A stretch of 64,000 nt of DNA, from the NCBI RefSeq assembly GCF_023702635.1, contig NZ_CP098455.1, positions 558,001-622,000 on the forward strand, in the 5' to 3' direction. The stretch comes from Spongiibacter taiwanensis. Lineage in GTDB: Bacteria; Pseudomonadota; Gammaproteobacteria; Pseudomonadales; Spongiibacteraceae. The notes under the pieces were generated by a model. The model saw nothing but the letters and a program-made list of their open reading frames with translations. It did not search any database and had not been told where the DNA came from. A program made the position numbers and the translations under genes. The stretch's first letter is position 1, and the number at the start of each line of letters is the position of its first letter. Positions 1-64,000 of the stretch are shown here, piece by piece.

Positions 1-1052
1 CCGAAACTCGGCAAAAAATCGTTCTTGGGGTCCTCGGCATTCACCCGAAACTGCAGGGCATAACCGCGGTAAGAGATGTCCTCCTGGCGGTAGGACAAGG
101 GCAGGCCCGAGGCAATGCGAATCTGTTCCCGCACAATATCCACCCCGGTAATCTGCTCGGTGATGGTGTGCTCGACCTGCACCCGCGTGTTCATTTCCAT
201 GAAATAGATCTGGTTGTCAGCGAGAAGAAATTCGACCGTGCCTGCATTTTCATAACCGACTGCCTCCGCCGCGCGCACCGCAAGATCGCCGATATAGGCC
301 CGCTGTTCAGGCGTAAGCTGGGGCGATGGCGCAATTTCGATCAGCTTCTGATTGCGCCGCTGGATAGAGCAATCCCGCTCGAACAGGTGAATCACATTGC
401 CCTGGCTATCGGCGAGGATCTGGGCCTCGATGTGCCGGGGATTAACAATGCACTTCTCCAGAAAAACATCCGCCCTGCCAAAAGCCTTGGTGGCTTCAGA
501 GACGACGCGACCAAACTGACGACGCAAATCGGCCTCGCTGTCACAGCGACGAATACCGCGCCCGCCACCGCCCGAGGTTGCCTTGAGCATCACCGGGTAG
601 CCAATATCGGCGGCGACCTTGGCGGCCTCGTCTTCATTGGCCAGGTTGTCTTCCGTGCCGGGTGTAACCGGCACACCGGCCGCTTTCATCGCCCGGCGGG
701 CCTCGGTCTTGTCACCCATGCGCCGGATCACTTCACTGCTGGGGCCAATAAACACAATGCCCCGCTGGGCGCAGATTTCCGCCAGCTCGGCATTCTCAGA
801 CAGAAAACCGTAGCCGGGATGCAGACCATCGCAGCCGGTCTCCACCGCCAGAGCCACCAGCTTGCGAGGATTGAGATAGCCCTCAAGGGGGTCACTGCCC
901 ACGTTATAGGCTTCATCCGCGCGCTTAACATGGAGCGAAAACCGGTCCGGTTCGGTGTAGATGGCCGCCGAGCGAATGCCCATTTCGGCGCATGCTCGAA
1001 CAATTCGCACCGCAATCTCACCGCGGTTGGCAATGAGGATTTTCTTTAACAT
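1..1052 (-). CDS. pycA: Biotin carboxylase subunit (pyruvate carboxylase subunit A-like), 3' end outside window
   Basis: The minus-strand reading frame is open from the ATG at 1052 to the window edge (about 350 codons), so the C-terminus is missing. The protein begins with the biotin-carboxylase N-domain signature MLKKILIANRGEIAVRI. It continues with HPGYGFLSEN near residue 78, the ATP-grasp glycine loop SGGGGRGI near 160-167 and the EMNTRVQVEH motif. The enzyme carboxylates biotin with bicarbonate and ATP. AccC and other acyl-CoA carboxylase subunits share these motifs. I prefer the two-subunit pyruvate carboxylase because a LysR regulator is divergently transcribed immediately upstream, the arrangement seen for pycA/pycR in Pseudomonas. 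The partner biotin/carboxyltransferase subunit would lie beyond position 1. The family is certain; the subtype is an inference. Confidence 0.85.
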   Translation of the reverse strand, partial: MLKKILIANRGEIAVRIVRACAEMGIRSAAIYTEPDRFSLHVKRADEAYNVGSDPLEGYLNPRKLVALAVETGCDGLHPGYGFLSENAELAEICAQRGIVFIGPSSEVIRRMGDKTEARRAMKAAGVPVTPGTEDNLANEDEAAKVAADIGYPVMLKATSGGGGRGIRRCDSEADLRRQFGRVVSEATKAFGRADVFLEKCIVNPRHIEAQILADSQGNVIHLFERDCSIQRRNQKLIEIAPSPQLTPEQRAYIGDLAVRAAEAVGYENAGTVEFLLADNQIYFMEMNTRVQVEHTITEQITGVDIVREQIRIASGLPLSYRQEDISYRGYALQFRVNAEDPKNDFLPSF

Positions 1053-1181
1053 TCCCGCGCTCCCTGTTCACGCCGCCAATACCGACCCCACCATTGGGCG
1101 GAGTCGCCCACAGGCGCTGAATTTGCTAATACCCTAGCCAAAAGCCATCACAATAAAAAATTAATAATAATTTACAGCACC

Positions 1182-1197
1182 ATAAGGAATTACTTAT
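1182..1197. promoter_or_regulatory. Candidate LysR-type operator between pycA and its LysR gene
   Basis: The 177-bp divergent spacer is AT-rich and holds a perfect 5-bp dyad, ATAAG-N6-CTTAT. Read as TAA-N8-TTA it fits the TNA-N7/8-TNA pattern used by CbbR/PycR-type LysR regulators. It lies 33 bp before the LysR start and 130 bp before the pycA start, a usual place for an autoregulatory site. It is a pattern match only. Confidence 0.4.
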
Positions 1198-1229
1198 ATT
1201 TCAAAAACGCATCCGTCAGGCCAGTTTCC

Positions 1230-2165
1230 ATGCAACCCAGCTACTTGAATCGCCTCACACTGCGCCAGCTCGACGTCTTTTTAGCCGTGTGCCAACACCG
1301 CAGCTACTCCAAGGCCGCCGATCATCTGGCCTTAACCCAACCCGCGGTGAGCAGCCAGATGCGCAGCCTGGAAGAACTGGTCCAGCAGCCCCTGTTTGAC
1401 TATATCGGTCGCCAGCTCTATCTCACCGCGCCGGGCGAATTGCTCGAGCGGGCCGCCCGAGAGATCAAGCAAAGACTGGTCCATCTGGAAATTGAGCTCA
1501 CCGAACTGCATGGCAAATTGTCCGGCACCTTGAGCATCGCCATTGAAAGCAGCGCGGAGTATTTACTGCCCAGATACATCCTGCCCTTTTGCCATCAACA
1601 CAAAGAAGCGGAAATTGTTCTGCATGTGGAAAATCACCAGCGGCTGATGGAACGGCTGCAGGAAAACCTCGACGATCTGGCGATCATGACCCAGGTTCCG
1701 GGCGACCGCAGCTTGAACTACACCCCCTTTGCCGAGCATCAATTACTGGCCGTGGCACGACCCACTCACCCCCTGGCCCACAGTACGCAACTCAGCCTCC
1801 TCGACCTGCTCGACCATCGCCTGCTTTGTCGCGAACCCGGCTCCGGCACCCGGCAAATATTCGAGAGCTTTTGCCGGGAAAACAGCCTGATCCTGCAGAG
1901 AACACGCCAGCTGGGCAGCCACCAGACCATCTTGGCCACCCTTCTCAGCCAAGCAGGCGACGCCGATGAATACGCCATATTGCCTCGCCCCCTTGTTGAG
2001 GAGAGCTTGCGCCGCCAGCAACTGATCCAGCTCGCGGTCAGCAGCTTTCCTATTCGTCGCTCTTGGTGCAGCGCCTATCCCCGAGGCAAACATCTCAACC
2101 CCCTAGCCAATGCCTTTCTCAACACGCTCCACACCCCGGATGCTCTCCTGAATCAAAGGCCATAG
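1230..2165 (+). CDS. LysR-family transcriptional regulator (PycR/CbbR-like)
   Basis: 311 aa, the normal LysR length. The N-terminal winged helix-turn-helix occupies residues 10-70, with FLAVCQHRSYSKAADHLALTQPAVSSQMRSLE as three shorter recognisable segments (YSKAAD, LTQPAVS, QMRSLE). A periplasmic-binding-like effector domain follows from about residue 95. It is divergent from the biotin carboxylase gene with a shared 177-bp promoter region, so it most likely controls that gene and itself. The effector is unknown; CbbR-like proteins sense central-carbon metabolites. Family assignment is firm, target is inferred from position. Confidence 0.85.
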   Translation: MQPSYLNRLTLRQLDVFLAVCQHRSYSKAADHLALTQPAVSSQMRSLEELVQQPLFDYIGRQLYLTAPGELLERAAREIKQRLVHLEIELTELHGKLSGTLSIAIESSAEYLLPRYILPFCHQHKEAEIVLHVENHQRLMERLQENLDDLAIMTQVPGDRSLNYTPFAEHQLLAVARPTHPLAHSTQLSLLDLLDHRLLCREPGSGTRQIFESFCRENSLILQRTRQLGSHQTILATLLSQAGDADEYAILPRPLVEESLRRQQLIQLAVSSFPIRRSWCSAYPRGKHLNPLANAFLNTLHTPDALLNQRP

Positions 2166-2334
2166 GGCCCGCGGCACAAGCTGGTGCAGGTAGCCAATAC
2201 AGCCGAGCATCGCCACCGCGCCAGCACCGCCAATCTGCACCAACTTCATACCGGCCACGGAACCACCCGGCTACGCGCCAGTCGTAAATCCCGCCAAGGG
2301 ATACCAACAGCGCAATGTAAACAGGGAGAAAATC

Positions 2335-3381
2335 ATGGGGTGGGTTGCCCGGTGCTTCAGCACCATAATCCTGACAACCGCCAGCGTGCTCAGCCACGGG
2401 CAGTATCAATACAGTGACAGCCATCTGCACATCGTCGATTTCTTTCAGCGCGGCGAGCCATTAACCGAGCTCATCGCCATGATGGATAAACACAAGATCG
2501 ACCACGCCATGATCAGTGGCATTCCGCTCATGAAGAAGTGGCACGAAGACGAACCGAAAAGACCGCGCTACTACAGCGGCGATAACGGCGGGCTGTATTG
2601 GTATAGCGCCACCGACACCTACCTCATCAAAGCCCTCGACACGCTCACCGCCCAGCAGCGCAAACGCCTGCACCCGTTCATTGTGGGCTTCAATCCCACC
2701 GATAAAAATGCGGGTGAACAGCTGGAGGCGCTAATCGCAATGTACCCAGGGGTGTGGCAGGGAATCGGCGAGGTTCTCACCCGCCACGATGACCTGACTG
2801 CACTCACCCAGGACGAGCCGCCCCGGGCGAACAGCGAGGCAATGGAAGGGGTGTATCGCGTTGCCCAGCGCTACGGCATGCCGGTCATGCTCCACTCCAA
2901 CATTACCTCAAAGCGCGAGCGCAACCCGCTCTACCTGGGCGAGCTGAAGGAGGCGCTGCAGCACCACCCTGACGTGAATTTTATTTGGGCCCATGCGGGC
3001 ACCAGCAAAACCCTGCATCGCTACCAGGGCAAAATGGCTTTTTTGCTACCAACCCTGAAGCAGCTCCTGGCCGAGCATGACAACCTGTATATCGATCTGT
3101 CCTGGACGGTGTTGCGGCCCTATATTCTGGATAAGGGCGACCAGCCCGATCCAGACTGGCTGGCACTGATCAAGCGCTATCCTGATCGTTTTATGATTGG
3201 CTCGGACGCGCTGGGCAAGTACGACAACATTGGCAGCAGCCTCGATGACTTTCTGCCGCTGCTCGACGCGCTGCCCCGCGACGTTGCCGAGGGAGTTGCC
3301 AGAGATAACTTCCTGCGCCTGCTGCCAGAGCCGGCGGTGGCAGACAAGCCCCACCCATTAGCACCAAAAACTCCGCGTTAG
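2335..3381 (+). CDS. Amidohydrolase family (TIM-barrel) protein with N-terminal signal-like segment
   Basis: 348 aa. Residues 1-22 form a short hydrophobic leader ([17 protein letters not shown]), which suggests export. The mature part starts with the amidohydrolase_2 metal motif DSHLH (about residues 26-30). It continues with MLHSN, the WAHAG strand and a late FMIGSDA motif that supplies the last metal-ligand aspartate. The substrate is unknown; relatives include decarboxylases and lactonases of aromatic and carbohydrate pathways. An AGGGAGA ribosome-binding site sits 5 nt before the ATG. The gene is convergent with the methyltransferase at 3378, the two stop codons overlapping. Confidence 0.7.
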
Positions 3382-4052
3382 GCCGAATTCCCAAGATAAA
3401 GATTGATATGGGAGAAGGCCTCCGACTCGGCAAGATCGGGCACCGTGGTGGCGCGCTGATGACCGATATGGCAGTACCCCGGCACGCTAAAATCCTTTAC
3501 CCGGGAATCGGCCACCAGCACCTGATCGGCCCGAGTCAGGAAGGCATCGAGCAAAGGCAGGTTCTCTCGATCGTAGAGCACGTCAGCCACTAAAATCACG
3601 TCATAGTGCTGCTGATCAGCGAAAAAATCCCCGGAGTACATCATTGAAACGCCATTGATCTGGGCATTGGCCTGACTGGCCAGAATAGCGTCTTCATCAA
3701 TATCGCAGGCGACCACCTCCGACGCGCCAGCCATCACGGCGGCGATCCCGGCAACACCCGAGCCACAACCAAAATCCAGCACCCGCTTGCCCGCCACCAG
3801 AGCGCAGTTGTCCAACAAATAGCGGGCCAAGGCCTGGCCACTTCCCCAACAGAAACTCCAGTAAGCGGGATAATTCATGATCCGCTGCACCTGTTCCTGG
3901 GTGAGTTGGGACTGGGGATAGCTCTGCTCAATCAACAGCAGCGAAATTTCCGGCACCAGTGGCAACGCTTGCTGGCTTAGCTCCGCGGCGGGAATATACG
4001 CTGCCAGTTGGCGAGTTAATTTTGCTTTCAAATTTGCCAAGGAATAAGACAT
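3378..4052 (-). CDS. Class I SAM-dependent methyltransferase (ETF-beta/L11 lysine methyltransferase-like)
   Basis: 224 aa. Motif I is [15 protein letters not shown] (residues about 91-105), followed by the acidic strand [11 protein letters not shown] and the [10 protein letters not shown] strand with a catalytic-site-like DVLYD. The [18 protein letters not shown] segment ahead of motif I is typical of the METTL20/PrmA-like Methyltransf_16 group, which methylates lysine side chains of proteins such as electron-transfer flavoprotein beta. The substrate cannot be deduced. It is divergent from the CULT gene with a 64-bp spacer. Confidence 0.7.
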
Positions 4053-4116
4053 GTCCCCTCGAAGTACGATAGCCTTTACCGGATTGAACCAACTTTAGGG
4101 TGAGAGAGCCCGCGGT

Positions 4117-4479
4117 ATGAGCCACCAAGCCATTGCAGATTTGCTGGATCTCCCCGGCAACCTGGACCAGCGAGAGCTGCTCCACTGTCGCAGTTGCCGA
4201 CAGGCCGTTACCGCAGAAGGCTTTCGTATACAGGTGGACGGCGCCCATCAACATCGCTTCCTCAACCCAAGCGCGCAAGTATACGACGTATGCTGTTTTC
4301 AGTGGGCGCCCGGCGCCGCCATTTGCGGCCAACCCACTACGGAGTTCAGCTGGTTCGCCGATTATTTATGGCAGTACGCCCTGTGCGAAGAGTGCAAGAC
4401 CCACCTCGGCTGGTTCTACGACGACGGCAGCGACGCCTTTTTTGGCCTGATTCCCGGCAGTCTGGTCGGCCGCCCTTAG
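4117..4479 (+). CDS. Stand-alone bacterial CULT (cereblon-type ligand-binding) domain protein
   Basis: 120 aa, a single domain. Two CxxC pairs (C24/C27 and C90/C93) can bind one zinc. Three tryptophans, W79, W85 and W99, followed by Y101, occupy the spacing of the aromatic cage that binds uridine- and thalidomide-like ligands in eukaryotic cereblon and in the single-domain bacterial homologue MsCI4 of Magnetospirillum. The motif ends with the characteristic CEECKTHLGWFY. The natural bacterial ligand and role are unknown. The gene sits between a methyltransferase (divergent) and rluA (32 bp downstream, same strand). Closeness to a pseudouridine synthase is suggestive only. Confidence 0.8.
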   Translation: MSHQAIADLLDLPGNLDQRELLHCRSCRQAVTAEGFRIQVDGAHQHRFLNPSAQVYDVCCFQWAPGAAICGQPTTEFSWFADYLWQYALCEECKTHLGWFYDDGSDAFFGLIPGSLVGRP

Positions 4480-4511
4480 ACTGACTGCGACAATCTGATT
4501 ACTGACCGCCT

Positions 4512-5186
4512 ATGGCCAACTCCGAATTTATTGCTCCCCGCTGCGATGCCACCCATGAGCTGATCCACATTGATGATCATTTGCTCGTCGTGGCAAAGCC
4601 TGCCGGCCTATTATCGGTGCCGGGTCGGCTGCCCGAAAATCAGGATTGCCTGATCACCCGGGTACAGCAGGACTACCCCGAGGCCCTGATAGTGCATCGC
4701 CTGGATATGGCCACCTCGGGACTGATGGTGCTGGCGCGGAACAAAGACACCCACCGCGTGTTGAGCTTGGCCTTTGCCCAACGCAGCGTCGAAAAGGAAT
4801 ACGATGCGGTAGTCTATGGCCAGCCGGACAATCCCCAGGGCAAGGTCGACCTGCCGCTGGCCTGCGACTGGCCTAACCGGCCCCGGCAGGAGGTCAACTT
4901 CGAATACGGCAAACCGGCACAAACAGCTTATCGATTGATTGAAGTGACCCCCGAGGGGAATTCACTGATGCGCTTAATGCCCATCACCGGCCGCTCCCAT
5001 CAACTTCGCGTGCACATGGCAGCCATCGGCCACCCCATTCTGGGATGTGAGTTTTATGCCCACGACGCAGCAAAATGCCAGGCTGACCGCTTGATGCTCC
5101 ACGCCTGCCACCTGCAATTTGCCCACCCCAATGGCGGAAAGGTGATGACCTTCACCCTGGATTCAGGCTTTGCCGCACAGCGGTGA
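4512..5186 (+). CDS. rluA: RluA-type dual-specificity 23S rRNA/tRNA pseudouridine synthase
   Basis: 224 aa, close to E. coli RluA (about 219 aa) and without an S4 domain. The catalytic motif VHRLDMATSGLMVLAR carries the aspartate nucleophile (about residue 64). VVAKPAGLLSVPG lies upstream, and the C-terminal MPITGRSHQLRVHMAAIGHPILG completes the RluA fold. By family it isomerises U746 of 23S rRNA and U32 of some tRNAs. It starts 32 bp after the CULT gene and may share its transcript. Confidence 0.88.
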   Translation: MANSEFIAPRCDATHELIHIDDHLLVVAKPAGLLSVPGRLPENQDCLITRVQQDYPEALIVHRLDMATSGLMVLARNKDTHRVLSLAFAQRSVEKEYDAVVYGQPDNPQGKVDLPLACDWPNRPRQEVNFEYGKPAQTAYRLIEVTPEGNSLMRLMPITGRSHQLRVHMAAIGHPILGCEFYAHDAAKCQADRLMLHACHLQFAHPNGGKVMTFTLDSGFAAQR

Positions 5187-5237
5187 CCTGGCGTCGGTGG
5201 CGATAGGTTCGACACCGCGCCAGCGCAGAGACCAGCC

Positions 5238-6263
5238 TTAGAAATCCAGCGTCGCCGATGTATTGGCAAAGCTGCGCGGCTCCTCGCCATCGTCAACGGT
5301 AGTTACCAACTCGATGGTTGCGCGGTCATTGATGAGGTATTCAAATTCGTGCTGATCGGGATCGGAACTGCCCACCATCGCATCACCGTCGACCACCACT
5401 TCGACCGCGCTAAAGTCGAAATCGGGATCGGTTTCTCCGGGACGGGGTTTGGCCTCACCCGCCGAAGCCGACACTAATGAGGGCGATGCTGCCGAGCCTA
5501 TCTGGGCCACCACATTGGTAATTTCGCTGTACGGAATACTCCCACCGGGCTGCACTGTCTCACCCAACGACTGCACCATACAGGTCACCGGCGCTTTGTT
5601 GGCCTGACCGTCTACTTGTCCGCTTTGGCCCTGGATCTGGTAATCGATATCAAAGCGCCCAAAGGGCAGCTCCGTATCGTCGGTCAGTTTTCTGGCCGAC
5701 ACCACACTGCGGGCAACGCTCGTTCCGGTAAGAGGCACCGAATCCGCACTCTCGTGCTCGCCCTCCAGGTTCAAGGCATCGATGGCAGTCAGCCGAATGA
5801 CCGCCCCGGACATCGGGTCTTCTATGGTGAACTCGGATTCGTCGTCGATACTGGCAGTCACATTATGACTGGCGGGAAAGGCAAAGCCCTTACAGGTATG
5901 GGCGAACAGCTGTCCTTCTTCCTCGGCAATGCGCATGGTCATGCGCCACTGTCCCTCGTAGGAGCCGCCCAGAGTGCTAGTCACCTGGTAGTCAGCAACC
6001 ACCATCCACAATCCGGTCAGGTCACCAGTCTCGTCTCCGCAGGCGTGGTAGGCATCAATATCGTAGACATCGGTGGAAGTCGGTTGCTCAACGCAGTTAG
6101 CAAGATTGCGCTCGCTGCTAATACTCGCCTCACTGGCGGAGGAACTGCCACCGCCTCCGCCGCCACCACCGCCGCCACAAGCACTCAGCAGCCCGGCAAC
6201 GCCAGCCGCGCCCAACCAAATAAGTCCTGAGCCAACACGGCGTTTCACCAATCCCTTTACCAT
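5238..6263 (-). CDS. Hypothetical outer-membrane-type lipoprotein with polyglycine linker
   Basis: 341 aa from the ATG at 6263. An upstream ATG at 6305 is in frame, but the signal sequence and a GGGGTG ribosome-binding site fit 6263 better. The signal peptide ends in the lipobox LLSAC, and the cysteine is followed directly by ten glycines and a serine run. This is a flexible tether between the lipid anchor and the folded domain. The remainder is a beta-rich, Cys-containing domain (NCVEQ, HACGDETG, HTCKG) that I do not recognise. The DNA of the tether is a (GCC/GGC)n run prone to slippage. No partner genes point to a function. Confidence 0.6.
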   Translation of the reverse strand: MVKGLVKRRVGSGLIWLGAAGVAGLLSACGGGGGGGGGGSSSASEASISSERNLANCVEQPTSTDVYDIDAYHACGDETGDLTGLWMVVADYQVTSTLGGSYEGQWRMTMRIAEEEGQLFAHTCKGFAFPASHNVTASIDDESEFTIEDPMSGAVIRLTAIDALNLEGEHESADSVPLTGTSVARSVVSARKLTDDTELPFGRFDIDYQIQGQSGQVDGQANKAPVTCMVQSLGETVQPGGSIPYSEITNVVAQIGSAASPSLVSASAGEAKPRPGETDPDFDFSAVEVVVDGDAMVGSSDPDQHEFEYLINDRATIELVTTVDDGEEPRSFANTSATLDF

Positions 6264-6425
6264 CTGCGCACCCCAGTAAGACATAGTTTGACAACAAAGT
6301 GACAAAGCCTAGTGGGAGTGGCCAGAAAATTCTAGAGACCAGCCTGCAAAATGGCGTAAAGAGCCGTATATGGGCAGATGTGGCGAGCACTGATAGACTG
6401 AAGACAGGCATCGAGGACGCGACAA

Positions 6426-6932
6426 ATGGTGCAAGTTGAAACCCAACACGAGGCGACCCTGATCACACTACGCCCCAATTGCTCCGCCAGCTGGCAGAGC
6501 AATCGCCGCATTCTGGCCGGGGTGCTCGCTTTGAACTGCCTGTTCGCCAGCGGCTTTGTCGCTATGGGGGCATGGCTGGTGTTGCCCTTTATGGGCCTGG
6601 AACTTGTGCTGCTGTGGTACCTGCTCCGCAAGGTGTTCGGCAAGCTGCAGCTGCAGCAAATTGTCCACCTTGACGGCGCCAGCCTGCTGATAGAGAGCGG
6701 CTATTTTTACCCGGAACGGCGCTGGTGCTGGCCCCGCCAAACCTGCAGTGTGCTGGTCACCGTGCTACCCCATCCCTGGGACCCACTGCGCATCAGTCTC
6801 AGCCATCAGGGAGAAGAAGTGGCGCTGGGGCGGTTCCTCAACAAAGAAGACTGCAGCACCCTGCTCGCAGAGTTAAAGCGTCTGGGCCTGCCGGTGCGCC
6901 AGTTCAGCACCGAAGCCCGCCTCCAGGCCTGA
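6426..6932 (+). CDS. DUF2244 family inner-membrane protein
   Basis: 168 aa. Two closely spaced hydrophobic helices, residues about 31-68 (ILAGVLALNCLFASGFVAMG, then LVLPFMGLELVLLWYLL), form a hairpin. A C-terminal cytoplasmic domain follows with the family-typical YFYPERRW..PRQ block. DUF2244 proteins are small membrane proteins common in Proteobacteria, of unknown function. It lies between two convergently or divergently oriented genes and seems monocistronic. Confidence 0.7.
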   Translation: MVQVETQHEATLITLRPNCSASWQSNRRILAGVLALNCLFASGFVAMGAWLVLPFMGLELVLLWYLLRKVFGKLQLQQIVHLDGASLLIESGYFYPERRWCWPRQTCSVLVTVLPHPWDPLRISLSHQGEEVALGRFLNKEDCSTLLAELKRLGLPVRQFSTEARLQA

Positions 6933-6955
6933 ATACACGACTCCCGGCTGCGGTT

Positions 6956-7726
6956 TCACGGCACCACCGAAAAGCGGATTTTACCCAGGTCGCTCAACAG
7001 GCGGTACTCACCCGCTTGCAAAGGCATCATCCCCCCCAACGCGCCGGTCAGTAACCATTGCTCGGGTTCAATCCGCCAACCGCTGGCCACCGTACGGTTA
7101 ACCAGAAACAGCAGCGTTTGCCACTGACCGTCGCTCAGATCTGAAGATTGGGCAACGCGCAAATCTTGACCGTTGAGCAATAACTTCAACGTAATATCGT
7201 CCGGCGATTGGTCGGCCAGACGTAGGGTATTACCGAGGATCAGGTGCTTGGCGCCGACATTGGCGGCAATAATGTCCGCCACTGAGGGAGCACGGCCGGC
7301 CTCCCCACCGGGGAGGGTCAGCAAACCCAGATCAGGAAACTCCACAGCCACCGTGAACGCGGCGACAAGGTCCTTCAGCGCCGCCACACTGGCAATAGGG
7401 GTATCCACCGGCTCACGCAGACGAAAGGCCAATTCCAATTCCAGCATCGGCTGCAGAAAATCCTGCAACCGCACCTGCCTGCCAAGCTCGGCATTGGCCG
7501 GCAACACACCTGCCACCGGGCCACTCGCACCAAATCGCTGTTGCGCAGCCCGGGAGGTTAACCCAGCCTTAAAACCCAAGGGTTGCTGGCCGGCGAGTTG
7601 TAAATGGATTGCCTTGGTTTGCAGGCGATAGGCCGACTCCAGATCGCCAGGGTCGGCGGCAATGGCGAGCGGCCCCCACAATAGTGAGGCCGCCACCCAA
7701 AGCCAGGCACACCGGCGCTTAATCAG
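6956..7726 (-). CDS. Exported fumarylacetoacetate-hydrolase/2-keto-4-pentenoate-hydratase-like protein
   Basis: About 256 aa. The frame is open further upstream (ATG at 7873), but that part lies inside the SIMPL gene and is not protein-like. A non-ATG start (CTG 7726 or ATT 7723) overlapping the SIMPL stop codon is more likely and yields a clear signal peptide (RRCAWLWVAASLLWGPLAIAA). The mature part resembles the MhpD/FAH hydratase fold: GFKAGLTS near residue 48, LELELAFRL with the metal-site glutamates, and AVEFPD. FAH-fold enzymes are normally cytoplasmic, so a secreted version is unusual. It is translationally coupled to the SIMPL gene. Catalytic competence is not proven. Confidence 0.6.
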   Translation of the reverse strand: MIKRRCAWLWVAASLLWGPLAIAADPGDLESAYRLQTKAIHLQLAGQQPLGFKAGLTSRAAQQRFGASGPVAGVLPANAELGRQVRLQDFLQPMLELELAFRLREPVDTPIASVAALKDLVAAFTVAVEFPDLGLLTLPGGEAGRAPSVADIIAANVGAKHLILGNTLRLADQSPDDITLKLLLNGQDLRVAQSSDLSDGQWQTLLFLVNRTVASGWRIEPEQWLLTGALGGMMPLQAGEYRLLSDLGKIRFSVVP

Positions 7727-8444
7727 ACAGATAGTATTCAACGGTGGACACCACGCGCACTTTCTTAATGTGGGGATTGTTATTGTCCCGATCAGTGATG
7801 CTGAATTGCCCCTGAGACGCCCGCCGGATTTTGCCCAACTGGCTGTCACTGTCCTCGGCAAATTTTTCGGCAACCTGGCGGGCCTGGCGAGTGGCCTCTT
7901 CGATCATTTCCGGCTTGATGTCATTCAAACCGGTAAACAAATACTCGGTGCGCGCCTGATAATTTGCGCCGGTAAAGGCAATGCCCTGCTGGCCTAGCTC
8001 AGACAGCGAGCTCATCACAGTGCGAATGGTGGGTATGTCACTGGAATACACCGTGACATTCTGGGACGCGGTGTAGCGAAATTCCCCCCGCCCATTGTTG
8101 CCATACTGCTGCGCCAACTTGTCGGTAATGGCTGGCGAATCCACTGAAATCGCCTCCGCAGCCACCCCATGCTTAAGCAGAAAAGCGCGGATTTTGGCGG
8201 TACTGGCATCAATATCCCGATAGAGCTTTCCCAGGTCATTGCCTGCCTCGGTGAATTGAATCGGCCAAATCACAATGTCTGCTGCGACCTCCCGCTCCGC
8301 CAGCCCTTTGACGGTCACGCTGCGCTCGTATTCCTTCACCCCCAGGGCGGCGTCGCCCAATAAATAGCCCAGCAGCCCCAGGCCCAGCACCAGAGACAGG
8401 CCAAGAATTACGGCAACCCGCGTGGTGGATGGTTGTCCTTGCAT
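7719..8444 (-). CDS. SIMPL (DUF541) domain membrane-anchored protein
   Basis: 241 aa from the ATG at 8444, chosen because AGGGGAG lies 6 nt upstream and the signal anchor VAVILGLSLVLGLGLLGYLLG then falls at residues 9-30. An ATG at 8564 is in frame but adds a non-conserved segment. The periplasmic part is a SIMPL/BP26 domain: the ERSVTVKGLAEREV strand, the RYTASQNVTV strand and a C-terminal VRVVSTVEYYL. Members form ring-like oligomers in the periplasm; no enzymatic role is known. Its 3' end overlaps the start of the exported FAH-like gene, which suggests that the two act in the same compartment. Confidence 0.72.
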   Translation of the reverse strand: MQGQPSTTRVAVILGLSLVLGLGLLGYLLGDAALGVKEYERSVTVKGLAEREVAADIVIWPIQFTEAGNDLGKLYRDIDASTAKIRAFLLKHGVAAEAISVDSPAITDKLAQQYGNNGRGEFRYTASQNVTVYSSDIPTIRTVMSSLSELGQQGIAFTGANYQARTEYLFTGLNDIKPEMIEEATRQARQVAEKFAEDSDSQLGKIRRASQGQFSITDRDNNNPHIKKVRVVSTVEYYLSD

Positions 8445-8614
8445 ATCGCACTCCCCTTGAATGTGCTTGTTAGAGCCCATCGGGCAGACTCGGTTCACCG
8501 CCTTTCCATCGGGCTTGCCTACCGCGGGCGTCCGGCCCTGACCTGCCCGCATTGGCCTTCCCACACGTGCCTGCCCTAGTCTGCCCGCTCTAGCCTACCT
8601 ACCCTAGACCAGGG

Positions 8615-9085
8615 CTATGAATCCTTGATATCGGCAAACTGCCCATCGCACAGCATGGCCAAGTCCTGGGGCCTGAGTGAAATCTCCAGGCCCCGCCGGC
8701 CAGCGCTGACGTACATTTGCGGCAGACTTTCTGCCGATGCATCAATCACCGTGCGCAGCGCTCGTTTCTGCCCCAAGGGGCTCACCCCACCCAACACATA
8801 ACCGCTGCTGCGCTGCACCGCATTCTTGTCGGCCATTACGGCCCGCTTTCCGGCCAATGCCTTGGCCAGACTTTTCAGGTTGAGCTGGCTATCCACCGGC
8901 AAAACGGCGACCACCAATTCCTTGCCGTCTAGCTGGGCCACCAGCGTTTTAAATACCTGCTGCGGCGAAACACCCAGCTTCTCAGCTGCCTCCATGCCGT
9001 AGGAGTCCGCTTTTGGGTCGTGGCGATATTCGTGCCGTTCAAAGGTAATGCCCGCACGCCGGGCTTGATCAATAGCAGGTGTCAT
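8615..9085 (-). CDS. ybaK: Cys-tRNA(Pro)/Cys-tRNA(Cys) deacylase, YbaK/EbsC family
   Basis: 156 aa, standard length. Family features are the HEYRHDPKADSYGMEAAEKLG opening (read as two blocks), the VFKTLVAQLDGKELVVAVLPV strands with the catalytic lysine K46-type position, and the substrate-loop GYVLGGVSPLGQK. The enzyme hydrolyses cysteine mischarged on tRNA-Pro as a trans-editing factor. It is divergent from the FAN1 operon; a short AT-rich spacer with a LexA-like box lies between them, closer to fan1. Confidence 0.85.
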   Translation of the reverse strand: MTPAIDQARRAGITFERHEYRHDPKADSYGMEAAEKLGVSPQQVFKTLVAQLDGKELVVAVLPVDSQLNLKSLAKALAGKRAVMADKNAVQRSSGYVLGGVSPLGQKRALRTVIDASAESLPQMYVSAGRRGLEISLRPQDLAMLCDGQFADIKDS

Positions 9086-9173
9086 AAAGGTAGGGTCGGT
9101 TTAGTGGGGGCTCATCGACGGGCCGCAAAAATATTGCCATAGCGAACTTGCCAGAGTCACAACAAAAACACGA

Positions 9174-9193
9174 TACTGTACAAAAAACCAGTT
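9174..9193 (+). promoter_or_regulatory. Probable LexA (SOS) box in front of fan1
   Basis: The 20-mer TACTGTACAAAAAACCAGTT matches the gammaproteobacterial LexA consensus TACTGT-N8-ACAGTA with two mismatches in the right half (CCAGTT) and keeps both conserved CTGT and CAGT cores. It ends 14 nt before the ATG of the FAN1-type nuclease gene. A repressor bound there would block transcription of the DNA-repair operon. This also argues that the real start is the ATG at 9208 rather than the in-frame TTG at 9148 upstream of the box. Confidence 0.6.
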
Positions 9194-9207
9194 ATCCAAA
9201 CATTCCG

Positions 9208-10965
9208 ATGCCGTCGAAGCCCACTCCAGAGGGTCTGCGCCCCGCGCCGCTGGCCGACCCGTTTTACTACCTGCGCAATTTTCAGAGCGTAGTCAGTTGG
9301 TGTCGTCATCATCATGGTGACCTGCTGCTAGCAGAAGAGCAGACCCAACTCGATCGTATTCTGGCTCTATCATTGCCAGCCATGGCGCTGCTGGCCCGGA
9401 TGACCATGCGCAAGGGCCACCTGTTTCGCACCGACAAATTGCGCTATGCAGAAATCACAGACCTCGACAGCGCGTTGGCCGAGCTGGTCCAGCAAACGCT
9501 GGTTCGCCCGGACCCACCTATCCAGGCTCTGGAAATCGCCCAGTTGTGCCGGCGCGCTGAATTGCACCAGCTGCTATTGCAGCTCAGCGCGCTCAAGCCA
9601 GATGCTAAATCGGTTTTGGGCGCGAGCGCGGGCAAGGCTGAATTAAGCCGTTTGCTGGTGGCGCAGCTGCCTGATCAGCAGGACACTGCCCTGGGCACGC
9701 TGTGGCCAGCCGCACTTTTTTCGGTGGTGGCGCTAGAGACCGAGACATTGCTCGAGCGAGTCCGCCTGATGTTCTTCGGCAACATGCGCCAGGACTGGAG
9801 CGAGTTTGTACTGGCTGAACTGGGGGTGCAAAGCTATGAGAACGTCCCCTTCACTGCCGACTCCCGGGCCTTTCATACCCGGGATGAAGTCGACTATTAC
9901 CTGACCCTCCACCACTGCCAACAGGCACTCACTGAGGCGGCCCAGCAGGATGTCCAGACTGATGCTGGAACAGCAGTGCCGCCCCTGACCCCGCCGCCCG
10001 CCTCAACCAACCCCTGGTTGGAGCACCGCCGACAGCGCCTTTTGCTGGCGATGGGGCAACATGCCGAGCGCGGCGGCCGCCACGAAGACGCCGCCAACCT
10101 GTATCGGCAATGTCACCTCGGCACGGCCTGGGTGCGGTACTTCCGGATGCGCGAGAAGCAACCCGAGGCGACCGAAGCCCTGCTCCACGAGCTCAGCGAG
10201 AAATTTCACTACTTCCCCCAGCCAGAGGTGCAATTGCATTTGGGGCGCGTCGCCAAACGACTGCAGAAGAAGGTGGCCGATGTCGCGCTGCCAAGCCTGA
10301 ATTTGCAGCGCACAGCGCCCATTCGCCAACAGCAGCTTGAACTGATGCAGCAACCTGATCAGTCGGTAGAAATGACCGTTCGCGACCAGCTCAGCACTGA
10401 AGAAACGCCGGTCTACTACGTCGAAAACCACCTGTTTCCCGGGCTCCTCGGCCTGTTGCTCTGGCCGGTCCTGTTCGCCCCCCTGCCCGGCGCGTTCTTC
10501 CACCCCTTTCAATCCGGCCCCGCCGATCTGTACCGGGAAGATTTTGTCAGTCGCCGGCGAGATGCCATCGAAGCCCGCCTGGCCAGCCTGCAGGACGGCA
10601 GCTACCGGGACCATATTCGGCAGTGCTACCAGGCTAAACACGGTATGAGTTGCAGTCTGATTTTTTGGCCCGCCCTCAGCGAAACCCTGATCGAGCAGGC
10701 GCTGGATTGCATCGCACCGCAAAAATTGCTGGCGATTTTTCGGCACCTGCTGCTGGACCTGCGTCACCACCGCCGCGGCATGCCCGACCTCATTCAGTTC
10801 AATCTGCCCCAGCGCGATGTTGAACTTATCGAAGTCAAAGGCCCCGGTGATCGCCTTCAGGACCACCAAACCTTGTGGCTGAACGTTTTCAACCAACTCG
10901 GGGTCAAGGCATCAGTTGCCCAGGTTCGTTGGCGCGACCCGACCCCGCAGGCAACACCGTCATGA
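9208..10965 (+). CDS. FAN1-type VRR-NUC structure-specific nuclease
   Basis: 585 aa, close to the known bacterial FAN1 size. The N-terminal half holds the conserved opening PFYYLRNFQSVVSW and an SAP-like DNA-binding region. The middle is helical and TPR-like. The C-terminal VRR-NUC PD-(D/E)XK site is complete: GMPDL (D527) and ELIEVKGPGDRLQDHQ (E542, K544). Bacterial FAN1 cuts 5' flaps and unhooks interstrand crosslinks. The ATG at 9208 is preferred over TTG 9148 because of the LexA-like box between them. The stop codon overlaps the start of the helicase gene (ATGA), so the two are coupled. Confidence 0.85.
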   Translation: MPSKPTPEGLRPAPLADPFYYLRNFQSVVSWCRHHHGDLLLAEEQTQLDRILALSLPAMALLARMTMRKGHLFRTDKLRYAEITDLDSALAELVQQTLVRPDPPIQALEIAQLCRRAELHQLLLQLSALKPDAKSVLGASAGKAELSRLLVAQLPDQQDTALGTLWPAALFSVVALETETLLERVRLMFFGNMRQDWSEFVLAELGVQSYENVPFTADSRAFHTRDEVDYYLTLHHCQQALTEAAQQDVQTDAGTAVPPLTPPPASTNPWLEHRRQRLLLAMGQHAERGGRHEDAANLYRQCHLGTAWVRYFRMREKQPEATEALLHELSEKFHYFPQPEVQLHLGRVAKRLQKKVADVALPSLNLQRTAPIRQQQLELMQQPDQSVEMTVRDQLSTEETPVYYVENHLFPGLLGLLLWPVLFAPLPGAFFHPFQSGPADLYREDFVSRRRDAIEARLASLQDGSYRDHIRQCYQAKHGMSCSLIFWPALSETLIEQALDCIAPQKLLAIFRHLLLDLRHHRRGMPDLIQFNLPQRDVELIEVKGPGDRLQDHQTLWLNVFNQLGVKASVAQVRWRDPTPQATPS

Positions 10966-13307
10966 ATGTGTCAGTTCGCTCATTGTGTGAGTTCGCCGCT
11001 CGCAAAGGCAGCCTGGATTTTCGCTACACCCCCTCACCCACTGCCTTGGAAGGCGTCACCGGCCACATCAAGGTCCAGTCCCGACGACCCGACCCCTATG
11101 TGGCCGAGTATCCGCTCAGCGGCGAGTGGGAAGGACTCAGCCTGGGCGGCCGGGTGGATGGCTACTTCGCCAGCAAAAAAAGCCCCTACCTTGAGGAGAT
11201 CAAAACCCATCGGGGGGACGTTCGCCGTATTGGCCCTGGCCCAAGGGGACTGCACTGGGCCCAGTTAAAAGTGTACGGCGCATTGTTCTGCCTGCGAGAG
11301 AACCGCGACAGCATCTGTCTTAAGCTGACCTATTTTGATGTAGTCAAAGAGCGGGAAACCAGTGAGGAGCTACTGTTCGAGGCTGCCGACTTGCTCAATT
11401 TCACCGGCGAACTGTGCGCGCGCTACCGGCAGTGGGCAGAGCAAAATCAACGTCATCGTCAACAGCGTGATACTGCCCTCAGCGCGCTGAAATTTCCCTT
11501 TGACCACTTTAGACGGGGCCAGCGCGACCTGTCAGAAACGGTCTACAAGACCATCAGCACCGGCCGCCATTTGCTGTTACAAGCGCCCACCGGCATCGGC
11601 AAAACCCTCGGTGTGCTATACCCCGCGCTGCTGACCTTGCCCCGCAAACAAATCGATCGCCTGTTCTTTCTCAGTTGTCGCAACACCGGCAAGCAACTGG
11701 CACTCGATGCCCTTGGCGCACTCAAGCAATGCCAGCGTGAGGCGGTGCCTTTAAGAATAGTGGAGCTGAGCGCCCGGGAGCATGCGTGTGAGCACCCTAA
11801 TCTGGCCTGCCACGGCGAATCCTGTCCACTGGCTGACGGCTTTTTTGACCGCCTTGATGGTGCCAGGCAAGCCGCAACTGAAGCCGGTTTTCTGGACCAG
11901 CCGACCCTGCGGCGCATTGCCCTTGAACACCAGATTTGCCCCTACTTTCTCGGCCAGGAGATGGCCCGCTGGAGCGATGTCACCGTGGGCGACGTCAATC
12001 ATTACTTCGACCAGCAGGCATTGCTGTTTGCCCTCAGCCAGCAGGATGAATGGCGCTGCCTGCCGGTGGTCGACGAGGCCCATAACCTGGTCGACCGGGC
12101 CCGGGGAATGTACAGCGTCGGCCTGAGCGAAGGGCTTTTCAAAGGGGCCAGAAAACGCATGGCCAAACCGGTGGCCAGAGCCATTACCACGCTAAACAAG
12201 GCGTGGCGCCAACTGACCGACCACTACCAGCAGCAGATCGGCCAGCGTGAGGGCAGTGCCACCACCGAACGCCACTATTTGCCCGCCCCGCCCGACGAGC
12301 TGAACCAGGCCCTGCAAGGGCTGATTCACGCGGTGATCGACCACCTCAGCGAACACGCCGGCGACAATGAAACCCAGCAGCTGTTATTTGCCGCCGTAGC
12401 CTACCTGCGCCTCGCAGAACTGTTTGGCGACCACTCCCTGTGCAGTCTCGATTTCCAGCGTGATCTTAGCGGCAATGCCTTGCCCGGCAGCGCAATGTTG
12501 AATATCGACAATCTGATTCCCGCCGACCATCTCCAGGCGCGATTTGCCAGCGCCCACAGCAGCGTGCTGTTCTCCGCCACGCTGTCACCACCGGACTATT
12601 ACCGCGACCTGCTGGGCCTGCCCGCCGACAGCCACTGGCAGGATATCGACAGCCCCTTCTCGGCCGATCAATTGGAGCTGCGGGTAGTGCGGCATATCAG
12701 CACCCGCTTGCAACACCGCCAGCAATCGCTGGCGCCGATTGCCGAGCGAATTGCCCGGCAATACCAGCGCAAGCCCGGCAACTACCTGATGTATGTGAGC
12801 AGCTTCCGCTACCTGAATGACCTGACCGCACAAATGGCAAAAGCCCATCCGGACGTGCCGGTGTTCAAGCAAACCCCGGCGATGGCGCCCCAGCGGCGGC
12901 AAGACTTTATCGACCGATTCAAAAGCGGCCACGCCGGTGTCGGTTTTGCGGTATTGGGCGGGGTGTTTTCAGAGGGAATCGATCTGCCGGGCGAGCAGTT
13001 AATCGGGGTGTTTGTGGCCACTCTCGGCCTGCCGCCCTTCGACCACTTTCATCAGATTCTGCAACAGCGGATGCACGCGCGCTTTGGCAATGGCTACGAG
13101 TACACCTACCTCTACCCGGGCCTGCGAAAGGTGATTCAGGCGGCCGGACGCTTGATCCGCAGCCCCAGCGATAGCGGAGTCATCGAACTGATTGACCCAA
13201 GATTTGCCGAGGCCGAAGTCAACGCGCTGCTACCCAGCTGGTGGCATCCGGTGCCAGCCGCGCGACTCAACGCCGATTCAGCAGCAGCGCCAGACGATAC
13301 GTCATGA
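10962..13307 (+). CDS. XPD/DinG-like DNA helicase with fused N-terminal PD-(D/E)XK nuclease domain
   Basis: 781 aa from the ATG at 10962, which overlaps the fan1 stop (ATGA). Residues 1-130 resemble a Cas4/RecB nuclease fold: GRVDGYF (D66) and LEEIKTHRG (E79, K81). From about residue 180 it is an XPD-family superfamily-2 helicase: Walker A APTGIGKT (K214) and DEAH box VVDEAHNL (D371-H374). Cysteines C276, C283, C288 and C326 are suited to a 4Fe-4S cluster, and the C-terminal QAAGRLIRSPSDSGV is motif VI. It should unwind 5'-to-3' near DNA damage together with FAN1. The last 41 bp overlap the convergent MaoC gene. Confidence 0.85.
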   Translation: MNVSVRSLCEFAARKGSLDFRYTPSPTALEGVTGHIKVQSRRPDPYVAEYPLSGEWEGLSLGGRVDGYFASKKSPYLEEIKTHRGDVRRIGPGPRGLHWAQLKVYGALFCLRENRDSICLKLTYFDVVKERETSEELLFEAADLLNFTGELCARYRQWAEQNQRHRQQRDTALSALKFPFDHFRRGQRDLSETVYKTISTGRHLLLQAPTGIGKTLGVLYPALLTLPRKQIDRLFFLSCRNTGKQLALDALGALKQCQREAVPLRIVELSAREHACEHPNLACHGESCPLADGFFDRLDGARQAATEAGFLDQPTLRRIALEHQICPYFLGQEMARWSDVTVGDVNHYFDQQALLFALSQQDEWRCLPVVDEAHNLVDRARGMYSVGLSEGLFKGARKRMAKPVARAITTLNKAWRQLTDHYQQQIGQREGSATTERHYLPAPPDELNQALQGLIHAVIDHLSEHAGDNETQQLLFAAVAYLRLAELFGDHSLCSLDFQRDLSGNALPGSAMLNIDNLIPADHLQARFASAHSSVLFSATLSPPDYYRDLLGLPADSHWQDIDSPFSADQLELRVVRHISTRLQHRQQSLAPIAERIARQYQRKPGNYLMYVSSFRYLNDLTAQMAKAHPDVPVFKQTPAMAPQRRQDFIDRFKSGHAGVGFAVLGGVFSEGIDLPGEQLIGVFVATLGLPPFDHFHQILQQRMHARFGNGYEYTYLYPGLRKVIQAAGRLIRSPSDSGVIELIDPRFAEAEVNALLPSWWHPVPAARLNADSAAAPDDTS

Positions 13308-13707
13308 CCACCTCGCCAGCCTGATTGGCACTGGTAAAGCCAAAGGTGACAATCCCCTGATGGGGGCGACTGGCTGAGGATTTTACCGCCACCACCTCAA
13401 CCACCAGATCGAGTTCATCGCCGCCAAAAACCGGTTTGGGGGTGCGCATTTCATCCACACCGAATCCGGCCACCATGGCCATATCGTAAAACCCGCACTC
13501 ATGGGCGAGTTTAGTGGTAATAGCCTGGGTATGCAGGGCCGAAGCGAACACCCGACCAAACTCAGTTTGGCGCGCCGCCTCGGGGTCAACATGAAAGGGC
13601 TGGGGATCCCATTGCGTAGCAAATTCGATAATTTCAGCTTCACTAACGCAATACTTGCGGGTCGAGGTAACCCGCTGCCCGGGGGCAAAATCTTCAAAAA
13701 ATTTCAA
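13267..13707 (-). CDS. MaoC-like (R)-specific enoyl-CoA hydratase
   Basis: 146 aa, a single hot-dog domain. The hydratase signature is present: FATQWDPQPFHVDPEAA with the catalytic Asp/His pair (D34, H39), then FGRVFASALHTQ. The start is TTG at 13707 with GGAAG about 8 nt upstream; no in-frame ATG offers a better start. The likely reaction is reversible hydration of trans-2-enoyl-CoA. It overlaps the 3' end of the helicase gene on the opposite strand. Physiological partner genes are not adjacent. Confidence 0.75.
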   Translation of the reverse strand: MKFFEDFAPGQRVTSTRKYCVSEAEIIEFATQWDPQPFHVDPEAARQTEFGRVFASALHTQAITTKLAHECGFYDMAMVAGFGVDEMRTPKPVFGGDELDLVVEVVAVKSSASRPHQGIVTFGFTSANQAGEVVMTYRLALLLNRR

Positions 13708-13855
13708 CGATAAACTTCCACTACTTGCCAGACCGTCCGGCCGGACACATCCTTTAAACTCGACAGCATTGAGGCTGCCACTCAGCTACCGTTCAGCTTG
13801 GAAGGCGCTACAATAAACAAGATAAATTCAATCGTTAGCAACCCTGGAGAACCTC

Positions 13856-14293
13856 ATGCGCGTTATCGGTATCACCGCAGCCGCACTCATCACTGCCGCC
13901 AGCTCGGTGGCGCTAGCAGACAACAATGCGGCAGACAAAAAACCAGATCCGGTAATGGAAGCCACCAAAACCATGGCAACCGGCGAGGCGGAGCGCTGTT
14001 TAGGCATTACCCGCATACGGGAAATGAAGGTGCTGGATAACCGCAATATCCTGTTCTACACCCGCCCCGACCAGGTCTACCTGAACACCTTGGATCGCGC
14101 CTGCGGCGGCCTGACCCGCTTCAAAGCCGTCACCTACAAAACCTCCCTGCACGAACTGTGTAACGTCGACATCATTACCGTCATCGACGACGTCGGTGGC
14201 AGCTTTATGCGCGGCGCTTCCTGTGGTCTGGGCGAGTTTTACCCCATTAGCGCAGAGGACGCTGACACGTTGTACAAGGCTAGCAGGGAATAA
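13856..14293 (+). CDS. DUF6491-family secreted protein
   Basis: 145 aa with a clear signal peptide (ITAAALITAASSVALA, cleavage near residue 21). Four cysteines are conserved in the arrangement seen in DUF6491 members: ERCLGITRIRE, the DRACGGL segment, LHELCNVD and GASCGLGEFYP. They probably form two periplasmic disulfides. A GGAG ribosome-binding site precedes the ATG. Function unknown; the gene is followed by a GC-rich stem-loop and the convergent fur gene. Confidence 0.65.
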   Translation: MRVIGITAAALITAASSVALADNNAADKKPDPVMEATKTMATGEAERCLGITRIREMKVLDNRNILFYTRPDQVYLNTLDRACGGLTRFKAVTYKTSLHELCNVDIITVIDDVGGSFMRGASCGLGEFYPISAEDADTLYKASRE

Positions 14294-14304
14294 TCAGAGA
14301 GCGC

Positions 14305-14333
14305 GGGCCGGCGTCCTCAAGCGGTGCCGGCCC
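14305..14333. terminator. GC-rich stem-loop between convergent DUF6491 and fur genes
   Basis: An 8-bp perfect stem (GGGCCGGC / GCCGGCCC) with a 13-nt loop lies in the 60-bp convergent gap. There is no clear T-tract on either side, so it may act as a weak bidirectional terminator or an RNA-end stabiliser. Confidence 0.4.
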
Positions 14334-14353
14334 GACAAGACAGCGGCGAAACC

Positions 14354-14767
14354 TCAGTCGATTTTGCGCACGTACAACACCAGGGAGTGATCAACCAACT
14401 CAAAGCCGTACTTGTCGGCAACCTTTTTCTGCTGCGCTTCAATCACCGGGTCGTGAAACTCCACAATGGAGTTGTCATCAAGACAAACCATATGATCGTG
14501 GTGTTCTGTACCGGCCATTTCGAACACAGAATGGCCCCCTTCAAAATTGTGACGCATCACCAAGCCAGCAGCCTCAAACTGGGTCAACACCCGATACACG
14601 GTCGCCAGACCAATATCCTCGCCGCCCTCAAGCAAGCGCCGGTAAACATCCTCGGCACTCAGGTGGTCGCCGGCCTCGGCCGCTGACTCCATCAATTGCA
14701 GAATTTTGACCCTCGGCAGGGTGACCTTCAGGCCTGCTTCACGAATGTCCTGTGTTTCCGTCGACAT
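14354..14767 (-). CDS. fur: Ferric uptake regulator Fur
   Basis: 137 aa. The winged-helix domain contains LKVTLPRVKILQLM and LATVYRVLTQFEAAGL; the dimerisation/metal domain contains HHDHMVCLDDNSIVEF. The usual CxxC structural zinc site is incomplete: the second cysteine is replaced (CLDD), as in Pseudomonas-type Fur, so the metal chemistry should follow that subgroup. The C-terminal ELVDHSLVLYVRK is standard. It represses iron-uptake genes as an Fe2+-bound dimer. A candidate Fur box occurs at 35335. Confidence 0.9.
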   Translation of the reverse strand: MSTETQDIREAGLKVTLPRVKILQLMESAAEAGDHLSAEDVYRRLLEGGEDIGLATVYRVLTQFEAAGLVMRHNFEGGHSVFEMAGTEHHDHMVCLDDNSIVEFHDPVIEAQQKKVADKYGFELVDHSLVLYVRKID

Positions 14768-15228
14768 TGCTCTGCCGCTCCTTAGTTAATTTCAGCGGCA
14801 ATCATGCCTGCAAAGCGTGCTGAGTAAAAGTATTGCTGCGCGATTTGAGGACATCATTCATTTGGCTGAGCAGCAGACTCACAACGGAACACCTGCCGAG
14901 AAACTCAAATGTAGTGACACCGGCAAACCCGCGCCATCCGTGGCACAGACAGCTCTTGAAAGAAAAGTCAATAATTGCACGATGCGGAGAAACCCATTAC
15001 CATTCGCCCGGTAAAGTCCCTGGATTTTTTCTCGACGCTCGGCGCGCAGTGACCGGCTTTAGCGTGCTAGGCAGCCCCGATGTAAGAGTTGGCGCGACAT
15101 GTGGTTCCCCGTTGTCTGGTAAAGATATCCCATCCACAATGAGCCCCATCTTGACATCGATCAGTCGGAACGCCTTTGCGGCTGCCTCCTGATGCACTGC
15201 GGTTATTAATGGATTAAGCAAAAATATT
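14768..15228. other. 461-bp intergenic region without a convincing gene
   Basis: This stretch separates fur from the AP2-domain gene. Both strands contain only short frames without ribosome-binding sites or recognisable motifs, including an 81-aa minus-strand frame at 14997-15242. It must carry the promoters of fur (leftward) and of the AP2 gene (rightward); I cannot place them with confidence. Confidence 0.5.
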
Positions 15229-16179
15229 ATGTCGAACAGCAAAGCGATGTATGGTATCTCGCGGATTGATGATGATCTTTACCGCACTCACGCCTGGCGA
15301 GTCAGCCTGCGCAGACAAGGCAAGCTTCACGTAAAAAACTTTCCCGACAAAAAATATGGGGGCAAGCGCAAAGCCCAACAGGCAGCCAAAGCCTACCGGG
15401 ATGAAGTCATCCGGGATTATCCACCCACTACCCGCAAACAATTCTGCGCTACCGTGCGTCGCAACAACACGTCAGGTATTCCCGGCGTGTATACCTACGG
15501 CAAACGCTACGCCCTGAAAGATGGCAGTATTCGCGAAACTCGCTACTGGGAAGCTCACTGGCCGGTCGGCGAAAACAGCAGCGCAAAAGCCAGCTTCTCC
15601 TACAACACCTTTGGCGAGAAAAAGGCCAAAGAGCTGGCCATCCAGGCACGCCAAGCCGGTATCGCCCGTCTTAAAGGTGTGTTCTGGGCCTCCAAACGCG
15701 GCGAGCTGAACGACGCCGTTGCGGCCCAGGCTGCAGCTGACGAGGCCAAAAAGCCCGGCGTAAAAAAGGCTAAGACGACCACCGCCAAATCGAAGGCTGC
15801 GCCAAACAAGAAAGCCGCTGCCAAGAAAAAGGCAGTAGCCAAAAAGCAAGTCGCGCCCAAGCCGGTGGCCGCAAAGAAAGTGACAGCCAAGAAAGCGGCC
15901 GCTAAAAAAGTCGCCGCCAAGAAGGCAGCCGTGAAGAAAACGACAGCCAAAGCCGCGCCGGCGAAAAAAGCTGCAGCATCAAAGGCGGCTGCAAAAGCGC
16001 CAGCGAAAAAGCCGGTGGCCAAGAAAGCACCCGCAAAGAAAGCGCCTGCGAAGAAAACACCGGCCAAGAAAGCGGCAGTGACAAAGGTCGCAGCGAAAAA
16101 AGCCCCAACCAAGAAGGCGCCGGTGAAGACCGCCGCCAAAAAATCGGCCAGCACCAAAAGTCGCAAATCGCGGCGCTAG
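15229..16179 (+). CDS. AP2-like DNA-binding protein with lysine/alanine-rich histone-H1-like tail
   Basis: 316 aa in two parts. Residues 8-60 (YGISRI, W.VSL, FPDKKYGGKRKAQ, AYRDEV) and 79-148 (NTSGIPGVYTY, YWEAHWPV, FGEKKAKELAIQAR) look like two AP2/ERF-type three-strand DNA-binding units of the kind found beside phage HNH endonucleases. Residues about 172-316 are almost entirely Lys, Ala, Pro, Thr and Val in KKA/AKK/PAKK repeats. This matches AlgP-like and eukaryotic linker-histone tails in composition and should bind DNA without specificity. The product may therefore be a nucleoid-associated protein with a sequence-recognising head. No endonuclease motif is present. Confidence 0.7.
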   Translation: MSNSKAMYGISRIDDDLYRTHAWRVSLRRQGKLHVKNFPDKKYGGKRKAQQAAKAYRDEVIRDYPPTTRKQFCATVRRNNTSGIPGVYTYGKRYALKDGSIRETRYWEAHWPVGENSSAKASFSYNTFGEKKAKELAIQARQAGIARLKGVFWASKRGELNDAVAAQAAADEAKKPGVKKAKTTTAKSKAAPNKKAAAKKKAVAKKQVAPKPVAAKKVTAKKAAAKKVAAKKAAVKKTTAKAAPAKKAAASKAAAKAPAKKPVAKKAPAKKAPAKKTPAKKAAVTKVAAKKAPTKKAPVKTAAKKSASTKSRKSRR

Positions 16180-16392
16180 CGCATCGCTGCGCAACCCGGC
16201 TGGCTGTCACCTCAGTGAGCCCTCGCCGCAACGACTCGCGCCGCCGGTTTTGAAAGCGGCAGTGGCAGCAGCTATTTAGCGCCAATGCGGTATCAACACG
16301 CCAGCGTTCACAGCGCGCTGGCTGTGAATTACACTGCCTCCTCAAGTCTGAATATCCACGTCAGCCCCACAGGCCAGCAAGTAAGGAATAAT

Positions 16393-17430
16393 ATGCGCGA
16401 TAAGCTCTCCACAGTGGTGATCGCCAGCAAGCGAGGGGGACCGCAGGTTTTCAAGGTCCTTCATCCGCCTATTCCAAAGCCCGGTCCCGGACAAATTCAA
16501 ATCAAAATGCATGCCGCCGGTGTGGCCTTTGCCGACGTAATGCTCAGAGAAGGCGTGTACCCCCTGCCCAAAGATATCGGTTGGCCGCGCACCCCCGGTT
16601 ATGATGTGGTAGGGGAAATTCAGGCAATAGGACCCGGTGTTAGTAACGAATTCGCCGTGGGCCAGCGAGTGGCCTCACTCACCGTTCACGGCAGTTATGC
16701 CCGCCATCGACTGCTCGACCCCGCCCAGTGCGTGCCGGTGCCGGAAGGCGTGGACAGTGGCGAAGCAGTTGCCCTGGTACTGAACTACCTCACTGCCTGG
16801 CAAATGCTAACTCGTGTCTCTCGTGCCCAAGCCGGCAGCTGGGTGCTGATCCACGCCGGTGCCGGTGGTGTTGGTACCGCCCTGCTGGAACTGGCCGCAC
16901 TGCACAATATCAAGACCATCGCGCTGGCCTCTGCTGAGAAGCACAGCATTGTCATCAAGCGTGGCGGTATCGCTATCGATTACCACAACGAAGATATCGA
17001 TGCGCGGGTGCAGGAAATTACCGGCGGTGAAGGTGTCGCCGCCGTCTTTGATTCCATCGGCGGAAAAGAGACCCTGCGCAGCATTCGCATGCTGCAACCC
17101 GGCGGAGTGGTGATTAGCTATGGCGTCCTGAGTCTGATGAACCAGGGACGACCCAGCATTAAGAATTTTATTCGGAGTCTGTTTTATAGCCTGTTCTTTT
17201 CGCCGCTAAAACTGCTCTCCAACGCAAAGAGCCTTTGCACTTACAATGTGGATATCTGGCGCCACCAGTATCCCGAACTCTACCATCAGGACCTGGCCGC
17301 GCTGATGGATTTGCTCGCCGAAGGCAAACTGAAGCCACTCATTGGCGAGCGCATTCCGCTCGAGGAAGCGGCAAGAGCGCAAAACCAGTTAAGTGGCGGC
17401 GAATCGCGAGGTAAACTGATTCTGGAGTAA
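16393..17430 (+). CDS. NADPH:quinone oxidoreductase-like MDR protein
   Basis: 345 aa from the ATG at 16393 (AAGGAA 6 nt upstream); the in-frame ATG at 16285 only adds an unconserved stretch. It is a zinc-free medium-chain dehydrogenase/reductase. The N-terminal GroES-like fold has GVAFADVMLREGVYP and TPGYDVVGEI. The Rossmann NADPH site has the AXXGXXG-type loop IHAGAGGVGTALLELA. No structural or catalytic zinc cysteines are seen. Probable reduction of quinones or enones; the substrate is unknown. A GFA-family gene follows 48 bp downstream. Confidence 0.75.
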   Translation: MRDKLSTVVIASKRGGPQVFKVLHPPIPKPGPGQIQIKMHAAGVAFADVMLREGVYPLPKDIGWPRTPGYDVVGEIQAIGPGVSNEFAVGQRVASLTVHGSYARHRLLDPAQCVPVPEGVDSGEAVALVLNYLTAWQMLTRVSRAQAGSWVLIHAGAGGVGTALLELAALHNIKTIALASAEKHSIVIKRGGIAIDYHNEDIDARVQEITGGEGVAAVFDSIGGKETLRSIRMLQPGGVVISYGVLSLMNQGRPSIKNFIRSLFYSLFFSPLKLLSNAKSLCTYNVDIWRHQYPELYHQDLAALMDLLAEGKLKPLIGERIPLEEAARAQNQLSGGESRGKLILE

Positions 17431-17478
17431 CCGAGCTCTGCTCACCAAGGCAACATAACCATAACAATGGAGAACCTT

Positions 17479-17886
17479 ATGAAACTGACAGGCCGATGCT
17501 ACTGCGGCAACATTCATTATCAGGTGGATGGTGACGTGATGATGAAAGGGCAATGCCACTGCCGGGAGTGCCAATACCTGGCTGGCGGCGGCGCCAACTA
17601 TTTTATGATGGTCAATCAGAACAGCTTCGAATATACCCAGGGAACACCCACGCAGTTTCGCCGAAGCGATATTGAAAAGCCGGTCACCCGGGAATTTTGC
17701 AGTAACTGCGGCACCCAGCTATTAACCCGAGCGCCAGGCTTCCCTGCCGTGATAGTCAAGGTTGGCACACTGGACGACCCTTCCGCTTTCGGAAAAGCCC
17801 AGGTTGCCATCTTCACCAAAGACAAACAGCCCTTCCACCTCATCGCTGATGGCGTCGCCCAGTTTGAGGCCATGCCGCCGATGTGA
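17479..17886 (+). CDS. GFA (glutathione-dependent formaldehyde-activating-like/CENP-V) family protein
   Basis: 135 aa from the ATG at 17479, which has GGAG 5 nt upstream (the in-frame ATG at 17467 would bury that site). Zinc ligands of the GFA fold are visible: GRCYCGNIHY, GQCHCRECQ and FCSNCGTQL. Members bind zinc and sometimes glutathione; most have no proven reaction. It probably shares a transcript with the upstream oxidoreductase. Confidence 0.75.
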   Translation: MKLTGRCYCGNIHYQVDGDVMMKGQCHCRECQYLAGGGANYFMMVNQNSFEYTQGTPTQFRRSDIEKPVTREFCSNCGTQLLTRAPGFPAVIVKVGTLDDPSAFGKAQVAIFTKDKQPFHLIADGVAQFEAMPPM

Positions 17887-17911
17887 TTCGCGCACTAATC
17901 AATGGAAAACT

Positions 17912-17939
17912 GCGCAGTGAGCTTTTCCGTTCACTGCGC
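17912..17939. terminator. Bidirectional terminator between GFA and porin-like genes
   Basis: A perfect 9-bp stem GCGCAGTGA / TCACTGCGC with a 10-nt loop lies between convergent genes. On the minus strand it is followed by AGTTTTCC. On the plus strand it is preceded by GGAAAAC and followed by an A-rich tract. It is placed to end both transcripts. Confidence 0.65.
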
Positions 17940-17954
17940 CTGACTGAAAAAAAC

Positions 17955-19145
17955 CTAAAAGAAGTATTCAACCCCCAGCTCGGCATAACTGTCACGGCGC
18001 AGCAGATAGAGCGGCGACTCGGGTGATGCCCCGTCAAAAATACTGATTTCCAAGCTCAAGCGAGTGGCCGCACCAAATCGTCGACTCGCCTCCATTCGAA
18101 ATAACTCCACCTTATCCTGCTGCAAGTCCTGACCAAAGCCCACCAGTACCTCTGTGCCGGCAATATCATTGGCGGTAAAACGCGCCCCCCAAAACAGATC
18201 CCGCTGAAACGCCGTCATGCCGCTTTGGCGGCTATCGTAGGAAAGCTCCAATATCCACCCCAGATCCCAGTCAGAGCCCAAAATTCCCACCTGGGTGCGC
18301 TCAAAGCCGCCGGTTGCCGCGCTGAAATGGGCGGCGGAGGTTCCAGCACCCACATCCGACACAAGGTGTCGGTAGATCGCTTCCAACTTCCATAACCAAT
18401 CGCCCTGAACATATTGCAGATCCAGGCCAGACTGGGTGATCTGAGGGTACAGCGGCTGCAACACCGCGGCGCCGCCTTGATCCTGGAGCTGAAACAGGGG
18501 CTCACGTGACGTGCCGTGAAAGGCCGACAGCCCAATGCTGACGTCATTAACGTAATGACTCCAGCGCGCGGCAAGATCCACATGTTTTTTCTCTGCGCCA
18601 CTGCTGTATTGGGCATCGCCCACCGTGACGGGATGACTGCGCAGGCGACCCTTAACCCCCGGAAAAGTGCGCTCACGAAAGCCGGGCAAGAGGAACAAAT
18701 CCACCACACCCCAGTCGCGCAGCAAAGCCAGGTGGGCCATCGGCTGGCCCAGCTTTTCTTCACCGTCAGGGGCTTCAACCAGATCGGTTTGATTGATGAT
18801 GTCAACAAGGTGCTGGGATTCAGTGACGCCCCAGAACACCCGATTGATACCCAGGGTGAGCTCATAGTCGCTGCCAACATGCAGCCAGTACGCTTCGCGA
18901 ATATCGCCGTGACGACGTTCAACATCACCATCGTCATGGCGGTAGAACACTTTAAGGTTGAGGCTGTCGTCGCCGCCAAGGCGCTGGTACCACTCGGGCT
19001 CGATCAGTACCGACCGGCTGTGATCGCGCTGCCGAGAATCAAGGGGACTATCAGGGAACCAGCGTTCTTCCAGTCCAACCCGCCCCTGCAGCTCTGCCAC
19101 TGCTGGCAGGGCAACGCACAGCAGTAAACCCAATAACGCCTTCAA
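17955..19145 (-). CDS. Outer-membrane beta-barrel protein (DUF1302-like)
   Basis: 396 aa. It has a signal peptide (LLGLLLCVALPAVA), alternating aromatic/polar beta-strand texture throughout and a C-terminal VEYFF, the phenylalanine end recognised by the BAM machinery. The start is TTG at 19145, which overlaps the stop codon of the LolA-like gene (TTGA), so translation is coupled. Next to a LolA-like protein and an RND permease (divergent), it probably supplies the outer-membrane step of a lipid or hydrophobic-compound transport system. DUF1302 membership is a resemblance, not proven. Confidence 0.6.
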   Translation of the reverse strand: MKALLGLLLCVALPAVAELQGRVGLEERWFPDSPLDSRQRDHSRSVLIEPEWYQRLGGDDSLNLKVFYRHDDGDVERRHGDIREAYWLHVGSDYELTLGINRVFWGVTESQHLVDIINQTDLVEAPDGEEKLGQPMAHLALLRDWGVVDLFLLPGFRERTFPGVKGRLRSHPVTVGDAQYSSGAEKKHVDLAARWSHYVNDVSIGLSAFHGTSREPLFQLQDQGGAAVLQPLYPQITQSGLDLQYVQGDWLWKLEAIYRHLVSDVGAGTSAAHFSAATGGFERTQVGILGSDWDLGWILELSYDSRQSGMTAFQRDLFWGARFTANDIAGTEVLVGFGQDLQQDKVELFRMEASRRFGAATRLSLEISIFDGASPESPLYLLRRDSYAELGVEYFF

Positions 19146-19948
19146 CGGGCGCGCTTCAGGCTATTTTGACTGAAGTCGGTGTCACTGAGCCCGGTTTGAA
19201 AACGATAGCCTGTTAAACGGACCTCGGTTCTGTTGCCGTTGAGGTGATTGGTCATGGTTTGCAAGGACGCGCGCCAATGTCGATCGAGGTAACGCTGGTA
19301 GTCAGAATAGATCAGTGTCTTGAGATGTTGCTGGCGGCGGTCGTAATACTCCACCTTCAACGGCCGGTATTCCGCCTTATCGACCCAGACAACCTCGCGG
19401 GAATAGCCGGTATACGGGTCCTTCGAGCGCGCCTCAACCACAAAACAATCCTGCCCGTCGAACATCTCATCCCGCAGCCAGCGATAGTCATAGCGCGGCA
19501 CCTCAAAGGAATTCAAATCCTCGTAGGAGAATTCACTGCCCATAAACGGACTGGTCTTATTTTTTGACGAGATTTGCTTCACCCGTTTCAGGGCCGGCAA
19601 ATACAGCCACTGCTCATCGGGCTCCAGCACGTGGGTAAAACTCAAAAAGGCGGTGCCCTGCACATCTCTGGGGGTATCAAAAATCGTCAGCGATTTATCC
19701 CCATCATCGAGCACTTCCAGATTTTTCAGGCGCATCTCCCGGGTGGCAAGCAGGGTATCTTTGTCGAACAGCTGCATTTCCAGGTGGGCCGTGCTGTCAC
19801 CCCAACCCCGATCCCTGGCTTTCATTTCCTCGGCAATCTCCAGCCCCTTGACAGCGGGATCGGTCGCAGAATCAGCATCGTCAGCCACCGCGCTCAAGGC
19901 GACAATCATTGCGACCAGTAGACCGATAAGGTTCCGGTAAAATTGCAT
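19142..19948 (-). CDS. LolA-like outer-membrane lipoprotein-sorting family protein
   Basis: 268 aa from the ATG at 19948, which places the signal peptide (IGLLVAMIVALSAVA) at the N-terminus; an in-frame upstream ATG at 19981 is less suitable. The body follows the family seen beside MMPL/RND permeases: GDKSLTIFDTPRDVQGTAFL, EQWLYLPALKRVKQI, SPFMGSEFSYEDL and YREVVWVDKAEYRPLK-like strands. These proteins use an open half-barrel to carry lipidic cargo in the periplasm. Upstream partner of the porin-like gene and divergent from the permease. Confidence 0.75.
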   Translation of the reverse strand: MQFYRNLIGLLVAMIVALSAVADDADSATDPAVKGLEIAEEMKARDRGWGDSTAHLEMQLFDKDTLLATREMRLKNLEVLDDGDKSLTIFDTPRDVQGTAFLSFTHVLEPDEQWLYLPALKRVKQISSKNKTSPFMGSEFSYEDLNSFEVPRYDYRWLRDEMFDGQDCFVVEARSKDPYTGYSREVVWVDKAEYRPLKVEYYDRRQQHLKTLIYSDYQRYLDRHWRASLQTMTNHLNGNRTEVRLTGYRFQTGLSDTDFSQNSLKRAR

Positions 19949-20121
19949 GACACTCCCCTGTTTTATCTTATTTTTTGGCATTGCTAGGCGATAGCATACC
20001 CGGTTGCGTCACCGGCACACTGGATAACCTAACGCTCATTGAATACTATCTACGCCATTGAAACTTGGCAAACCTTCGCCAGTTCCAGACAAAAACAATA
20101 ATCAACAATGGGAAACGCGCT

Positions 20122-22536
20122 ATGGCAAATCAGGCCACCAAATTGGTCGATATCGTCGACCAGCTCCTCGCCAATATCGCCCGCTGGGCGGTAAATCATC
20201 GCCTGTTGGTGGTGTTGTTCAGCCTTACCCTGCTTGGTGGCGGTCTGTTTTTTGCCGGCAAAGTACAGACCGATAACAGTCTCGACGCCTACTTTGATAA
20301 AGCCGACCCCGCCTACATCGCCTACGAGGAGTATCTCGATCAATTCCACTCCGACGAGGTCAGCTATCTGCTATACCGGGTGCCCGATCGCCCCCACGGC
20401 CCTTTTAATTATGAGGCCATGCAGCAAATCGCCAGTCTGACCGCCGCACTGGAAAATGAAGTGCCTTTCCTCCGGGAGGTTACCAGCCTCACCAACGTGG
20501 AATTCATTCGGGCCGATGGCGACAGTATTACCATCGACGAGCTGATGATCGACTTTCCCGACAATCAGAGCACCTTGCTGGAGTTGCGGGAGTCGGTACT
20601 CGACAAGCCCATTTATGTAAATTACCTGATCAATCAGGACGCAAGCTACGGCGCCATTATTCTCGAAATGTCGCGGAGCAGCGTCGACACCCTGGACGAC
20701 ATCATTCTCGACCCCGAGCAGGGCCCCACCCTGGAAAACCTCTATCCCCAGGCCAGTGACAGCAAAATACGCGAGATTCTGAGTCGCCCGGAGTATGCCG
20801 GACTGGAGTTCTACATCACCGGCGATGTCGCAATGAACGCCGCCTATAACTACATCTTCACCGAGGACACCGCCATCGGCACCCTGCTGACACTGGCCAT
20901 GCTGGCGGTGATGTCCGCCCTGCTGTTCCGGGTCAGTTGGCTGGGGCTGCTAGGCCCCCTGGCCGTTGTGCTGCTCAGCACCATTCTGGTTCTCGCCGTG
21001 ATGGGCATCTTCGGCTGGGTGATCGGCCTGTTCTTTGGCATTGTGCCGACGCTGCTATGCGCGGTGGGTGTGGCCCAGTCGGTGCATATTATTCTCGAGT
21101 TCCAGCGCGAATTGGCCGTGACCGGTGACCGCAAAAAATCAGTGGAAAAAGCCATTGGCAAGGTCGGTGGCGCCTGTTTGCTCGCCGCGCTGACCACCGC
21201 CTTCGGCTTTCTGGTCATGAGCGTCTCCCATCTCAAAGTGCTCAGCGAGATGGCCATGTATGCCGCTGCCGGGGTGATGTTCACCCTGATCTTCTCCATC
21301 AGTTTGTTGGTGGTGTTTTTGGCGGGCGGTAAAAAATCAGCAAGCAAAAAGCCCGCGGCCCTCGGGGTAAATCGCTGGGTGCTGGCAGCGGTGCAATGGT
21401 GTATCCGGCAAAACCTGAGCCGACCCAAAACCCTACTCGGTATGGGTGGCGCGGTGATTGTGGTCAGCGTGGCCGGGTTGTCGCTGCTGCGCACCGACTT
21501 TAATTTCCTCACTGAATTCAAACCCCACGTCGAATGGCGTCAGCACACCGAAAAAGCCGAGTCGGTGATGGGTGGCATACTGAACTTTGCCTATTTGATC
21601 GATACCGGCAAAGCCGATGGCGTAAAAGACCCTGAGCTGCTGCACGCTCTGGACCGACTGCAGCAATATGCTGAGTCGCTACCGCGGGTTAAAAAGACCT
21701 ACTCGGTGGTCGATATCCAGAAAGATCTGAACCGGAGTTTTCACGGCGATGATAAAAGCTGGTACCGGGTACCAGATGACCGAGCACTGATCGGGCAATA
21801 TTTTCTGGTCTATGAAATATCCGGCGGCAAAGAACTGGAGGATTTTGTCAGCCGAGACTACGCCACCGCCGTGCTGGAATTGCGCATTGAGATTATGGAG
21901 TCATCCGAAGTGCGCAAAATTATGAACGCCATCGACCAGTACCTTGAGGAGAACCCCCTGCCCGGCGCCGACGTACGCAAAACCGGTATCGGTTTAATGT
22001 GGATCAAAATCGCCGACTACATCGCCGACACCCAACTCTACGGGTACAGCCTGATCTTTGTCGGCATCGCGCTGTTTCTTTGCATTGCCTTTGGCTCGAT
22101 CAAAGTAGGCTTACTGACCATGATCCCCAATATCTTGCCGGTGGTCGCGGTAATGGGCTTGATGGGCTGGTTGGATATGCACCTGGACTACATGAAGCTC
22201 TTGCTGGCGACCATCGCCATCGGTATTGCCGTTGATGACAGCATCCACCTGGTCACCCGCTTCCGGCACCGCTTCAAAGAGACGGGCAACTATGCCAAGG
22301 CCATGGAGCAAGCCCTGGAGGATGTCGGCCCGGCACTGATCATTACCACCCTGATATTGCTCGGCGCGTTCGCCTGCTACCAGTTCTCCAACATGGCGGT
22401 GATTGCCGACTTCGGCCTACTGCTATCGGTATCGATTGCCAGCGCACTGATTGCAGACCTGCTCTTTATGCCGGCACTGCTAATGCTAACCAAGCCCTTC
22501 GGCAAAGAGCACCCAGCCGCCTCCGATTCAGACTAA
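20122..22536 (+). CDS. RND/MMPL superfamily permease (lipid exporter-like)
   Basis: 804 aa from the ATG at 20122 (GGGAA about 8 nt upstream); a TTG at 20065 is in frame. It has twelve predicted transmembrane segments as two sets. TM1 is near residues 25-45 (LLVVLFSLTLLGGGLFFAG), and a periplasmic domain opens with DNSLDAYF. The first helix cluster contains FFGIVPTLLCAVGVAQSVHIILE and the second contains IGIAVDDSIHLVTRFRHR. The size and the paired LolA-like and beta-barrel genes point to an envelope-spanning transporter of hopanoid-, fatty-acid- or lipid-type cargo. The cargo is unknown. Confidence 0.8.
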   Translation: MANQATKLVDIVDQLLANIARWAVNHRLLVVLFSLTLLGGGLFFAGKVQTDNSLDAYFDKADPAYIAYEEYLDQFHSDEVSYLLYRVPDRPHGPFNYEAMQQIASLTAALENEVPFLREVTSLTNVEFIRADGDSITIDELMIDFPDNQSTLLELRESVLDKPIYVNYLINQDASYGAIILEMSRSSVDTLDDIILDPEQGPTLENLYPQASDSKIREILSRPEYAGLEFYITGDVAMNAAYNYIFTEDTAIGTLLTLAMLAVMSALLFRVSWLGLLGPLAVVLLSTILVLAVMGIFGWVIGLFFGIVPTLLCAVGVAQSVHIILEFQRELAVTGDRKKSVEKAIGKVGGACLLAALTTAFGFLVMSVSHLKVLSEMAMYAAAGVMFTLIFSISLLVVFLAGGKKSASKKPAALGVNRWVLAAVQWCIRQNLSRPKTLLGMGGAVIVVSVAGLSLLRTDFNFLTEFKPHVEWRQHTEKAESVMGGILNFAYLIDTGKADGVKDPELLHALDRLQQYAESLPRVKKTYSVVDIQKDLNRSFHGDDKSWYRVPDDRALIGQYFLVYEISGGKELEDFVSRDYATAVLELRIEIMESSEVRKIMNAIDQYLEENPLPGADVRKTGIGLMWIKIADYIADTQLYGYSLIFVGIALFLCIAFGSIKVGLLTMIPNILPVVAVMGLMGWLDMHLDYMKLLLATIAIGIAVDDSIHLVTRFRHRFKETGNYAKAMEQALEDVGPALIITTLILLGAFACYQFSNMAVIADFGLLLSVSIASALIADLLFMPALLMLTKPFGKEHPAASDSD

Positions 22537-22694
22537 GGGTCAGCTCCAACCTTGCTCAACAACGCGACAAAGGGCCCGGGTTCAGGTGTGGTTTGCTCAA
22601 TAGTGATGGCAACTGATTGGCTGTAGCCCTGCCGGTCAAGGATTGACCGAACAACATCACGGGGCCGCTGGGTTAGCGGGACATGCCCGACCAC
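22533..22694 (-). CDS. Possible small protein (53 aa), unrecognised
   Basis: A GTG-initiated frame with AGAGG 4 nt upstream lies in the gap between the RND permease and the prp regulator. It has normal amino-acid composition (RPRDVVRSILDRQGYSQSV, then AITIEQTTPEPGP) and overlaps the permease stop by four bases. It is the only sensible content of this 180-bp gap. It may also be a remnant or chance frame. Confidence 0.25.
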   Translation of the reverse strand: MVGHVPLTQRPRDVVRSILDRQGYSQSVAITIEQTTPEPGPFVALLSKVGADP

Positions 22695-22717
22695 GGCGCC
22701 TCTTCTGCAACAGGAAA

Positions 22718-24211
22718 TCAGTCGCGAACATCAATAGGATAAGGCTGCCATTCCCGGGAATGGGGATCAATGTACAGGGGCCGGTCCAGTGCGGGAAAGG
22801 CCCTCTGCCCGCAGTCGTTTCGATGACAGACCTTGCAACCTGCACCAATGGGGGTGGCGGCACTGGGATCGTTGAGGTTGAGCCCCTTGGCGTAAACCAA
22901 CCGCTCGGCATGACGCAGATCGCAACCCAAACCAATGGCGAAAGTGCGGGCCGGCTTGCCAAAGCCCCCTCTGCGGTGGGTAACACAGCGGGCCAGCCAG
23001 AGGTAGCTGCGGCCATCGGGCATGGTGGCCAACTGGGTAAGAATGCGCTCAGGTTGGGAAAAGGCTTCATAGACCGCCCACAGCGGGCAGGTGCCGCCGG
23101 TGCGGGAGAAGTGAAAATCGGTTGCCGACTGGCGTTTGGAAATATTGCCGGCCCGATCAACCCGCACAAAAAAGAAGGGCACACCCCGCGCGTCAGGCCG
23201 CTGCAGGGTGGAAAGGCGGTGACAGATTGTCTCGAAGCTCACACCAAACTGTTCCGACAACAATTCAATATCGTACTGACGTTGCTCGGCGGCCTGCAAA
23301 AATCGGCGGTACGGCAGGATCAGGGCACCGGCGAAATAGCTGGCCAGACCGATGCCGGTCAGCTCCCGGGCAGAGTCTCCACTAAACTCCGCATCTTCGG
23401 TAATCGATTCAATCAAGGCCCCAACCTCAAGATGCGCCAATTGGTTTGCCAGTTGAAAGGCCTGCCGCCCGGGTTCAATGGTGGTATCGATTTGCAGAAT
23501 TTTGGCTTCTGGATCGTAGTGGCGCAGGGCCTCACCCTGCTTTGTGGAGCGCCTTAGCACGCGAACGCCGTGAGCCTCAAACAGGTACTCCCGCAGCAGG
23601 GGTATGAGTTCGACACAGCTGAGGGTGTCCTGCTTTTTCCCCGCGCCGCTTCTCCCGCCACTGGGAATGGCACCACCGGGAATGGCACCACCGCTTAAGG
23701 TTAGCGTTTCGTAAAGGGTTTCAGCGTAGGTATCCAGTGCATCAATATAATTGTGGCGGGCGTAGAAAAAATCCCGCACTTCCTCATGGGGCTGGGCCAG
23801 GCCGCTGGCGCCCCCCTTGTTGCGGTCGTCGCTGCTGTTGGTCAGGCCGATATTGCGCTCTTCCGCGCTGCTGCAGCGTTTATGCAAGCGCGTCACCAGT
23901 TCGGCCAGCGCCGGCATTTGCTGTACAAAGCCCTGCAGCTCGGCATTGGGCACGTCGGCGGCCATATCCGCCACCGCATCGCGCAGCTGGGCCAACAGCC
24001 GCGCCTCTTCGTCCTCGGAGAAAAACTGCGGATCAACACCCAGCCGGGATTGCAGCTTGAGCAACACCTGTACCGTCAGCGGACGGTCATTGTTTTCGAT
24101 CTGGTTGAGATAGCTTGGCGAAATATCTAACTGCTGAGCCATCAGGGTCTGGGTCCACTGGCGCTCCTCCCGCAGTGCCCGCAGGCGAACGCCCATATAG
24201 ATCTTGCGCAT
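22718..24211 (-). CDS. Short-chain fatty acyl transcriptional regulator (ScfR/RamB/PrpR-type XRE regulator)
   Basis: 497 aa from the ATG at 24211 (GGAAGGAAGAA just upstream). The N-terminal XRE helix-turn-helix spans residues about 4-62 (LREERQWTQTLMAQQLDISPSYLNQIENNDRP in pieces). An IrrE/ImmA-like central region follows, with FQLANQLAHLEVGALIE in place of the usual HExxH peptidase motif. The C-terminal DUF2083-type domain is Cys-containing (GAGCKVCHRNDCGQRAFPALD). Such proteins sense acyl-CoAs and control glyoxylate and methylcitrate genes. It is divergent from prpC, and TTTGCAAA-type repeats occur at both promoters. Confidence 0.85.
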   Translation of the reverse strand: MRKIYMGVRLRALREERQWTQTLMAQQLDISPSYLNQIENNDRPLTVQVLLKLQSRLGVDPQFFSEDEEARLLAQLRDAVADMAADVPNAELQGFVQQMPALAELVTRLHKRCSSAEERNIGLTNSSDDRNKGGASGLAQPHEEVRDFFYARHNYIDALDTYAETLYETLTLSGGAIPGGAIPSGGRSGAGKKQDTLSCVELIPLLREYLFEAHGVRVLRRSTKQGEALRHYDPEAKILQIDTTIEPGRQAFQLANQLAHLEVGALIESITEDAEFSGDSARELTGIGLASYFAGALILPYRRFLQAAEQRQYDIELLSEQFGVSFETICHRLSTLQRPDARGVPFFFVRVDRAGNISKRQSATDFHFSRTGGTCPLWAVYEAFSQPERILTQLATMPDGRSYLWLARCVTHRRGGFGKPARTFAIGLGCDLRHAERLVYAKGLNLNDPSAATPIGAGCKVCHRNDCGQRAFPALDRPLYIDPHSREWQPYPIDVRD

Positions 24212-24267
24212 ATTTCTTCCTTCCCACAGCAGCGGGCCAGCTGATGGCGAAATTATACCCGAGCAAT

Positions 24268-24307
24268 TTTTGCAAACTTCGCAAAATCGCAATTTCCTTT
24301 CGCAAAT
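24268..24307. promoter_or_regulatory. TTTGCAAA-type operator cluster at the regulator promoter
   Basis: TTTTGCAAAC (24268-24277), TTCGCAAAA (24278-24286) and TTTCGCAAAT (24298-24307) lie 57-96 bp upstream of the regulator start. They match the (A/T)TTTGCAAA core recognised by RamB/ScfR-type regulators and recur at prpC. The likely role is autoregulation. The site is recognised by motif similarity only. Confidence 0.55.
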
Positions 24308-24466
24308 CTCCACATTTTCAGGCCTTGAGGCAAACGGGGCATCGCGTGAAGATGCCCGCCATCGAGGTTCAGCGCTTATAAATTCGGCTTAACGGCCCAC
24401 ACTCAAAGCATCAGTCCTCGTCGCCAGTTCCCGGTGGCGCGCCCTCGAGAGAGTGCACCGCCCGGA

Positions 24467-24482
24467 TGCAAATTTTGCAAAA
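24467..24482. promoter_or_regulatory. TTTGCAAA-type operator upstream of prpC
   Basis: TGCAAATTTTGCAAAA contains the perfect palindrome TTTTGCAAAA (24473-24482), the same core as upstream of the regulator. It is 57 bp before the prpC ATG, suited to control of the methylcitrate operon by the divergent XRE/DUF2083 regulator. Confidence 0.55.
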
Positions 24483-24539
24483 TCGCGGTCCCGATTTCAA
24501 TTTATCTGAACCGCGACCCCAACCCCGATGGAGAGCACA

Positions 24540-25709
24540 ATGAGTAACGCCGCACTGGATACCGCCGCACCCTCGGTCAAGAAGCCCAAGAAATCGGTGG
24601 CCCTGTCGGGTGTGGTTGCAGGCAACACCGCCATCTGCACGGTGGGACGCACCGGCAATGATCTGCACTATCGCGGCTACGATATTCTCGACCTCGCCAA
24701 AAACTGCGAGTTTGAAGAAGTTGCCCACCTGCTGATTCACGGCAAGCTGCCCGGCGCTGCCGAATTGCGCGCCTACAAAACCAAACTCAAGGCCCTGCGC
24801 AGCCTGCCCGCCAATGTGAAAAGCGCCCTGGAGGCGGTTCCCGCCGCCGCCCACCCCATGGATGTGATGCGCTGCGGTGTGTCGGCCCTGGGTTGCGTAT
24901 TACCGGAAAAAGACGACCACAATATTCCCGGCGCGCGGGATATTGCCGATCGGCTGATGGCCTCGCTGGGCTCGATGCTGCTGTACTGGTATCACTGGTC
25001 TACCTCTGGTCGCCGCATTGATGTGGATACCGACGACGATTCCATCGGCGGTCATTTCCTGCACCTGCTGCACGGCGAGAAGCCCTCTGAGCAGTGGGTG
25101 AAGGCCATGCACACCTCGCTGATTCTTTACGCCGAGCATGAGTTCAATGCCTCTACTTTCACCTCCCGGGTGATTGCCGGCACCGGCAGTGATCTGTACT
25201 CCGCCATTGCCGGTGGCATTGGCGCCCTGCGCGGGCCGAAGCATGGCGGCGCCAATGAGGTGGCTTTTGAAATTCAGAAGCGCTATGTATCACCCGACGA
25301 AGCAGAAGCCGATATCCGCCAGCGGGTGGCAAACAAGGAAGTGGTCATCGGCTTTGGCCACCCGGTGTATACCGTGAGCGACCCGCGCAATATCGTCATC
25401 AAAGACGTCGCAAAACAGCTGTCGGAAGCAGCGGGCAACCTGAAGATGTACAGCATTGCCGAGCGCCTGGAGAGCGTCATGTGGGAAGTGAAGAAAATGT
25501 TCCCCAATCTCGACTGGTTCAGCGCGGTCAGCTACCACATGATGGGCGTGCCCACTGCCATGTTTACGCCGCTGTTTGTGATTGCCCGCACCGCTGGCTG
25601 GTCTGCCCATGTGATTGAGCAGCGCATCGATAACAAGATTATCCGCCCCAGTGCCAATTACACGGGCCCGGAAGATCTGGCCTTTACCCCAATGGCCCAG
25701 CGCCTGTGA
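24540..25709 (+). CDS. prpC: 2-methylcitrate synthase
   Basis: 389 aa from the ATG at 24540 (GGAG 7 nt upstream; the ATG at 24528 would absorb it). It is a citrate-synthase fold with the catalytic set: [21 protein letters not shown] (His), [14 protein letters not shown] (His) and the late Asp in FPNLDWFSA. It condenses propionyl-CoA with oxaloacetate to 2-methylcitrate. It is first in the prp cluster and divergent from its probable regulator. A strong terminator hairpin separates it from acnD. Confidence 0.92.
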
Positions 25710-25745
25710 TTGCCGCCCCGGTATAAACCCCATTTGTCATGCCTT

Positions 25746-25778
25746 TGCGACAGCGGACGCGCTGTCGCACCTTTTTTT
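25746..25778 (+). terminator. Rho-independent terminator between prpC and acnD
   Basis: A 9-bp perfect stem TGCGACAGC / GCTGTCGCA with a 6-nt loop is followed by CC and seven T residues. It lies only 15 bp before the acnD start, inside what is otherwise one operon. It would lower acnD-prpF expression relative to prpC unless read through. Confidence 0.8.
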
Positions 25779-25792
25779 GAGAGATTGCTACC

Positions 25793-28429
25793 TTGTTGTC
25801 TTTGAATACTGCTTACCGCACGCCCCTGCCTGGCACCGCCCTGGACTACTACGATGTCCGCTCCGCCGTGAATGACATTCAGGCCGGCGCCTACGAGTCC
25901 CTGCCCTATACCTCACGGGTATTGGCCGAGCAGCTGGTCCGTCGCTGTGATCCAGCGGCGCTGACCGACTCGCTCAAACAGTTGATCGAGCGTCGCCGGG
26001 ATCTGGATTTCCCCTGGTATCCGGCCCGAGTGGTTTGTCACGATATTCTTGGCCAGACCGCACTGGTCGATCTGGCGGGCCTGCGCGATGCGATTGCCGA
26101 GCAAGGCGGCGACCCCGCCAAGGTGAATCCGGTGGTGCCCACCCAGTTGATTGTGGATCACTCCCTGGCCGTCGAAGCCCCCGGCTTTGATCCTGATGCC
26201 TTCGAAAAAAATCGCGCCATTGAAGACCGCCGCAACGAAGACCGTTTCCATTTTATCGAGTGGACCAAAACTGCCTTTGAAAACGTTGATGTAATCCCCG
26301 CCGGCAACGGCATCATGCACCAGATCAATCTGGAAAAAATGTCGCCTGTGATTCAAGCCCGCCCGGATGAAAACGGAAAGGGTGTCGCCTACCCCGATAC
26401 CTGTGTCGGTACCGACAGCCATACGCCGCATGTGGATGCATTGGGCGTGATCGCCATTGGCGTGGGTGGCCTGGAAGCGGAAACCGTGATGCTGGGTCGC
26501 CCTTCGATGATGCGCCTGCCGGATATTATCGGCGTGGAGCTGACGGGCAAACGTCAGCCGGGCATTACCGCCACCGATATTGTCCTGGCGCTGACCGAAT
26601 TTCTGCGTCAGCAAAAAGTGGTCTCAGCCTATCTGGAATTTTTTGGTGAAGGCGCTCGCGCACTCACCATTGGTGACCGCGCCACCATCTCCAATATGAC
26701 CCCGGAATTTGGCGCCTCAGCGGCGATGTTTTATATAGACGAACAAACCATCGACTACCTGAGGCTGACCGGCCGCGATGCCGAGCAGGTCGCGCTGGTC
26801 GAAAATTACGCCAAGACCACCGGCCTGTGGGCCGATGATCTGGCGAATGCCGAGTACGAGCGTGTTTTAACCTTTGATCTTTCCAGCGTTGAACGCACAA
26901 TGGCTGGCCCCTCCAACCCCCACCGCCGCCTGGCCACCCGCGATTTGAAAGCGCGCGGTATCGCCGTCAATCTGGAGCAGGCCCAGGCCGAAGAAGTCGA
27001 TGGCAAACTGCCCGACGGCGCAGTGATTATTGCGGCGATTACCTCCTGCACCAACACCTCCAACCCGCGCAATGTGGTGGCCGCCGGTTTGCTAGCGAAA
27101 AAGGCCAACGAACGGGGTTTGCTACGCAAGCCCTGGGTGAAATCCTCTTTTGCACCGGGTTCTAAAGTGGCGCGCCTGTATCTGGAAGAATCCGGTCTGC
27201 TGCCGGAACTGGAGAAGCTGGGCTTTGGCATTGTTGCCTATGCCTGCACCACCTGTAATGGCATGAGCGGCGCATTGGACCCAATCATCCAGCAGGAAAT
27301 TATCGACCGCGACCTGTACGCCACGGCGATGCTGTCGGGCAACCGCAATTTCGATGGCCGTATCCACCCCTATGCCAAACAGGCCTTTCTGGCGTCTCCG
27401 CCGCTCGTAGTCGCCTATGCCATTGCCGGTACCGTGCGCTTTGATATTGAAAAAGACGTGCTGGGCACGGATCAAAACGGCAAGGCCATTACCCTGAAAG
27501 ACCTGTGGCCTTCAGACGAAGAAATCGACGCCATGGTCGCTGCGCACGTAAAGCCCGAGCAATTCAATCAGGTGTATATCCCGATGTTTGATCTGGATCG
27601 CGGCGAGCGTGCACCCAGCCCGCTTTACGACTGGCGCCCCCAGAGCACCTATATTCGTCGCCCGCCCTACTGGGAAGGCGCGCTGGCCACCGAATGCACG
27701 CTGAAAGGGATGCGCCCGCTGGCCGTGCTGGGCGATAACATCACCACCGATCACCTGTCGCCCTCCAATGCCATTCTGGCGTCCAGCGCAGCGGGTGAAT
27801 ACCTGGCAAAAATGGGCCTGCCGGAGGAAGACTTCAACTCCTATGCAACCCACCGGGGCGATCATCTGACCGCCCAGCGCGCCACCTTTGCCAACCCGAA
27901 ATTGCTTAATGAAATGTGCCGGGATGGCAAGACCGACGAGGTAATTCAGGGCTCGCTGGCACGACTGGAACCCGAAGGCGAAATGATGCGCATGTGGGAG
28001 GCCATTGAAACCTATATGGAGCGCAAGCAACCGCTGATTATTGTGGCCGGTGCCGACTACGGCCAAGGTTCTTCCCGGGACTGGGCCGCCAAAGGCGTGC
28101 GACTGGCTGGGGTGGAGGCGATTGTTGCCGAAGGTTTTGAGCGTATTCACCGCACTAACCTGGTCGGCATGGGCGTGCTTCCGCTGGAATTCAAAGCAGG
28201 CGAAACCCGCAATACTTACCGCATTGACGGTACCGAAACCTTCGACGTGATCGGTGAGATTGCGCCCGGCGCCGAGCTGACCCTGATTATTTATCGCCGC
28301 AGCGGTGAACGTGTTAGCGTTCCTGTCACCTGCCGGCTGGATACCGCCGAGGAAGTCTCCGTGTACTCTGCCGGTGGTGTGCTGCAGCGTTTTGCCCAGG
28401 ATTTCCTGGCCAGCAATCAAGCCGCCTGA
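25793..28429 (+). CDS. acnD: Fe/S-dependent 2-methylisocitrate dehydratase
   Basis: 878 aa, aconitase superfamily. The iron-sulfur ligands lie in ITSCTNTSNPRN and YACTTCNGMSG. Substrate motifs include VGTDSHTPHVDALG and GADYGQGSSRDWAAKG, and the swivel domain is C-terminal. AcnD dehydrates 2-methylcitrate to the 2-methyl-trans-aconitate isomer and needs PrpF downstream. The start is a TTG: 25793 gives MSLNTAY and 25799 gives MNTAYRTPLPGTALDYYD, which is how relatives usually begin. The 14-bp gap to prpF indicates one transcript. Confidence 0.92.
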   Translation: MLSLNTAYRTPLPGTALDYYDVRSAVNDIQAGAYESLPYTSRVLAEQLVRRCDPAALTDSLKQLIERRRDLDFPWYPARVVCHDILGQTALVDLAGLRDAIAEQGGDPAKVNPVVPTQLIVDHSLAVEAPGFDPDAFEKNRAIEDRRNEDRFHFIEWTKTAFENVDVIPAGNGIMHQINLEKMSPVIQARPDENGKGVAYPDTCVGTDSHTPHVDALGVIAIGVGGLEAETVMLGRPSMMRLPDIIGVELTGKRQPGITATDIVLALTEFLRQQKVVSAYLEFFGEGARALTIGDRATISNMTPEFGASAAMFYIDEQTIDYLRLTGRDAEQVALVENYAKTTGLWADDLANAEYERVLTFDLSSVERTMAGPSNPHRRLATRDLKARGIAVNLEQAQAEEVDGKLPDGAVIIAAITSCTNTSNPRNVVAAGLLAKKANERGLLRKPWVKSSFAPGSKVARLYLEESGLLPELEKLGFGIVAYACTTCNGMSGALDPIIQQEIIDRDLYATAMLSGNRNFDGRIHPYAKQAFLASPPLVVAYAIAGTVRFDIEKDVLGTDQNGKAITLKDLWPSDEEIDAMVAAHVKPEQFNQVYIPMFDLDRGERAPSPLYDWRPQSTYIRRPPYWEGALATECTLKGMRPLAVLGDNITTDHLSPSNAILASSAAGEYLAKMGLPEEDFNSYATHRGDHLTAQRATFANPKLLNEMCRDGKTDEVIQGSLARLEPEGEMMRMWEAIETYMERKQPLIIVAGADYGQGSSRDWAAKGVRLAGVEAIVAEGFERIHRTNLVGMGVLPLEFKAGETRNTYRIDGTETFDVIGEIAPGAELTLIIYRRSGERVSVPVTCRLDTAEEVSVYSAGGVLQRFAQDFLASNQAA

Positions 28430-28443
28430 TCAGAGGGAACAGC

Positions 28444-29625
28444 ATGAGTTTCGCGCAACAAATTCGCATCCCCGCCACCTATATGCGTGGCGGCACCTCC
28501 AAGGGCGTGTTCTTCCGTCTGGAAGACCTGCCCGAAAGCTGCCAGCGACCCGGCGCGGCGCGCGATCAGTTGTTTATGCGGGTGATCGGCAGCCCCGACC
28601 CTTATGCCGCCCATATCGACGGTATGGGTGGGGCGACCTCCAGCACCAGCAAGTGCGTGATCCTGTCGAAAAGCGACGAGCCCGATCACGATGTGAACTA
28701 CCTTTACGGCCAGGTCGCCATCGACAAGGCCTTTGTCGACTGGAGCGGTAACTGCGGCAATCTCTCTACCGCTGCTGGTGCTTTTGCCATTCACGCCGGT
28801 TTGATTGATCCCTCACGAGTGCCGGAAAACGGCACCAGTGTGGTGCGCATCTGGCAGGCCAATATCAACAAAACCATTATCGCCCACGTGCCAGTGTGCA
28901 ACGGCCAGGTGCAGGAAACCGGTGATTTTGAACTGGACGGCGTGACCTTCCCCGCGGCTGAAATCGAACTGGAATTTCTTGACCCGTCCGATGATGGGGA
29001 AAGCTCAATGTTTCCCACCGGCAACTTGGTGGATGAGCTCGAAGTTCCCGGCATTGGCACACTGCAGGCGACCCTGATCAGCGCCGGGATTCCGACCGTG
29101 TTCGTTAAAGCGGAAGAGATCGGCTACAGCGGCACCGAGCTGCGCGAGCAGATTAATAACGATGCGGCTGCGCTGGCACGACTGGAACAGATTCGTATTG
29201 CCGGTGCGCTGCGCATGGGCCTGATCAACACACCGGAAGAAGCTCAGCAGCGCCAGCACACACCCAAAGTGGCCTTTGTGGCTGGGCCTAAGGATTACGT
29301 AGCGTCCAGTGGAAACCACATCGCCGCCAAGGATATCGACCTGCTGGTGCGCGCCCTATCCATGGGCAAACTGCATCACGCCATGATGGGCACCTGCGCG
29401 GTGGCCATCGGCACGGCGGCGGCCATTCCCGGCACGCTGGTAAATAGGGCCGCCGGTGGTGGCGAGCGCCAGGCGGTCCGCTTTGGCCACCCCTCCGGCA
29501 CCTTGCGAGTCGGCGCGGAAGCCCTACAGGAAAACGGCCAATGGCAGGCCCGGCGCGCCATCATGAGCCGCAGTGCGCGAATTTTGATGGAAGGCTGGGT
29601 GCGGGTGCCTGGGGATGCCTTTTAA
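28444..29625 (+). CDS. prpF: 2-methylaconitate cis-trans isomerase
   Basis: 393 aa. The PrpF signature YMRGGTSKGVFFRLEDLP opens the protein, with the active-site region GNCGNLSTAAGAFAI (cysteine near residue 105) and MGTCAVAIGTAAAIPGT later. It converts the AcnD product to 2-methyl-cis-aconitate, completing the AcnD/PrpF route that replaces PrpD. It is 14 bp behind acnD with AGAGGGAA upstream of the ATG. Confidence 0.92.
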   Translation: MSFAQQIRIPATYMRGGTSKGVFFRLEDLPESCQRPGAARDQLFMRVIGSPDPYAAHIDGMGGATSSTSKCVILSKSDEPDHDVNYLYGQVAIDKAFVDWSGNCGNLSTAAGAFAIHAGLIDPSRVPENGTSVVRIWQANINKTIIAHVPVCNGQVQETGDFELDGVTFPAAEIELEFLDPSDDGESSMFPTGNLVDELEVPGIGTLQATLISAGIPTVFVKAEEIGYSGTELREQINNDAAALARLEQIRIAGALRMGLINTPEEAQQRQHTPKVAFVAGPKDYVASSGNHIAAKDIDLLVRALSMGKLHHAMMGTCAVAIGTAAAIPGTLVNRAAGGGERQAVRFGHPSGTLRVGAEALQENGQWQARRAIMSRSARILMEGWVRVPGDAF

Positions 29626-29669
29626 GGAGTATTGGCCTCATCTTGACCATCGCCCCTCAGCACCAAATT

Positions 29670-29803
29670 CCCTCACCCTAACCCTCTCCCAGAGGAGAGG
29701 GAATTAACAGCTGGCTTCGTGGCCCCCTTTCCCTCTGGGAGAGGGAATTAACAGCCCGGCTTCATGGGCTCCCTCTCCCACTGGGAGAGGGCTGGGGTGA
29801 GGG
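29670..29803. repeat. REP-like palindromic repeat array
   Basis: Three iterations of CCCTCTCCC / GGGAGAGGG stem sequences are separated by AATTAACAG spacers. An outer inverted pair (CCCTCACCCTAACCCTCTCC at 29670 and GGAGAGGGCTGGGGTGAGGG ending at 29803) frames them. This is the widespread extragenic palindromic type, probably mobilised by a RAYT transposase elsewhere. It lies between prpF and the PrpB-like gene and can form strong hairpins in RNA. Confidence 0.8.
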
Positions 29804-29884
29804 TGGACCTTTTGGAAAGCTAAGCCCCCCTGCAAGTAAAGCAAGAAAATTTTTTAACACCACAAATTCAAACAGGAAAAGATC

Positions 29885-30748
29885 ATGTCCACCGGAAAGC
29901 AACTCAGAGAATTAGCCAACGCCCGCCGCGGCGCACTGGTCCCCGGCGCCTTTAACGCCCTGTCCGCCAAGGTTATTGCCGACCTCGGGTTTGACGCCAT
30001 CTACGTGACCGGCGCCGGTGTGACCAATATGCATATCGGCCTGCCGGATATGGGCTTTATGGGCTTGGCAGAAATTGCCGAGCAGACCGGCCGTATCCGC
30101 GATGCGGTGGAGCTGCCGATACTGGTGGACGCCGATACCGGTTTTGGCAATGCCGTGAATACCCGTCACACCGTCAGAACCCTGGAGCGCGCCGGTGCGG
30201 ATTGCATCCAGTTGGAAGATCAGGTCAGCCCCAAGCGCTGCGGTCACTTTAACGGTAAAGCGGTGATCAGCGCCGATGAAATGGTGGGCAAAATCAAAGC
30301 TGCCGTAGATGCACGCCGCAGCGAAGATTTTCTGATCATGGCCCGCACCGATGCCCGCGCCATCGACGGCTTTGATGCCGCCGTCGAGCGCGCCCAGCGC
30401 TACGCCGAAGCCGGTGCCGACATTCTGTTTGTGGAAGCGCTGGAAACCGCCGACGAAGTGCGTCGCCTGCCGCGATTCCTGCGCGCACCGCTGCTGATGA
30501 ATATGGTGATTGGCGGCAAGACACCCATCGCGACCACCGACGAATTGGCCGAGTACGGCTACGGCATGGTGCTTTACGCCAACGCCGCCCTGCAAAGTGC
30601 CGTCGCCGGTATGCAGCGCGCACTGACCGTGCTGCGCGACGAGCGCCACCTGACGGAAGACCCGGCACTGGTCGCACCGTTTAAAGAGCGCCAGCGTCTT
30701 GTCGGTAAAGATTTCATCGACGAACTGGAACAGCGCTACCGCGCCTGA
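29885..30748 (+). CDS. prpB: Isocitrate lyase/PEP mutase family protein, probable 2-methylisocitrate lyase
   Basis: 287 aa. It is a TIM-barrel of the ICL/PEPM superfamily: PGAFNALSAKVIADLGFDAIYVTGAG, the metal strand LVDADTGFGNA, and the catalytic loop QLEDQVSPKRCGHFNGK with the KRCGH cysteine that marks lyases. The cluster context (prpC, acnD, prpF) calls for cleavage of 2-methylisocitrate to pyruvate and succinate. Related sequences include oxaloacetate decarboxylases and dimethylmalate lyases, so the symbol rests on context. A REP array separates it from prpF. Confidence 0.75.
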   Translation: MSTGKQLRELANARRGALVPGAFNALSAKVIADLGFDAIYVTGAGVTNMHIGLPDMGFMGLAEIAEQTGRIRDAVELPILVDADTGFGNAVNTRHTVRTLERAGADCIQLEDQVSPKRCGHFNGKAVISADEMVGKIKAAVDARRSEDFLIMARTDARAIDGFDAAVERAQRYAEAGADILFVEALETADEVRRLPRFLRAPLLMNMVIGGKTPIATTDELAEYGYGMVLYANAALQSAVAGMQRALTVLRDERHLTEDPALVAPFKERQRLVGKDFIDELEQRYRA

Positions 30749-30781
30749 CCCGGCGCCAGCACACTTTACAAGGTGAAAAGA

Positions 30782-31246
30782 ATGAACACGGTTGAATTTT
30801 CACTGAGCGAGTTCTGTCGACAGACGCGCCAGGCGATTCCGCTGCTGCAGTCAATGGATCTGCGCTTCACCGAATTCGGCGACCACCGCCTGCGGGTGGA
30901 TATGCCGCTGGCACCCAATATCAACGACAAGCAAACCGGCTTTGGAGGCAGTATCGCCGCGCTGGCAACCGCCGCGGGCTGGGCGATAGTCTCGCTGATG
31001 TTGAAGTCCAGACCCCATCGCTATGACGTGATGGTGACAGAGAGTCACATGCGCTATCTCGCCCCCGCCACCTGTAATTTCTATGCCATTGCCAATGTCA
31101 GCGATTCCGCCATGGCAACGTTCAATCAGGTGTTGGACGAACAGCGCCAGGGGCGTATCACCCTGCAAGTCATGGTTGAACAAGACGGCAAACAGGTGGC
31201 CGTCTACACCGGCACCTACAAGGTGATTCAGCGCGTCTCCCAGTGA
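30782..31246 (+). CDS. YiiD C-terminal-type hot-dog thioesterase
   Basis: 154 aa from the ATG at 30782 (AAGGTG upstream). It is a single hot-dog domain: LAPNINDKQTGFGGSIAALAT contains the thioesterase helix region, followed by GWAIVSLML, MVTESHMRYLAPA and a C-terminal YTGTYKVI strand. Members hydrolyse acyl-CoA or acyl-ACP; the substrate is unknown. It is 33 bp behind the PrpB-like gene and probably co-transcribed, perhaps relieving acyl-CoA build-up. Confidence 0.65.
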   Translation: MNTVEFSLSEFCRQTRQAIPLLQSMDLRFTEFGDHRLRVDMPLAPNINDKQTGFGGSIAALATAAGWAIVSLMLKSRPHRYDVMVTESHMRYLAPATCNFYAIANVSDSAMATFNQVLDEQRQGRITLQVMVEQDGKQVAVYTGTYKVIQRVSQ

Positions 31247-31368
31247 CTCGGCTCGGGTTACGCTGCATAGGGGCAAGCGGCTTAGAGCCAAGTGTCTCAG
31301 AGTCAAACGGCTTAGGGTCAAACCGCAATGGCGCACCAGTGTCCTGTCCACAACTTAAAGGTAACCTT

Positions 31369-31590
31369 GTGGCACTTTCGAAAGCACAGTCCGCTTGCAA
31401 ACATGAAGCCATTGCCTGCCCCCGTTGCGGTGCCTATTTCGCGTGCAAACCCGGGGCGATCACGATTTGCCATTGCGTCGATATCGCCTTGACCACTGCG
31501 CAACAAGAGTGGATCGCCGAGCGCTGGCAAGATTGCTTATGCAGTCAGTGCCTGCGGGACATTGCCGCCCGTCCCGTCAAAATCCGCTGA
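31369..31590 (+). CDS. Cysteine-rich CWC family small protein
   Basis: 73 aa from the GTG at 31369, preferred because AAAGG lies 7 nt upstream. A longer frame starts at GTG 31243, overlapping the thioesterase stop, but its extra part is repetitive and unconserved. The Cys pattern is ACPRCGAYFACKPG, then CHCV and CLCSQCLRDI, the zinc-ribbon-like CWC family. Function unknown. It is convergent with metR. Confidence 0.6.
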   Translation: MALSKAQSACKHEAIACPRCGAYFACKPGAITICHCVDIALTTAQQEWIAERWQDCLCSQCLRDIAARPVKIR

Positions 31591-31600
31591 TTTCTCCACA

Positions 31601-32494
31601 CTACTCCCCCTGCTGATACTGCTTCGCCAACTCGATAAACGCTCGAAGGTAGTCGGCATCGCCATCATCTTGCCGAGTACCCAGGTAGATTTGCTTGGCA
31701 ATACCACTGCGACCAAGGCGCACCGAAGTGATGTCCAGCTTGGTGGCATATTCCTCTGCCAACCAGCGCGGCAGTGCAGCCACGCCGCGACCGCTGGCGA
31801 CCATTTGCAACATGATATCGGTGGTTTCACTGGTCTTGTGGCGTTTCGGGTTTACACCCGCCGGGTTGAGAAACTGGGTGTAAATATCCAAACGATCGCT
31901 TGGCACCGGGTAGGTAATCAGTACCTCATTGCGCAAATCTTCCGCCTTCAGAAAACGGCGCCGTGCCAGCGAGCTATCACCGGCGACAACCAATACCTGC
32001 TCATAGTCAAACACGGGCTGAAAATGGAGACCGGCTTTGTGAAAGGGGTCGGGGGTAACCAGCAAGTCGATGTCGTAACCGACCAGCGCGCCGACGCCAC
32101 CAAACTGAAATTTCTGTTTAACGTCCACATCCACATCGGGCCACTGGGCTAGAAATGGCGACACCACTTTCAACAACCATTGATAACAGGGGTGGCATTC
32201 CATGCCAATGCGAAGAGTACCCCGCTCGCCCTGGGCCATTTGCTGGAGCAGAGTCTCGGCGTGATCCAACTGGGGCAGCACGCGATTGGCCACCCCCAGC
32301 AAGTATTCGCCGATCTGAGTAGGGCGCAGGCTGCGGCCCTCTCTGATCCAGATCTGGCTGCCGAGTTTATCTTCCAACTTGCGGATGGTGTGGCTTAACG
32401 CTGATTGGGTCAGGCAAAGGTGATCGGCCGCCGCCGTCAGTGAACCGCGCTGATCAACAGCCTGAATAACAGTGAGATGGATACGTTCGAGCAT
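31601..32494 (-). CDS. metR: LysR-family methionine regulator MetR
   Basis: 297 aa. The N-terminal HTH is MetR-like (GSLTAAADHLCLTQSALSH, then TIRKLEDKLG), and the effector domain starts with the family-typical MECHPCYQWLLKV. MetR activates methionine genes with homocysteine as co-inducer. It is divergent from the mesX-mesD-flavin reductase cluster, its likely target, with TGAA/TTCA-type repeats in the shared 188-bp spacer. Confidence 0.82.
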   Translation of the reverse strand: MLERIHLTVIQAVDQRGSLTAAADHLCLTQSALSHTIRKLEDKLGSQIWIREGRSLRPTQIGEYLLGVANRVLPQLDHAETLLQQMAQGERGTLRIGMECHPCYQWLLKVVSPFLAQWPDVDVDVKQKFQFGGVGALVGYDIDLLVTPDPFHKAGLHFQPVFDYEQVLVVAGDSSLARRRFLKAEDLRNEVLITYPVPSDRLDIYTQFLNPAGVNPKRHKTSETTDIMLQMVASGRGVAALPRWLAEEYATKLDITSVRLGRSGIAKQIYLGTRQDDGDADYLRAFIELAKQYQQGE

Positions 32495-32513
32495 GGATCA
32501 GCGGCACCTATGC

Positions 32514-32559
32514 ATGAATATAAATAATGGATTTCTGAAAATAAACCATTTTTATTCAT
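32514..32559. promoter_or_regulatory. Candidate MetR binding region between metR and mesX
   Basis: ATGAATATAAA (32514-32524) and TTTTTATTCAT (32549-32559) form an inverted pair, with another TGAAAATAAA (32535-32544) between them. MetR boxes are of the TGAA-N5-TTCA type. The spacer is strongly AT-rich and must contain the promoters of both flanking genes. Confidence 0.45.
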
Positions 32560-32682
32560 TTGTTAAGTCCTCTACTCTGCCCCCTGCTCGCTGACCTTGC
32601 AGCCCTATTTTTCGGTAGTCTATTACTGATGACGCCTGCGCTAGCGCTCTGTTTAACACGATATACAGGAAACCGGACCACC

Positions 32683-33660
32683 ATGAGTACGCCGTTTACC
32701 TTCAGCATTAAAACCCTGAACTTTGACGAGGACTATCACCCGTCTGACAACACCCGCATCACCACCAACTTTGCCAATCTGGCCCGGGGTGAGCATCGCC
32801 AGGAGAACCTGAAAAACACTCTGCAGATGATCAACAGCCGCTTTAATGCGCTGGCGCACTGGGACAACCCACAGGCAAATCGCTACGCCGTTGCGCTGAA
32901 AATCATTTCGGTGGACATCGATATTGAGGGCAAGGGTGACACCTTCCCCACCATAGAGATTCTGAAAACCAATATTTTCGATCACAAGACCCAGCAAGGT
33001 ATTGAGGGCATTGTTGGCAACAACTTTTCTTCTTATGTAAGAGATTATGATTTCAGCGTGGTGTTGGCGGAACACAACAAGGATCGCCGCGAGTTCAGCC
33101 TGCCTGACAATTATGGCGAGCTGCACGGCAAGATATTCAAGGCCTTCTTGAACTCAAGCGCCTACAAGGACAACTTCAAAAAATCGCCGGTGATTTGCCT
33201 GAGCGTGTCCAGCAGCAAAATTTATCATCGCACCGAGAACAGCCACCCGGTACTGGGAGCTGAGTACCGGCAGGATGAATATTCATTAACCGACGAATAC
33301 TTTGCAAAAATGGGTTTGCAGGTTCGCTATTTTATGCCCCCGGGCAGCGTCGCCCCGCTGGCTTTTTACTTTAGCGGCGACCTGCTGGGTGATTACAGCA
33401 ACCTGGAACTGATCAGCACCGTTAGCACCATGGAAACCTTCCAGAAGATTTACCGGCCTGAAATTTACAATGCCAACGCGGCGGCGGGACAAACGTATCA
33501 GCCCAGCCTGACACATCAGGATTATTCGCTCACCCGCATTGTTTACGACAGAGAGGAGCGGAGTCAGCTCGCGGTAAAACAGGGAAAATTTACTGAAGAG
33601 CGGTTTATCAAGCCCTACAAACACCTTCTTGAACAATGGGCCGCCAGTGACGCCGCATAA
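32683..33660 (+). CDS. mesX: DUF1852 protein, MesX-type partner of folate-independent methionine synthase
   Basis: 325 aa from the ATG at 32683; the in-frame ATG at 32560 would run through the MetR operator region. The sequence is DUF1852 throughout (FTFSIKTLNFDEDYHPSDNTR, given as consecutive blocks; HWDNPQANRYAVAL; SHPVLGAEYRQDEYSLTDEYF). In Acinetobacter and relatives this protein (MesX) is needed, together with oxygen, for the short MetE-like enzyme MesD. Here it lies 19 bp ahead of exactly such a gene. Confidence 0.85.
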   Translation: MSTPFTFSIKTLNFDEDYHPSDNTRITTNFANLARGEHRQENLKNTLQMINSRFNALAHWDNPQANRYAVALKIISVDIDIEGKGDTFPTIEILKTNIFDHKTQQGIEGIVGNNFSSYVRDYDFSVVLAEHNKDRREFSLPDNYGELHGKIFKAFLNSSAYKDNFKKSPVICLSVSSSKIYHRTENSHPVLGAEYRQDEYSLTDEYFAKMGLQVRYFMPPGSVAPLAFYFSGDLLGDYSNLELISTVSTMETFQKIYRPEIYNANAAAGQTYQPSLTHQDYSLTRIVYDREERSQLAVKQGKFTEERFIKPYKHLLEQWAASDAA

Positions 33661-33679
33661 CAAATTAAGGTCAATACCA

Positions 33680-34708
33680 ATGAAAGCATTACTCCCCACG
33701 TCAACCGCCGGTAGCCTGCCCAAGCCCGCTTGGCTGGCCGAGCCGGAAACGCTATGGTCACCCTGGAAGTTACAGGGCGAACAATTACGCGAGGGCAAGC
33801 AGGATGCCTTGCGATTGTCCTTACACGAACAACAACAGGCGGGCATTGATATCGTCAGTGATGGCGAACAAACCCGTCAGCATTTTGTCACCACCTTCAT
33901 TGAGCACCTCAACGGTGTGGATTTTGAAAAGCGCGAAACCGTGAGAATTCGCGATCGCTACGACGCCAGTGTGCCGACGGTGGTGGGCGCCGTTTCCCGC
34001 CAACAACCGGTATTTGTTGAGGACGCCAAGTTCCTGCGCCAGCAGACCGACCAGGCCATAAAATGGGCCCTGCCCGGCCCCATGACCATGATTGATACGC
34101 TGTGCGACAAACACTACAAAAGCCGGGAAAAACTCGCCTGGGAGTTTGCCAAAATCCTCAACCAGGAAGCCAGGGAGCTGGAGGCCGCCGGGGTCGATAT
34201 TATTCAATTCGACGAGCCTGCATTTAACGTATTTTTTGACGAGGTCAACGACTGGGGCATAGCCACCCTGGAGCGGGCCATCGAGGGGCTTAAATGCGAA
34301 ACGGCAGTGCATATTTGCTACGGCTACGGCATTCAGGCCAATACCGACTGGAAAAAGACCCTGGGCGCGGAGTGGCGGCAATATGAAGAAACCTTTCCAA
34401 AGCTGCAACAATCCAATATCGATCTGATCTCACTGGAGTGCCATAACTCCCATGTTCCCATCGAGCTGCTTGAACTGATTCGCGGTAAAAAAGTGATGGT
34501 GGGCGCCATTGACGTGGCCAGCAACGCCATTGAGACGCCAGAAGCGGTCGCCAATACCCTGCGGGAGGCACTGAAGTATGTGGACGCCGACAAGCTCTAC
34601 CCCTGCACCAACTGCGGTATGGCGCCCCTGTCCCTTCAGGTCGCCAACGGCAAGCTGAACGCCTTGAGCGCCGGCGCCGCCATCGTCCGGGCAGAGCTTA
34701 CGCGCTGA
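33680..34708 (+). CDS. mesD: Short (core) MetE-like methionine synthase, MesD type
   Basis: 342 aa, equivalent to the C-terminal catalytic barrel of cobalamin-independent MetE (which is about 750 aa), without the N-terminal half. Zinc-site motifs are intact: VHICYGYG (His, Cys), LISLECHNSH and YPCTNCGM (Cys). The N-terminus is LLPTSTAGSLPKPAWLAEP. The pairing with DUF1852 identifies the MesD group, which makes methionine without methyl-folate polyglutamate; the methyl donor is not established. Control by the divergent MetR is likely. Confidence 0.85.
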   Translation: MKALLPTSTAGSLPKPAWLAEPETLWSPWKLQGEQLREGKQDALRLSLHEQQQAGIDIVSDGEQTRQHFVTTFIEHLNGVDFEKRETVRIRDRYDASVPTVVGAVSRQQPVFVEDAKFLRQQTDQAIKWALPGPMTMIDTLCDKHYKSREKLAWEFAKILNQEARELEAAGVDIIQFDEPAFNVFFDEVNDWGIATLERAIEGLKCETAVHICYGYGIQANTDWKKTLGAEWRQYEETFPKLQQSNIDLISLECHNSHVPIELLELIRGKKVMVGAIDVASNAIETPEAVANTLREALKYVDADKLYPCTNCGMAPLSLQVANGKLNALSAGAAIVRAELTR

Positions 34709-34743
34709 CCCGGTAATCCCTCCACTTGTTGCAAAATCCTATT

Positions 34744-35250
34744 ATGTGCCCTGTTACCCCTATCGAAGCCCAGCACTTTCGCGACGCGCTGGGGCACTTT
34801 GCTTCCGGTATTACCGTCATCACATCCTGTGTTGACGGCCAGCCCGTTGGCTTCACCTGCCAGTCCTTCTACAGTGTGTCGGTCAGCCCGCCCCTGGTGT
34901 CATTCAGCGTTATGTCCAGCTCCCTGAGCTACCCCAAAATTCGGCGCGCCGGTCGCTTCGCGGTCAATATCCTGTCCGGCGAGCAAATCAGCACGTCCAA
35001 TCAATTCGCGCGCAAGGGGGCGGACAAATGGCGGGGAATAGCCTGGCAAACCTCACCGATGGGCAATCCGGTGTTGGGCGGGAGTCTGCACTGGCTGGAC
35101 TGCGAGATTCAGGCTGAACACCCGGCAGGCGATCACCTGATAGTTATTGGCGAGGTAAAAGCCATCACGCCGACAAGGGCATCAGCAACAGAGCCACTGC
35201 TGTATTTCAAAGGGCAGTACCGCCATCTGGCATTGCCCCAAGCAAGCTAG
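34744..35250 (+). CDS. Flavin reductase-like domain protein
   Basis: 168 aa from the ATG at 34744 (TTG 34726 is in frame). The FMN-binding split barrel of the flavin-reductase family is visible: FRDALGHFASGITVITSC, GFTCQSFYSVSVSPPLVSF and FAVNILSG. It should reduce FMN/FAD with NAD(P)H. The 35-bp gap after mesD suggests that it delivers reduced flavin to the oxygen-dependent MesX/MesD pair, an inference from linkage alone. Confidence 0.75.
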   Translation: MCPVTPIEAQHFRDALGHFASGITVITSCVDGQPVGFTCQSFYSVSVSPPLVSFSVMSSSLSYPKIRRAGRFAVNILSGEQISTSNQFARKGADKWRGIAWQTSPMGNPVLGGSLHWLDCEIQAEHPAGDHLIVIGEVKAITPTRASATEPLLYFKGQYRHLALPQAS

Positions 35251-35334
35251 ACCGTTTTCCTTAAAAGAAGCAGGAACACACTGGCCGGCACCCGCCTGGG
35301 ACACCGTCACCTTGAAGGTTTCATCATTTTCACC

Positions 35335-35355
35335 AAATGCTATTAATTATCATTT
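35335..35355. promoter_or_regulatory. Candidate Fur box
   Basis: AAATGCTATTAATTATCATTT is a 21-bp imperfect palindrome; 16 of 21 positions agree with its own reverse complement. It carries an ATGATAAT-like half (reverse strand) resembling the Fur consensus. It lies 58 bp before the 175-aa gene. Given only as a candidate. Confidence 0.3.
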
Positions 35356-35413
35356 GCACCAAGGCTGATTTGGGGGTAATTTAAGATCTGAATAAGAACC
35401 ACTGGAGCCTCAG

Positions 35414-35941
35414 ATGAGTTTGCATTTCAGCCTCGAATCAGAAACCCAGGGCAGACCACTGCGCGAACTGCAGTCGACCGACAATTTATTGGTGATTTGC
35501 ATTCGACTCTGGGCACAGGAACACGGGCACTTCACGCGCACGCCGTCTGCCCCTGACTGGCGCAGCGGTTTCAAAGCGGTGGGTCTGACCCTTGATGCCG
35601 AGCGCAGCTTCCACGCCTTTCTCGGGTTGATATTTACGGCCTGCCGACCCGCTCCCAGCGTGAAGTATTATGCTTGCCCCATCGCTAGCCGCGGCGAATA
35701 CTGGCTACTGGCCTGCGCAAGCTTGGCGCAACGCCAAAAGTGGACTCAACTGGATAGCTGCCTTGGCGACCGCCTTTCTCAGCAGCATCGCCATCTCGCC
35801 ATTTCTCTGCTCAAAAACCTCAGCCATGCCATGCTGGACGCGGGCTTGCACCTGTCGCCGCCCCAAAATGCCGGAAGCGATGTGCCGCTCCACATCTATC
35901 GTAGCGCCAGCCTGGCCGCTGCGTCACAGACCCTACACTAA
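35414..35941 (+). CDS. Hypothetical protein (175 aa)
   Basis: No recognised family. Soluble, with an alpha/beta composition and several Cys and His (CIRLWAQEHGHF, FTACRPAPSVKYYACPIASR). The ATG has GGAG about 9 nt upstream (CTGGAGCCTCAGATG). It is followed 7 bp later by a small membrane protein, and a Fur-box-like palindrome lies upstream, so the pair may be an iron-responsive unit. No function can be assigned. Confidence 0.5.
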   Translation: MSLHFSLESETQGRPLRELQSTDNLLVICIRLWAQEHGHFTRTPSAPDWRSGFKAVGLTLDAERSFHAFLGLIFTACRPAPSVKYYACPIASRGEYWLLACASLAQRQKWTQLDSCLGDRLSQQHRHLAISLLKNLSHAMLDAGLHLSPPQNAGSDVPLHIYRSASLAAASQTLH

Positions 35942-35948
35942 GCGCCAG

Positions 35949-36215
35949 ATGCCCATGCCCTCCTACCAGCTGGTGTTACGCAGTAGCTTCGCAGGTACGG
36001 CAACCTACACCATCATTTTCTTTGCCGCAGAGTTGAGCCTGCGCCTGCCATTGGATAGCACCGAACAATGTCTGACGGTATTCCACATCGGCGCGGCGAC
36101 CTCGCTGGTGGCGTTATTGTGGTCAATAGCGCCACGTCATTCATTCTTGTTTTGCGGCAGTCTATTTATTTTATCCGCCACCCTGCCCACCTGGTTGATG
36201 GTGCTGTGTCGTTAA
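35949..36215 (+). CDS. Small hydrophobic membrane protein (88 aa)
   Basis: Starts at ATG 35949, 7 bp after the previous stop. Three hydrophobic segments are apparent (TATYTIIFFAAELSL; GAATSLVALLWSIA; FLFCGSLFILSATLPTW), suggesting a three-pass inner-membrane protein. The longer frame from 35670 overlaps the upstream gene and is not credible. It is the last chromosomal gene before the tRNA-fragment boundary. Confidence 0.5.
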   Translation: MPMPSYQLVLRSSFAGTATYTIIFFAAELSLRLPLDSTEQCLTVFHIGAATSLVALLWSIAPRHSFLFCGSLFILSATLPTWLMVLCR

Positions 36216-36454
36216 ACAAATAGGATCTTCGCTTCGCCCCTTCTCAGGCGGGTCAGCCAAGACTAATTCGGCCATCGTGGCAGTGTGGCACGAGCAGCTA
36301 TGTCTCCGAGGGTTTCCACAACAACACGGAAATGATCTCGCGGCGAGCGTATGGTTTTAAAAACTGCGCGCTATAGCAAGAAGGCGCCCCACCCTGGTTG
36401 CAGAATAGCGACGGAAGTTGCGTAGAATTTAGGAAGAAAGCAGGAGTTTAGGAA
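36216..36454. other. Intergenic region preceding the island boundary
   Basis: About 240 bp with no reading frame of note, no tRNA body and no repeat. It separates the last chromosomal gene from the tRNA terminator and 3' fragment. Confidence 0.5.
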
Positions 36455-36486
36455 AATAAAAAAGGGCTGTATCGCTACAGCCCTTT
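36455..36486 (-). terminator. Rho-independent terminator of the displaced tRNA
   Basis: A perfect 11-bp stem AAAGGGCTGTA / TACAGCCCTTT with loop TCGC is followed on the minus strand by TTTATTTTCC. It lies 5 bp downstream of the tRNA 3'-end fragment on that strand, the normal place for a tRNA terminator. Confidence 0.85.
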
Positions 36487-36491
36487 AAATA

Positions 36492-36518
36492 TGGCGCGCT
36501 CGGGAGGATTCGAACCCC
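36492..36518 (-). other. attachment site: 27-bp 3' end of a tRNA (Arg-like), no tRNA body
   Basis: On the minus strand the sequence contains the T-loop TTCGAATC, the acceptor 3' strand CGAGCGC, discriminator G and an encoded CCA. A GCGCTCG...CGAGCGC-G-CCA acceptor is typical of gammaproteobacterial tRNA-Arg. The sequence upstream (36519 onward) does not fold into the rest of a tRNA and cannot complete the T-stem. This is what remains at the distal end when an element inserts into a tRNA 3' end. The intact tRNA copy should be at the opposite island end. Confidence 0.75.
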
Positions 36519-36740
36519 GCCTGGTTCGTAGACAAAATTTCCGTACCCACGTTAACATACCTCAAACAACCAAGCCATCCGTTAAAATCTATAAAAACCT
36601 ATATTTTCAAAAGGTTATTTACATTTTAATGTCGTTTTAAATACTTCTAATCGTACCCTTATAGATATAAATCTCGAAATTATCGACTTATTAAGTGTCA
36701 CGTTTTACTATCCTGAAGGACCTCTTGGGATCGTCTTATC

Positions 36741-39700
36741 GTGCTTATCAGTCAAAAGGTGCTCGACCTCGATCTGACAAAATGCAGGACGGCCAGTCAT
36801 GGACTAGCCGTCGCGAGCACCATTGAACACCTGCTTGAGGATTCCGCCCCCCTCCGCTCCTGGCTGAACTCTCAGGACATCGAGGATCTCTTCGAGGCTG
36901 CCAGCCGAATCAGGACATCGGCATCACCCGCGCTAAAAACACGCCGTGGAACCCACCCACTGGCAAACTTTAAGACGCTTTCCCCAATCTATGCCTCGCT
37001 GGCAAATGATGAACGGCTCGACTACGAGAACAATGCATCAGCCCCACTACTCGACCTGGCCAGATATGTCACTCTGCTGTCTTTATTCAGGTCCGAGTTG
37101 TCCGCTACCACCTTGGTAGGTACCTGTAATTTTGTGCACCAACTGCCGGCCCAGTCGGTAGCTCGCACCCAACTGCAGTCGTACCGGCCTCAGAGCCTGG
37201 ATGCCGCGAGTATCAATGCCTGCGTGGATCGTTTGCGGGGGGATATTGCGCAGAAGAGGGTTAGCGGGCCCCGCGTAGATGAATGGCTGGTTATCCTGGA
37301 GAGCCTGCTCCAGATCGTCCATGGGACCAGTCGACGTCCCCGGGGCGCGCAAACCGGAAAGGGATCGCAGACAAAACCCACAGGAACCTCAAGGCAGTCT
37401 ACCGAGAAGCGCTACCGAGCCGCGGTCGCATTACGAGGTACGCCGCCCGGGCTGGAAAACGACGAACCTCCGCCAGCCCACATCCGCTTTACACATTTAG
37501 CGAAGTCGCCGGACGACGACTCTGAAGCACTTGAACCTGAGCTGATCCTCTACGACGAGGCAGCTGCCACAGATTCAGAGAATCAGGCCAGAACATTCAA
37601 TCAGCATAGTCACCATATCCGACTAAACCGCGCTTTCGCTGGCATGAGTTCTGAGGCATTTACCGACCCGCAGGCCCGGCAGGCCCGGCAGGCCATGAAG
37701 TGTCTTCTTGCACTTCCTGCGCTCACGCCAGAACGGGAAGCGGCCAAATTGTTGTGGATTCTGACGGCACTATACGGCCGACCATTCGATGAACTCGCAC
37801 CGGCGCTCATCGGAGGTAGCGACAATGAGGTCGCATCGGCTCCCAATGGGGGAATCATTTCGATAGAGCGTCAGGGCGATGCCGTAGTCGTGACGATAAA
37901 GCACATTATCGCCAGCAGCCTACCCGCGGCACCGCTCCATCAACTCGCATCCCCCGTGCAAACCCAATTTCAGCTGCGCTGCCAACTGCCAGACGATGTG
38001 TCGCTAGAGGACGGTTGGGCATTTTTGGCCTCTGCCGATGACGCCAACATTGACGCCAAGATCGACCAGCTACTTGCGGCAAAAGACCAAATCAGAAGCG
38101 CTCTGCGCGATGCCGTTGAGCGATTCACCGAAACCCGACTGAGAGGCAGCGTCCTTCAGGCAGTCTTCATGCAGGAGTACGATCTACCCCTTACACAGCT
38201 TCTCTTTTCCGAGCGAGTGCAAGGCAGTCTAGCCGCGCTGCATTACATCAGCTTCTCTGATGAAAATCTCCACACCCGATGGCACCGAGCAATACAGACG
38301 CTTTACGGGGAGGTAATGCCCGCGCCATCCATTGATCGCATCTCAACTCGCGTCGGTGCCCCCAAGTCGGGTATCCGGCCAGCAGTTTTCGACAATGCGA
38401 TTGCAGAGATGAACCGCCTGCAAAAATCCCTGCGGCGACTCTCACCCAGCAATGTAGCCGAACACCTGGGGCGACGTGCACAACTGGCCTGTACCGCTCT
38501 CGGCCTCGGCGCGGCGCACCGCTTTACTTTTGAACTGGGGCAGTTGCGCTCCCACGATCTCTGCCTGACCTATGGCTTGGTCATTTTCAGGGACAAACCC
38601 AGCGACAGCGCCGTATATCGCCGCCTTGCGGTGATTCCCAGTTTTGCCCTGGCATACCTTTTCCAGTATCTCTCCTACCTCAGCGAGGTGGTCTCGGGCG
38701 TTATCCACGCCCCCTCTCGTATAAAGAAGGATGCCAAGTCTGCGCTAAATGGTGCAAGGCCTCTGTTCTTCCAAGTCGACGGGGATGAAATCTGCGATAT
38801 CGATCCCGCCCAATGGCTGCGCTCGTATCTCCCCTCCGGCATTGATATCAACCAAATGCGGCACCTGCAAAGTACCCTGCTCCGGGAGCTGAGCGCACCG
38901 CCCTTGCTCGTTGAAGCGCATCTCGGCCACGGCTTTCAAGGGATTGTCTTTGGGGACTACGGCCTGGTTAGCCCCAAAGAGCTTGCCACGACACTTCGGC
39001 CTTATCTCAATCAATTTTTTGAAGATTTGGCCATCCAAGCGCCCAAATCTGTTAAAGCCCCACCCCACCTGTGGGTCTCCAGCAAAAAACTCAAAGCGCT
39101 GGAAGAGGCAGAACAAGAGTCAGACACCAAACTTCTGCTTGGCCAAATCCAAGAGGAAATAAAAGGGGGACTACTGCGGTCACGCCGAGAGTTGATCACC
39201 GAGGTTTTCGCTCAACATATTCCCGGATATTCGCCGGCAAGATTACCGCAGGGGACGATTGTCACTGAGAACACGGCGCTGGCTATCCGTGACACGCTTA
39301 TTGCCAGAACCGCCGATAATCTACTGACAAGCTACCGAGTTTGCCGGGAAGCCAGGATCCGGCTCAAATCCCATCGCTCTGACCCCGGATGTAAGATTGC
39401 ATTGCCGGCAGCAACAGCCTGGGATGTCCGGCCGCCGCTGTCTATTACTCGCGCCAATATGGTGGCCGCCGGACAACTCACGGCGCTAGAACAGTCTCTG
39501 CTTGACTACATTGCACGAGGCGAGCCGGTGGATCGCTACCTGATTGCCCGTTGTGCGCTCATGATTTGGGGGACCTGTCACAGCTTCAAAAAAACTGAGA
39601 CATGGCTCGCGGCCCTCGCAGCTACACCGCTGATCAAGGGTGCAGACTTTCAGGTGATAGAGATCGAGGGACAGGCGCGTACTTTGGCTGGGCCAGCGCT

Positions 39701-41840
39701 ACTATGCTGCCTGGCCTGGCTTCGGCTGGGCGGAGAAGCCTCCAATTCAGAGCCCAGCAGGATATTTGGCGCAGCAATCTCCGTGGCAACCTTGGAGGCC
39801 ACAGTCGCTTACGCGCGACGCATCACACTGCCACCGCTCTATGCCGACATCATCAACATGGCCCGCCCTCACGCGGAGCTTTCCAGAAGACGATTACTCG
39901 ATCTAGTCTACAACCGGCCAGCCGACCGGTCAGTAGATCCAATCCTGGCAGACCGACCGCCACGGGAATTCCTCTCTCGCCCGTCGGCGCAGCCCAAACG
40001 CCAAACTGCCCAGTTCAAACGACTTCGCTCCTTCATACCTAAAGACGAAGAAAGCCGCGCGCCTGCTCGAGAGCAGCTGATTGACCACATCAGCACCTGG
40101 CGGAGAAACACCGAGGATTTATCCGAGGTAACCTACCTCCTCGCCCATTGGGCTGAAATTATGCTTGGACCACATGCGAACAAGCATACCGGCAAAACAC
40201 TCAAGCGAAATACCGTCAGGGATTATCTATTTGAGGCATGGTCAGCTTTAAGCGTTTCTTGCGAGAACGGATGCATTCTTGACTACGAAAGCGATGAGCT
40301 CACGGGCCTTCTCGAAGCTGCACTTCCCGGAAACCGCAAAACGGCAGACAGCCATGCCAAAGCGATTAATCGCCTCTTTTATGAGATGGGGCAGCACTAT
40401 GACCTGCCAAGTATTTCATTGAAGACAACTGGCAAAGATTCATGGGCAGGCATCGACGCGGGCGTGATCACCGAGACTGAGTACACCCTCATTGATTCCA
40501 TACTCTCTGCCTGGACGGAGTCTGGTCAGCTCCACGCGCATATTGGTGCAGGGATCGGCCAAATGAGAGTTGCCATGCAGCTGATGCGTGAAAAAGGCGC
40601 GCGAATATCAGAGGTGACTCGCTTACGCGACAGCGATCTCGCTCAATACGGTGACACTCAGGTTGTCCTTTTTCGACCCCATGCAGACCGGTCAATCAAA
40701 ACCGCAGCTGGCATACGAACGCTAGTGCTGAAAGAGAAAATCAGCCTGCCCCCCAACCCCAAACGGCGCGAGCATCTTTTTGATTACCTTCAGAGCGGGG
40801 AAAACGAACGGTTGCTACTCGCAGGCTTATACAGCGCCATCAAATTTGCAACCCACGACCAGAACGGGGTCCCGCATCGATTTCGGCATTCATCGCCTTC
40901 AGAGGCATTATTGGCGCTTCCTCCTGAGACTGAAGTGATAGAGAGAATCCGTCAGCTAACATACACGTCGGCCACCCTAGGCCACGCCAATGTGGGCGTC
41001 ACATTTCAGTACTATATTCACACTGCCCACTTCCATATCGCTAGGATGATCTCGGCAGCGACCGCGCCTCTAGACAACACCGTAATGGCCGCCCTCTTTA
41101 ATGAAACGCCTGGCTATCTCCGGAAGCGACAACAGCGTGTGCGGGAGGGATCCTCCATCGCCACTCAGTACGCATATGGCCTGCAAAGAGAGGACATCCA
41201 TGCCCAAGCTGAGACGCCCTCAATACCAGAGCCACCAAAACTATTGTCAGGTAGACTAAGTTTAAACGCGGGGAAATCAATAAAAACGACCACCTCGTGG
41301 CTCACCGCCTGTTCCAGAGGCGTCGATCCATTTGACGCCGCAGCGGGATTACCACTAACGCTTTCTGACTTACAAAAACTCGCGGAGGCACTGACAGACA
41401 CACAGTATTCTCTAGGTTGGCAATTAATTGATCCGAACCGTCTCCACAAAATAAATCCTCAGTACCTCCAGGATAAATCTGCTTTTCAGGAAACCTCCGC
41501 ACTTCACCGGTATATTCCACCAGGTTGGCTTGATCAGCAGATTGCGAGCATCCGCACTGAGCAAACTGACATCCCGAGGATGCTGCTCCGGCACCTTGGG
41601 GGATTACGTCTCCGCGCCCGCCAGCACGTGGTAATACGCTGCTCCGCCTCCGAACAACCCCGTCTCATTCAAGAATTTTCAAATATTGGATTTAAGATGA
41701 AGATGACTGGAGACAAAAAAGGCATCAAATTACTGCCCGACACTCAGGCACCTGAGGAAAAACTCGACCGAAACTTGGCGAGATTTGTCGTCCTGGCGGT
41801 CCTGACCCACGATCGATTTAGCCAAAATTCGGCCGCCTAG
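36741..41840 (+). CDS. Giant tyrosine site-specific recombinase (1699 aa)
   Basis: First gene of the island. The C-terminal region has the full tyrosine-recombinase set: R1288 (GARISEVTRL), K1320 (RSIKTAAG), H1379-x2-R1382 (HRFRH), H1415 (LGHANVGV) and nucleophile Y1424, nine residues after H1415. A second, degenerate copy of the fold lies near residues 560-745 (LRSHDLCLTYG, INQMRHLQST with Asn replacing His, LGHGFQGIVFGDYG). At 1699 aa it is four times longer than ordinary integrases. Start is GTG 36741; no well-spaced ribosome-binding site is visible. It may belong to the large recombinases of multi-gene integration modules such as GMT islands, but I cannot confirm this. Its position makes it the probable island integrase. 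Confidence 0.75.
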   Translation: MLISQKVLDLDLTKCRTASHGLAVASTIEHLLEDSAPLRSWLNSQDIEDLFEAASRIRTSASPALKTRRGTHPLANFKTLSPIYASLANDERLDYENNASAPLLDLARYVTLLSLFRSELSATTLVGTCNFVHQLPAQSVARTQLQSYRPQSLDAASINACVDRLRGDIAQKRVSGPRVDEWLVILESLLQIVHGTSRRPRGAQTGKGSQTKPTGTSRQSTEKRYRAAVALRGTPPGLENDEPPPAHIRFTHLAKSPDDDSEALEPELILYDEAAATDSENQARTFNQHSHHIRLNRAFAGMSSEAFTDPQARQARQAMKCLLALPALTPEREAAKLLWILTALYGRPFDELAPALIGGSDNEVASAPNGGIISIERQGDAVVVTIKHIIASSLPAAPLHQLASPVQTQFQLRCQLPDDVSLEDGWAFLASADDANIDAKIDQLLAAKDQIRSALRDAVERFTETRLRGSVLQAVFMQEYDLPLTQLLFSERVQGSLAALHYISFSDENLHTRWHRAIQTLYGEVMPAPSIDRISTRVGAPKSGIRPAVFDNAIAEMNRLQKSLRRLSPSNVAEHLGRRAQLACTALGLGAAHRFTFELGQLRSHDLCLTYGLVIFRDKPSDSAVYRRLAVIPSFALAYLFQYLSYLSEVVSGVIHAPSRIKKDAKSALNGARPLFFQVDGDEICDIDPAQWLRSYLPSGIDINQMRHLQSTLLRELSAPPLLVEAHLGHGFQGIVFGDYGLVSPKELATTLRPYLNQFFEDLAIQAPKSVKAPPHLWVSSKKLKALEEAEQESDTKLLLGQIQEEIKGGLLRSRRELITEVFAQHIPGYSPARLPQGTIVTENTALAIRDTLIARTADNLLTSYRVCREARIRLKSHRSDPGCKIALPAATAWDVRPPLSITRANMVAAGQLTALEQSLLDYIARGEPVDRYLIARCALMIWGTCHSFKKTETWLAALAATPLIKGADFQVIEIEGQARTLAGPALLCCLAWLRLGGEASNSEPSRIFGAAISVATLEATVAYARRITLPPLYADIINMARPHAELSRRRLLDLVYNRPADRSVDPILADRPPREFLSRPSAQPKRQTAQFKRLRSFIPKDEESRAPAREQLIDHISTWRRNTEDLSEVTYLLAHWAEIMLGPHANKHTGKTLKRNTVRDYLFEAWSALSVSCENGCILDYESDELTGLLEAALPGNRKTADSHAKAINRLFYEMGQHYDLPSISLKTTGKDSWAGIDAGVITETEYTLIDSILSAWTESGQLHAHIGAGIGQMRVAMQLMREKGARISEVTRLRDSDLAQYGDTQVVLFRPHADRSIKTAAGIRTLVLKEKISLPPNPKRREHLFDYLQSGENERLLLAGLYSAIKFATHDQNGVPHRFRHSSPSEALLALPPETEVIERIRQLTYTSATLGHANVGVTFQYYIHTAHFHIARMISAATAPLDNTVMAALFNETPGYLRKRQQRVREGSSIATQYAYGLQREDIHAQAETPSIPEPPKLLSGRLSLNAGKSIKTTTSWLTACSRGVDPFDAAAGLPLTLSDLQKLAEALTDTQYSLGWQLIDPNRLHKINPQYLQDKSAFQETSALHRYIPPGWLDQQIASIRTEQTDIPRMLLRHLGGLRLRARQHVVIRCSASEQPRLIQEFSNIGFKMKMTGDKKGIKLLPDTQAPEEKLDRNLARFVVLAVLTHDRFSQNSAA

Positions 41841-41956
41841 ACTGAAAAAAAATCAAAAATAGCCGTTGAGATGCGCCATTTACCCCATCTCACTGACATT
41901 TGATACACAAAAATGTGTGCAAGACTGTCCTTGGAAACAGTGAAGGGAGGAATTCC

Positions 41957-42733
41957 ATGGATCCAGCACCACACATCACACTCTCAGTGCCCAGAGCGTC
42001 CGAAACGAACATCTGGGACGCGCTTTCAGATTGGAACAAAGCCGCCTCAATCCTAAACCTCATCCTCGTTCATCGGAAAAACATGCCAAGAGATGTAGAA
42101 GACAAAATACTTCTTGATTTGCACGTCGAGAGCACACATCCCGCCCAATTTGGAATGTTCAACGAAGACGATTTCGAAACACTAAAAGCCATACTCTTCT
42201 CAGAAAAATCAGAGTTCAACAGCAAATTCCGCGACACAAAACAATCTACGAAAAATAAGATTCTGTCCTGCAGAAAAAATATTTCAAAAAATTCAGCGGA
42301 ATTAATACTAAAAAACAATGAAAGGAAATCGGTTCCGAAAGATGAGCGCGCGATCCCGACCTTCACCGGCAAGAAATCAAGCATAAGAATCACAGGAAAC
42401 GTGTCAGAATTAAATCTGCATGACGGCACCATCAAAACCATACACAGCAAAATAAATCACAAAGATTTTTCTTCTATTACGTCCACTTTTCTTAAACTTA
42501 GCGGAAAAACTCGGGAAAAAATTGAAGAAATTGTGGCAAACAATAGAATAACAAACATCGTATCAATTAATACTTATCAAGCGGACGAAGAACAACTAAC
42601 CCACACTTATGAGATAATCAGAACAGACCTCCATAAGGTTTTATCGCTAATAGCACAAGTATTAGCAGAACTCGAAATTGAAGACGCTGATAGAATTCCC
42701 GATTCAGGACATGATCTTTATGACGACAATTGA
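41957..42733 (+). CDS. Unknown AT-rich island protein (258 aa)
   Basis: Starts at ATG 41957 with GGGAGGA 7 nt upstream, 116 bp after the recombinase. Charged and soluble, rich in Lys, Asn and Ile, markedly more AT-rich than its neighbours. It has a possible C-terminal helical stretch (DLHKVLSLIAQVLAELEIED). No family recognised. Its conserved-looking ribosome-binding site and place directly behind the giant recombinase make it a candidate accessory factor of integration. Confidence 0.5.
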   Translation: MDPAPHITLSVPRASETNIWDALSDWNKAASILNLILVHRKNMPRDVEDKILLDLHVESTHPAQFGMFNEDDFETLKAILFSEKSEFNSKFRDTKQSTKNKILSCRKNISKNSAELILKNNERKSVPKDERAIPTFTGKKSSIRITGNVSELNLHDGTIKTIHSKINHKDFSSITSTFLKLSGKTREKIEEIVANNRITNIVSINTYQADEEQLTHTYEIIRTDLHKVLSLIAQVLAELEIEDADRIPDSGHDLYDDN

Positions 42734-42885
42734 AAATACATCACGAAGGCTCAGTCACCACAGCGTTAATCTCATTACTAAGCTTGCCGTTCTATCGGAC
42801 GGTTACATTGAACAATCTCCCCATGATTGAGATTCGCACCTAGTCGGAGTGGACAAAGAGAAAAATCAAATGAGTATTTTCAGCG

Positions 42886-43215
42886 ATGCCAACAAGACTT
42901 GCGATCATAAGCGCTTTCATGGCAGTTATTGTAACTGCCTTACTTTCGTATCACATTTGTGATGGTCGACGTGAGGATCAATTGCTGTTAGACCGCGCAA
43001 AACGTAATCTTGATAGCGACCCAGCGTACCACACCACAGAAGCCTTAATTGATGCGTGACTTTCTTGGATTGCGGCCATCTGCATCATTGGCCCGATAGC
43101 CCTCCGCGGATTTTGGCGCCTTAGAGCGGAAGCAGAGCTTGCGCAGTGCCAAATCAAAAATGACCAAATCACCCGCCACCTCTATGGCAGGGCGCGTCTA
43201 AACCAGAGCGAATAA
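42886..43215 (+). pseudogene. Two-helix membrane protein gene interrupted by in-frame TGA
   Basis: One frame reads 57 codons from ATG 42886 (RLAIISAFMAVIVTALLSYH is a first membrane helix), hits TGA at 43057-43059, then continues without other stops for 51 codons. The second part opens with a second helix (SWIAAICIIGPIALRGFW) and ends with a charged tail at TAA 43213. The composition is protein-like on both sides of the TGA. A nonsense mutation in a 109-codon gene is the simplest explanation; a 57-aa functional product is also possible. Confidence 0.5.
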
Positions 43216-43248
43216 CTCTCCGAGAAACTCGGGAAGATTCCAGGTCTA

Positions 43249-43275
43249 GGGGGTCTCCGCACAACCTTTGAATAT
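43249..43275 (+). mobile_element. Solo terminal-repeat remnant of an IS5-like element
   Basis: GGGGTCTCCGCACAACCTTTGAAT closely resembles the left end of the intact IS5-family element at 48012 (GGGAATCTCTGCACAACCTC). No transposase frame follows, so it appears to be a leftover end. Confidence 0.5.
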
Positions 43276-43312
43276 TGGGGTGTTTGAGAATAGTGGCGAC
43301 ATTTGTGGGCGC

Positions 43313-44098
43313 TCACAGGATCAGTGGGTCATCATATGGGCGACTAATGACGGCATTGCGGAAATCGGCATCGTTACTGAATCTGTCATCAAACTGCAGG
43401 TTGTCAATCAGCGCTGTTTCGGATTTTGGAAGATCATCCCCAATCATTTCGGTCAGCCCGAGGTCTTTGCGCAGCAAGTGAGCCACGAGTTCACCGGCCT
43501 TCGTCTTGGCCCAGTCGATGTGCTGCTCTGGAAAGTCCTTCCGCATATCGTTACCCACATTGAGACTATTCACGACAAAAGTGTTCCCTGGGGGCAGAAG
43601 AGTAAGGTGTCCCTTTACGTTGCTGGTTCGCAGTGTAAATCCCTTCACTGAATATCTGCCATGAACACCTCTAATCGCCATGTCATCTTCGCCAACTCGC
43701 TTTAAGCTTTCGTAGTAATCAAAGGTTCCATTGTCGTTGATCACGAGATAGATGTGGCCGGCGTAGGCGACGCCATCCACCCAATAAGCGCTACTTGCGG
43801 TGTCATCGATCATGCCAGCGTAAAGTCCAGGCTTCAGCGGGATGTTGGGCGTATTGGAAACCCCTTTCGCGACCTCTTTATAAAACTGCTGTTTGTCGAC
43901 GATGTGCTTTTCGTACTCGGTGCCAACGGGGTCTCCGAACGGGTTGTCCAGGGACATTTTCCCGCTCACCTCGGTGGTACTCTTGAGGCTTTCGTCAATG
44001 ACAGCTGCACCCGAGATGTCGGAATCCGAACAGCCGGTAATCGCCACCAGCAATAAGGCTGCTGAGAGAGCAATGGTGAAAGTTCGCTGAATAGGCAT
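43313..44098 (-). CDS. Hypothetical lipoprotein (261 aa)
   Basis: Signal peptide with lipobox VAITGC (residues about 18-23), then a hydrophilic linker and a mostly beta domain (PLKPGLYAGMIDDTASSAYWVDGV in part; AGHIYLVINDNGTFDYYE). No family recognised. The mature domain repeats a pattern of small beta hairpins seen in secreted metabolic-cost-type lipoproteins, but this is only texture. It is probably monocistronic island cargo. Confidence 0.55.
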   Translation of the reverse strand: MPIQRTFTIALSAALLLVAITGCSDSDISGAAVIDESLKSTTEVSGKMSLDNPFGDPVGTEYEKHIVDKQQFYKEVAKGVSNTPNIPLKPGLYAGMIDDTASSAYWVDGVAYAGHIYLVINDNGTFDYYESLKRVGEDDMAIRGVHGRYSVKGFTLRTSNVKGHLTLLPPGNTFVVNSLNVGNDMRKDFPEQHIDWAKTKAGELVAHLLRKDLGLTEMIGDDLPKSETALIDNLQFDDRFSNDADFRNAVISRPYDDPLIL

Positions 44099-44260
44099 CG
44101 TGGCGACTCCTCTTAACTGTTGGAGAGGATTATGACGCCAGAAAAAACTAATGCAAATTCTGCCCAGGGAGGAAGGATAAACATGCGCGGACGCGCGCTA
44201 TGTCCGGGGGAGGCTAGTGGATTAGTTCCGCATGATTGGGTGCGCAAACTGCGGTTTGTT

Positions 44261-44285
44261 GAATTGCATCCAAAACTGACCTAGG
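44261..44285 (+). repeat. Short repeat A, IS21-end-like
   Basis: AATTGCATCCAAAACTGACC recurs with a few changes at 47706 (ATTTGCATCTAAAATTGACC). Such GCATC..AAA.TGACC blocks are common near the ends of IS21-family elements. No istA/istB genes remain. Confidence 0.35.
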
Positions 44286-44723
44286 GGGATGCGGATAAAA
44301 TCTTGGACTACTTTGGAGGTAGTCCATGTATTCATACGAAGAACGTCTTCGTAGGTCCAAAATCTCATTCCTCTGCGCGATATGCCATACACTAGGGAGA
44401 TAAGAGGGAAACGCAAAGCTCCTCCGCCGTTATCGTTTTCACTGGACTGGGCTCTACGGGCTGGTTCCAAAGTCTTTGCCTGGCATCCTCCTGCGTTAGG
44501 GTCTGCTTTCAATGAAAGCCCCTCAACCTCCAATCTGGAATTTCTATCCACTAACATAGCGATACATAGACGCAATATTTTTTCGCAATCCATCCAAATG
44601 GTAAAATCTTGGTATTTAATTTGCTTGAAATCGAGTGCCGCCCCAGCCATACTCGATCACAGAATAGCCACCATTCAACACGGCTTCTTCATTCAAACCC
44701 CTTCATTGATACGGAAGTTGAAT

Positions 44724-44927
44724 ATGGTCATACCTCTGGTTCTTATTCTTTTATCGCTCTTGCTTATCGCGGCGAGTATTCGAATCCATCTCCGCACCCC
44801 GGATCAAAGCCCGCAATGCGAGTCACAAGAACATTCCTCAAGTGACGAATGTGGCATTTCTCCGCTTTCAACAACCTTCAACCCGCTTACACTCGGCTTT
44901 ACCGACGATGACGACCGCATCGACTGA
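44724..44927 (+). CDS. Small single-pass membrane protein (67 aa)
   Basis: Starts at ATG 44724 with GGAAG 8 nt upstream. It has one N-terminal membrane helix (IPLVLILLSLLLIAASI), then an acidic, Ser-rich soluble tail ending in DDDDRID with two cysteines. A longer frame from 44382 lacks coding character. Convergent with the TraG-like fragment. Function unknown. Confidence 0.45.
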   Translation: MVIPLVLILLSLLLIAASIRIHLRTPDQSPQCESQEHSSSDECGISPLSTTFNPLTLGFTDDDDRID

Positions 44928-44934
44928 CCGGTCG

Positions 44935-45880
44935 TCATCTTGAGTCTCTCCGGCTCGAACTACCTCCTGTCCGCCTTTTTGAGCCCATGTCATCGGAGTC
45001 CTCAGGCTCCTCACCAGTAACCATTGCATTCGCAGCCTTCGCCATATCATTCAAGGTTGATCTCGTCAGCCCTTTGTTAACGGACTCATTTTTCTCTTCC
45101 GCCTGTTTAGCTAACTGTTGCGGTGTGCGCTGCTCTTGCTTCCCGCCGATAGAATTTTTCTCCGCCTTCACCTTGTTTGGTTCGGTCTGGGCATCGACCT
45201 CGTCAACAAATGCCTGGTAAGCCTCCTGATCAGCTTTCTCACCTTCCGCCATGAAAGCTCTACAACCCTTCTCTTGAAGCGCAGCCAGCTCGCTCCCCAC
45301 CCCAGCGGTTGCTGCGGCGACCGCATCGCCAGCTATGGACGCTTCGTTAGCCACCGCCGCTGCTTTTTCTTCCACCCCAGGCGCCAAGCCTGCATTTGAC
45401 CCAGCATTAATACTGTGATCCATAGTTAATCCCGACGTCATCCCGATGTCAGCTAATCGCAAGATAGATTCGTTCGCTGCTTCTTGATCTGCCGGCTTGG
45501 TGCTACCCCTTCCATGCAGCGCCCATAACGATGCCGCCACCTCCGCCTGCTCTCTACCTTCCGCTGTATCAAGAAAGCGCGTTCCTACCAAAGACTGCTG
45601 TAAGTCCTGCACCGCCTATCCCAGCCCGAGATTCTGTATTGCCTGCCTAACTTGCCCCAGCCCCCCCAGCTTGAATTAGTTGGTTAGCCAGCACACCTTC
45701 GTCCACTTCTTGCTTAGCCCCCAAAGTGCTGGTCCGAGATTTTGCCTTCTCATAAGACTGTGATGCAGCCTCTACTTTGGAGTGAGCGGCATTGAGTTCC
45801 TTCGACTGCGCATGGTGTTGAGATTCCTTGAGCGTGTCCCGCTTATCGCTTCCGATGCTCGCATCGATGGCGCTAGTTCG
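44935..45880 (-). pseudogene. TraG-like conjugation protein, C-terminal fragment with frameshift and stop
   Basis: Two minus-strand frames join into one. The upstream part (DKRDTLKESQ..., KVEAASQSYEKAKSRTS, LANQLIQAGGAG) ends at a run of seven G near 45662. In the next frame the protein continues (GQVRQAIQNLGLG), meets TAG at 45616-45618, then goes on from AVQDLQQSLVGTRFLD to the stop at 44935. The coiled, Ala/Gln-rich texture with TMDHSINAGSNAGLAPG is like the C-terminus of TraG-type mating-pair stabilisation proteins of ICEs. Identification is tentative; the frame damage is seen directly. Confidence 0.45.
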
Positions 45881-46252
45881 TCGAAAAGCCCTGAAATCCA
45901 TTTCAAACTGGACGAGGTCGTGCTGGTTCCCGATATCGCCGCCTGGCGAAAGGGTCGCCCACTCATAATACCGGATGATCACAAGTTCATGACCAAACCC
46001 GACTGGATTTGTGAAATGACCTCGCCGGCAGCAAAGGATGTCTGTCTGCGGCGGAAGTTAGCGCTGTATGCCCAACTAGGCATAACGTATTTATGGCTGG
46101 CTACCCCTGAGCAGTGTGAAATCGAAACGTATCAGTGCACCGGTGACGAATGGGTGAAAACGGGTACCTTTTCCGGCTGTGAACCGGTGTGCGCTGAACC
46201 CGTTGCTGAATTGGATATGCCGGTTACTGCGCTACTGGGCAGGGACAACTAG
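45870..46252 (+). pseudogene. 5'-truncated Uma2-family (DUF820) nuclease-fold gene
   Basis: From about 45880 the plus strand encodes the Uma2 core: SPEIHFKLDEVVLVPDIAAWRKG, PDWICEMTSPAAKD, RRKLALYAQLGITYLWLA and EIETYQ. This restriction-endonuclease-like family normally has some 60 additional N-terminal residues with the ELIDGE motif. Here they are absent and replaced by sequence that reads as the TraG-like gene on the other strand, so the gene was cut by a rearrangement near 45875. A frame from ATG 45782 spans the junction but is probably not functional. Confidence 0.6.
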
Positions 46253-46327
46253 CCAGAAGACCAGCTTTAGGCCAGCAATGGTAAATAGCCCGCGAGTAAG
46301 ACGCTGCAATGAGAAAGGCGTCAATTG

Positions 46328-46500
46328 ATGACAAAACTTCACGGAGCTACGGCAAAATGGCGGCTGGAAGCGCGCGTCTCCAAGGAGATCCACCGTCAGC
46401 TTCAATGAAGCTGCCTTTCTGTCCGGACAGACGTTGTCCGGCTTCATCATTCGCTCCTTGTGCGAGTATCGTAAAAGTCTCTACTCGAAACCTCGATTAT
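46328..46500 (+). pseudogene. Frameshifted DUF1778/TacA-type antitoxin
   Basis: ATG 46328 opens a frame KWRLEARVSKEIHRQLQ that stops at TGA 46406. A one-base shift at that point restores EAAFLSGQTLSGFIIRSL, together the ribbon-helix-helix antitoxin pattern (RLEARVS...AA.L.GQTLS.FI). No GNAT toxin gene is present next to it. It is a decayed remnant of a toxin-antitoxin pair. Confidence 0.5.
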
Positions 46501-46582
46501 TCTTCGGGGAGATTACACCTGGATTTGCATTAGGTCTGTTTTGACCCGAAAATTATGCCAACTACATGATTGGTGTAAGACA

Positions 46583-47515
46583 ATGCGCTTAGTCCTCATC
46601 GCAGCTCTGGGATACCTCGTCTACAGTCAGATCAGCTTTGCCGGTGACTGGGCTGAGTACCTGTGCCCTGATAGTCACTTTCACGAAATAGATGAAATCG
46701 CCTATCGTAAGGAGTCCTTGAGCCCAAATCTTCTTAACGCGGAGGTAGAGCGAAAGGTCTATTCCGGATTCCACGACCACTTTTTCTTCTCTGGACAAGG
46801 GCGCCATAGCATCGTCACTGCCAGATATGCCAGAGGATCGTCAAAGGAGCAGGCCGTGCTGATTGGCGGCCGTAGCCCTGTCGTGGGTATCAATCTTCAG
46901 CTAGACCAAGGTGAAGTGGTTGGCCGGGTTTCACGGATGGCATACACCGGCCAGGTCATAGATGATGAACTGATCGCATATAAGCGCAAGGAACTGGTGG
47001 TGATTACGGCGATTGAAGGGATGGCAACTTCAAAATACTATTGCAGCGAATGCGGCACGGATAAGCCCATCACCATTGGCATCTTTAACATAGTTACAAG
47101 CTTACTAAAGCCAAACACGACTTTACCTGGGAGGAAGGGCTATGTTCAATTCGCATACCGCGAAGGTATCGCCGTTAACCATGGAATTGATTTGAACAGC
47201 GGATATTGCAACATTAAGTTTTCGGATGACCTAGATATAGTTGATTATGAGTGCGCAGTCAGATCCCGGCACTTATTGAACACTGCTAGACTAGAAGATC
47301 TTCGGTTAAATGACAAATACTACCGACCGCTACTCAGCTGGGATTTGTCGGAAGCGGTGACGTTTCTCCCCCCGGATAAGGAGACCTTGATGGGCCCATT
47401 TCCGGCGTTTGTACTAAAGGCTCCCTCAAAGGGTGGCGTGGTTTCAAGGGTTGTATTGCGAGGTAGAGAATCTCTTCTACTTAGGGCCGGCTTAAGGCCA
47501 TACGATAGCCGCTAG
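46583..47515 (+). CDS. Hypothetical exported protein (310 aa)
   Basis: Starts at ATG 46583, where a signal peptide (LVLIAALGYLVYSQISFAG) begins; the frame extends to 46541. The mature part has paired cysteines (YYCSECGTDKP; GYCNIKF; DYECAVRS) and beta-rich texture. No family recognised. A strong terminator follows immediately, so it is an independent unit. Confidence 0.5.
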   Translation: MRLVLIAALGYLVYSQISFAGDWAEYLCPDSHFHEIDEIAYRKESLSPNLLNAEVERKVYSGFHDHFFFSGQGRHSIVTARYARGSSKEQAVLIGGRSPVVGINLQLDQGEVVGRVSRMAYTGQVIDDELIAYKRKELVVITAIEGMATSKYYCSECGTDKPITIGIFNIVTSLLKPNTTLPGRKGYVQFAYREGIAVNHGIDLNSGYCNIKFSDDLDIVDYECAVRSRHLLNTARLEDLRLNDKYYRPLLSWDLSEAVTFLPPDKETLMGPFPAFVLKAPSKGGVVSRVVLRGRESLLLRAGLRPYDSR

Positions 47516-47516
47516 T

Positions 47517-47546
47517 CTGGGTGGCGTGCAGAAGGACGCCACCCAG
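47517..47546 (+). terminator. Rho-independent terminator
   Basis: A perfect 11-bp stem CTGGGTGGCGT / ACGCCACCCAG with an 8-nt loop is followed by CTATTCCTTTATTTT. It ends the transcript of the exported-protein gene, whose stop codon lies directly before it. Confidence 0.75.
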
Positions 47547-47548
47547 CT

Positions 47549-48011
47549 ATTCCTTTATTTTAAGCTGTTTTTGTTCTTTTCCGACAGGTAAATTTTACGG
47601 AGATTTTTAGCGTAATCGCGTCTGAGCTTTCTGAGTAATAGCTCGCTTGCGTCCAGTCGAATCGTTTTAATCCAAGTGTTGATTTTAATTTAAAACTGAC
47701 ACGAAATTTGCATCTAAAATTGACCCACCTCGTTAGTCACGATTATGGCGTTATTTTTGGTTTCCTTCCGCTTTGTTTTTCCTCCTGATTCGTCGTTGTG
47801 CGTCTCGGTAAAGACAAGTTGGAATTGTACAAACTTTCTGCTTTTTAATCGCGATTTTCTTGTTGATAGTAGGAACGTCTATAGGTTATCCAATTTTACA
47901 GACTGCTCTTCCGTTAAATATTGATGGCAAGCATTAATATCTGTATACGATCTTAAATCAACATCATTTCCCAAGGCCGGCTTCAATTAAAACGGCAAAC
48001 CTATGAGCCAA
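47549..48011. other. AT-rich noncoding stretch before the IS element, with short repeat B
   Basis: No plausible gene on either strand. At 47706-47729 it carries the second copy of the GCATCTAAAATTGACCCACC-type block also found at 44262, which resembles an IS21-family terminus. The rest is featureless AT-rich DNA into which the IS5-family element inserted at 48012. Confidence 0.4.
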
Positions 48012-49158
48012 GGGAATCTCTGCACAACCTCTAGAATTTGAGACAATTCTGCGACCACCCATTTTAACCGGACTACTGCATGAGCCAGCTTACCTTCGCC
48101 GAAGCCGAATACCAGAACAAAAAGCGTAAAACGCGGCGGGAGCTGTTCCTTGAAAAAATGGATGGCTTAATTCCCTGGGCCAAGCTGGAGAAGAGGCTTC
48201 GCAAGCACTATCCCAAGGGTGAGAATGGAAACCCGCCTTACCCGCTGCCCATTATGCTTCGGGTGCATTGCCTGCAATTGTTCTACAACCTCAGCGATCC
48301 GGCGATGGAGGATGCGTTGTACGAGATCGAGTCCATGCGCCGCTTTGCCGGGCTGCGATTGTCCGACCGGCTGCCAGATGAAAGCACCATTCTCCGCTTC
48401 CGTCATTTTTTAGAGCGCCACAAATTGGGCAAAGTGATCTTCGATACCGTGAGCGCCCAGTTGCGTCAGCAGGGCCTGATGATGCGTGAAGGCACCATTG
48501 TTGATGCCACGATTATCGCCGCGCCCAGCTCAACCAAGAATCAGGAGGGCGAGCGAGACCCCGAGATGCACCAGACCAAGAAAGGCAATGAATGGCACTT
48601 TGGCATGAAGATGCATATTGGCGTGGATGACCGGGACGGCTTGATTCACAGCATCGAGACCACATCCGCGAATGTGCATGATCTTAATGCGGCAGATCAG
48701 CTTCTATATGGAGAAGAACAGCGGGTCTGGGGTGATGCGGGTTATACCGGCATCCATAAGCGAGATGAATTTACAGATCGGGATGTCGATTGGCGTATTG
48801 CGCTACGCCCCGGCACCCGGCGCAAGCTGGCTGACCCGCTGCAGGAAATGCTGGAGGGGATAAAGGCCAGCGTTCGTGCAAAGGTTGAGCATCCGTTCCG
48901 GACGATCAAGCAGCAGTTTGGTTATGGGAAGGTTCGTTACCGTGGACTGGCGAAAAATACCAATCGCCTGTATGTCCTCTCAGCGTTCACCAACCTGCTG
49001 AGAGCGGAAAAATACCTGCCTTCGTAGGGAAGGTGCGTCTGTAGCCAGCCATATGGCTGACTACAGACAAGGCGGAACAGTAAATGGTGCTGTTTTGCGC
49101 AAATGGCGCGGGAAAACGACCATATTTTATGAGCGCGGGAAGTTGTGCAGAGCTTCCC
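48012..49158 (+). mobile_element. Complete IS5-family insertion sequence (1147 bp)
   Basis: Terminal inverted repeats GGGAATCTCTGCACAAC (48012) and GTTGTGCAGAGCTTCCC (ending 49158) match at 15 of 17 positions and frame one transposase gene. A target duplication cannot be settled because CCAA/CCCAA occurs ambiguously at both edges. Confidence 0.85.
48080..49027 (+). CDS. IS5-family DDE transposase
   Basis: 315 aa, intact. N-terminal DUF772-type domain (LPIMLRVHCLQLFYNLSDPAMEDALYE, in part; LPDESTILRFRHFLE). Catalytic residues: D in IVDATIIAAP, D in VWGDAGYTG, E in VEHPFRTIKQQFGYGKVRYRG. It has the usual length for the IS5 group and no frameshift, so it is probably active. It lies inside the island between decayed genes and the defence operon. 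Confidence 0.9.
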   Translation: MSQLTFAEAEYQNKKRKTRRELFLEKMDGLIPWAKLEKRLRKHYPKGENGNPPYPLPIMLRVHCLQLFYNLSDPAMEDALYEIESMRRFAGLRLSDRLPDESTILRFRHFLERHKLGKVIFDTVSAQLRQQGLMMREGTIVDATIIAAPSSTKNQEGERDPEMHQTKKGNEWHFGMKMHIGVDDRDGLIHSIETTSANVHDLNAADQLLYGEEQRVWGDAGYTGIHKRDEFTDRDVDWRIALRPGTRRKLADPLQEMLEGIKASVRAKVEHPFRTIKQQFGYGKVRYRGLAKNTNRLYVLSAFTNLLRAEKYLPS

Positions 49159-49429
49159 AAGACAATAGTGAGAAAGGACTTACCGGATTTACTTGTCTCA
49201 TATGCTCTGACGGGATACATTCTCCATAAATGTACTGAACTGGAGTGAGCAAAGTAATTCTTGAAACAACTTGTTTACTTGCATTCCAGATCGACTCTCA
49301 AATTGCATCGAATTTTGAACCATCTAACCGGAAACTAACTAACCGTTTTTCATCAAGTAGATATTTGAAAGTACGAGGGAATCAAATCCTGAAAATATTT
49401 GATATAAATGATTCAAATTCGCCTGTAAT
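49159..49429. other. AT-rich noncoding stretch between IS and drmC
   Basis: About 270 bp, no convincing gene. It is downstream of the minus-strand defence operon and should contain its transcription end; no clear hairpin with T-run is visible. Confidence 0.4.
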
Positions 49430-50236
49430 TCAACAGTCTAATTCTTCAAAGTTACAGGCTATTCCATCGAACCATCGGCGTAACTGCTCTACAGCAGGCC
49501 CCTGGAGTGCCACCCCCGCCTCAATTGACCGCTGCAACCCGTTCTCTGAAATATTGGCACTCCCCAGGTAACCCTTCATAGTATCGGTCGCCATTACCTT
49601 CGCATGAACGAGCGGCAACTGTCCGTTTGCCAGGGGCTTTGGAATAAGGATTTTTAGCGAACTTCCTTCGGCTTCCATCCAGTCGCAAAATGCTTTCAGG
49701 CCCGCCCGATCGCCATAATTGGGGCTTGGCCAGGTCATTACGGTAATAGATCTAGGGGCTGAGACATCTTTCCCTTTGTACACCTTCAGGTTGTTCACCC
49801 CATCAACACTCCAATATGGATTAACAATCAGAAGCTGCTCCTTCGCCTCAAACAACAATGCAGCCATGAAGCCTAGTAATGAACCCGCATTGGGCTGCAT
49901 CCAGCTCCATGGGGCATGAATGTTGTCCTCATACTCAGCGGGGGCTGTGGCCAATATTCTCTCTAACTCGGGATAATGGAGCCACATATCCATTTGCCCC
50001 ACCTGACTAGCTCTATAGGCCTGCCAGGGCACCGAGATAATTGCTGGGCTTGGCTTAACAGAAGACAGCCTTGCACTAAGTTCAGGGGGTAAGCAGCGGG
50101 TGTCTATAGAAACAGCCCCGCATAGCAGGGCATTGTTGATAGCGAGAGTCAGGTCATTGGCGATTTGCTTCGCCTGTCTAAATTGCATGCATCTGAAGCA
50201 CTGGAAAAGCGCCTCGTATAGCGCAGCGGAGTTCAC
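49430..50236 (-). CDS. drmC: DrmC-like phospholipase D-family protein of a DISARM-type system
   Basis: 268 aa, the usual DrmC length. A single HKD motif, H211-x-K213-x4-D218 (LVHAKVMATD), is followed by GYLGSANISENGLQ. The degenerate first half contains LLIVNPYWSVD. Members may act as nucleases. The GTG start overlaps the drmB stop (GTGA), so it is translationally coupled, and it is last in the operon, the place of drmC in DISARM loci. Family PLD is certain; DrmC identity rests on size and context. Confidence 0.75.
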   Translation of the reverse strand: MNSAALYEALFQCFRCMQFRQAKQIANDLTLAINNALLCGAVSIDTRCLPPELSARLSSVKPSPAIISVPWQAYRASQVGQMDMWLHYPELERILATAPAEYEDNIHAPWSWMQPNAGSLLGFMAALLFEAKEQLLIVNPYWSVDGVNNLKVYKGKDVSAPRSITVMTWPSPNYGDRAGLKAFCDWMEAEGSSLKILIPKPLANGQLPLVHAKVMATDTMKGYLGSANISENGLQRSIEAGVALQGPAVEQLRRWFDGIACNFEELDC

Positions 50237-52290
50237 TGCCAGAATCCTTCTGGTATCGTAATCATGGCGGATGGGTCCAGCGTGCCACCGTGTATATAGC
50301 TACGCGACAATCCATGGTTGAAAGTCTCGCAACCTAAAACCTCTTGAATACAGCCGCTGCAGGCCGCGCCGCGATCGGAGCAAATAGGATCGAAAACGCA
50401 CGTCAGCGCAAAATTGGATGCGTCGTTAAACCAGGCAAGCTGATGGTGACGGAAGAGTGTAAGCAGGCCGCCCGCTGTATAGTTTTGAACGCTTGTCACA
50501 TAGAGCAGTATCGACAGATCCATTGGCAGGAGATATTCCATCACCGACTTTTCATCGTAACCGGTATGAGGCTTGATCGTCGCAAGCAAGCTGTGGCTGA
50601 TGGAGTGGAGAAGATGGAATGGGGCGCTTTCCCTAAGCGGCCGGTCTTTTGTTGCCCCCAACACGTCTGGCGGCGACATGGATAGTGCCGGACAGTTCAG
50701 CAGCAAATAAGCTTTGGCTCTAACTTCGTCGTCAACCACATCACTACCTGGATTTTCCCAACCTGCCTGTTCTACACACCAGCGTAAAACGGCGCATGGG
50801 TCAAGCTTGATCTCAATGGCCTCAGTTTCCGCTGGCAGCGCATAAAACAGTTGCTTCCCTGCATAACGCGACGAGGCCACGTCTTGATATGGGCTTAGCA
50901 CGACTGGCGGTACACCATCCCCTTCGGGGGGCGATGATAGCTCTCTGGTGAATCCAAGGCTCGCCAACACGACATTGACCTGTGGATAATGCGAGACCTC
51001 TTTAACGTGAAAACGTTCCTTGAGCAGTGCTATCGAGTTATATGTATCGCTTCGTTCCTCGGGGCAAGATATCTGGTCTGCGTACCGCTTTGTTGTTTCT
51101 CGCTCTTTGAAATCCTGCGGAAGCAACACCGCCTCGACCGCTCTGCGGTTATGAACCAAGGTAGCGAGCAACTCATCGTTGTGAATGTATTCTTCCACGC
51201 CCGCAAAGACGCCCTGCGCGCGCTTCAACTCTCCCTCAAGCTCTGTGATCTTGTCCTTTGAAAGTTGCTGCATTGTTTGCAGCGTATCTTCAGGAAGACC
51301 CATTTGATCTAGCTGGGAAAGCACATTGCGTTGTTTGTTCAGCTCTTTGGTGATGCGTTCAATTTCTCCGTCGTCAGGGCCTGCCTTGCCGACAGAATCG
51401 CGTAGGTAGTTGATTAGGTCTTCCCCGCTGGCAAGGCCAAGCAACGCACTCGCAATACCCTGGCCGACATCTTTCCCCAGCGGAGTCAACGGATCATCAA
51501 TGCCACCTGCAAGAGCCATGGCATTGGCAACCATGCGCCCTGTTGATTCGTTCAAGCATAAATACTGAATGTTTTTTGGATACAGACGGTCTTTATTTGT
51601 AACCGGTGTCGCCCTCAGACTGGACTGGGCACTGTCTGGATAGAGCGACAAGCAGGACCGGCAGTCTGGTTGCAGCGAGTGAAATTGATCACCGTTATCC
51701 ATATCCACAAAATTACTTTGAAACACACCGCCGCCGGTTGCCTCGTACTTCAGGTTAGAGGATCGTCTTGCTCCACCTGGCGTCTGTAGCGGAATCATCA
51801 CCCCGCAACGGTGGATGGCAATCAGCTTAAGCTGCTTCATGTGGCCGTTACAGCCCGGGTAGCGGCAAGGGATATACGGCTTTCCGCCGGCTCTTCGGAT
51901 GCGGCGATGAGCTTCAGATCGCTTATCGGACTCATCCCGCGGGTTCAGGTGGTAGTCGAGTTTCTTGCAAACGCTGCAGGTCAAAAGCATCGGAAACGGG
52001 TCAACATACACACCGTCCGGCGATACTATTTTGATCTCGTCGTGATACTCGAGCGCGCGCTCCAAGGCTGGGTCAATGACGGCATTGGTCAGTTCACCCC
52101 ATTGCTTTATCACACGCGAAGCAACTGAGATGAGCTGCTGAGCATCAATTCGACTCGCATCCTCATCATTGTTTGAGACCCCTGCGACCTTTGCGTAGCT
52201 GTAGTTTTGAAGGCGGACAATATTGCCTGGCAGTAGCCCGTCGTAAAACAATTTGCTTTTATTAATACCCTCATCCAAAAAGCCAGCCAT
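50233..52290 (-). CDS. drmB: DrmB-like DUF1998 protein of a DISARM-type system
   Basis: 685 aa. The C-terminal DUF1998 domain has HSISHSLLATIKPHTGYDEKS, the DLSILLYVTSVQNYTAGGL helix and a zinc-type cluster CSDRGAACSGCIQEVLGCETFNHGLSRS. Two further Cys pairs lie N-terminally (LLTCSVCKKL, CRYPGCNGH), and a coiled coil lies near residues 300-370. DrmB binds the DrmA helicase, and the DrmAB complex loads on DNA with a 5' overhang. Start and drmA stop overlap as TAATG. Confidence 0.78.
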   Translation of the reverse strand: MAGFLDEGINKSKLFYDGLLPGNIVRLQNYSYAKVAGVSNNDEDASRIDAQQLISVASRVIKQWGELTNAVIDPALERALEYHDEIKIVSPDGVYVDPFPMLLTCSVCKKLDYHLNPRDESDKRSEAHRRIRRAGGKPYIPCRYPGCNGHMKQLKLIAIHRCGVMIPLQTPGGARRSSNLKYEATGGGVFQSNFVDMDNGDQFHSLQPDCRSCLSLYPDSAQSSLRATPVTNKDRLYPKNIQYLCLNESTGRMVANAMALAGGIDDPLTPLGKDVGQGIASALLGLASGEDLINYLRDSVGKAGPDDGEIERITKELNKQRNVLSQLDQMGLPEDTLQTMQQLSKDKITELEGELKRAQGVFAGVEEYIHNDELLATLVHNRRAVEAVLLPQDFKERETTKRYADQISCPEERSDTYNSIALLKERFHVKEVSHYPQVNVVLASLGFTRELSSPPEGDGVPPVVLSPYQDVASSRYAGKQLFYALPAETEAIEIKLDPCAVLRWCVEQAGWENPGSDVVDDEVRAKAYLLLNCPALSMSPPDVLGATKDRPLRESAPFHLLHSISHSLLATIKPHTGYDEKSVMEYLLPMDLSILLYVTSVQNYTAGGLLTLFRHHQLAWFNDASNFALTCVFDPICSDRGAACSGCIQEVLGCETFNHGLSRSYIHGGTLDPSAMITIPEGFWQ

Positions 52291-55200
52291 TAGCGATCTC
52301 CCAGTGCTTCTAAAAGGTCTTCCGAGATAGATTCATTTACGCGAACTGAGACGCTGATTTCAATATCCCGCAAACTGCGCATCGGCCGATTACCCAATAT
52401 GCGCTCCAGTGCTTCTGCAGGGCGCGCAGTAGCAAGCTGGCTGGGCAGATTCTCCAACCCATGCAGAACCCGTGTAATCGCCTTATCCAGCTGCATTTCA
52501 TATTTTGCCAGCACACGATGATCGAAGAACGCGCGGGCAAAATCTGGAACACCAAGAGACTCTTTCAGCTGCGTGCGAAGACCATCCGCGGCGCCATTGG
52601 TGGTATCCCGAAGCGCGTCACGCAGGTTTCCAGCGCTCTTCAGAATTCCCTCACCACACCCTGGGTGATTGACCATCCAGTTCAGGATTGCGGCGTTAAC
52701 CACCCCCGGCAGGGTCTTTTGGAGCAGGTTGGGAGCAAAGCGGTTAACCGGCACGCTCTCCACCATTCTATCCATGAAGAGGTGATAATCCTGGAAGTCC
52801 AAAAAGACATTCGTTTGAAACAGGGTCTTGCTGTTCAGGACGTTTAGAACGACGCCCGGCTCAACCCGGCCTGCGCGCGCCGAAGCCTGAAGGTATTCTG
52901 ATATGGACTTAGGCCAGCCCGCCATAATCATAAAGTTCAGGCGATGCATGTCGACGCCATGCGAAACAACGCTCGTGGCGACTACTTGGCGGAATGGATC
53001 ATCCGGCCGCTTGCGCTCAATGTGGTGGATGATTCCTTGGATATGGTCCAGCGTTGAGTTGCCGTCCAAATGTTCGTAGACACGCCCCATTCCCTCTTGA
53101 AACTCATCGAGCGCCCGGTGAATGTCCGTGTTGTCGTTCATTGAGTTGCTGTATAGCAAACAGGTATTCAGGTAGGTCTCGATGTAATCGAGCAGCACTG
53201 GCGCTTTGCTAACATCGACGCCGAGAGTGTCACAGACTGACTTCGGGTTAGCAGTAAGCTCTGCTCTCCATTCGTCAATCATTGTGAGAAACTTGGTGCT
53301 CGCCAACGCAGAGCTACGCTGCATGATACGGCCACTGCCAATCGGCAGTATCCCGGCGTACCAGCGTTGAATTAACGGCTTGCCATCCTCACCCAGTTCG
53401 ACCCGCGAATAAAATGACTCTCCCCGCTTCATCCCTGGCGAAGGAAAGCGGCGGGCATGCTTTTGATACAGGTGGTGAATATGGTCTTCATACCCTTTGA
53501 TGGTAGCCGTGGCCGACAACACCTTGGGTTCACGGCATCCCTGCGCCATCTGGAGCGCCCGCATTGTGGACTCATAGTGTGCGTCAAAGTTACCGGTGTT
53601 TTCTTTGAGCAGGTGAAGCTCATCCTGAAGGATAAAGGAGATGCCCGCTTTCAGGCCGGGTGGTGATGGCACCACTCTCACGGCCGACGTTTTGGTGTTG
53701 TTAGGACAGGAGTCCGATTGGTATTCCCCGTCGCTATCGCGGGTGATGGATCGATGCTCACACTTCGTTGTCGAGCTGAAACCGTGAACCGGGCAGAAAT
53801 ACGGCGCGCTGCCTAAGAGCGCCTTGAAGCGACGGTTGTGGCCTATAACCGATAGTTTGTCGATGGTACCTACCAGCACGGTTGGGAGATAGCGGTAAAC
53901 CTCTTCATCCGACACATAGATACCCAGCTCCCCGCGCGTACCCTCGCCATACGTACCCTCTGGCATTTCAGTGTTCGACCAGCATTCAGGGTTCTCGCAG
54001 ACATGCTTCAGCCTGGCGTCCGGAATATCGGTGACGACCTTGATACTGTCCTGGTGATTGCAGTAGGGGCAGTCACTGATGAATTGCAGCTTCTCTCTTG
54101 AGCGCGCATCCAGCTTGGGCAAGAAATATTGCTCAGCGTTGTTGTAGTTGGAGCTGATACCGCTGGGCGTACCACCCCCGGTAAAATACCCAATAGTGAA
54201 AGGGTGCCCCGCGAGGGTGGCTCCCTCCCTGACCTTGATACGGTTGGCTTGGGCAACGGCATAGGAAAGGCGCTGAAACTGCTGCACGGACAGCATGCGC
54301 AGTGGGAACTTCATCCACGCCGTGGGTCCGTATAGGCGCTGGTACATCCGCTCGTAGAACATGGCCATAACGATGATGCCCATATAGGCTTCGGTTTTAC
54401 CGCCGCCGGTGGCAAACCAGAGTACCTCGGCTGTCGAGAGATGATCCGTTAACTCCGACTCTGGGCTGCAGCGCTCATACACCGCCCTGACCTGCGTCAG
54501 AATGAACCCTAATTGGAACAGCCGCCACTGATCGATGGGTTTGCCTTGATGCTTAAAGCTCTCCAACATCGACTCATTCATCCACTTGAACGCTTGCAAG
54601 AGCTTGGGATGGGTCTCCAGCAGTGATACGCCATCGTCGATATTGGCCTTTTCTGCAACCAATAGCGCGCGCTCAGCCATGGCGACTTCTGCTTCGGACT
54701 CTTTGCCGGCGGCCAACATGCCGTCAATCTGCTTTTGCCACTCGAGCAAATAGGCATCCATTGCGGCAACCAATCCTTTGAGGGTTGGTACCGGATTCGT
54801 GGACAGATGAGCGAAGGATGGCTCTGAGGACATGCCCAACTCAGCGGGGCTCGGGTTCTTGATTCTGCTCAGCCCTGACACCGGGATGGCGTTGGTGCCA
54901 TAGTGATTGTCGGCAATCTGCTCGATGGACGTGGTGATGCCATACCCTGGCACCCCGTCGTTTTCCATATACCGGTAATCCTTCGGCGCCAGCTTGTGGG
55001 GCAAAAGGTGGCCTTGCCCGGCGACCAGCTTGGTATTAAACCGGACATCAAACAGGAAGGCGCTGGAATCCAGGCCAAACGCTCTGGCCTCATCCCGCGT
55101 GGTGATGTTTTCCAGATAGATTTCGACAAGATGGGCGTTTGGCCGATCGCTCAGGCTGACTGGAGCTTTGCGGATGCGGGCCCGCAGGCGCACATTGTGC

Positions 55201-55880
55201 CGCATCAGGTCAGTTTCGCGCTCAAAGATATCGCGGGCGATAGTCTGGTTGAATTCGTCCTGATCGGCGATGGCATAGTCGCCACCTTCTGGCCAGTTGA
55301 ACACAAACTTGGCCGAGCCTTTGTCCGTCAGCTCAGGCACCTTGAATATCCGCGGGTCTGTCAGGCACATGTCCTGAATGTCACTCAGGCCTTTAACGAT
55401 ACTGTTGGCGGCCGGAGGGGTAACCCATTGATTAAGGCCGGTGTTGATATTCATGCTCAGTGGAACGTCTTCAAACTGGACGGTGAGGCGGCGATAACTC
55501 AACACAATAGACTGGGTTGCTTTCGGGTCTCCGCCCTCTTTCTTGAGTCGCGAGCGCTGAATGGCGATATCTGGGATCTGCCGAAAACAGATATCGAATT
55601 GACCGCTTACCCGCGCTTCAACGTCACCACTCTCCGTTGGCTCAACAAGCAGCACCATGCCCATAGCGTTGGGCGCCTGCGCGCCCTCAAAGTCAGGCTT
55701 CGGCGCGTAGCCTATCGATCCTGCCAGTGCCATCTGATATGGCGCGAACTCGTTGTAGACCTTACCCGGCCAGGCAATCACATCCGTTTCCTTGTCGAAA
55801 AGACTTAGCGAAAACGCGTCGATAAGCTTGCGATTGATTGCTGATTTCTCAGCGAAACTGAGGGGCGGGGTTGTAGGCAT
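52290..55880 (-). CDS. drmA: DrmA-like superfamily-2 helicase of a DISARM-type system
   Basis: 1196 aa. Motif I is FATGGGKTEAYMGI (K495). The DEAD-type motif is written QDELHLL (D753-H756), SATATIKGYEDHI is motif III, and the C-terminal helicase half has VVATSVVSHGVDMHRLNF and EYLQASARAGR (motif VI). A zinc-like insertion (CPYCNHQDSI, CENPECW; CPVHGFSSTTKCEHRS, CPNNTK) lies between the motifs, as in DUF1998-partner helicases. It should translocate on DNA with DrmB. It starts 2 bp after the stop of the 916-aa gene, so the operon is very tight. Confidence 0.8.
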   Translation of the reverse strand: MPTTPPLSFAEKSAINRKLIDAFSLSLFDKETDVIAWPGKVYNEFAPYQMALAGSIGYAPKPDFEGAQAPNAMGMVLLVEPTESGDVEARVSGQFDICFRQIPDIAIQRSRLKKEGGDPKATQSIVLSYRRLTVQFEDVPLSMNINTGLNQWVTPPAANSIVKGLSDIQDMCLTDPRIFKVPELTDKGSAKFVFNWPEGGDYAIADQDEFNQTIARDIFERETDLMRHNVRLRARIRKAPVSLSDRPNAHLVEIYLENITTRDEARAFGLDSSAFLFDVRFNTKLVAGQGHLLPHKLAPKDYRYMENDGVPGYGITTSIEQIADNHYGTNAIPVSGLSRIKNPSPAELGMSSEPSFAHLSTNPVPTLKGLVAAMDAYLLEWQKQIDGMLAAGKESEAEVAMAERALLVAEKANIDDGVSLLETHPKLLQAFKWMNESMLESFKHQGKPIDQWRLFQLGFILTQVRAVYERCSPESELTDHLSTAEVLWFATGGGKTEAYMGIIVMAMFYERMYQRLYGPTAWMKFPLRMLSVQQFQRLSYAVAQANRIKVREGATLAGHPFTIGYFTGGGTPSGISSNYNNAEQYFLPKLDARSREKLQFISDCPYCNHQDSIKVVTDIPDARLKHVCENPECWSNTEMPEGTYGEGTRGELGIYVSDEEVYRYLPTVLVGTIDKLSVIGHNRRFKALLGSAPYFCPVHGFSSTTKCEHRSITRDSDGEYQSDSCPNNTKTSAVRVVPSPPGLKAGISFILQDELHLLKENTGNFDAHYESTMRALQMAQGCREPKVLSATATIKGYEDHIHHLYQKHARRFPSPGMKRGESFYSRVELGEDGKPLIQRWYAGILPIGSGRIMQRSSALASTKFLTMIDEWRAELTANPKSVCDTLGVDVSKAPVLLDYIETYLNTCLLYSNSMNDNTDIHRALDEFQEGMGRVYEHLDGNSTLDHIQGIIHHIERKRPDDPFRQVVATSVVSHGVDMHRLNFMIMAGWPKSISEYLQASARAGRVEPGVVLNVLNSKTLFQTNVFLDFQDYHLFMDRMVESVPVNRFAPNLLQKTLPGVVNAAILNWMVNHPGCGEGILKSAGNLRDALRDTTNGAADGLRTQLKESLGVPDFARAFFDHRVLAKYEMQLDKAITRVLHGLENLPSQLATARPAEALERILGNRPMRSLRDIEISVSVRVNESISEDLLEALGDR

Positions 55881-55882
55881 GG

Positions 55883-58633
55883 TTACCGTTTCCTTGTGGG
55901 CAGGTGTCGCCCGAAATGATGTATGACCACTTTCTTATCTTGATCGTCCCAGTGAAAGTGGGTGCGAAAACACAGCTCTGGGTCTCGACTCGACCCTATT
56001 CTCAAGTGGCGACCGATATCAACGTTCTTCCCGTTATAACGCACGCTGTACGCGGAGGCATGCTGCCCTTGCGTAACCGCCGACATGCCGCCGGCATAGG
56101 TAATACCGGCGCGGCGAGAGGCTAGCTCGCAGTCAGAGGGATGTTTGTCACCCATAAACATGTCGAAGTACTCATTTTCCAGCAGCGACAGGCACTTCTC
56201 TGCCTTGTCGAGATTGCCGTAGTTTGAGTCCTCGGCAGACCTCACCGCCCGCGGTGTCACGACAACACGGTCACTGATTTCAGCATGGTCCTTTAACAGC
56301 CCGGAAAGCGTCCGGACAGTATCTTTTGGGGCATGCGGAAACTGGATGATTTTCTCTACGCCTTCAAGTCGAACCAGGTCGGATAACACCTCCTGGTTCA
56401 AAACCTTGGCCGCTGAGCCAGTTATCTCTCTGTCCGGAACCGCGGCATTGGCGATAAGGCGCCGCAAATCTTTGCCGAGGCCTCTGTGGATATTGCGGAT
56501 ATGCTGGATAGCCTTGGCAATCGGCTCAACCTCGGACGGCTTGGTGGCCACCCCCGCTATTTTGGCAACGGCAAACACATGCTCGGTGGTGCTTCTCACG
56601 CCATCACTGGGGCCAATGCCCGTGTGACGCGCCCAACCCTGGACTGCCGGCAACCCGATTTTGATACCTTCGGCGGTGAGAGCCTTGTGGAACGCATCGG
56701 TGCTGCCGGTCTTGTCTATCGCCAGGCTGACATAATCTTCCCACCGCGCGGAGAACTGGCGAACGAGGTCGTAGTCCGCCGTGTTATCGGATGTGTAGCT
56801 GATCAGAGTCTCAAGCAGCGCCTGGCAATCATCGCTCCCGTCATCGGTAAGCAAGAGGGTGTCATGCGTCGTAATGTCTTCGGCAGGGATTCGTTTGAGC
56901 TTGTCTTTGCCATCCTCATCCCGAACGACGTACACGCGCTGGCGGCGGTGGAATGAGTGTTTGCGCCCGGCATCGGTCAATACGACAACATCGTCATCGT
57001 CTGGCTCCCGGGCGCCGGATGGCGCCGGCTCGGCAATGGGTGCCATGAGGATGTCGAACCACGCGTTATCCTTGGGCAGTGTTATGTCGAGTTCGATACG
57101 GTGTTTGTATTGGCCCGAGCAGTCAGACCACACTTCCACCGGCATCCCAGTTTCAGCGGGATTGATATAGCGAAACGGACTGGGTTTAAGGTCCCACCAC
57201 GACGGCGAATCGGCATCGCCATTGAGATAAGCCTTCCAGCGCTGACCGTGTTTGATTGCCCAGTACGACTCGGATTCATAGCAGAGCAGGTCAACGTTAT
57301 TTGCCAGCGTGAAAGCCCAATAGCCTTGTAGCCATAAGGGGCCAACAAGGAGGAGTTTGTCGATGGGTGCTGTGCTTTTCCGGTAAAGGTCTCGACTGCT
57401 ATTCACCCCGACAACGGACAGCGAACCGTCCGAGATTGACACGTTGTATTGGGCGATGAGCCAGGTTTGAAGAAGACTTGCTGAGCGTTCGCTCCCGACA
57501 CCAATTGCAATGCGGGTACCGGTCTTAAGGTTTTCCTTTATCCACTTATCAACCGCCTGCTGTTTACCAACGCCCCCCTCTTCCAGCATTTCCAATAGCT
57601 GAGACGCCTGCTGCGTGAACAGGTACAGCAGCTCCTGATGCTCGCCGCTCGAAAGTGACACCCGACTCAGGTCGTCCAGCCAATCACTGACCGGCTTGAC
57701 GGGATAGGGCCCTCCACGACGGTTGGCGTTTTGGTGATTCTCATGGAATGACAGGGGAACGGCCAACGAGCGCAGTGCACTGGTGATCTGGTCAATAGCC
57801 TTGATAGCCTCGCGGCCCGAGGGGCTGAACTTCACGGCCTCTTTAACCTGTCGGCCCTGGTCGCAAAGCAGCGTCAAGTGTTCGTTGAACGTGTTGTCTT
57901 TGGCGACGAGGATTCGCGGCCTCAAGTTTGTTTGGGTCTTTTCCTTGAAGAGCCCTCGCCCTACCGGCTGCCTCCATAGATTGAACGGCCTGCGAGCAAT
58001 GTCCTGCTCAGTGTGAAAGTCACCCATCGCCGTCAGAATGACCACGGGGACGCTTGGGAAGTAGGAGTTCAGCGTTTCCAGTAACGTGCCGACGTCATCT
58101 CTTCGCCCGTAGGGTGTCGCATCGACAACCATGGCGAAAGGATGGCAATTGCCGACGAGATCCTCGCAAAGCTGTAACGTGTTCGCGCTGGATTGCGCAA
58201 GCAGTGTCCTTAGCACGCGATCGGGATTTAGGAGTGGAACAATGCCATCTCGATGACTGGCATTGGCGCGAATCATATCCACGCCAAGCTCCGGGTTGGT
58301 ACGAAGACCAACAAACTGCTCGCGGCGGTTGGTCCAGACCACCAGGTCGGGACGCTCATACATATTGATACGATTAAACCACCGGGACTGCAGAACCCCG
58401 CTGTGAGCCTCCATGCGCAGCGCATGCAGATAACAAAGCAAGTGGCCTAAATCAGCGGCCCCCGCAACAGGCGCCGATAACCAAACCGACTGACCGTGCC
58501 TTAGCCTGTAGCCCAGCGCCGCGGCGGCGCTACCCAGCACATCGCCGCACGCCAGAGTCTCGATGTAGTTAAAGGCGGGAATCGCAAAGCGATACCCTTG
58601 CGCCTTTTCAATCCACTGAGGCTGTTGAGCCAT
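55883..58633 (-). CDS. Unknown defence-operon protein (916 aa), possible DrmE-like component
   Basis: Starts at ATG 58633, inside the last codons of the ATPase gene (26-bp overlap), and ends 2 bp before drmA. Three regions: residues 1-230 alpha/beta (LACGDVLGSAAAALGYRL; FAMVVDATPYGRRDD; VPVVILTAMGDFHTEQD); a middle region with IAIGVGSERSASLLQTWL; and a C-terminal domain ending RHLRIGSSRDPELCFRTHF-HWDDQDKKVVIHHFGRHL. No helicase, methylase or Walker motif is visible. Class II DISARM has an unassigned protein, DrmE, in the same operon; this could be a distant equivalent, but I cannot show it. Confidence 0.55.
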   Translation of the reverse strand: MAQQPQWIEKAQGYRFAIPAFNYIETLACGDVLGSAAAALGYRLRHGQSVWLSAPVAGAADLGHLLCYLHALRMEAHSGVLQSRWFNRINMYERPDLVVWTNRREQFVGLRTNPELGVDMIRANASHRDGIVPLLNPDRVLRTLLAQSSANTLQLCEDLVGNCHPFAMVVDATPYGRRDDVGTLLETLNSYFPSVPVVILTAMGDFHTEQDIARRPFNLWRQPVGRGLFKEKTQTNLRPRILVAKDNTFNEHLTLLCDQGRQVKEAVKFSPSGREAIKAIDQITSALRSLAVPLSFHENHQNANRRGGPYPVKPVSDWLDDLSRVSLSSGEHQELLYLFTQQASQLLEMLEEGGVGKQQAVDKWIKENLKTGTRIAIGVGSERSASLLQTWLIAQYNVSISDGSLSVVGVNSSRDLYRKSTAPIDKLLLVGPLWLQGYWAFTLANNVDLLCYESESYWAIKHGQRWKAYLNGDADSPSWWDLKPSPFRYINPAETGMPVEVWSDCSGQYKHRIELDITLPKDNAWFDILMAPIAEPAPSGAREPDDDDVVVLTDAGRKHSFHRRQRVYVVRDEDGKDKLKRIPAEDITTHDTLLLTDDGSDDCQALLETLISYTSDNTADYDLVRQFSARWEDYVSLAIDKTGSTDAFHKALTAEGIKIGLPAVQGWARHTGIGPSDGVRSTTEHVFAVAKIAGVATKPSEVEPIAKAIQHIRNIHRGLGKDLRRLIANAAVPDREITGSAAKVLNQEVLSDLVRLEGVEKIIQFPHAPKDTVRTLSGLLKDHAEISDRVVVTPRAVRSAEDSNYGNLDKAEKCLSLLENEYFDMFMGDKHPSDCELASRRAGITYAGGMSAVTQGQHASAYSVRYNGKNVDIGRHLRIGSSRDPELCFRTHFHWDDQDKKVVIHHFGRHLPTRKR

Positions 58634-61600
58634 GGACCATCTCCACCATGTGCTTGATTTCAGGGGCAACGCTGTAAACCAGTTTGCGCTGCTGACCCTG
58701 CATCGATTCTGCTTTGAGCAGGTCCATGGAGAGCAGCCACTTCAGGTAGCCGTCGATTTCAGACTCGGGGGTATCCGCCAACGAATCCACGCAGATGAGG
58801 TTGATGCCGAACCCGTCACGGTCAAAACCACTGCCATCCTGAGACAGCTGAACCAGCAAAGGCTCAACCCAGGGCAGGCTGAATACGCCCGCCATTTTCA
58901 GGAAGCTTCGGGAATTGCGCTCATCGGTTTCCGGCAGCGGCTGGAAATTGCGACCGAAATCGCGGATCGAGGTTGCATTCTTTTTGCTGCGGCGAAGCGT
59001 CACGACGGTATTCAGGGCGCAGTGCCAACCGCCGGTGCTGATTGCCGCCTCTTCAACCGCCGGGGCAGAGTCGACCATGTCGATCTGTTCCAGCAGCAAA
59101 TTGATTGCGCAGCGCTTCCAGCGGGCCAAGTGGATAACGGCCTGGGCGTCTTCGCGACCCGCCGTAAACTCGGCGGCCTGCAGCCACTCCCAGTAAACAA
59201 CGGGGCCAACCAGGAAGATAATTCGCACGGGATACTTCGACGCCTTCTGCGCGCTGCCAATGCTGTTTGAGGTATCCAAAAGACCCAGCAGCAAGGCAAT
59301 GCCGACATCTTCAGCCACATCGATAACCAGCATCTGCGGCTTCTTCTCGGCGTTGGCAAACAACACGCCCATATTCTTGTCGAGGTCGGCGGGCGATTTG
59401 TACTTCGCGCTGCTGACACTGAACATCTGATAGGCCTTGTGAGAGGCCCCGTCTTTGAAGAAGGCCTGCTCGGTTTCAAAGAGCGAGGGCATCGTCAGGG
59501 CGACATCCTTAATACCCTGCGCATCCGAACCTACAACCATCGTCGAGGTGAAGTGCTTTGGCTGGATGAAGCCACGCTTCTGCGAATCGATTTCACTCAC
59601 CATGCCGGTGATGGTTTTCTCATCACGGAAGGTAATGGGGCGCGGGTAGCTTTTCGCATCGGAGCGGCTGAACGAGCGGTAGTCCATCGGGTCGATTTGA
59701 TCCATATCGATGATGGCTTGTTCCAGCTTGTTCTGGACGTCAAGCGTGCGCGACTCGGACAGCAGCTTTCTCACGCTGGAGTTTCGCAGTTCAAAGCGGC
59801 CCGATTCCAGTTCGAGCATGACGCCAAGACCAACCAGTTCGTTTAGGAAGTGTTTGAACTGGCGTTCTGAATAGGAGCCAAAGGTTTTCGGCGCCCAAAT
59901 CGTGGCCAGGTCTTTTGCCTCAGCAACCGAGAAGCTCTGCGCACCGGTGCCTTCGTTGAGAATCGAGTAAACCATGACCAGATAACGTTTATCGAGGTTC
60001 AGGGTCATCTCGAAGCGTTCGCGGATCGTGTCCAGAACCTCTGGGACGTTCAATGCGGACTGCACGTTCTCGCGGGTGATGATGGTCTGCCCTACCGCAC
60101 CATTGGCGTTGCGGCCCATGGAAATCAGCAGTTGGTTACAGAGTATCTGGATCAGGCCCGGGTGACGGTTTGTTGAAGCGAGAATCGCATTCACCACATC
60201 GGTCGACTCAAAGCGGTAACCTGCCGCCTGGATGGGCTCAACCACCAAATGCGTTGCTTCACGCGATGGCATGATGCTGACCTGAATGGAGCTACCCAAC
60301 TGGCTCAGCGGATAGTTCGGGCTGTCTTCAAAGCGCTTCACGTTTGCCAGACCGCCGATAATCATCTTGAAGCGACCTTGCACACCCTGGCCCCGCATCA
60401 GCGAACGAATCGCACGGAAGATGGGGAAGTCATGAGCGAAGTCGATCTTCAGAATGGGGTCGATCTCATCGAACAGGGCGATGATGTGAACATCCTTTCT
60501 GGAGGTGATCGTATCGGTCACGGCCTTCTCAAGCAGCTCGGAGGTGCGCTCTTTCACCGGATCGGCGATAAGACCATCGATCAGCATGAAGTCGTACAAA
60601 CGACCCCACACCTCGCGCTTGGCCAGATCCAGCGACTCTTTGCGCTGCGGATCATCGCGGCACAGTTCACGGTCGAGCGGGCTGTAATAGGCATAGTGAT
60701 GCTGGCGAGGGTTGTGATACGCACGCTGCACCGCTTCCAGAATGGTTGATTTACCCAGCTGGCGACCGCCATAGACAATGGCCGCGCCACTGCGCATGTC
60801 GAGCAGACTGGTAATTTCGTGCTCGCGACCGAACAGCATTTCCGGTTCCGGCGGACTTGCCGTCTTACCGACATACGGGTTGTAGTAGGTGTACGGCGCG
60901 GCTTGCCACAGGAACTTCTCAGTATCAGTCGTCCCCAGTTCGTCGTTATCCACGGACGCCAGGAAGACGAGCGATACCGGGTCAATCAGGAAGATGGTGC
61001 GCTGAGCATCTTTACAGTAGCGGGCGAATTCATCGCGGTGCTCCGGCGTAATCGGAGTAACCGAAATCAGAATACAGTTGCCGGCGCTCGTACTGCGGTT
61101 CTGCAACTGCTCACGCAGGTTGTCCACCGTCCAGTTCTGGTAGGCAATGATGACCGTCCAGTACTGCCCGTCTCGGCGCGGCCCAAAGTACGGGAAAGGA
61201 CGCCGAGACTCCTGCGCTTTAAGCTGCAAATAAGTGAAGCTGGTGCCGTGAGCCGTGTCGTGCTTGATACTGTTTTGCACTTTGGCGTTATAGGTTGCCT
61301 CGGTCGGGGCTATCCCTACTGCTGCCAGAATACCAGCCATCTGCTCGAACAGCGTCTGGTTGAGCTTGGCAGCGGGCTTCTTGCCAAGCAGTTCATCCAT
61401 CACCTGCAGAGGACGTTTAAGCTGTGTCGCTTTGGTAATCGACAGGCCCATCTTTGCGCCGCCTTCATTCGCCTCGGTGAGCACGTCGCGGCGCAGGCCT
61501 TTGCCCTGCATGAAACGGAAGATGCCGGGTTGTTTTGTGATGAATTGAGACAGTACCGGCAACTCTTTGATGTCGGGGGCGCGCATGCGCTCGCCGCGCT

Positions 61601-64000
61601 CGATGTGGCGATCGAGGTCTGCGAGCATTTCCTGCACTACCGGCAGGTTGTCTTCAGACAGAGCGCGCTCAATGCTTTCCACCCAGGAATCCGGCACCGC
61701 ATCGGCAACTTGTGACCGCAGTTTCTCTACGCCTTCGATGTAGCGATTCTCGAGCTTTTCTTTGAGGGAGGCTGTTTTCGCGCGCAGTTTGCGGTCGACG
61801 CTATCGATCTCGGCCTCAACGTCATCCATGGGGCGGATGGTGTCGAAGCTTTCAATCTCATCTCGAGCCTCTTCAAGCTGGGTAATGAAATTCTGTGGAC
61901 CTTGTTCGCTGAGCAGACCACTGTGCGCGGCCGTCTCGACCATGGACTCGAGGTTAATGCAGCGATTGAGTAATTTCTTTTTCTCGCTCTCAAAGGCACG
62001 CTTTGTGGCTGCACCATCAATCGATACCCCGCCCAGTTCAAGGCGCTGACGGATCACCTCGGCCATGTGAACGCGGCCGGCGGCGAGAGCGGACTCATAG
62101 GCATGGCGCGTCTCAACCTGAACACCCACGTTGCCGATCATCCAGCGAACGGCCTCAGAGGTTTCATCGCTACGATGTCCTGTCTCCAAAAACATTTTTT
62201 GGCGAGGGTGGTAATACCAACCCTTTACCATGTCGTAAGGCAGGCGAGGAACTTCGCGGTTGATCACGCGGAGCAGGCTAGACAACGTCGCCGCGAGGAA
62301 GCCCATACCGGCAGCGGCACCCGCGCTCGATGCGGCCTTTGATCCTTCAGCAAAGAAGGTGATGGTGTTTTCAAGGCGCGTAATGAATTTCTTCGCGTAC
62401 TCTTCGGATTTGTCGCTGTGAACTGGGCGGTTAACTGCCAGCCATTCACGGCACATTGACGTCAGTGCAGACATCTTGGCAAAAAACCGCGTCATACCGA
62501 TCTTGGTGATGTCCTCACCTTGATACATATTGACGTGTTGCAGCAGTTCGACAAGCAGGCGCTGAGCGTCTTCTGGCGTTTGGTACTGACCAACGAACTG
62601 CTCAATGAAGGTGTACTCTTCGCGCTTGTTCAAGATGAGAGCGTCGGTCACGCGACCAAACAAGCCTGATTCAAGACTCAGTGACTGCGCCTTGCGGTAG
62701 GGTGCATAGCCTCGCGTTGCGGTGACAATTTTCTTGCACCACTCTTCCACCTGACCGGTTTCGAACTTCTGCGCCTCTTGGGCGGCGCCCGCTTTGGCCT
62801 GGCGAAGCAGTGACAGTGTCATTTTCTCGCCGCGGCGCGCCATTTCTGCCGTCTCAGAAATCAGGCTGGCCGTGTTTTTATCAAACATGGTCTCAGGCAG
62901 CGAGGCTAACAGAAGATGTCCCGTGGACTCGGTACCGCCAAAAACGGTCGGTTGGAATGCCGCTGCAAAGACTAGGTAAGGGAGCATCTCTCCGCCACGC
63001 TGTTTTGACCAGCTCTCAATATCGGCCGGGGTAATGCCGTTCAGTGTGCGCTGCGATTTAGAAAAGACCGCGCGATCGTCAAAAGTGTTCACGCCGTAGT
63101 ACGCTGCTTTGAAAAGGTGCCACGGCAAAAAATCTGTGCTTAGCTGGGTCTCTTCGAGCGAATACGATAGCTGCGCAGCGTAGTTAACCTGTTGCAGTAC
63201 GAGGCTTTCATTAAACAGATCGTTGATTTTCTCGCCGGGTATGAAGGCATCCTGCTCAAGTGCATCAAGGCATTCCTGCCCAATCACAGTATGAGCTCTG
63301 GTGGTAACCTGTTTGACCTCTTCTTTAACGATCTCTTGCTCCGAGCCAAGCTCTTCTTCAGCGACCCTTTCTAGCTCTGGCTCTGGTACTGGTACTGGTT
63401 CACGAGTCTCTGCCTGATCAGGAGTTGCCGTATCAGAATTGGCAGGGCTGCTTTCCTGTGTTTCCTTGGTGACAAACGTCTCACGCTCGAGGGCCCGCTC
63501 GGCATCTTCGCTAGGTGGTGTTAGCTCGCCCTCAGGTTCTGCTTCCTGCCCATCGCCGGAACCGTCGGGAACAAACTCAGGAAGCAGAGCCATGATTTCA
63601 AGGCCACGTTCTCTGGGATAGGCAGTGGCGGTGAGGGCCTTATCTTCCTTGCTCATATCACCCAAGTCAGGGTAGCAAAGCTCATAAATATCCAGAGCAA
63701 GATCGCTAAGCTGGGCTTCCAACGCAACCTTTTCACTAGTGGCGGCAGCAATCGCGTTTTTGTGATCGCGCTTATCTCGAATATTTGATGGTTCCTCTTT
63801 CGCCCCAAGTTCCTCCAGTTTCTCAGTCAGCTTGGATAACTCGTCCTCCAGCTCGACAACGCGTTCGATACTTGGTTCGGCGTCGACGACCACAGCGCGC
63901 AGCGAGTCGACAACAGTCTTCGGAGTTAGGTCCAGGCCCCCACACGCAGACCAAATAACCCAATCTATCGCCAGGGTTGCACCATCCTCGCCAGAAAAAT
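58608..64000 (-). CDS. Giant AAA/STAND-type ATPase of the defence operon, 5' end outside window
   Basis: At least 1796 codons; the frame is open past GTG 63893 to the window edge (SGEDGATLAIDWVIWSACGG), so the start lies outside. The N-terminal part has a charged coiled coil (VVELEDELSKLTEKLEELG) and an acidic linker. A long helical middle follows. The P-loop is FGREHEITSLL...VYGGRQLGKSTILEA, about residue 1047 from the GTG, and Walker B is HIIALFDEIDPIL about 95 residues later. C-terminal winged-helix-like and sensor regions come last. The architecture fits a signal-sensing STAND or ORC-like ATPase. It is first visible gene of the operon and overlaps the 916-aa gene, so it is most likely a component of the same system. 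Confidence 0.65.
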   Translation of the reverse strand, partial: FSGEDGATLAIDWVIWSACGGLDLTPKTVVDSLRAVVVDAEPSIERVVELEDELSKLTEKLEELGAKEEPSNIRDKRDHKNAIAAATSEKVALEAQLSDLALDIYELCYPDLGDMSKEDKALTATAYPRERGLEIMALLPEFVPDGSGDGQEAEPEGELTPPSEDAERALERETFVTKETQESSPANSDTATPDQAETREPVPVPEPELERVAEEELGSEQEIVKEEVKQVTTRAHTVIGQECLDALEQDAFIPGEKINDLFNESLVLQQVNYAAQLSYSLEETQLSTDFLPWHLFKAAYYGVNTFDDRAVFSKSQRTLNGITPADIESWSKQRGGEMLPYLVFAAAFQPTVFGGTESTGHLLLASLPETMFDKNTASLISETAEMARRGEKMTLSLLRQAKAGAAQEAQKFETGQVEEWCKKIVTATRGYAPYRKAQSLSLESGLFGRVTDALILNKREEYTFIEQFVGQYQTPEDAQRLLVELLQHVNMYQGEDITKIGMTRFFAKMSALTSMCREWLAVNRPVHSDKSEEYAKKFITRLENTITFFAEGSKAASSAGAAAGMGFLAATLSSLLRVINREVPRLPYDMVKGWYYHPRQKMFLETGHRSDETSEAVRWMIGNVGVQVETRHAYESALAAGRVHMAEVIRQRLELGGVSIDGAATKRAFESEKKKLLNRCINLESMVETAAHSGLLSEQGPQNFITQLEEARDEIESFDTIRPMDDVEAEIDSVDRKLRAKTASLKEKLENRYIEGVEKLRSQVADAVPDSWVESIERALSEDNLPVVQEMLADLDRHIERGERMRAPDIKELPVLSQFITKQPGIFRFMQGKGLRRDVLTEANEGGAKMGLSITKATQLKRPLQVMDELLGKKPAAKLNQTLFEQMAGILAAVGIAPTEATYNAKVQNSIKHDTAHGTSFTYLQLKAQESRRPFPYFGPRRDGQYWTVIIAYQNWTVDNLREQLQNRSTSAGNCILISVTPITPEHRDEFARYCKDAQRTIFLIDPVSLVFLASVDNDELGTTDTEKFLWQAAPYTYYNPYVGKTASPPEPEMLFGREHEITSLLDMRSGAAIVYGGRQLGKSTILEAVQRAYHNPRQHHYAYYSPLDRELCRDDPQRKESLDLAKREVWGRLYDFMLIDGLIADPVKERTSELLEKAVTDTITSRKDVHIIALFDEIDPILKIDFAHDFPIFRAIRSLMRGQGVQGRFKMIIGGLANVKRFEDSPNYPLSQLGSSIQVSIMPSREATHLVVEPIQAAGYRFESTDVVNAILASTNRHPGLIQILCNQLLISMGRNANGAVGQTIITRENVQSALNVPEVLDTIRERFEMTLNLDKRYLVMVYSILNEGTGAQSFSVAEAKDLATIWAPKTFGSYSERQFKHFLNELVGLGVMLELESGRFELRNSSVRKLLSESRTLDVQNKLEQAIIDMDQIDPMDYRSFSRSDAKSYPRPITFRDEKTITGMVSEIDSQKRGFIQPKHFTSTMVVGSDAQGIKDVALTMPSLFETEQAFFKDGASHKAYQMFSVSSAKYKSPADLDKNMGVLFANAEKKPQMLVIDVAEDVGIALLLGLLDTSNSIGSAQKASKYPVRIIFLVGPVVYWEWLQAAEFTAGREDAQAVIHLARWKRCAINLLLEQIDMVDSAPAVEEAAISTGGWHCALNTVVTLRRSKKNATSIRDFGRNFQPLPETDERNSRSFLKMAGVFSLPWVEPLLVQLSQDGSGFDRDGFGINLICVDSLADTPESEIDGYLKWLLSMDLLKAESMQGQQRKLVYSVAPEIKHMVEMVHGSTASVD

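Follow-up and report, generated by a model that had tools for sequence, protein, structure and literature searches.

A methylase-lacking DISARM-type operon with a giant ATPase in Spongiibacter taiwanensis: a conserved variant that may sense DNA structure

The stretch of the Spongiibacter taiwanensis chromosome analysed here (the window, i.e. 64,000 nucleotides of contig NZ_CP098455.1, with coordinates below counted from its first letter) contains an operon in which a giant ATPase and a DrmE-like protein precede DrmA, DrmB and DrmC. We interpret this operon as a conserved, methylase-free variant of DISARM with a predicted antiviral role, in which ATPase-gated sensing of DNA structure would replace methylation, and give this reading, including its inferred mechanism, a probability of about 0.5. 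The variant appears to be new in so far as it was not found among the matches listed in the literature searched, a coverage that mostly excludes subscription papers.

ORF analysis of the window shows five open frames on the minus strand, each of which overlaps its neighbour or lies 2 nt from it, as the first-pass annotation of this DNA had described. The gene for DrmC, a predicted PLD-family nuclease of 268 aa (49430-50236), shares 4 nt with drmB (50233-52290; 685 aa, with a cysteine cluster at the C-terminus), which in turn overlaps by 1 nt with drmA (52290-55880), encoding a 1196-aa SF2 helicase of the YprA/DISARM branch. A 2-nt gap separates drmA from the drmE-like gene (55883-58633), whose product comprises 916 aa from the ATG start or 928 aa from a TTG upstream of it at 58669. 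The ATPase gene overlaps the drmE-like gene and runs from 58608 to past 64000, such that the window holds the C-terminal 1795 of 2138 aa; on the complete chromosome its frame starts at 65024 in window coordinates. The extension past the window edge, which had been proposed as a check, reaches the integrase of a genomic island and a tRNA-Arg upstream of the ATPase. Up to these two landmarks the ORFs include no methylase-sized or DrmD-sized gene, and the absence of a visible methylase or an intact DrmD, already noted for the window, therefore holds for the surroundings of the operon; a standard drmMI or drmMII together with drmD directly upstream was looked for and is not there. Rather than a DrmD-type SNF2 helicase, the two ORFs directly upstream of the ATPase gene are short helicase fragments matching N-terminal stretches of HmaA in PADLOC.

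The DISARM-type core recognized at first sight is borne out by PADLOC matches to DrmA (E 3.4e-98), DrmB (E 9.8e-26) and DrmC (E 1.9e-8), by the motifs of DrmA and by drmB being a separate gene. NCBIfam scores lie below the respective cut-offs (DrmAS, an equivalog model, 314 bits against 950; DrmB_fam, 55 against 240). A profile of eight DrmA sequences aligns with Serratia DrmA (7s9v) at 248 bits and stops at 7s9v residue 1203, the methylation-sensing valine of the Serratia protein being V1296 in the pivot arm. Walker A (54393-54410 in the window), DExH, SAT and motif VI are present in 4/4 DrmA checked. For DrmB, which was compared in an eight-member alignment, Pfam gave no family at E<=0.05, and PF09369 (DUF1998/MZB) had no match in the S. 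taiwanensis genome despite the presence of DrmB, so DrmB of this branch lies below the reach of that model. DrmC matches PLDc_2 in Pfam (34.6 bits, cut-off 27) and has a single HxK(x4)D..GSxN motif at about 49553-49606; an HKD-type motif is found in all three DrmC read, i.e. those of the window, L010 and L027.

The 916-aa protein, initially taken as unknown, turned out to be a member of the DrmE family, a component of class 2 DISARM. Its DrmE_C domain (PF24957; 56444-56977, minus strand, residues 565-742 of the 928-aa form) scores 37.8 bits against a cut-off of 27, and the same model is above cut-off in all four clade proteins scanned with Pfam. NCBIfam DrmE_fam (NF038316) matches 8/8 members of the clade at E<=0.01, the best E being 4e-26, with 62.8, 64.6 and 66.2 bits, all under the model cut-off of 80, in the three members with bits seen. 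The operon therefore has the DrmE-DrmA-DrmB-DrmC core of class 2 DISARM, with DrmMII missing. HMM matches could have revealed both upstream proteins as known DISARM components; they did so for this one, whereas the ATPase stays undescribed.

The N-terminal two-thirds of the DrmE-like protein probably adopts a degenerate SF2-helicase-like fold: Foldseek with a model of middling confidence (mean pLDDT 62) finds SF2 helicases at E 2.7e-7 with low TM-scores, and the alignment, judged by eye, lacks a GKT motif where Walker A would be expected. The C-terminal domain (55892-56287, minus strand, residues 795-926) is shared with HEC-07 (PADLOC, E 5.1e-28), and a His, an Arg and a His are invariant in it across 16/16 aligned sequences. 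The class 2 DrmE of control locus L029 has no PADLOC match whatsoever, hence none to HEC-07. The His, Arg, His pattern looked YafQ/YoeB-like. A RelE-like toxin or RNase (YafQ, ParE) was nevertheless rejected for these C-terminal 130 aa, with hhalign probabilities of 0.35% and 1.84% against 78% for the positive control YafQ-ParE; eight fragments of the domain gave just two weak and unrelated matches in Pfam.

The giant ATPase contains a predicted AAA/STAND-type core at residues 1396-1720 (59865-60839, minus strand), with the P-loop VYGGRQLGKS at about 60744-60770 and the Walker B motif FDEID. GGRQLGK and DEID are invariant in 8/8 members of the clade alignment, and at the level of sequence the helicase and ATP-binding motifs of the operon are intact. 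The proposed STAND/AAA type is a tentative assignment: it agrees with these motifs and with Foldseek, where a model of similarly middling confidence (mean pLDDT 66) hits 2qen, ATPases of the ORC/STAND type and NLR resistosomes, all with low TM-scores, but has weak support from Pfam, where AAA_16, AAA_22 and nSTAND1 all remain under their cut-offs. Neither PADLOC (window part; L024 protein) nor NCBIfam has a matching family, in line with the original view of this protein as undescribed, and the PADLOC result includes the absence of a match to HmaC. In Pfam, the roughly 1200 aa that precede the core show no known domain. The domain before the P-loop was presumed to be a possible PD-(D/E)xK (Mrr-like) domain, a candidate that we rejected since Pfam was empty for 3/4 fragments and gave for the window fragment a sub-cut-off viral-glycoprotein match deemed to be due to chance.

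Alternatively, the ATPase could itself be the effector, i.e. an NLR-like abortive killer or a DNA-degrading machine, with DrmAB-DrmE as the sensor. Its STAND/NLR-like core and the long region preceding it would suit such a function, and so would the distribution of DrmC, which was detected in 3/9 operons of the clade, leaving the other six otherwise without an effector. Pfam, however, finds no catalytic domain outside the AAA core, nor in any of four fragments of the domain before the P-loop, and we consider this arrangement quite improbable.

The order ATPase-DrmE-DrmA-DrmB occurs in 9/9 operons found with a close DrmA, that is in the window, one plasmid and seven genomes; since the scan used two peptide patterns drawn from the clade itself, this count is valid for close DrmA only. 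This layout recurs in the relatives, which come from Pseudomonas, Collimonas, Paraburkholderia and Cupriavidus, and its presence in several genera points to a stable variant, apparently not to a broken DISARM. On a DrmA tree of 19 rows (10/11 scan loci, 8 of 85 plasmid records and the window; L031 was left out for its longer helicase frame of 1756 aa, and C. oxalaticus is represented by an N-terminal piece alone) the nine operons form a single clade with support 100/100, separate from class 1 and class 2 DISARM, and one change, likewise at 100/100, suffices to explain the ATPase label. The trees of the ATPase (16 rows, without L006-L008, L014-L016, L018 and L023) and of DrmE (9 rows, without L023) are largely congruent with it, and all three share the Pseudomonas and Burkholderiales groups. 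Co-occurrence elsewhere, another of the checks proposed, yielded eight other operons with the four-gene order kept, more than expected by chance, and the five genes suggested to act as one system are, from gene order and phylogeny, one inherited operon of ATPase-DrmE-DrmA-DrmB with an optional DrmC. Apart from a single block that L024 has in common with the window, the DNA flanking the operons shows no mutual matches, so the shared unit stops at these genes. Defence-type genes adjoin two of the relatives, an OLD-like one in L023 and an ABC-3C/Cap4-like one in L028.

Within a 32-kb stretch, Burkholderia arboris carries an ATPase-DrmE pair with no match to DrmA, DrmB or DrmC (B. arboris may be among the 25 plasmid DrmA records, out of 85, that are unlisted). 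The pair may thus act alone, which counts against our preferred reading and would fit two co-travelling systems, with ATPase-DrmE as a self-sufficient defence module next to a DrmAB(C) module. Plasmids of several phyla (19 records, with neighbourhoods examined for 13) encode related giant ATPases whose partners are different or not evident, which points in the same direction. Yet the pair accompanies all nine close DrmA found, the genes overlap or adjoin each other, their trees largely agree and the ATPase tree nests B. arboris within the clade, where it is the sister group of the Burkholderiales operons, consistent with a loss of DrmABC; on balance, two separate systems seem rather unlikely. 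A P-loop of the type GGR[QR]LGK[ST] was found by script in 11/12 further giant ATPases, two of which (L009, L010) are of this group. Among genomes of the class, 4/274 match the ATPase search, namely the own genome and three with weak matches to the AAA core only; the DrmE alignment matches 8/369 genomes, with full length only in the own genome and the C-terminal domain alone in the other seven. With two peptide patterns each, DrmA and ATPase had no match in 50,697 phage records, nor had the DrmA, ATPase and DrmE alignments in IMG/VR.

PF00145, the model for cytosine-5 methylases of the DrmMII type, has no match in the complete 3.7-Mb genome, but matched in 10/14 control genomes. PF00145 is also absent from two of seven relatives and in the other five occurs only on contigs not carrying the operon. 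DrmMI (PDLC02643) is absent from the own genome and from 5/7 relatives, the other two giving weak partial matches of 61 and 45 bits as compared to 1223 in the class 1 control L030. Apart from three stray PCQ/PCE triplets, crude scanning of the ORFs next to the operon (on its downstream side in seven relatives, upstream in six) found no methylase motif. The same tools recover DrmMII and DrmE in L029 as well as DrmD and DrmMI in L030. The genome-wide search, which covered PF00145, DrmMI and N6_Mtase, also gave four N6_Mtase matches, at three loci away from the operon; these genes could mark host DNA, an observation that counts against the preferred reading. The operon could then read marks set in trans by an unlinked host methylase, e.g. 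a type I N6 methylase, in line with the Serratia system, where the ATPase activity of DrmAB is dependent on DNA methylation (PMC9142583). These loci, however, are each >0.9 Mb from the operon, and 3/8 operon-holding genomes searched are without PF00145, so no cytosine-5 methylase of this family is common to all. With the N6 search in the relatives covering DrmMI, we regard recognition of marks made in trans as rather unlikely.

Class 1 (type I) DISARM consists of DrmA, DrmB, DrmC, DrmD and DrmMI; the present operon shares its order DrmA-DrmB-DrmC, but has no DrmD beside it and no DrmMI match in its genome. Class 2 (type II) combines DrmA, DrmB, DrmC, DrmE and DrmMII (PMC9252829), and here the resemblance extends to DrmE directly upstream of DrmA-DrmB(-DrmC) with DrmE_C above the Pfam cut-off. 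Unlike class 2, the present system lacks a DrmMII-type gene in its genome, adds the 2138-aa ATPase, has a DrmE with an extra HEC-07-type C-terminal domain and a DrmA that is distant on the tree. In the DrmA phylogeny, the group closest to the clade (fork 97/97; the Streptomyces branch is long) comprises actinobacterial DISARM-like operons on plasmids of Rubrobacter tropicus and Streptomyces cellulosae (L118, L119). Both have a similar-sized gene before DrmA (with a weak DrmE_fam match of 24 bits in L119 alone), a DrmB and a PLD protein, but, unlike the present operon, also a methyltransferase-like gene of the DUF1156 type (57 and 90 bits with NF042963, against a cut-off of 1000), and no giant ATPase was matched within the stretch read. 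A YprA-family helicase core is also common to ARMADA, BRIGADE, TALON, Druantia and Dpd, from which the present system differs by its separate drmB, the DISARM arrangement according to the preprint PMC12458937, whose Figure 1 legend also mentions many still uncharacterised DISARM-like classes. Neither BrxHII nor PglX is encoded by the operon or by the ORFs upstream of it. Hma combines a helicase, an m5C methylase and an ATPase (PMC8565338); of HmaA, HmaB and HmaC, only the HmaA fragments upstream of the ATPase have counterparts here, in a genome without a PF00145 methylase. Shield ShdA sits in DISARM-like operons of Pseudomonas (PMC10270631). RmuC (PF02646) was found at E<=0.05 neither in the five operon proteins of the window nor in seven Pseudomonas-locus proteins, and the ShdA operon is therefore probably a different one. 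Other YprA-family helicases work in repair (PMC12458937), and a function in DNA repair or element maintenance could be envisaged, but the DISARM-branch helicase, the DrmE and DrmC relatives, the location in a tRNA-Arg integrase island and the defence-type neighbours in L023 and L028 make a non-antiviral role very improbable.

For the preferred reading, i.e. a methylase-free DISARM variant gated by its ATPase, we propose that DrmAB would engage free-ended or single-stranded phage DNA, a form of engagement demonstrated for Serratia DrmAB in PMC9142583, which also supports DNA-structure sensing by DISARM and a dispensable DrmC. The DrmE-like protein, with its helicase-like fold without a P-loop and its HEC-07-type C-terminus, would bridge DrmAB and the giant STAND/ORC-like ATPase. 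The latter may operate as an ATP-driven switch that is off on intact host DNA. Loading of the complex on invading DNA would then lead the ATPase to release DrmAB activity, along with that of DrmC or a host nuclease, and self would be discriminated from non-self by DNA structure and the ATPase switch, not by DNA marking. More tentatively, and with less confidence, DISARM-lineage immunity may here work without any DNA modification at all, in that an NLR/ORC-like giant ATPase, acting via a dead-helicase DrmE on DrmAB, replaced methylation as the safeguard against autoimmunity, with the same family of GGR[QR]LGK P-loop giants possibly serving as an exchangeable switch in other unnamed plasmid-borne defence operons.

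Published evidence on self-avoidance by DISARM points to both DNA structure and methylation, and the interplay of DrmE with DrmAB is left to future studies in PMC9142583. A stable DISARM branch that lacks a methylase of its own, with 3/8 of its hosts searched free of PF00145, represents a natural experiment that separates structure from methylation, and suggests a role to be sought for DrmE. It further draws attention to giant ATPases that form a family present on plasmids and in genomic islands, as yet unnamed by PADLOC and NCBIfam.

Our analysis files the operon at the right end of the window as a new variant of DISARM that is a member of neither class 1 nor class 2. Its five genes are transcribed from the minus strand in the order giant ATPase (58608 to 65024), DrmE-like protein (916 aa from ATG), drmA (1196 aa), drmB (685 aa) and drmC (268 aa), and the ORF coordinates bear out the first-pass annotation in that neighbours overlap or are separated by a 2 nt gap. 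The ATPase gene, i.e. the first gene of the operon, is cut by the window's right edge; extending the sequence past 64000 on the complete chromosome of 3,714,182 bases completed it at 2138 aa. Upstream of the ATPase lie a pair of short overlapping ORFs, further small ORFs, a 311-aa protein whose HD/YhaM matches are weak, a tyrosine integrase and the tRNA-Arg(acg) gene, and the surroundings of the operon are a tRNA-associated genomic island. Within the window, a 1699-aa protein (36741-41840), in which a tyrosine-recombinase-like motif was seen by eye, is possibly a large integrase of this island.

The DISARM-type core proposed at first pass is supported by PADLOC matches to DrmA (E 3.4e-98), DrmB (E 9.8e-26) and DrmC (E 1.9e-8). 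With scores that all stay under the NCBIfam curated cut-offs, the three proteins are, as judged from sequence, clear yet diverged homologues of DISARM proteins. An eight-sequence DrmA profile matched Serratia DrmA (7s9v) across profile positions 314-1066, and DrmB matched 7s9v at E 0.0016 only. On the Cupriavidus oxalaticus plasmid, drmA is split by a transposase gene (L010:22659-23834; IS3-type by eye).

The 916-aa protein had been regarded as unknown, a view that did not survive the HMM search: it matches Pfam DrmE_C with 37.8 bits (cut-off 27), as do three Pseudomonas relatives with 36.7 to 42.4 bits, and NCBIfam DrmE_fam finds every one of 8 clade members (E<=0.01, with 4e-26 as the best value), the bits seen for three members being 62.8-66.2, below the cut-off of 80. 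Its C-terminal 130-aa domain (55892-56287) matches the PADLOC candidate HEC-07 (E 5.1e-28) and has an invariant His, Arg and His in common with shorter HEC-07-like proteins (L051-L056). Kinship of this domain with RelE/YafQ was put to the test and found unsupported. A structure model of the protein (pLDDT 62, medium confidence) retrieves SF2 helicases in the PDB (E 2.7e-7, low TM-scores), and by eye the alignment has no GKT motif at the would-be Walker A position, on which grounds we infer that the DrmE-like protein is probably a degenerate helicase-like adaptor. The DrmE of the class 2 DISARM in a deltaproteobacterial metagenome-assembled genome (L029) is without any PADLOC match; at this locus a NERD-helicase-like gene separates drmE from drmA (L029:7078-8850).

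An important question is whether these genes form a conserved unit. A scan of a species-genome collection with the DrmA alignment (two peptide patterns, 67 stretches) returned 11 loci. Seven of these are at 44-46% identity and belong to Pseudomonas (four), Collimonas (one) and Paraburkholderia (two), and the other four reach 25-26%. The order ATPase-DrmE-DrmA-DrmB is kept in all seven close loci and on the C. oxalaticus plasmid; in the four distant loci, neither the ATPase nor the DrmE of the window finds a match. As the patterns were derived from the clade itself, this shows that close DrmA proteins keep the set, not that other arrangements are rare. Co-occurrence in these operons holds for four of the five genes and not for DrmC, detected in three of nine operons (the window, the plasmid and L027, a close relative). 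In a DrmA tree with 19 rows, all nine operons that carry the ATPase fall into a single group (support 100/100). Its nearest neighbours are two actinobacterial operons, DISARM of classes 1 and 2 stands far off, and some branches in the outgroup are long; within the clade, the DrmA, ATPase and DrmE trees agree on the Pseudomonas and Burkholderiales groups. The operon flanks examined have no mutual DNA match except one block of about 75% DNA identity, metE/DUF1852-like (names by eye), common to window 33090-35223 and the downstream flank in one Pseudomonas (L024), perhaps a shared insertion neighbourhood.

The two short overlapping ORFs just outside the window (65021-65691, minus strand; L002:5021-5428 and L002:5425-5691 on the adjoining chromosome) match the SNF2 helicase model HmaA, which has 1176 positions, at 1-44 (E 2.5e-10) and 133-214 (E 2.2e-4), and are probably what is left of a truncated helicase gene next to the operon. 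They appear to lie outside the conserved unit, because neither was matched by tblastn in the species-genome loci (L022-L032, with 0.4-0.7 kb upstream of the ATPase covered in the seven close loci) or in the plasmid loci.

No methylase was found beside the operon, in line with the first-pass annotation. In its own genome, PF00145 cytosine-5 methylase and DrmMI both gave 0 matches, and N6_Mtase (four places, three loci) and Eco57I (three places) all lie >0.9 Mb away. A crude motif scan of relatives' ORFs, downstream in seven (3.6-7.9 kb) and upstream in six (2.7-12.5 kb; L026, with a contig end <0.7 kb from the operon, stands outside the upstream scan), returned no methylase motif bar three stray PCQ/PCE triplets in total. 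Genome-wide, PF00145 is absent in two of the seven relatives and present in five on contigs other than the operon's, a separate contig giving no chromosomal distance; DrmMI is absent in five, with weak partial matches in two, one of which shares the operon's contig at a distance of about 103 kb. This absence is not tool blindness, since the same tools recover DrmMII and DrmE in L029 as well as DrmD and DrmMI in the class 1 control L030. The Rubrobacter and Streptomyces plasmid operons, the nearest to the clade, have a DUF1156-type methyltransferase-like gene in their neighbourhood. The clade seems, with no direction of change implied, to hold the ATPase where its nearest relatives hold a methylase.

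PADLOC DISARM calls need either DrmD and DrmMI or DrmE and DrmMII (PMC9252829), and the operon therefore fits neither definition. In the accessible portion of Bell et al. 2025 (PMC12458937), the DISARM-like clade includes many uncharacterised DISARM-like classes, no giant ATPase is described and the word DrmE is absent from the main text. DISARM-like operons that include an RmuC protein appear in the Shield paper (PMC10270631); no RmuC was found here among the proteins scanned. Among the matches listed in the literature searched, there was no published description of this operon type.

The giant ATPase itself has no match in PADLOC or NCBIfam, and its Pfam matches (AAA_16, AAA_22, nSTAND1) are all under cut-off. 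The motifs GGRQLGK and DEID occur unchanged in all 8 clade ATPases aligned, and a model of residues 1150-2138 (pLDDT 66) matches the Pyrococcus ATPase 2qen, ORC2 and plant NLR resistosomes with low TM-scores. Relatives at 24-30% identity occur in 19 plasmid records, Streptomyces, Azospirillum, Methylocystis, Salinibacter and Brasilonema among them; in the 13 neighbourhoods examined (two unannotated and read as ORFs) their partners vary, that in Brasilonema including a DrmD-like PLD-SNF2 helicase. Giant ATPases of about 1900-3400 aa with a GGR[QR]LGK[ST] P-loop, found on plasmids of several phyla with varying partners (L011, L012, L013, L015, L017-L021 and others), perhaps represent several undescribed defence operons.

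How might such a system work? For Serratia DrmAB, published work describes loading onto 5'-overhang DNA, a trigger loop that holds the complex back and slowing by methylated DNA, with DrmC described as dispensable for DISARM (PMC9142583). With its helicase motifs intact, the DrmA of the window is likely to perform DNA-driven translocation. Where there is no methylase, a second check must rest on something else, and besides DrmAB only the ATPase and the DrmE-like protein are always present: the former would be an ATP-driven switch and the latter the link. Burkholderia arboris has the ATPase and DrmE with no DrmA, B or C match within 32 kb; because its ATPase nests within the clade in the ATPase tree, this is more simply explained by a loss of DrmABC. 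The ATPase-DrmE pair may be able to work without DrmABC.
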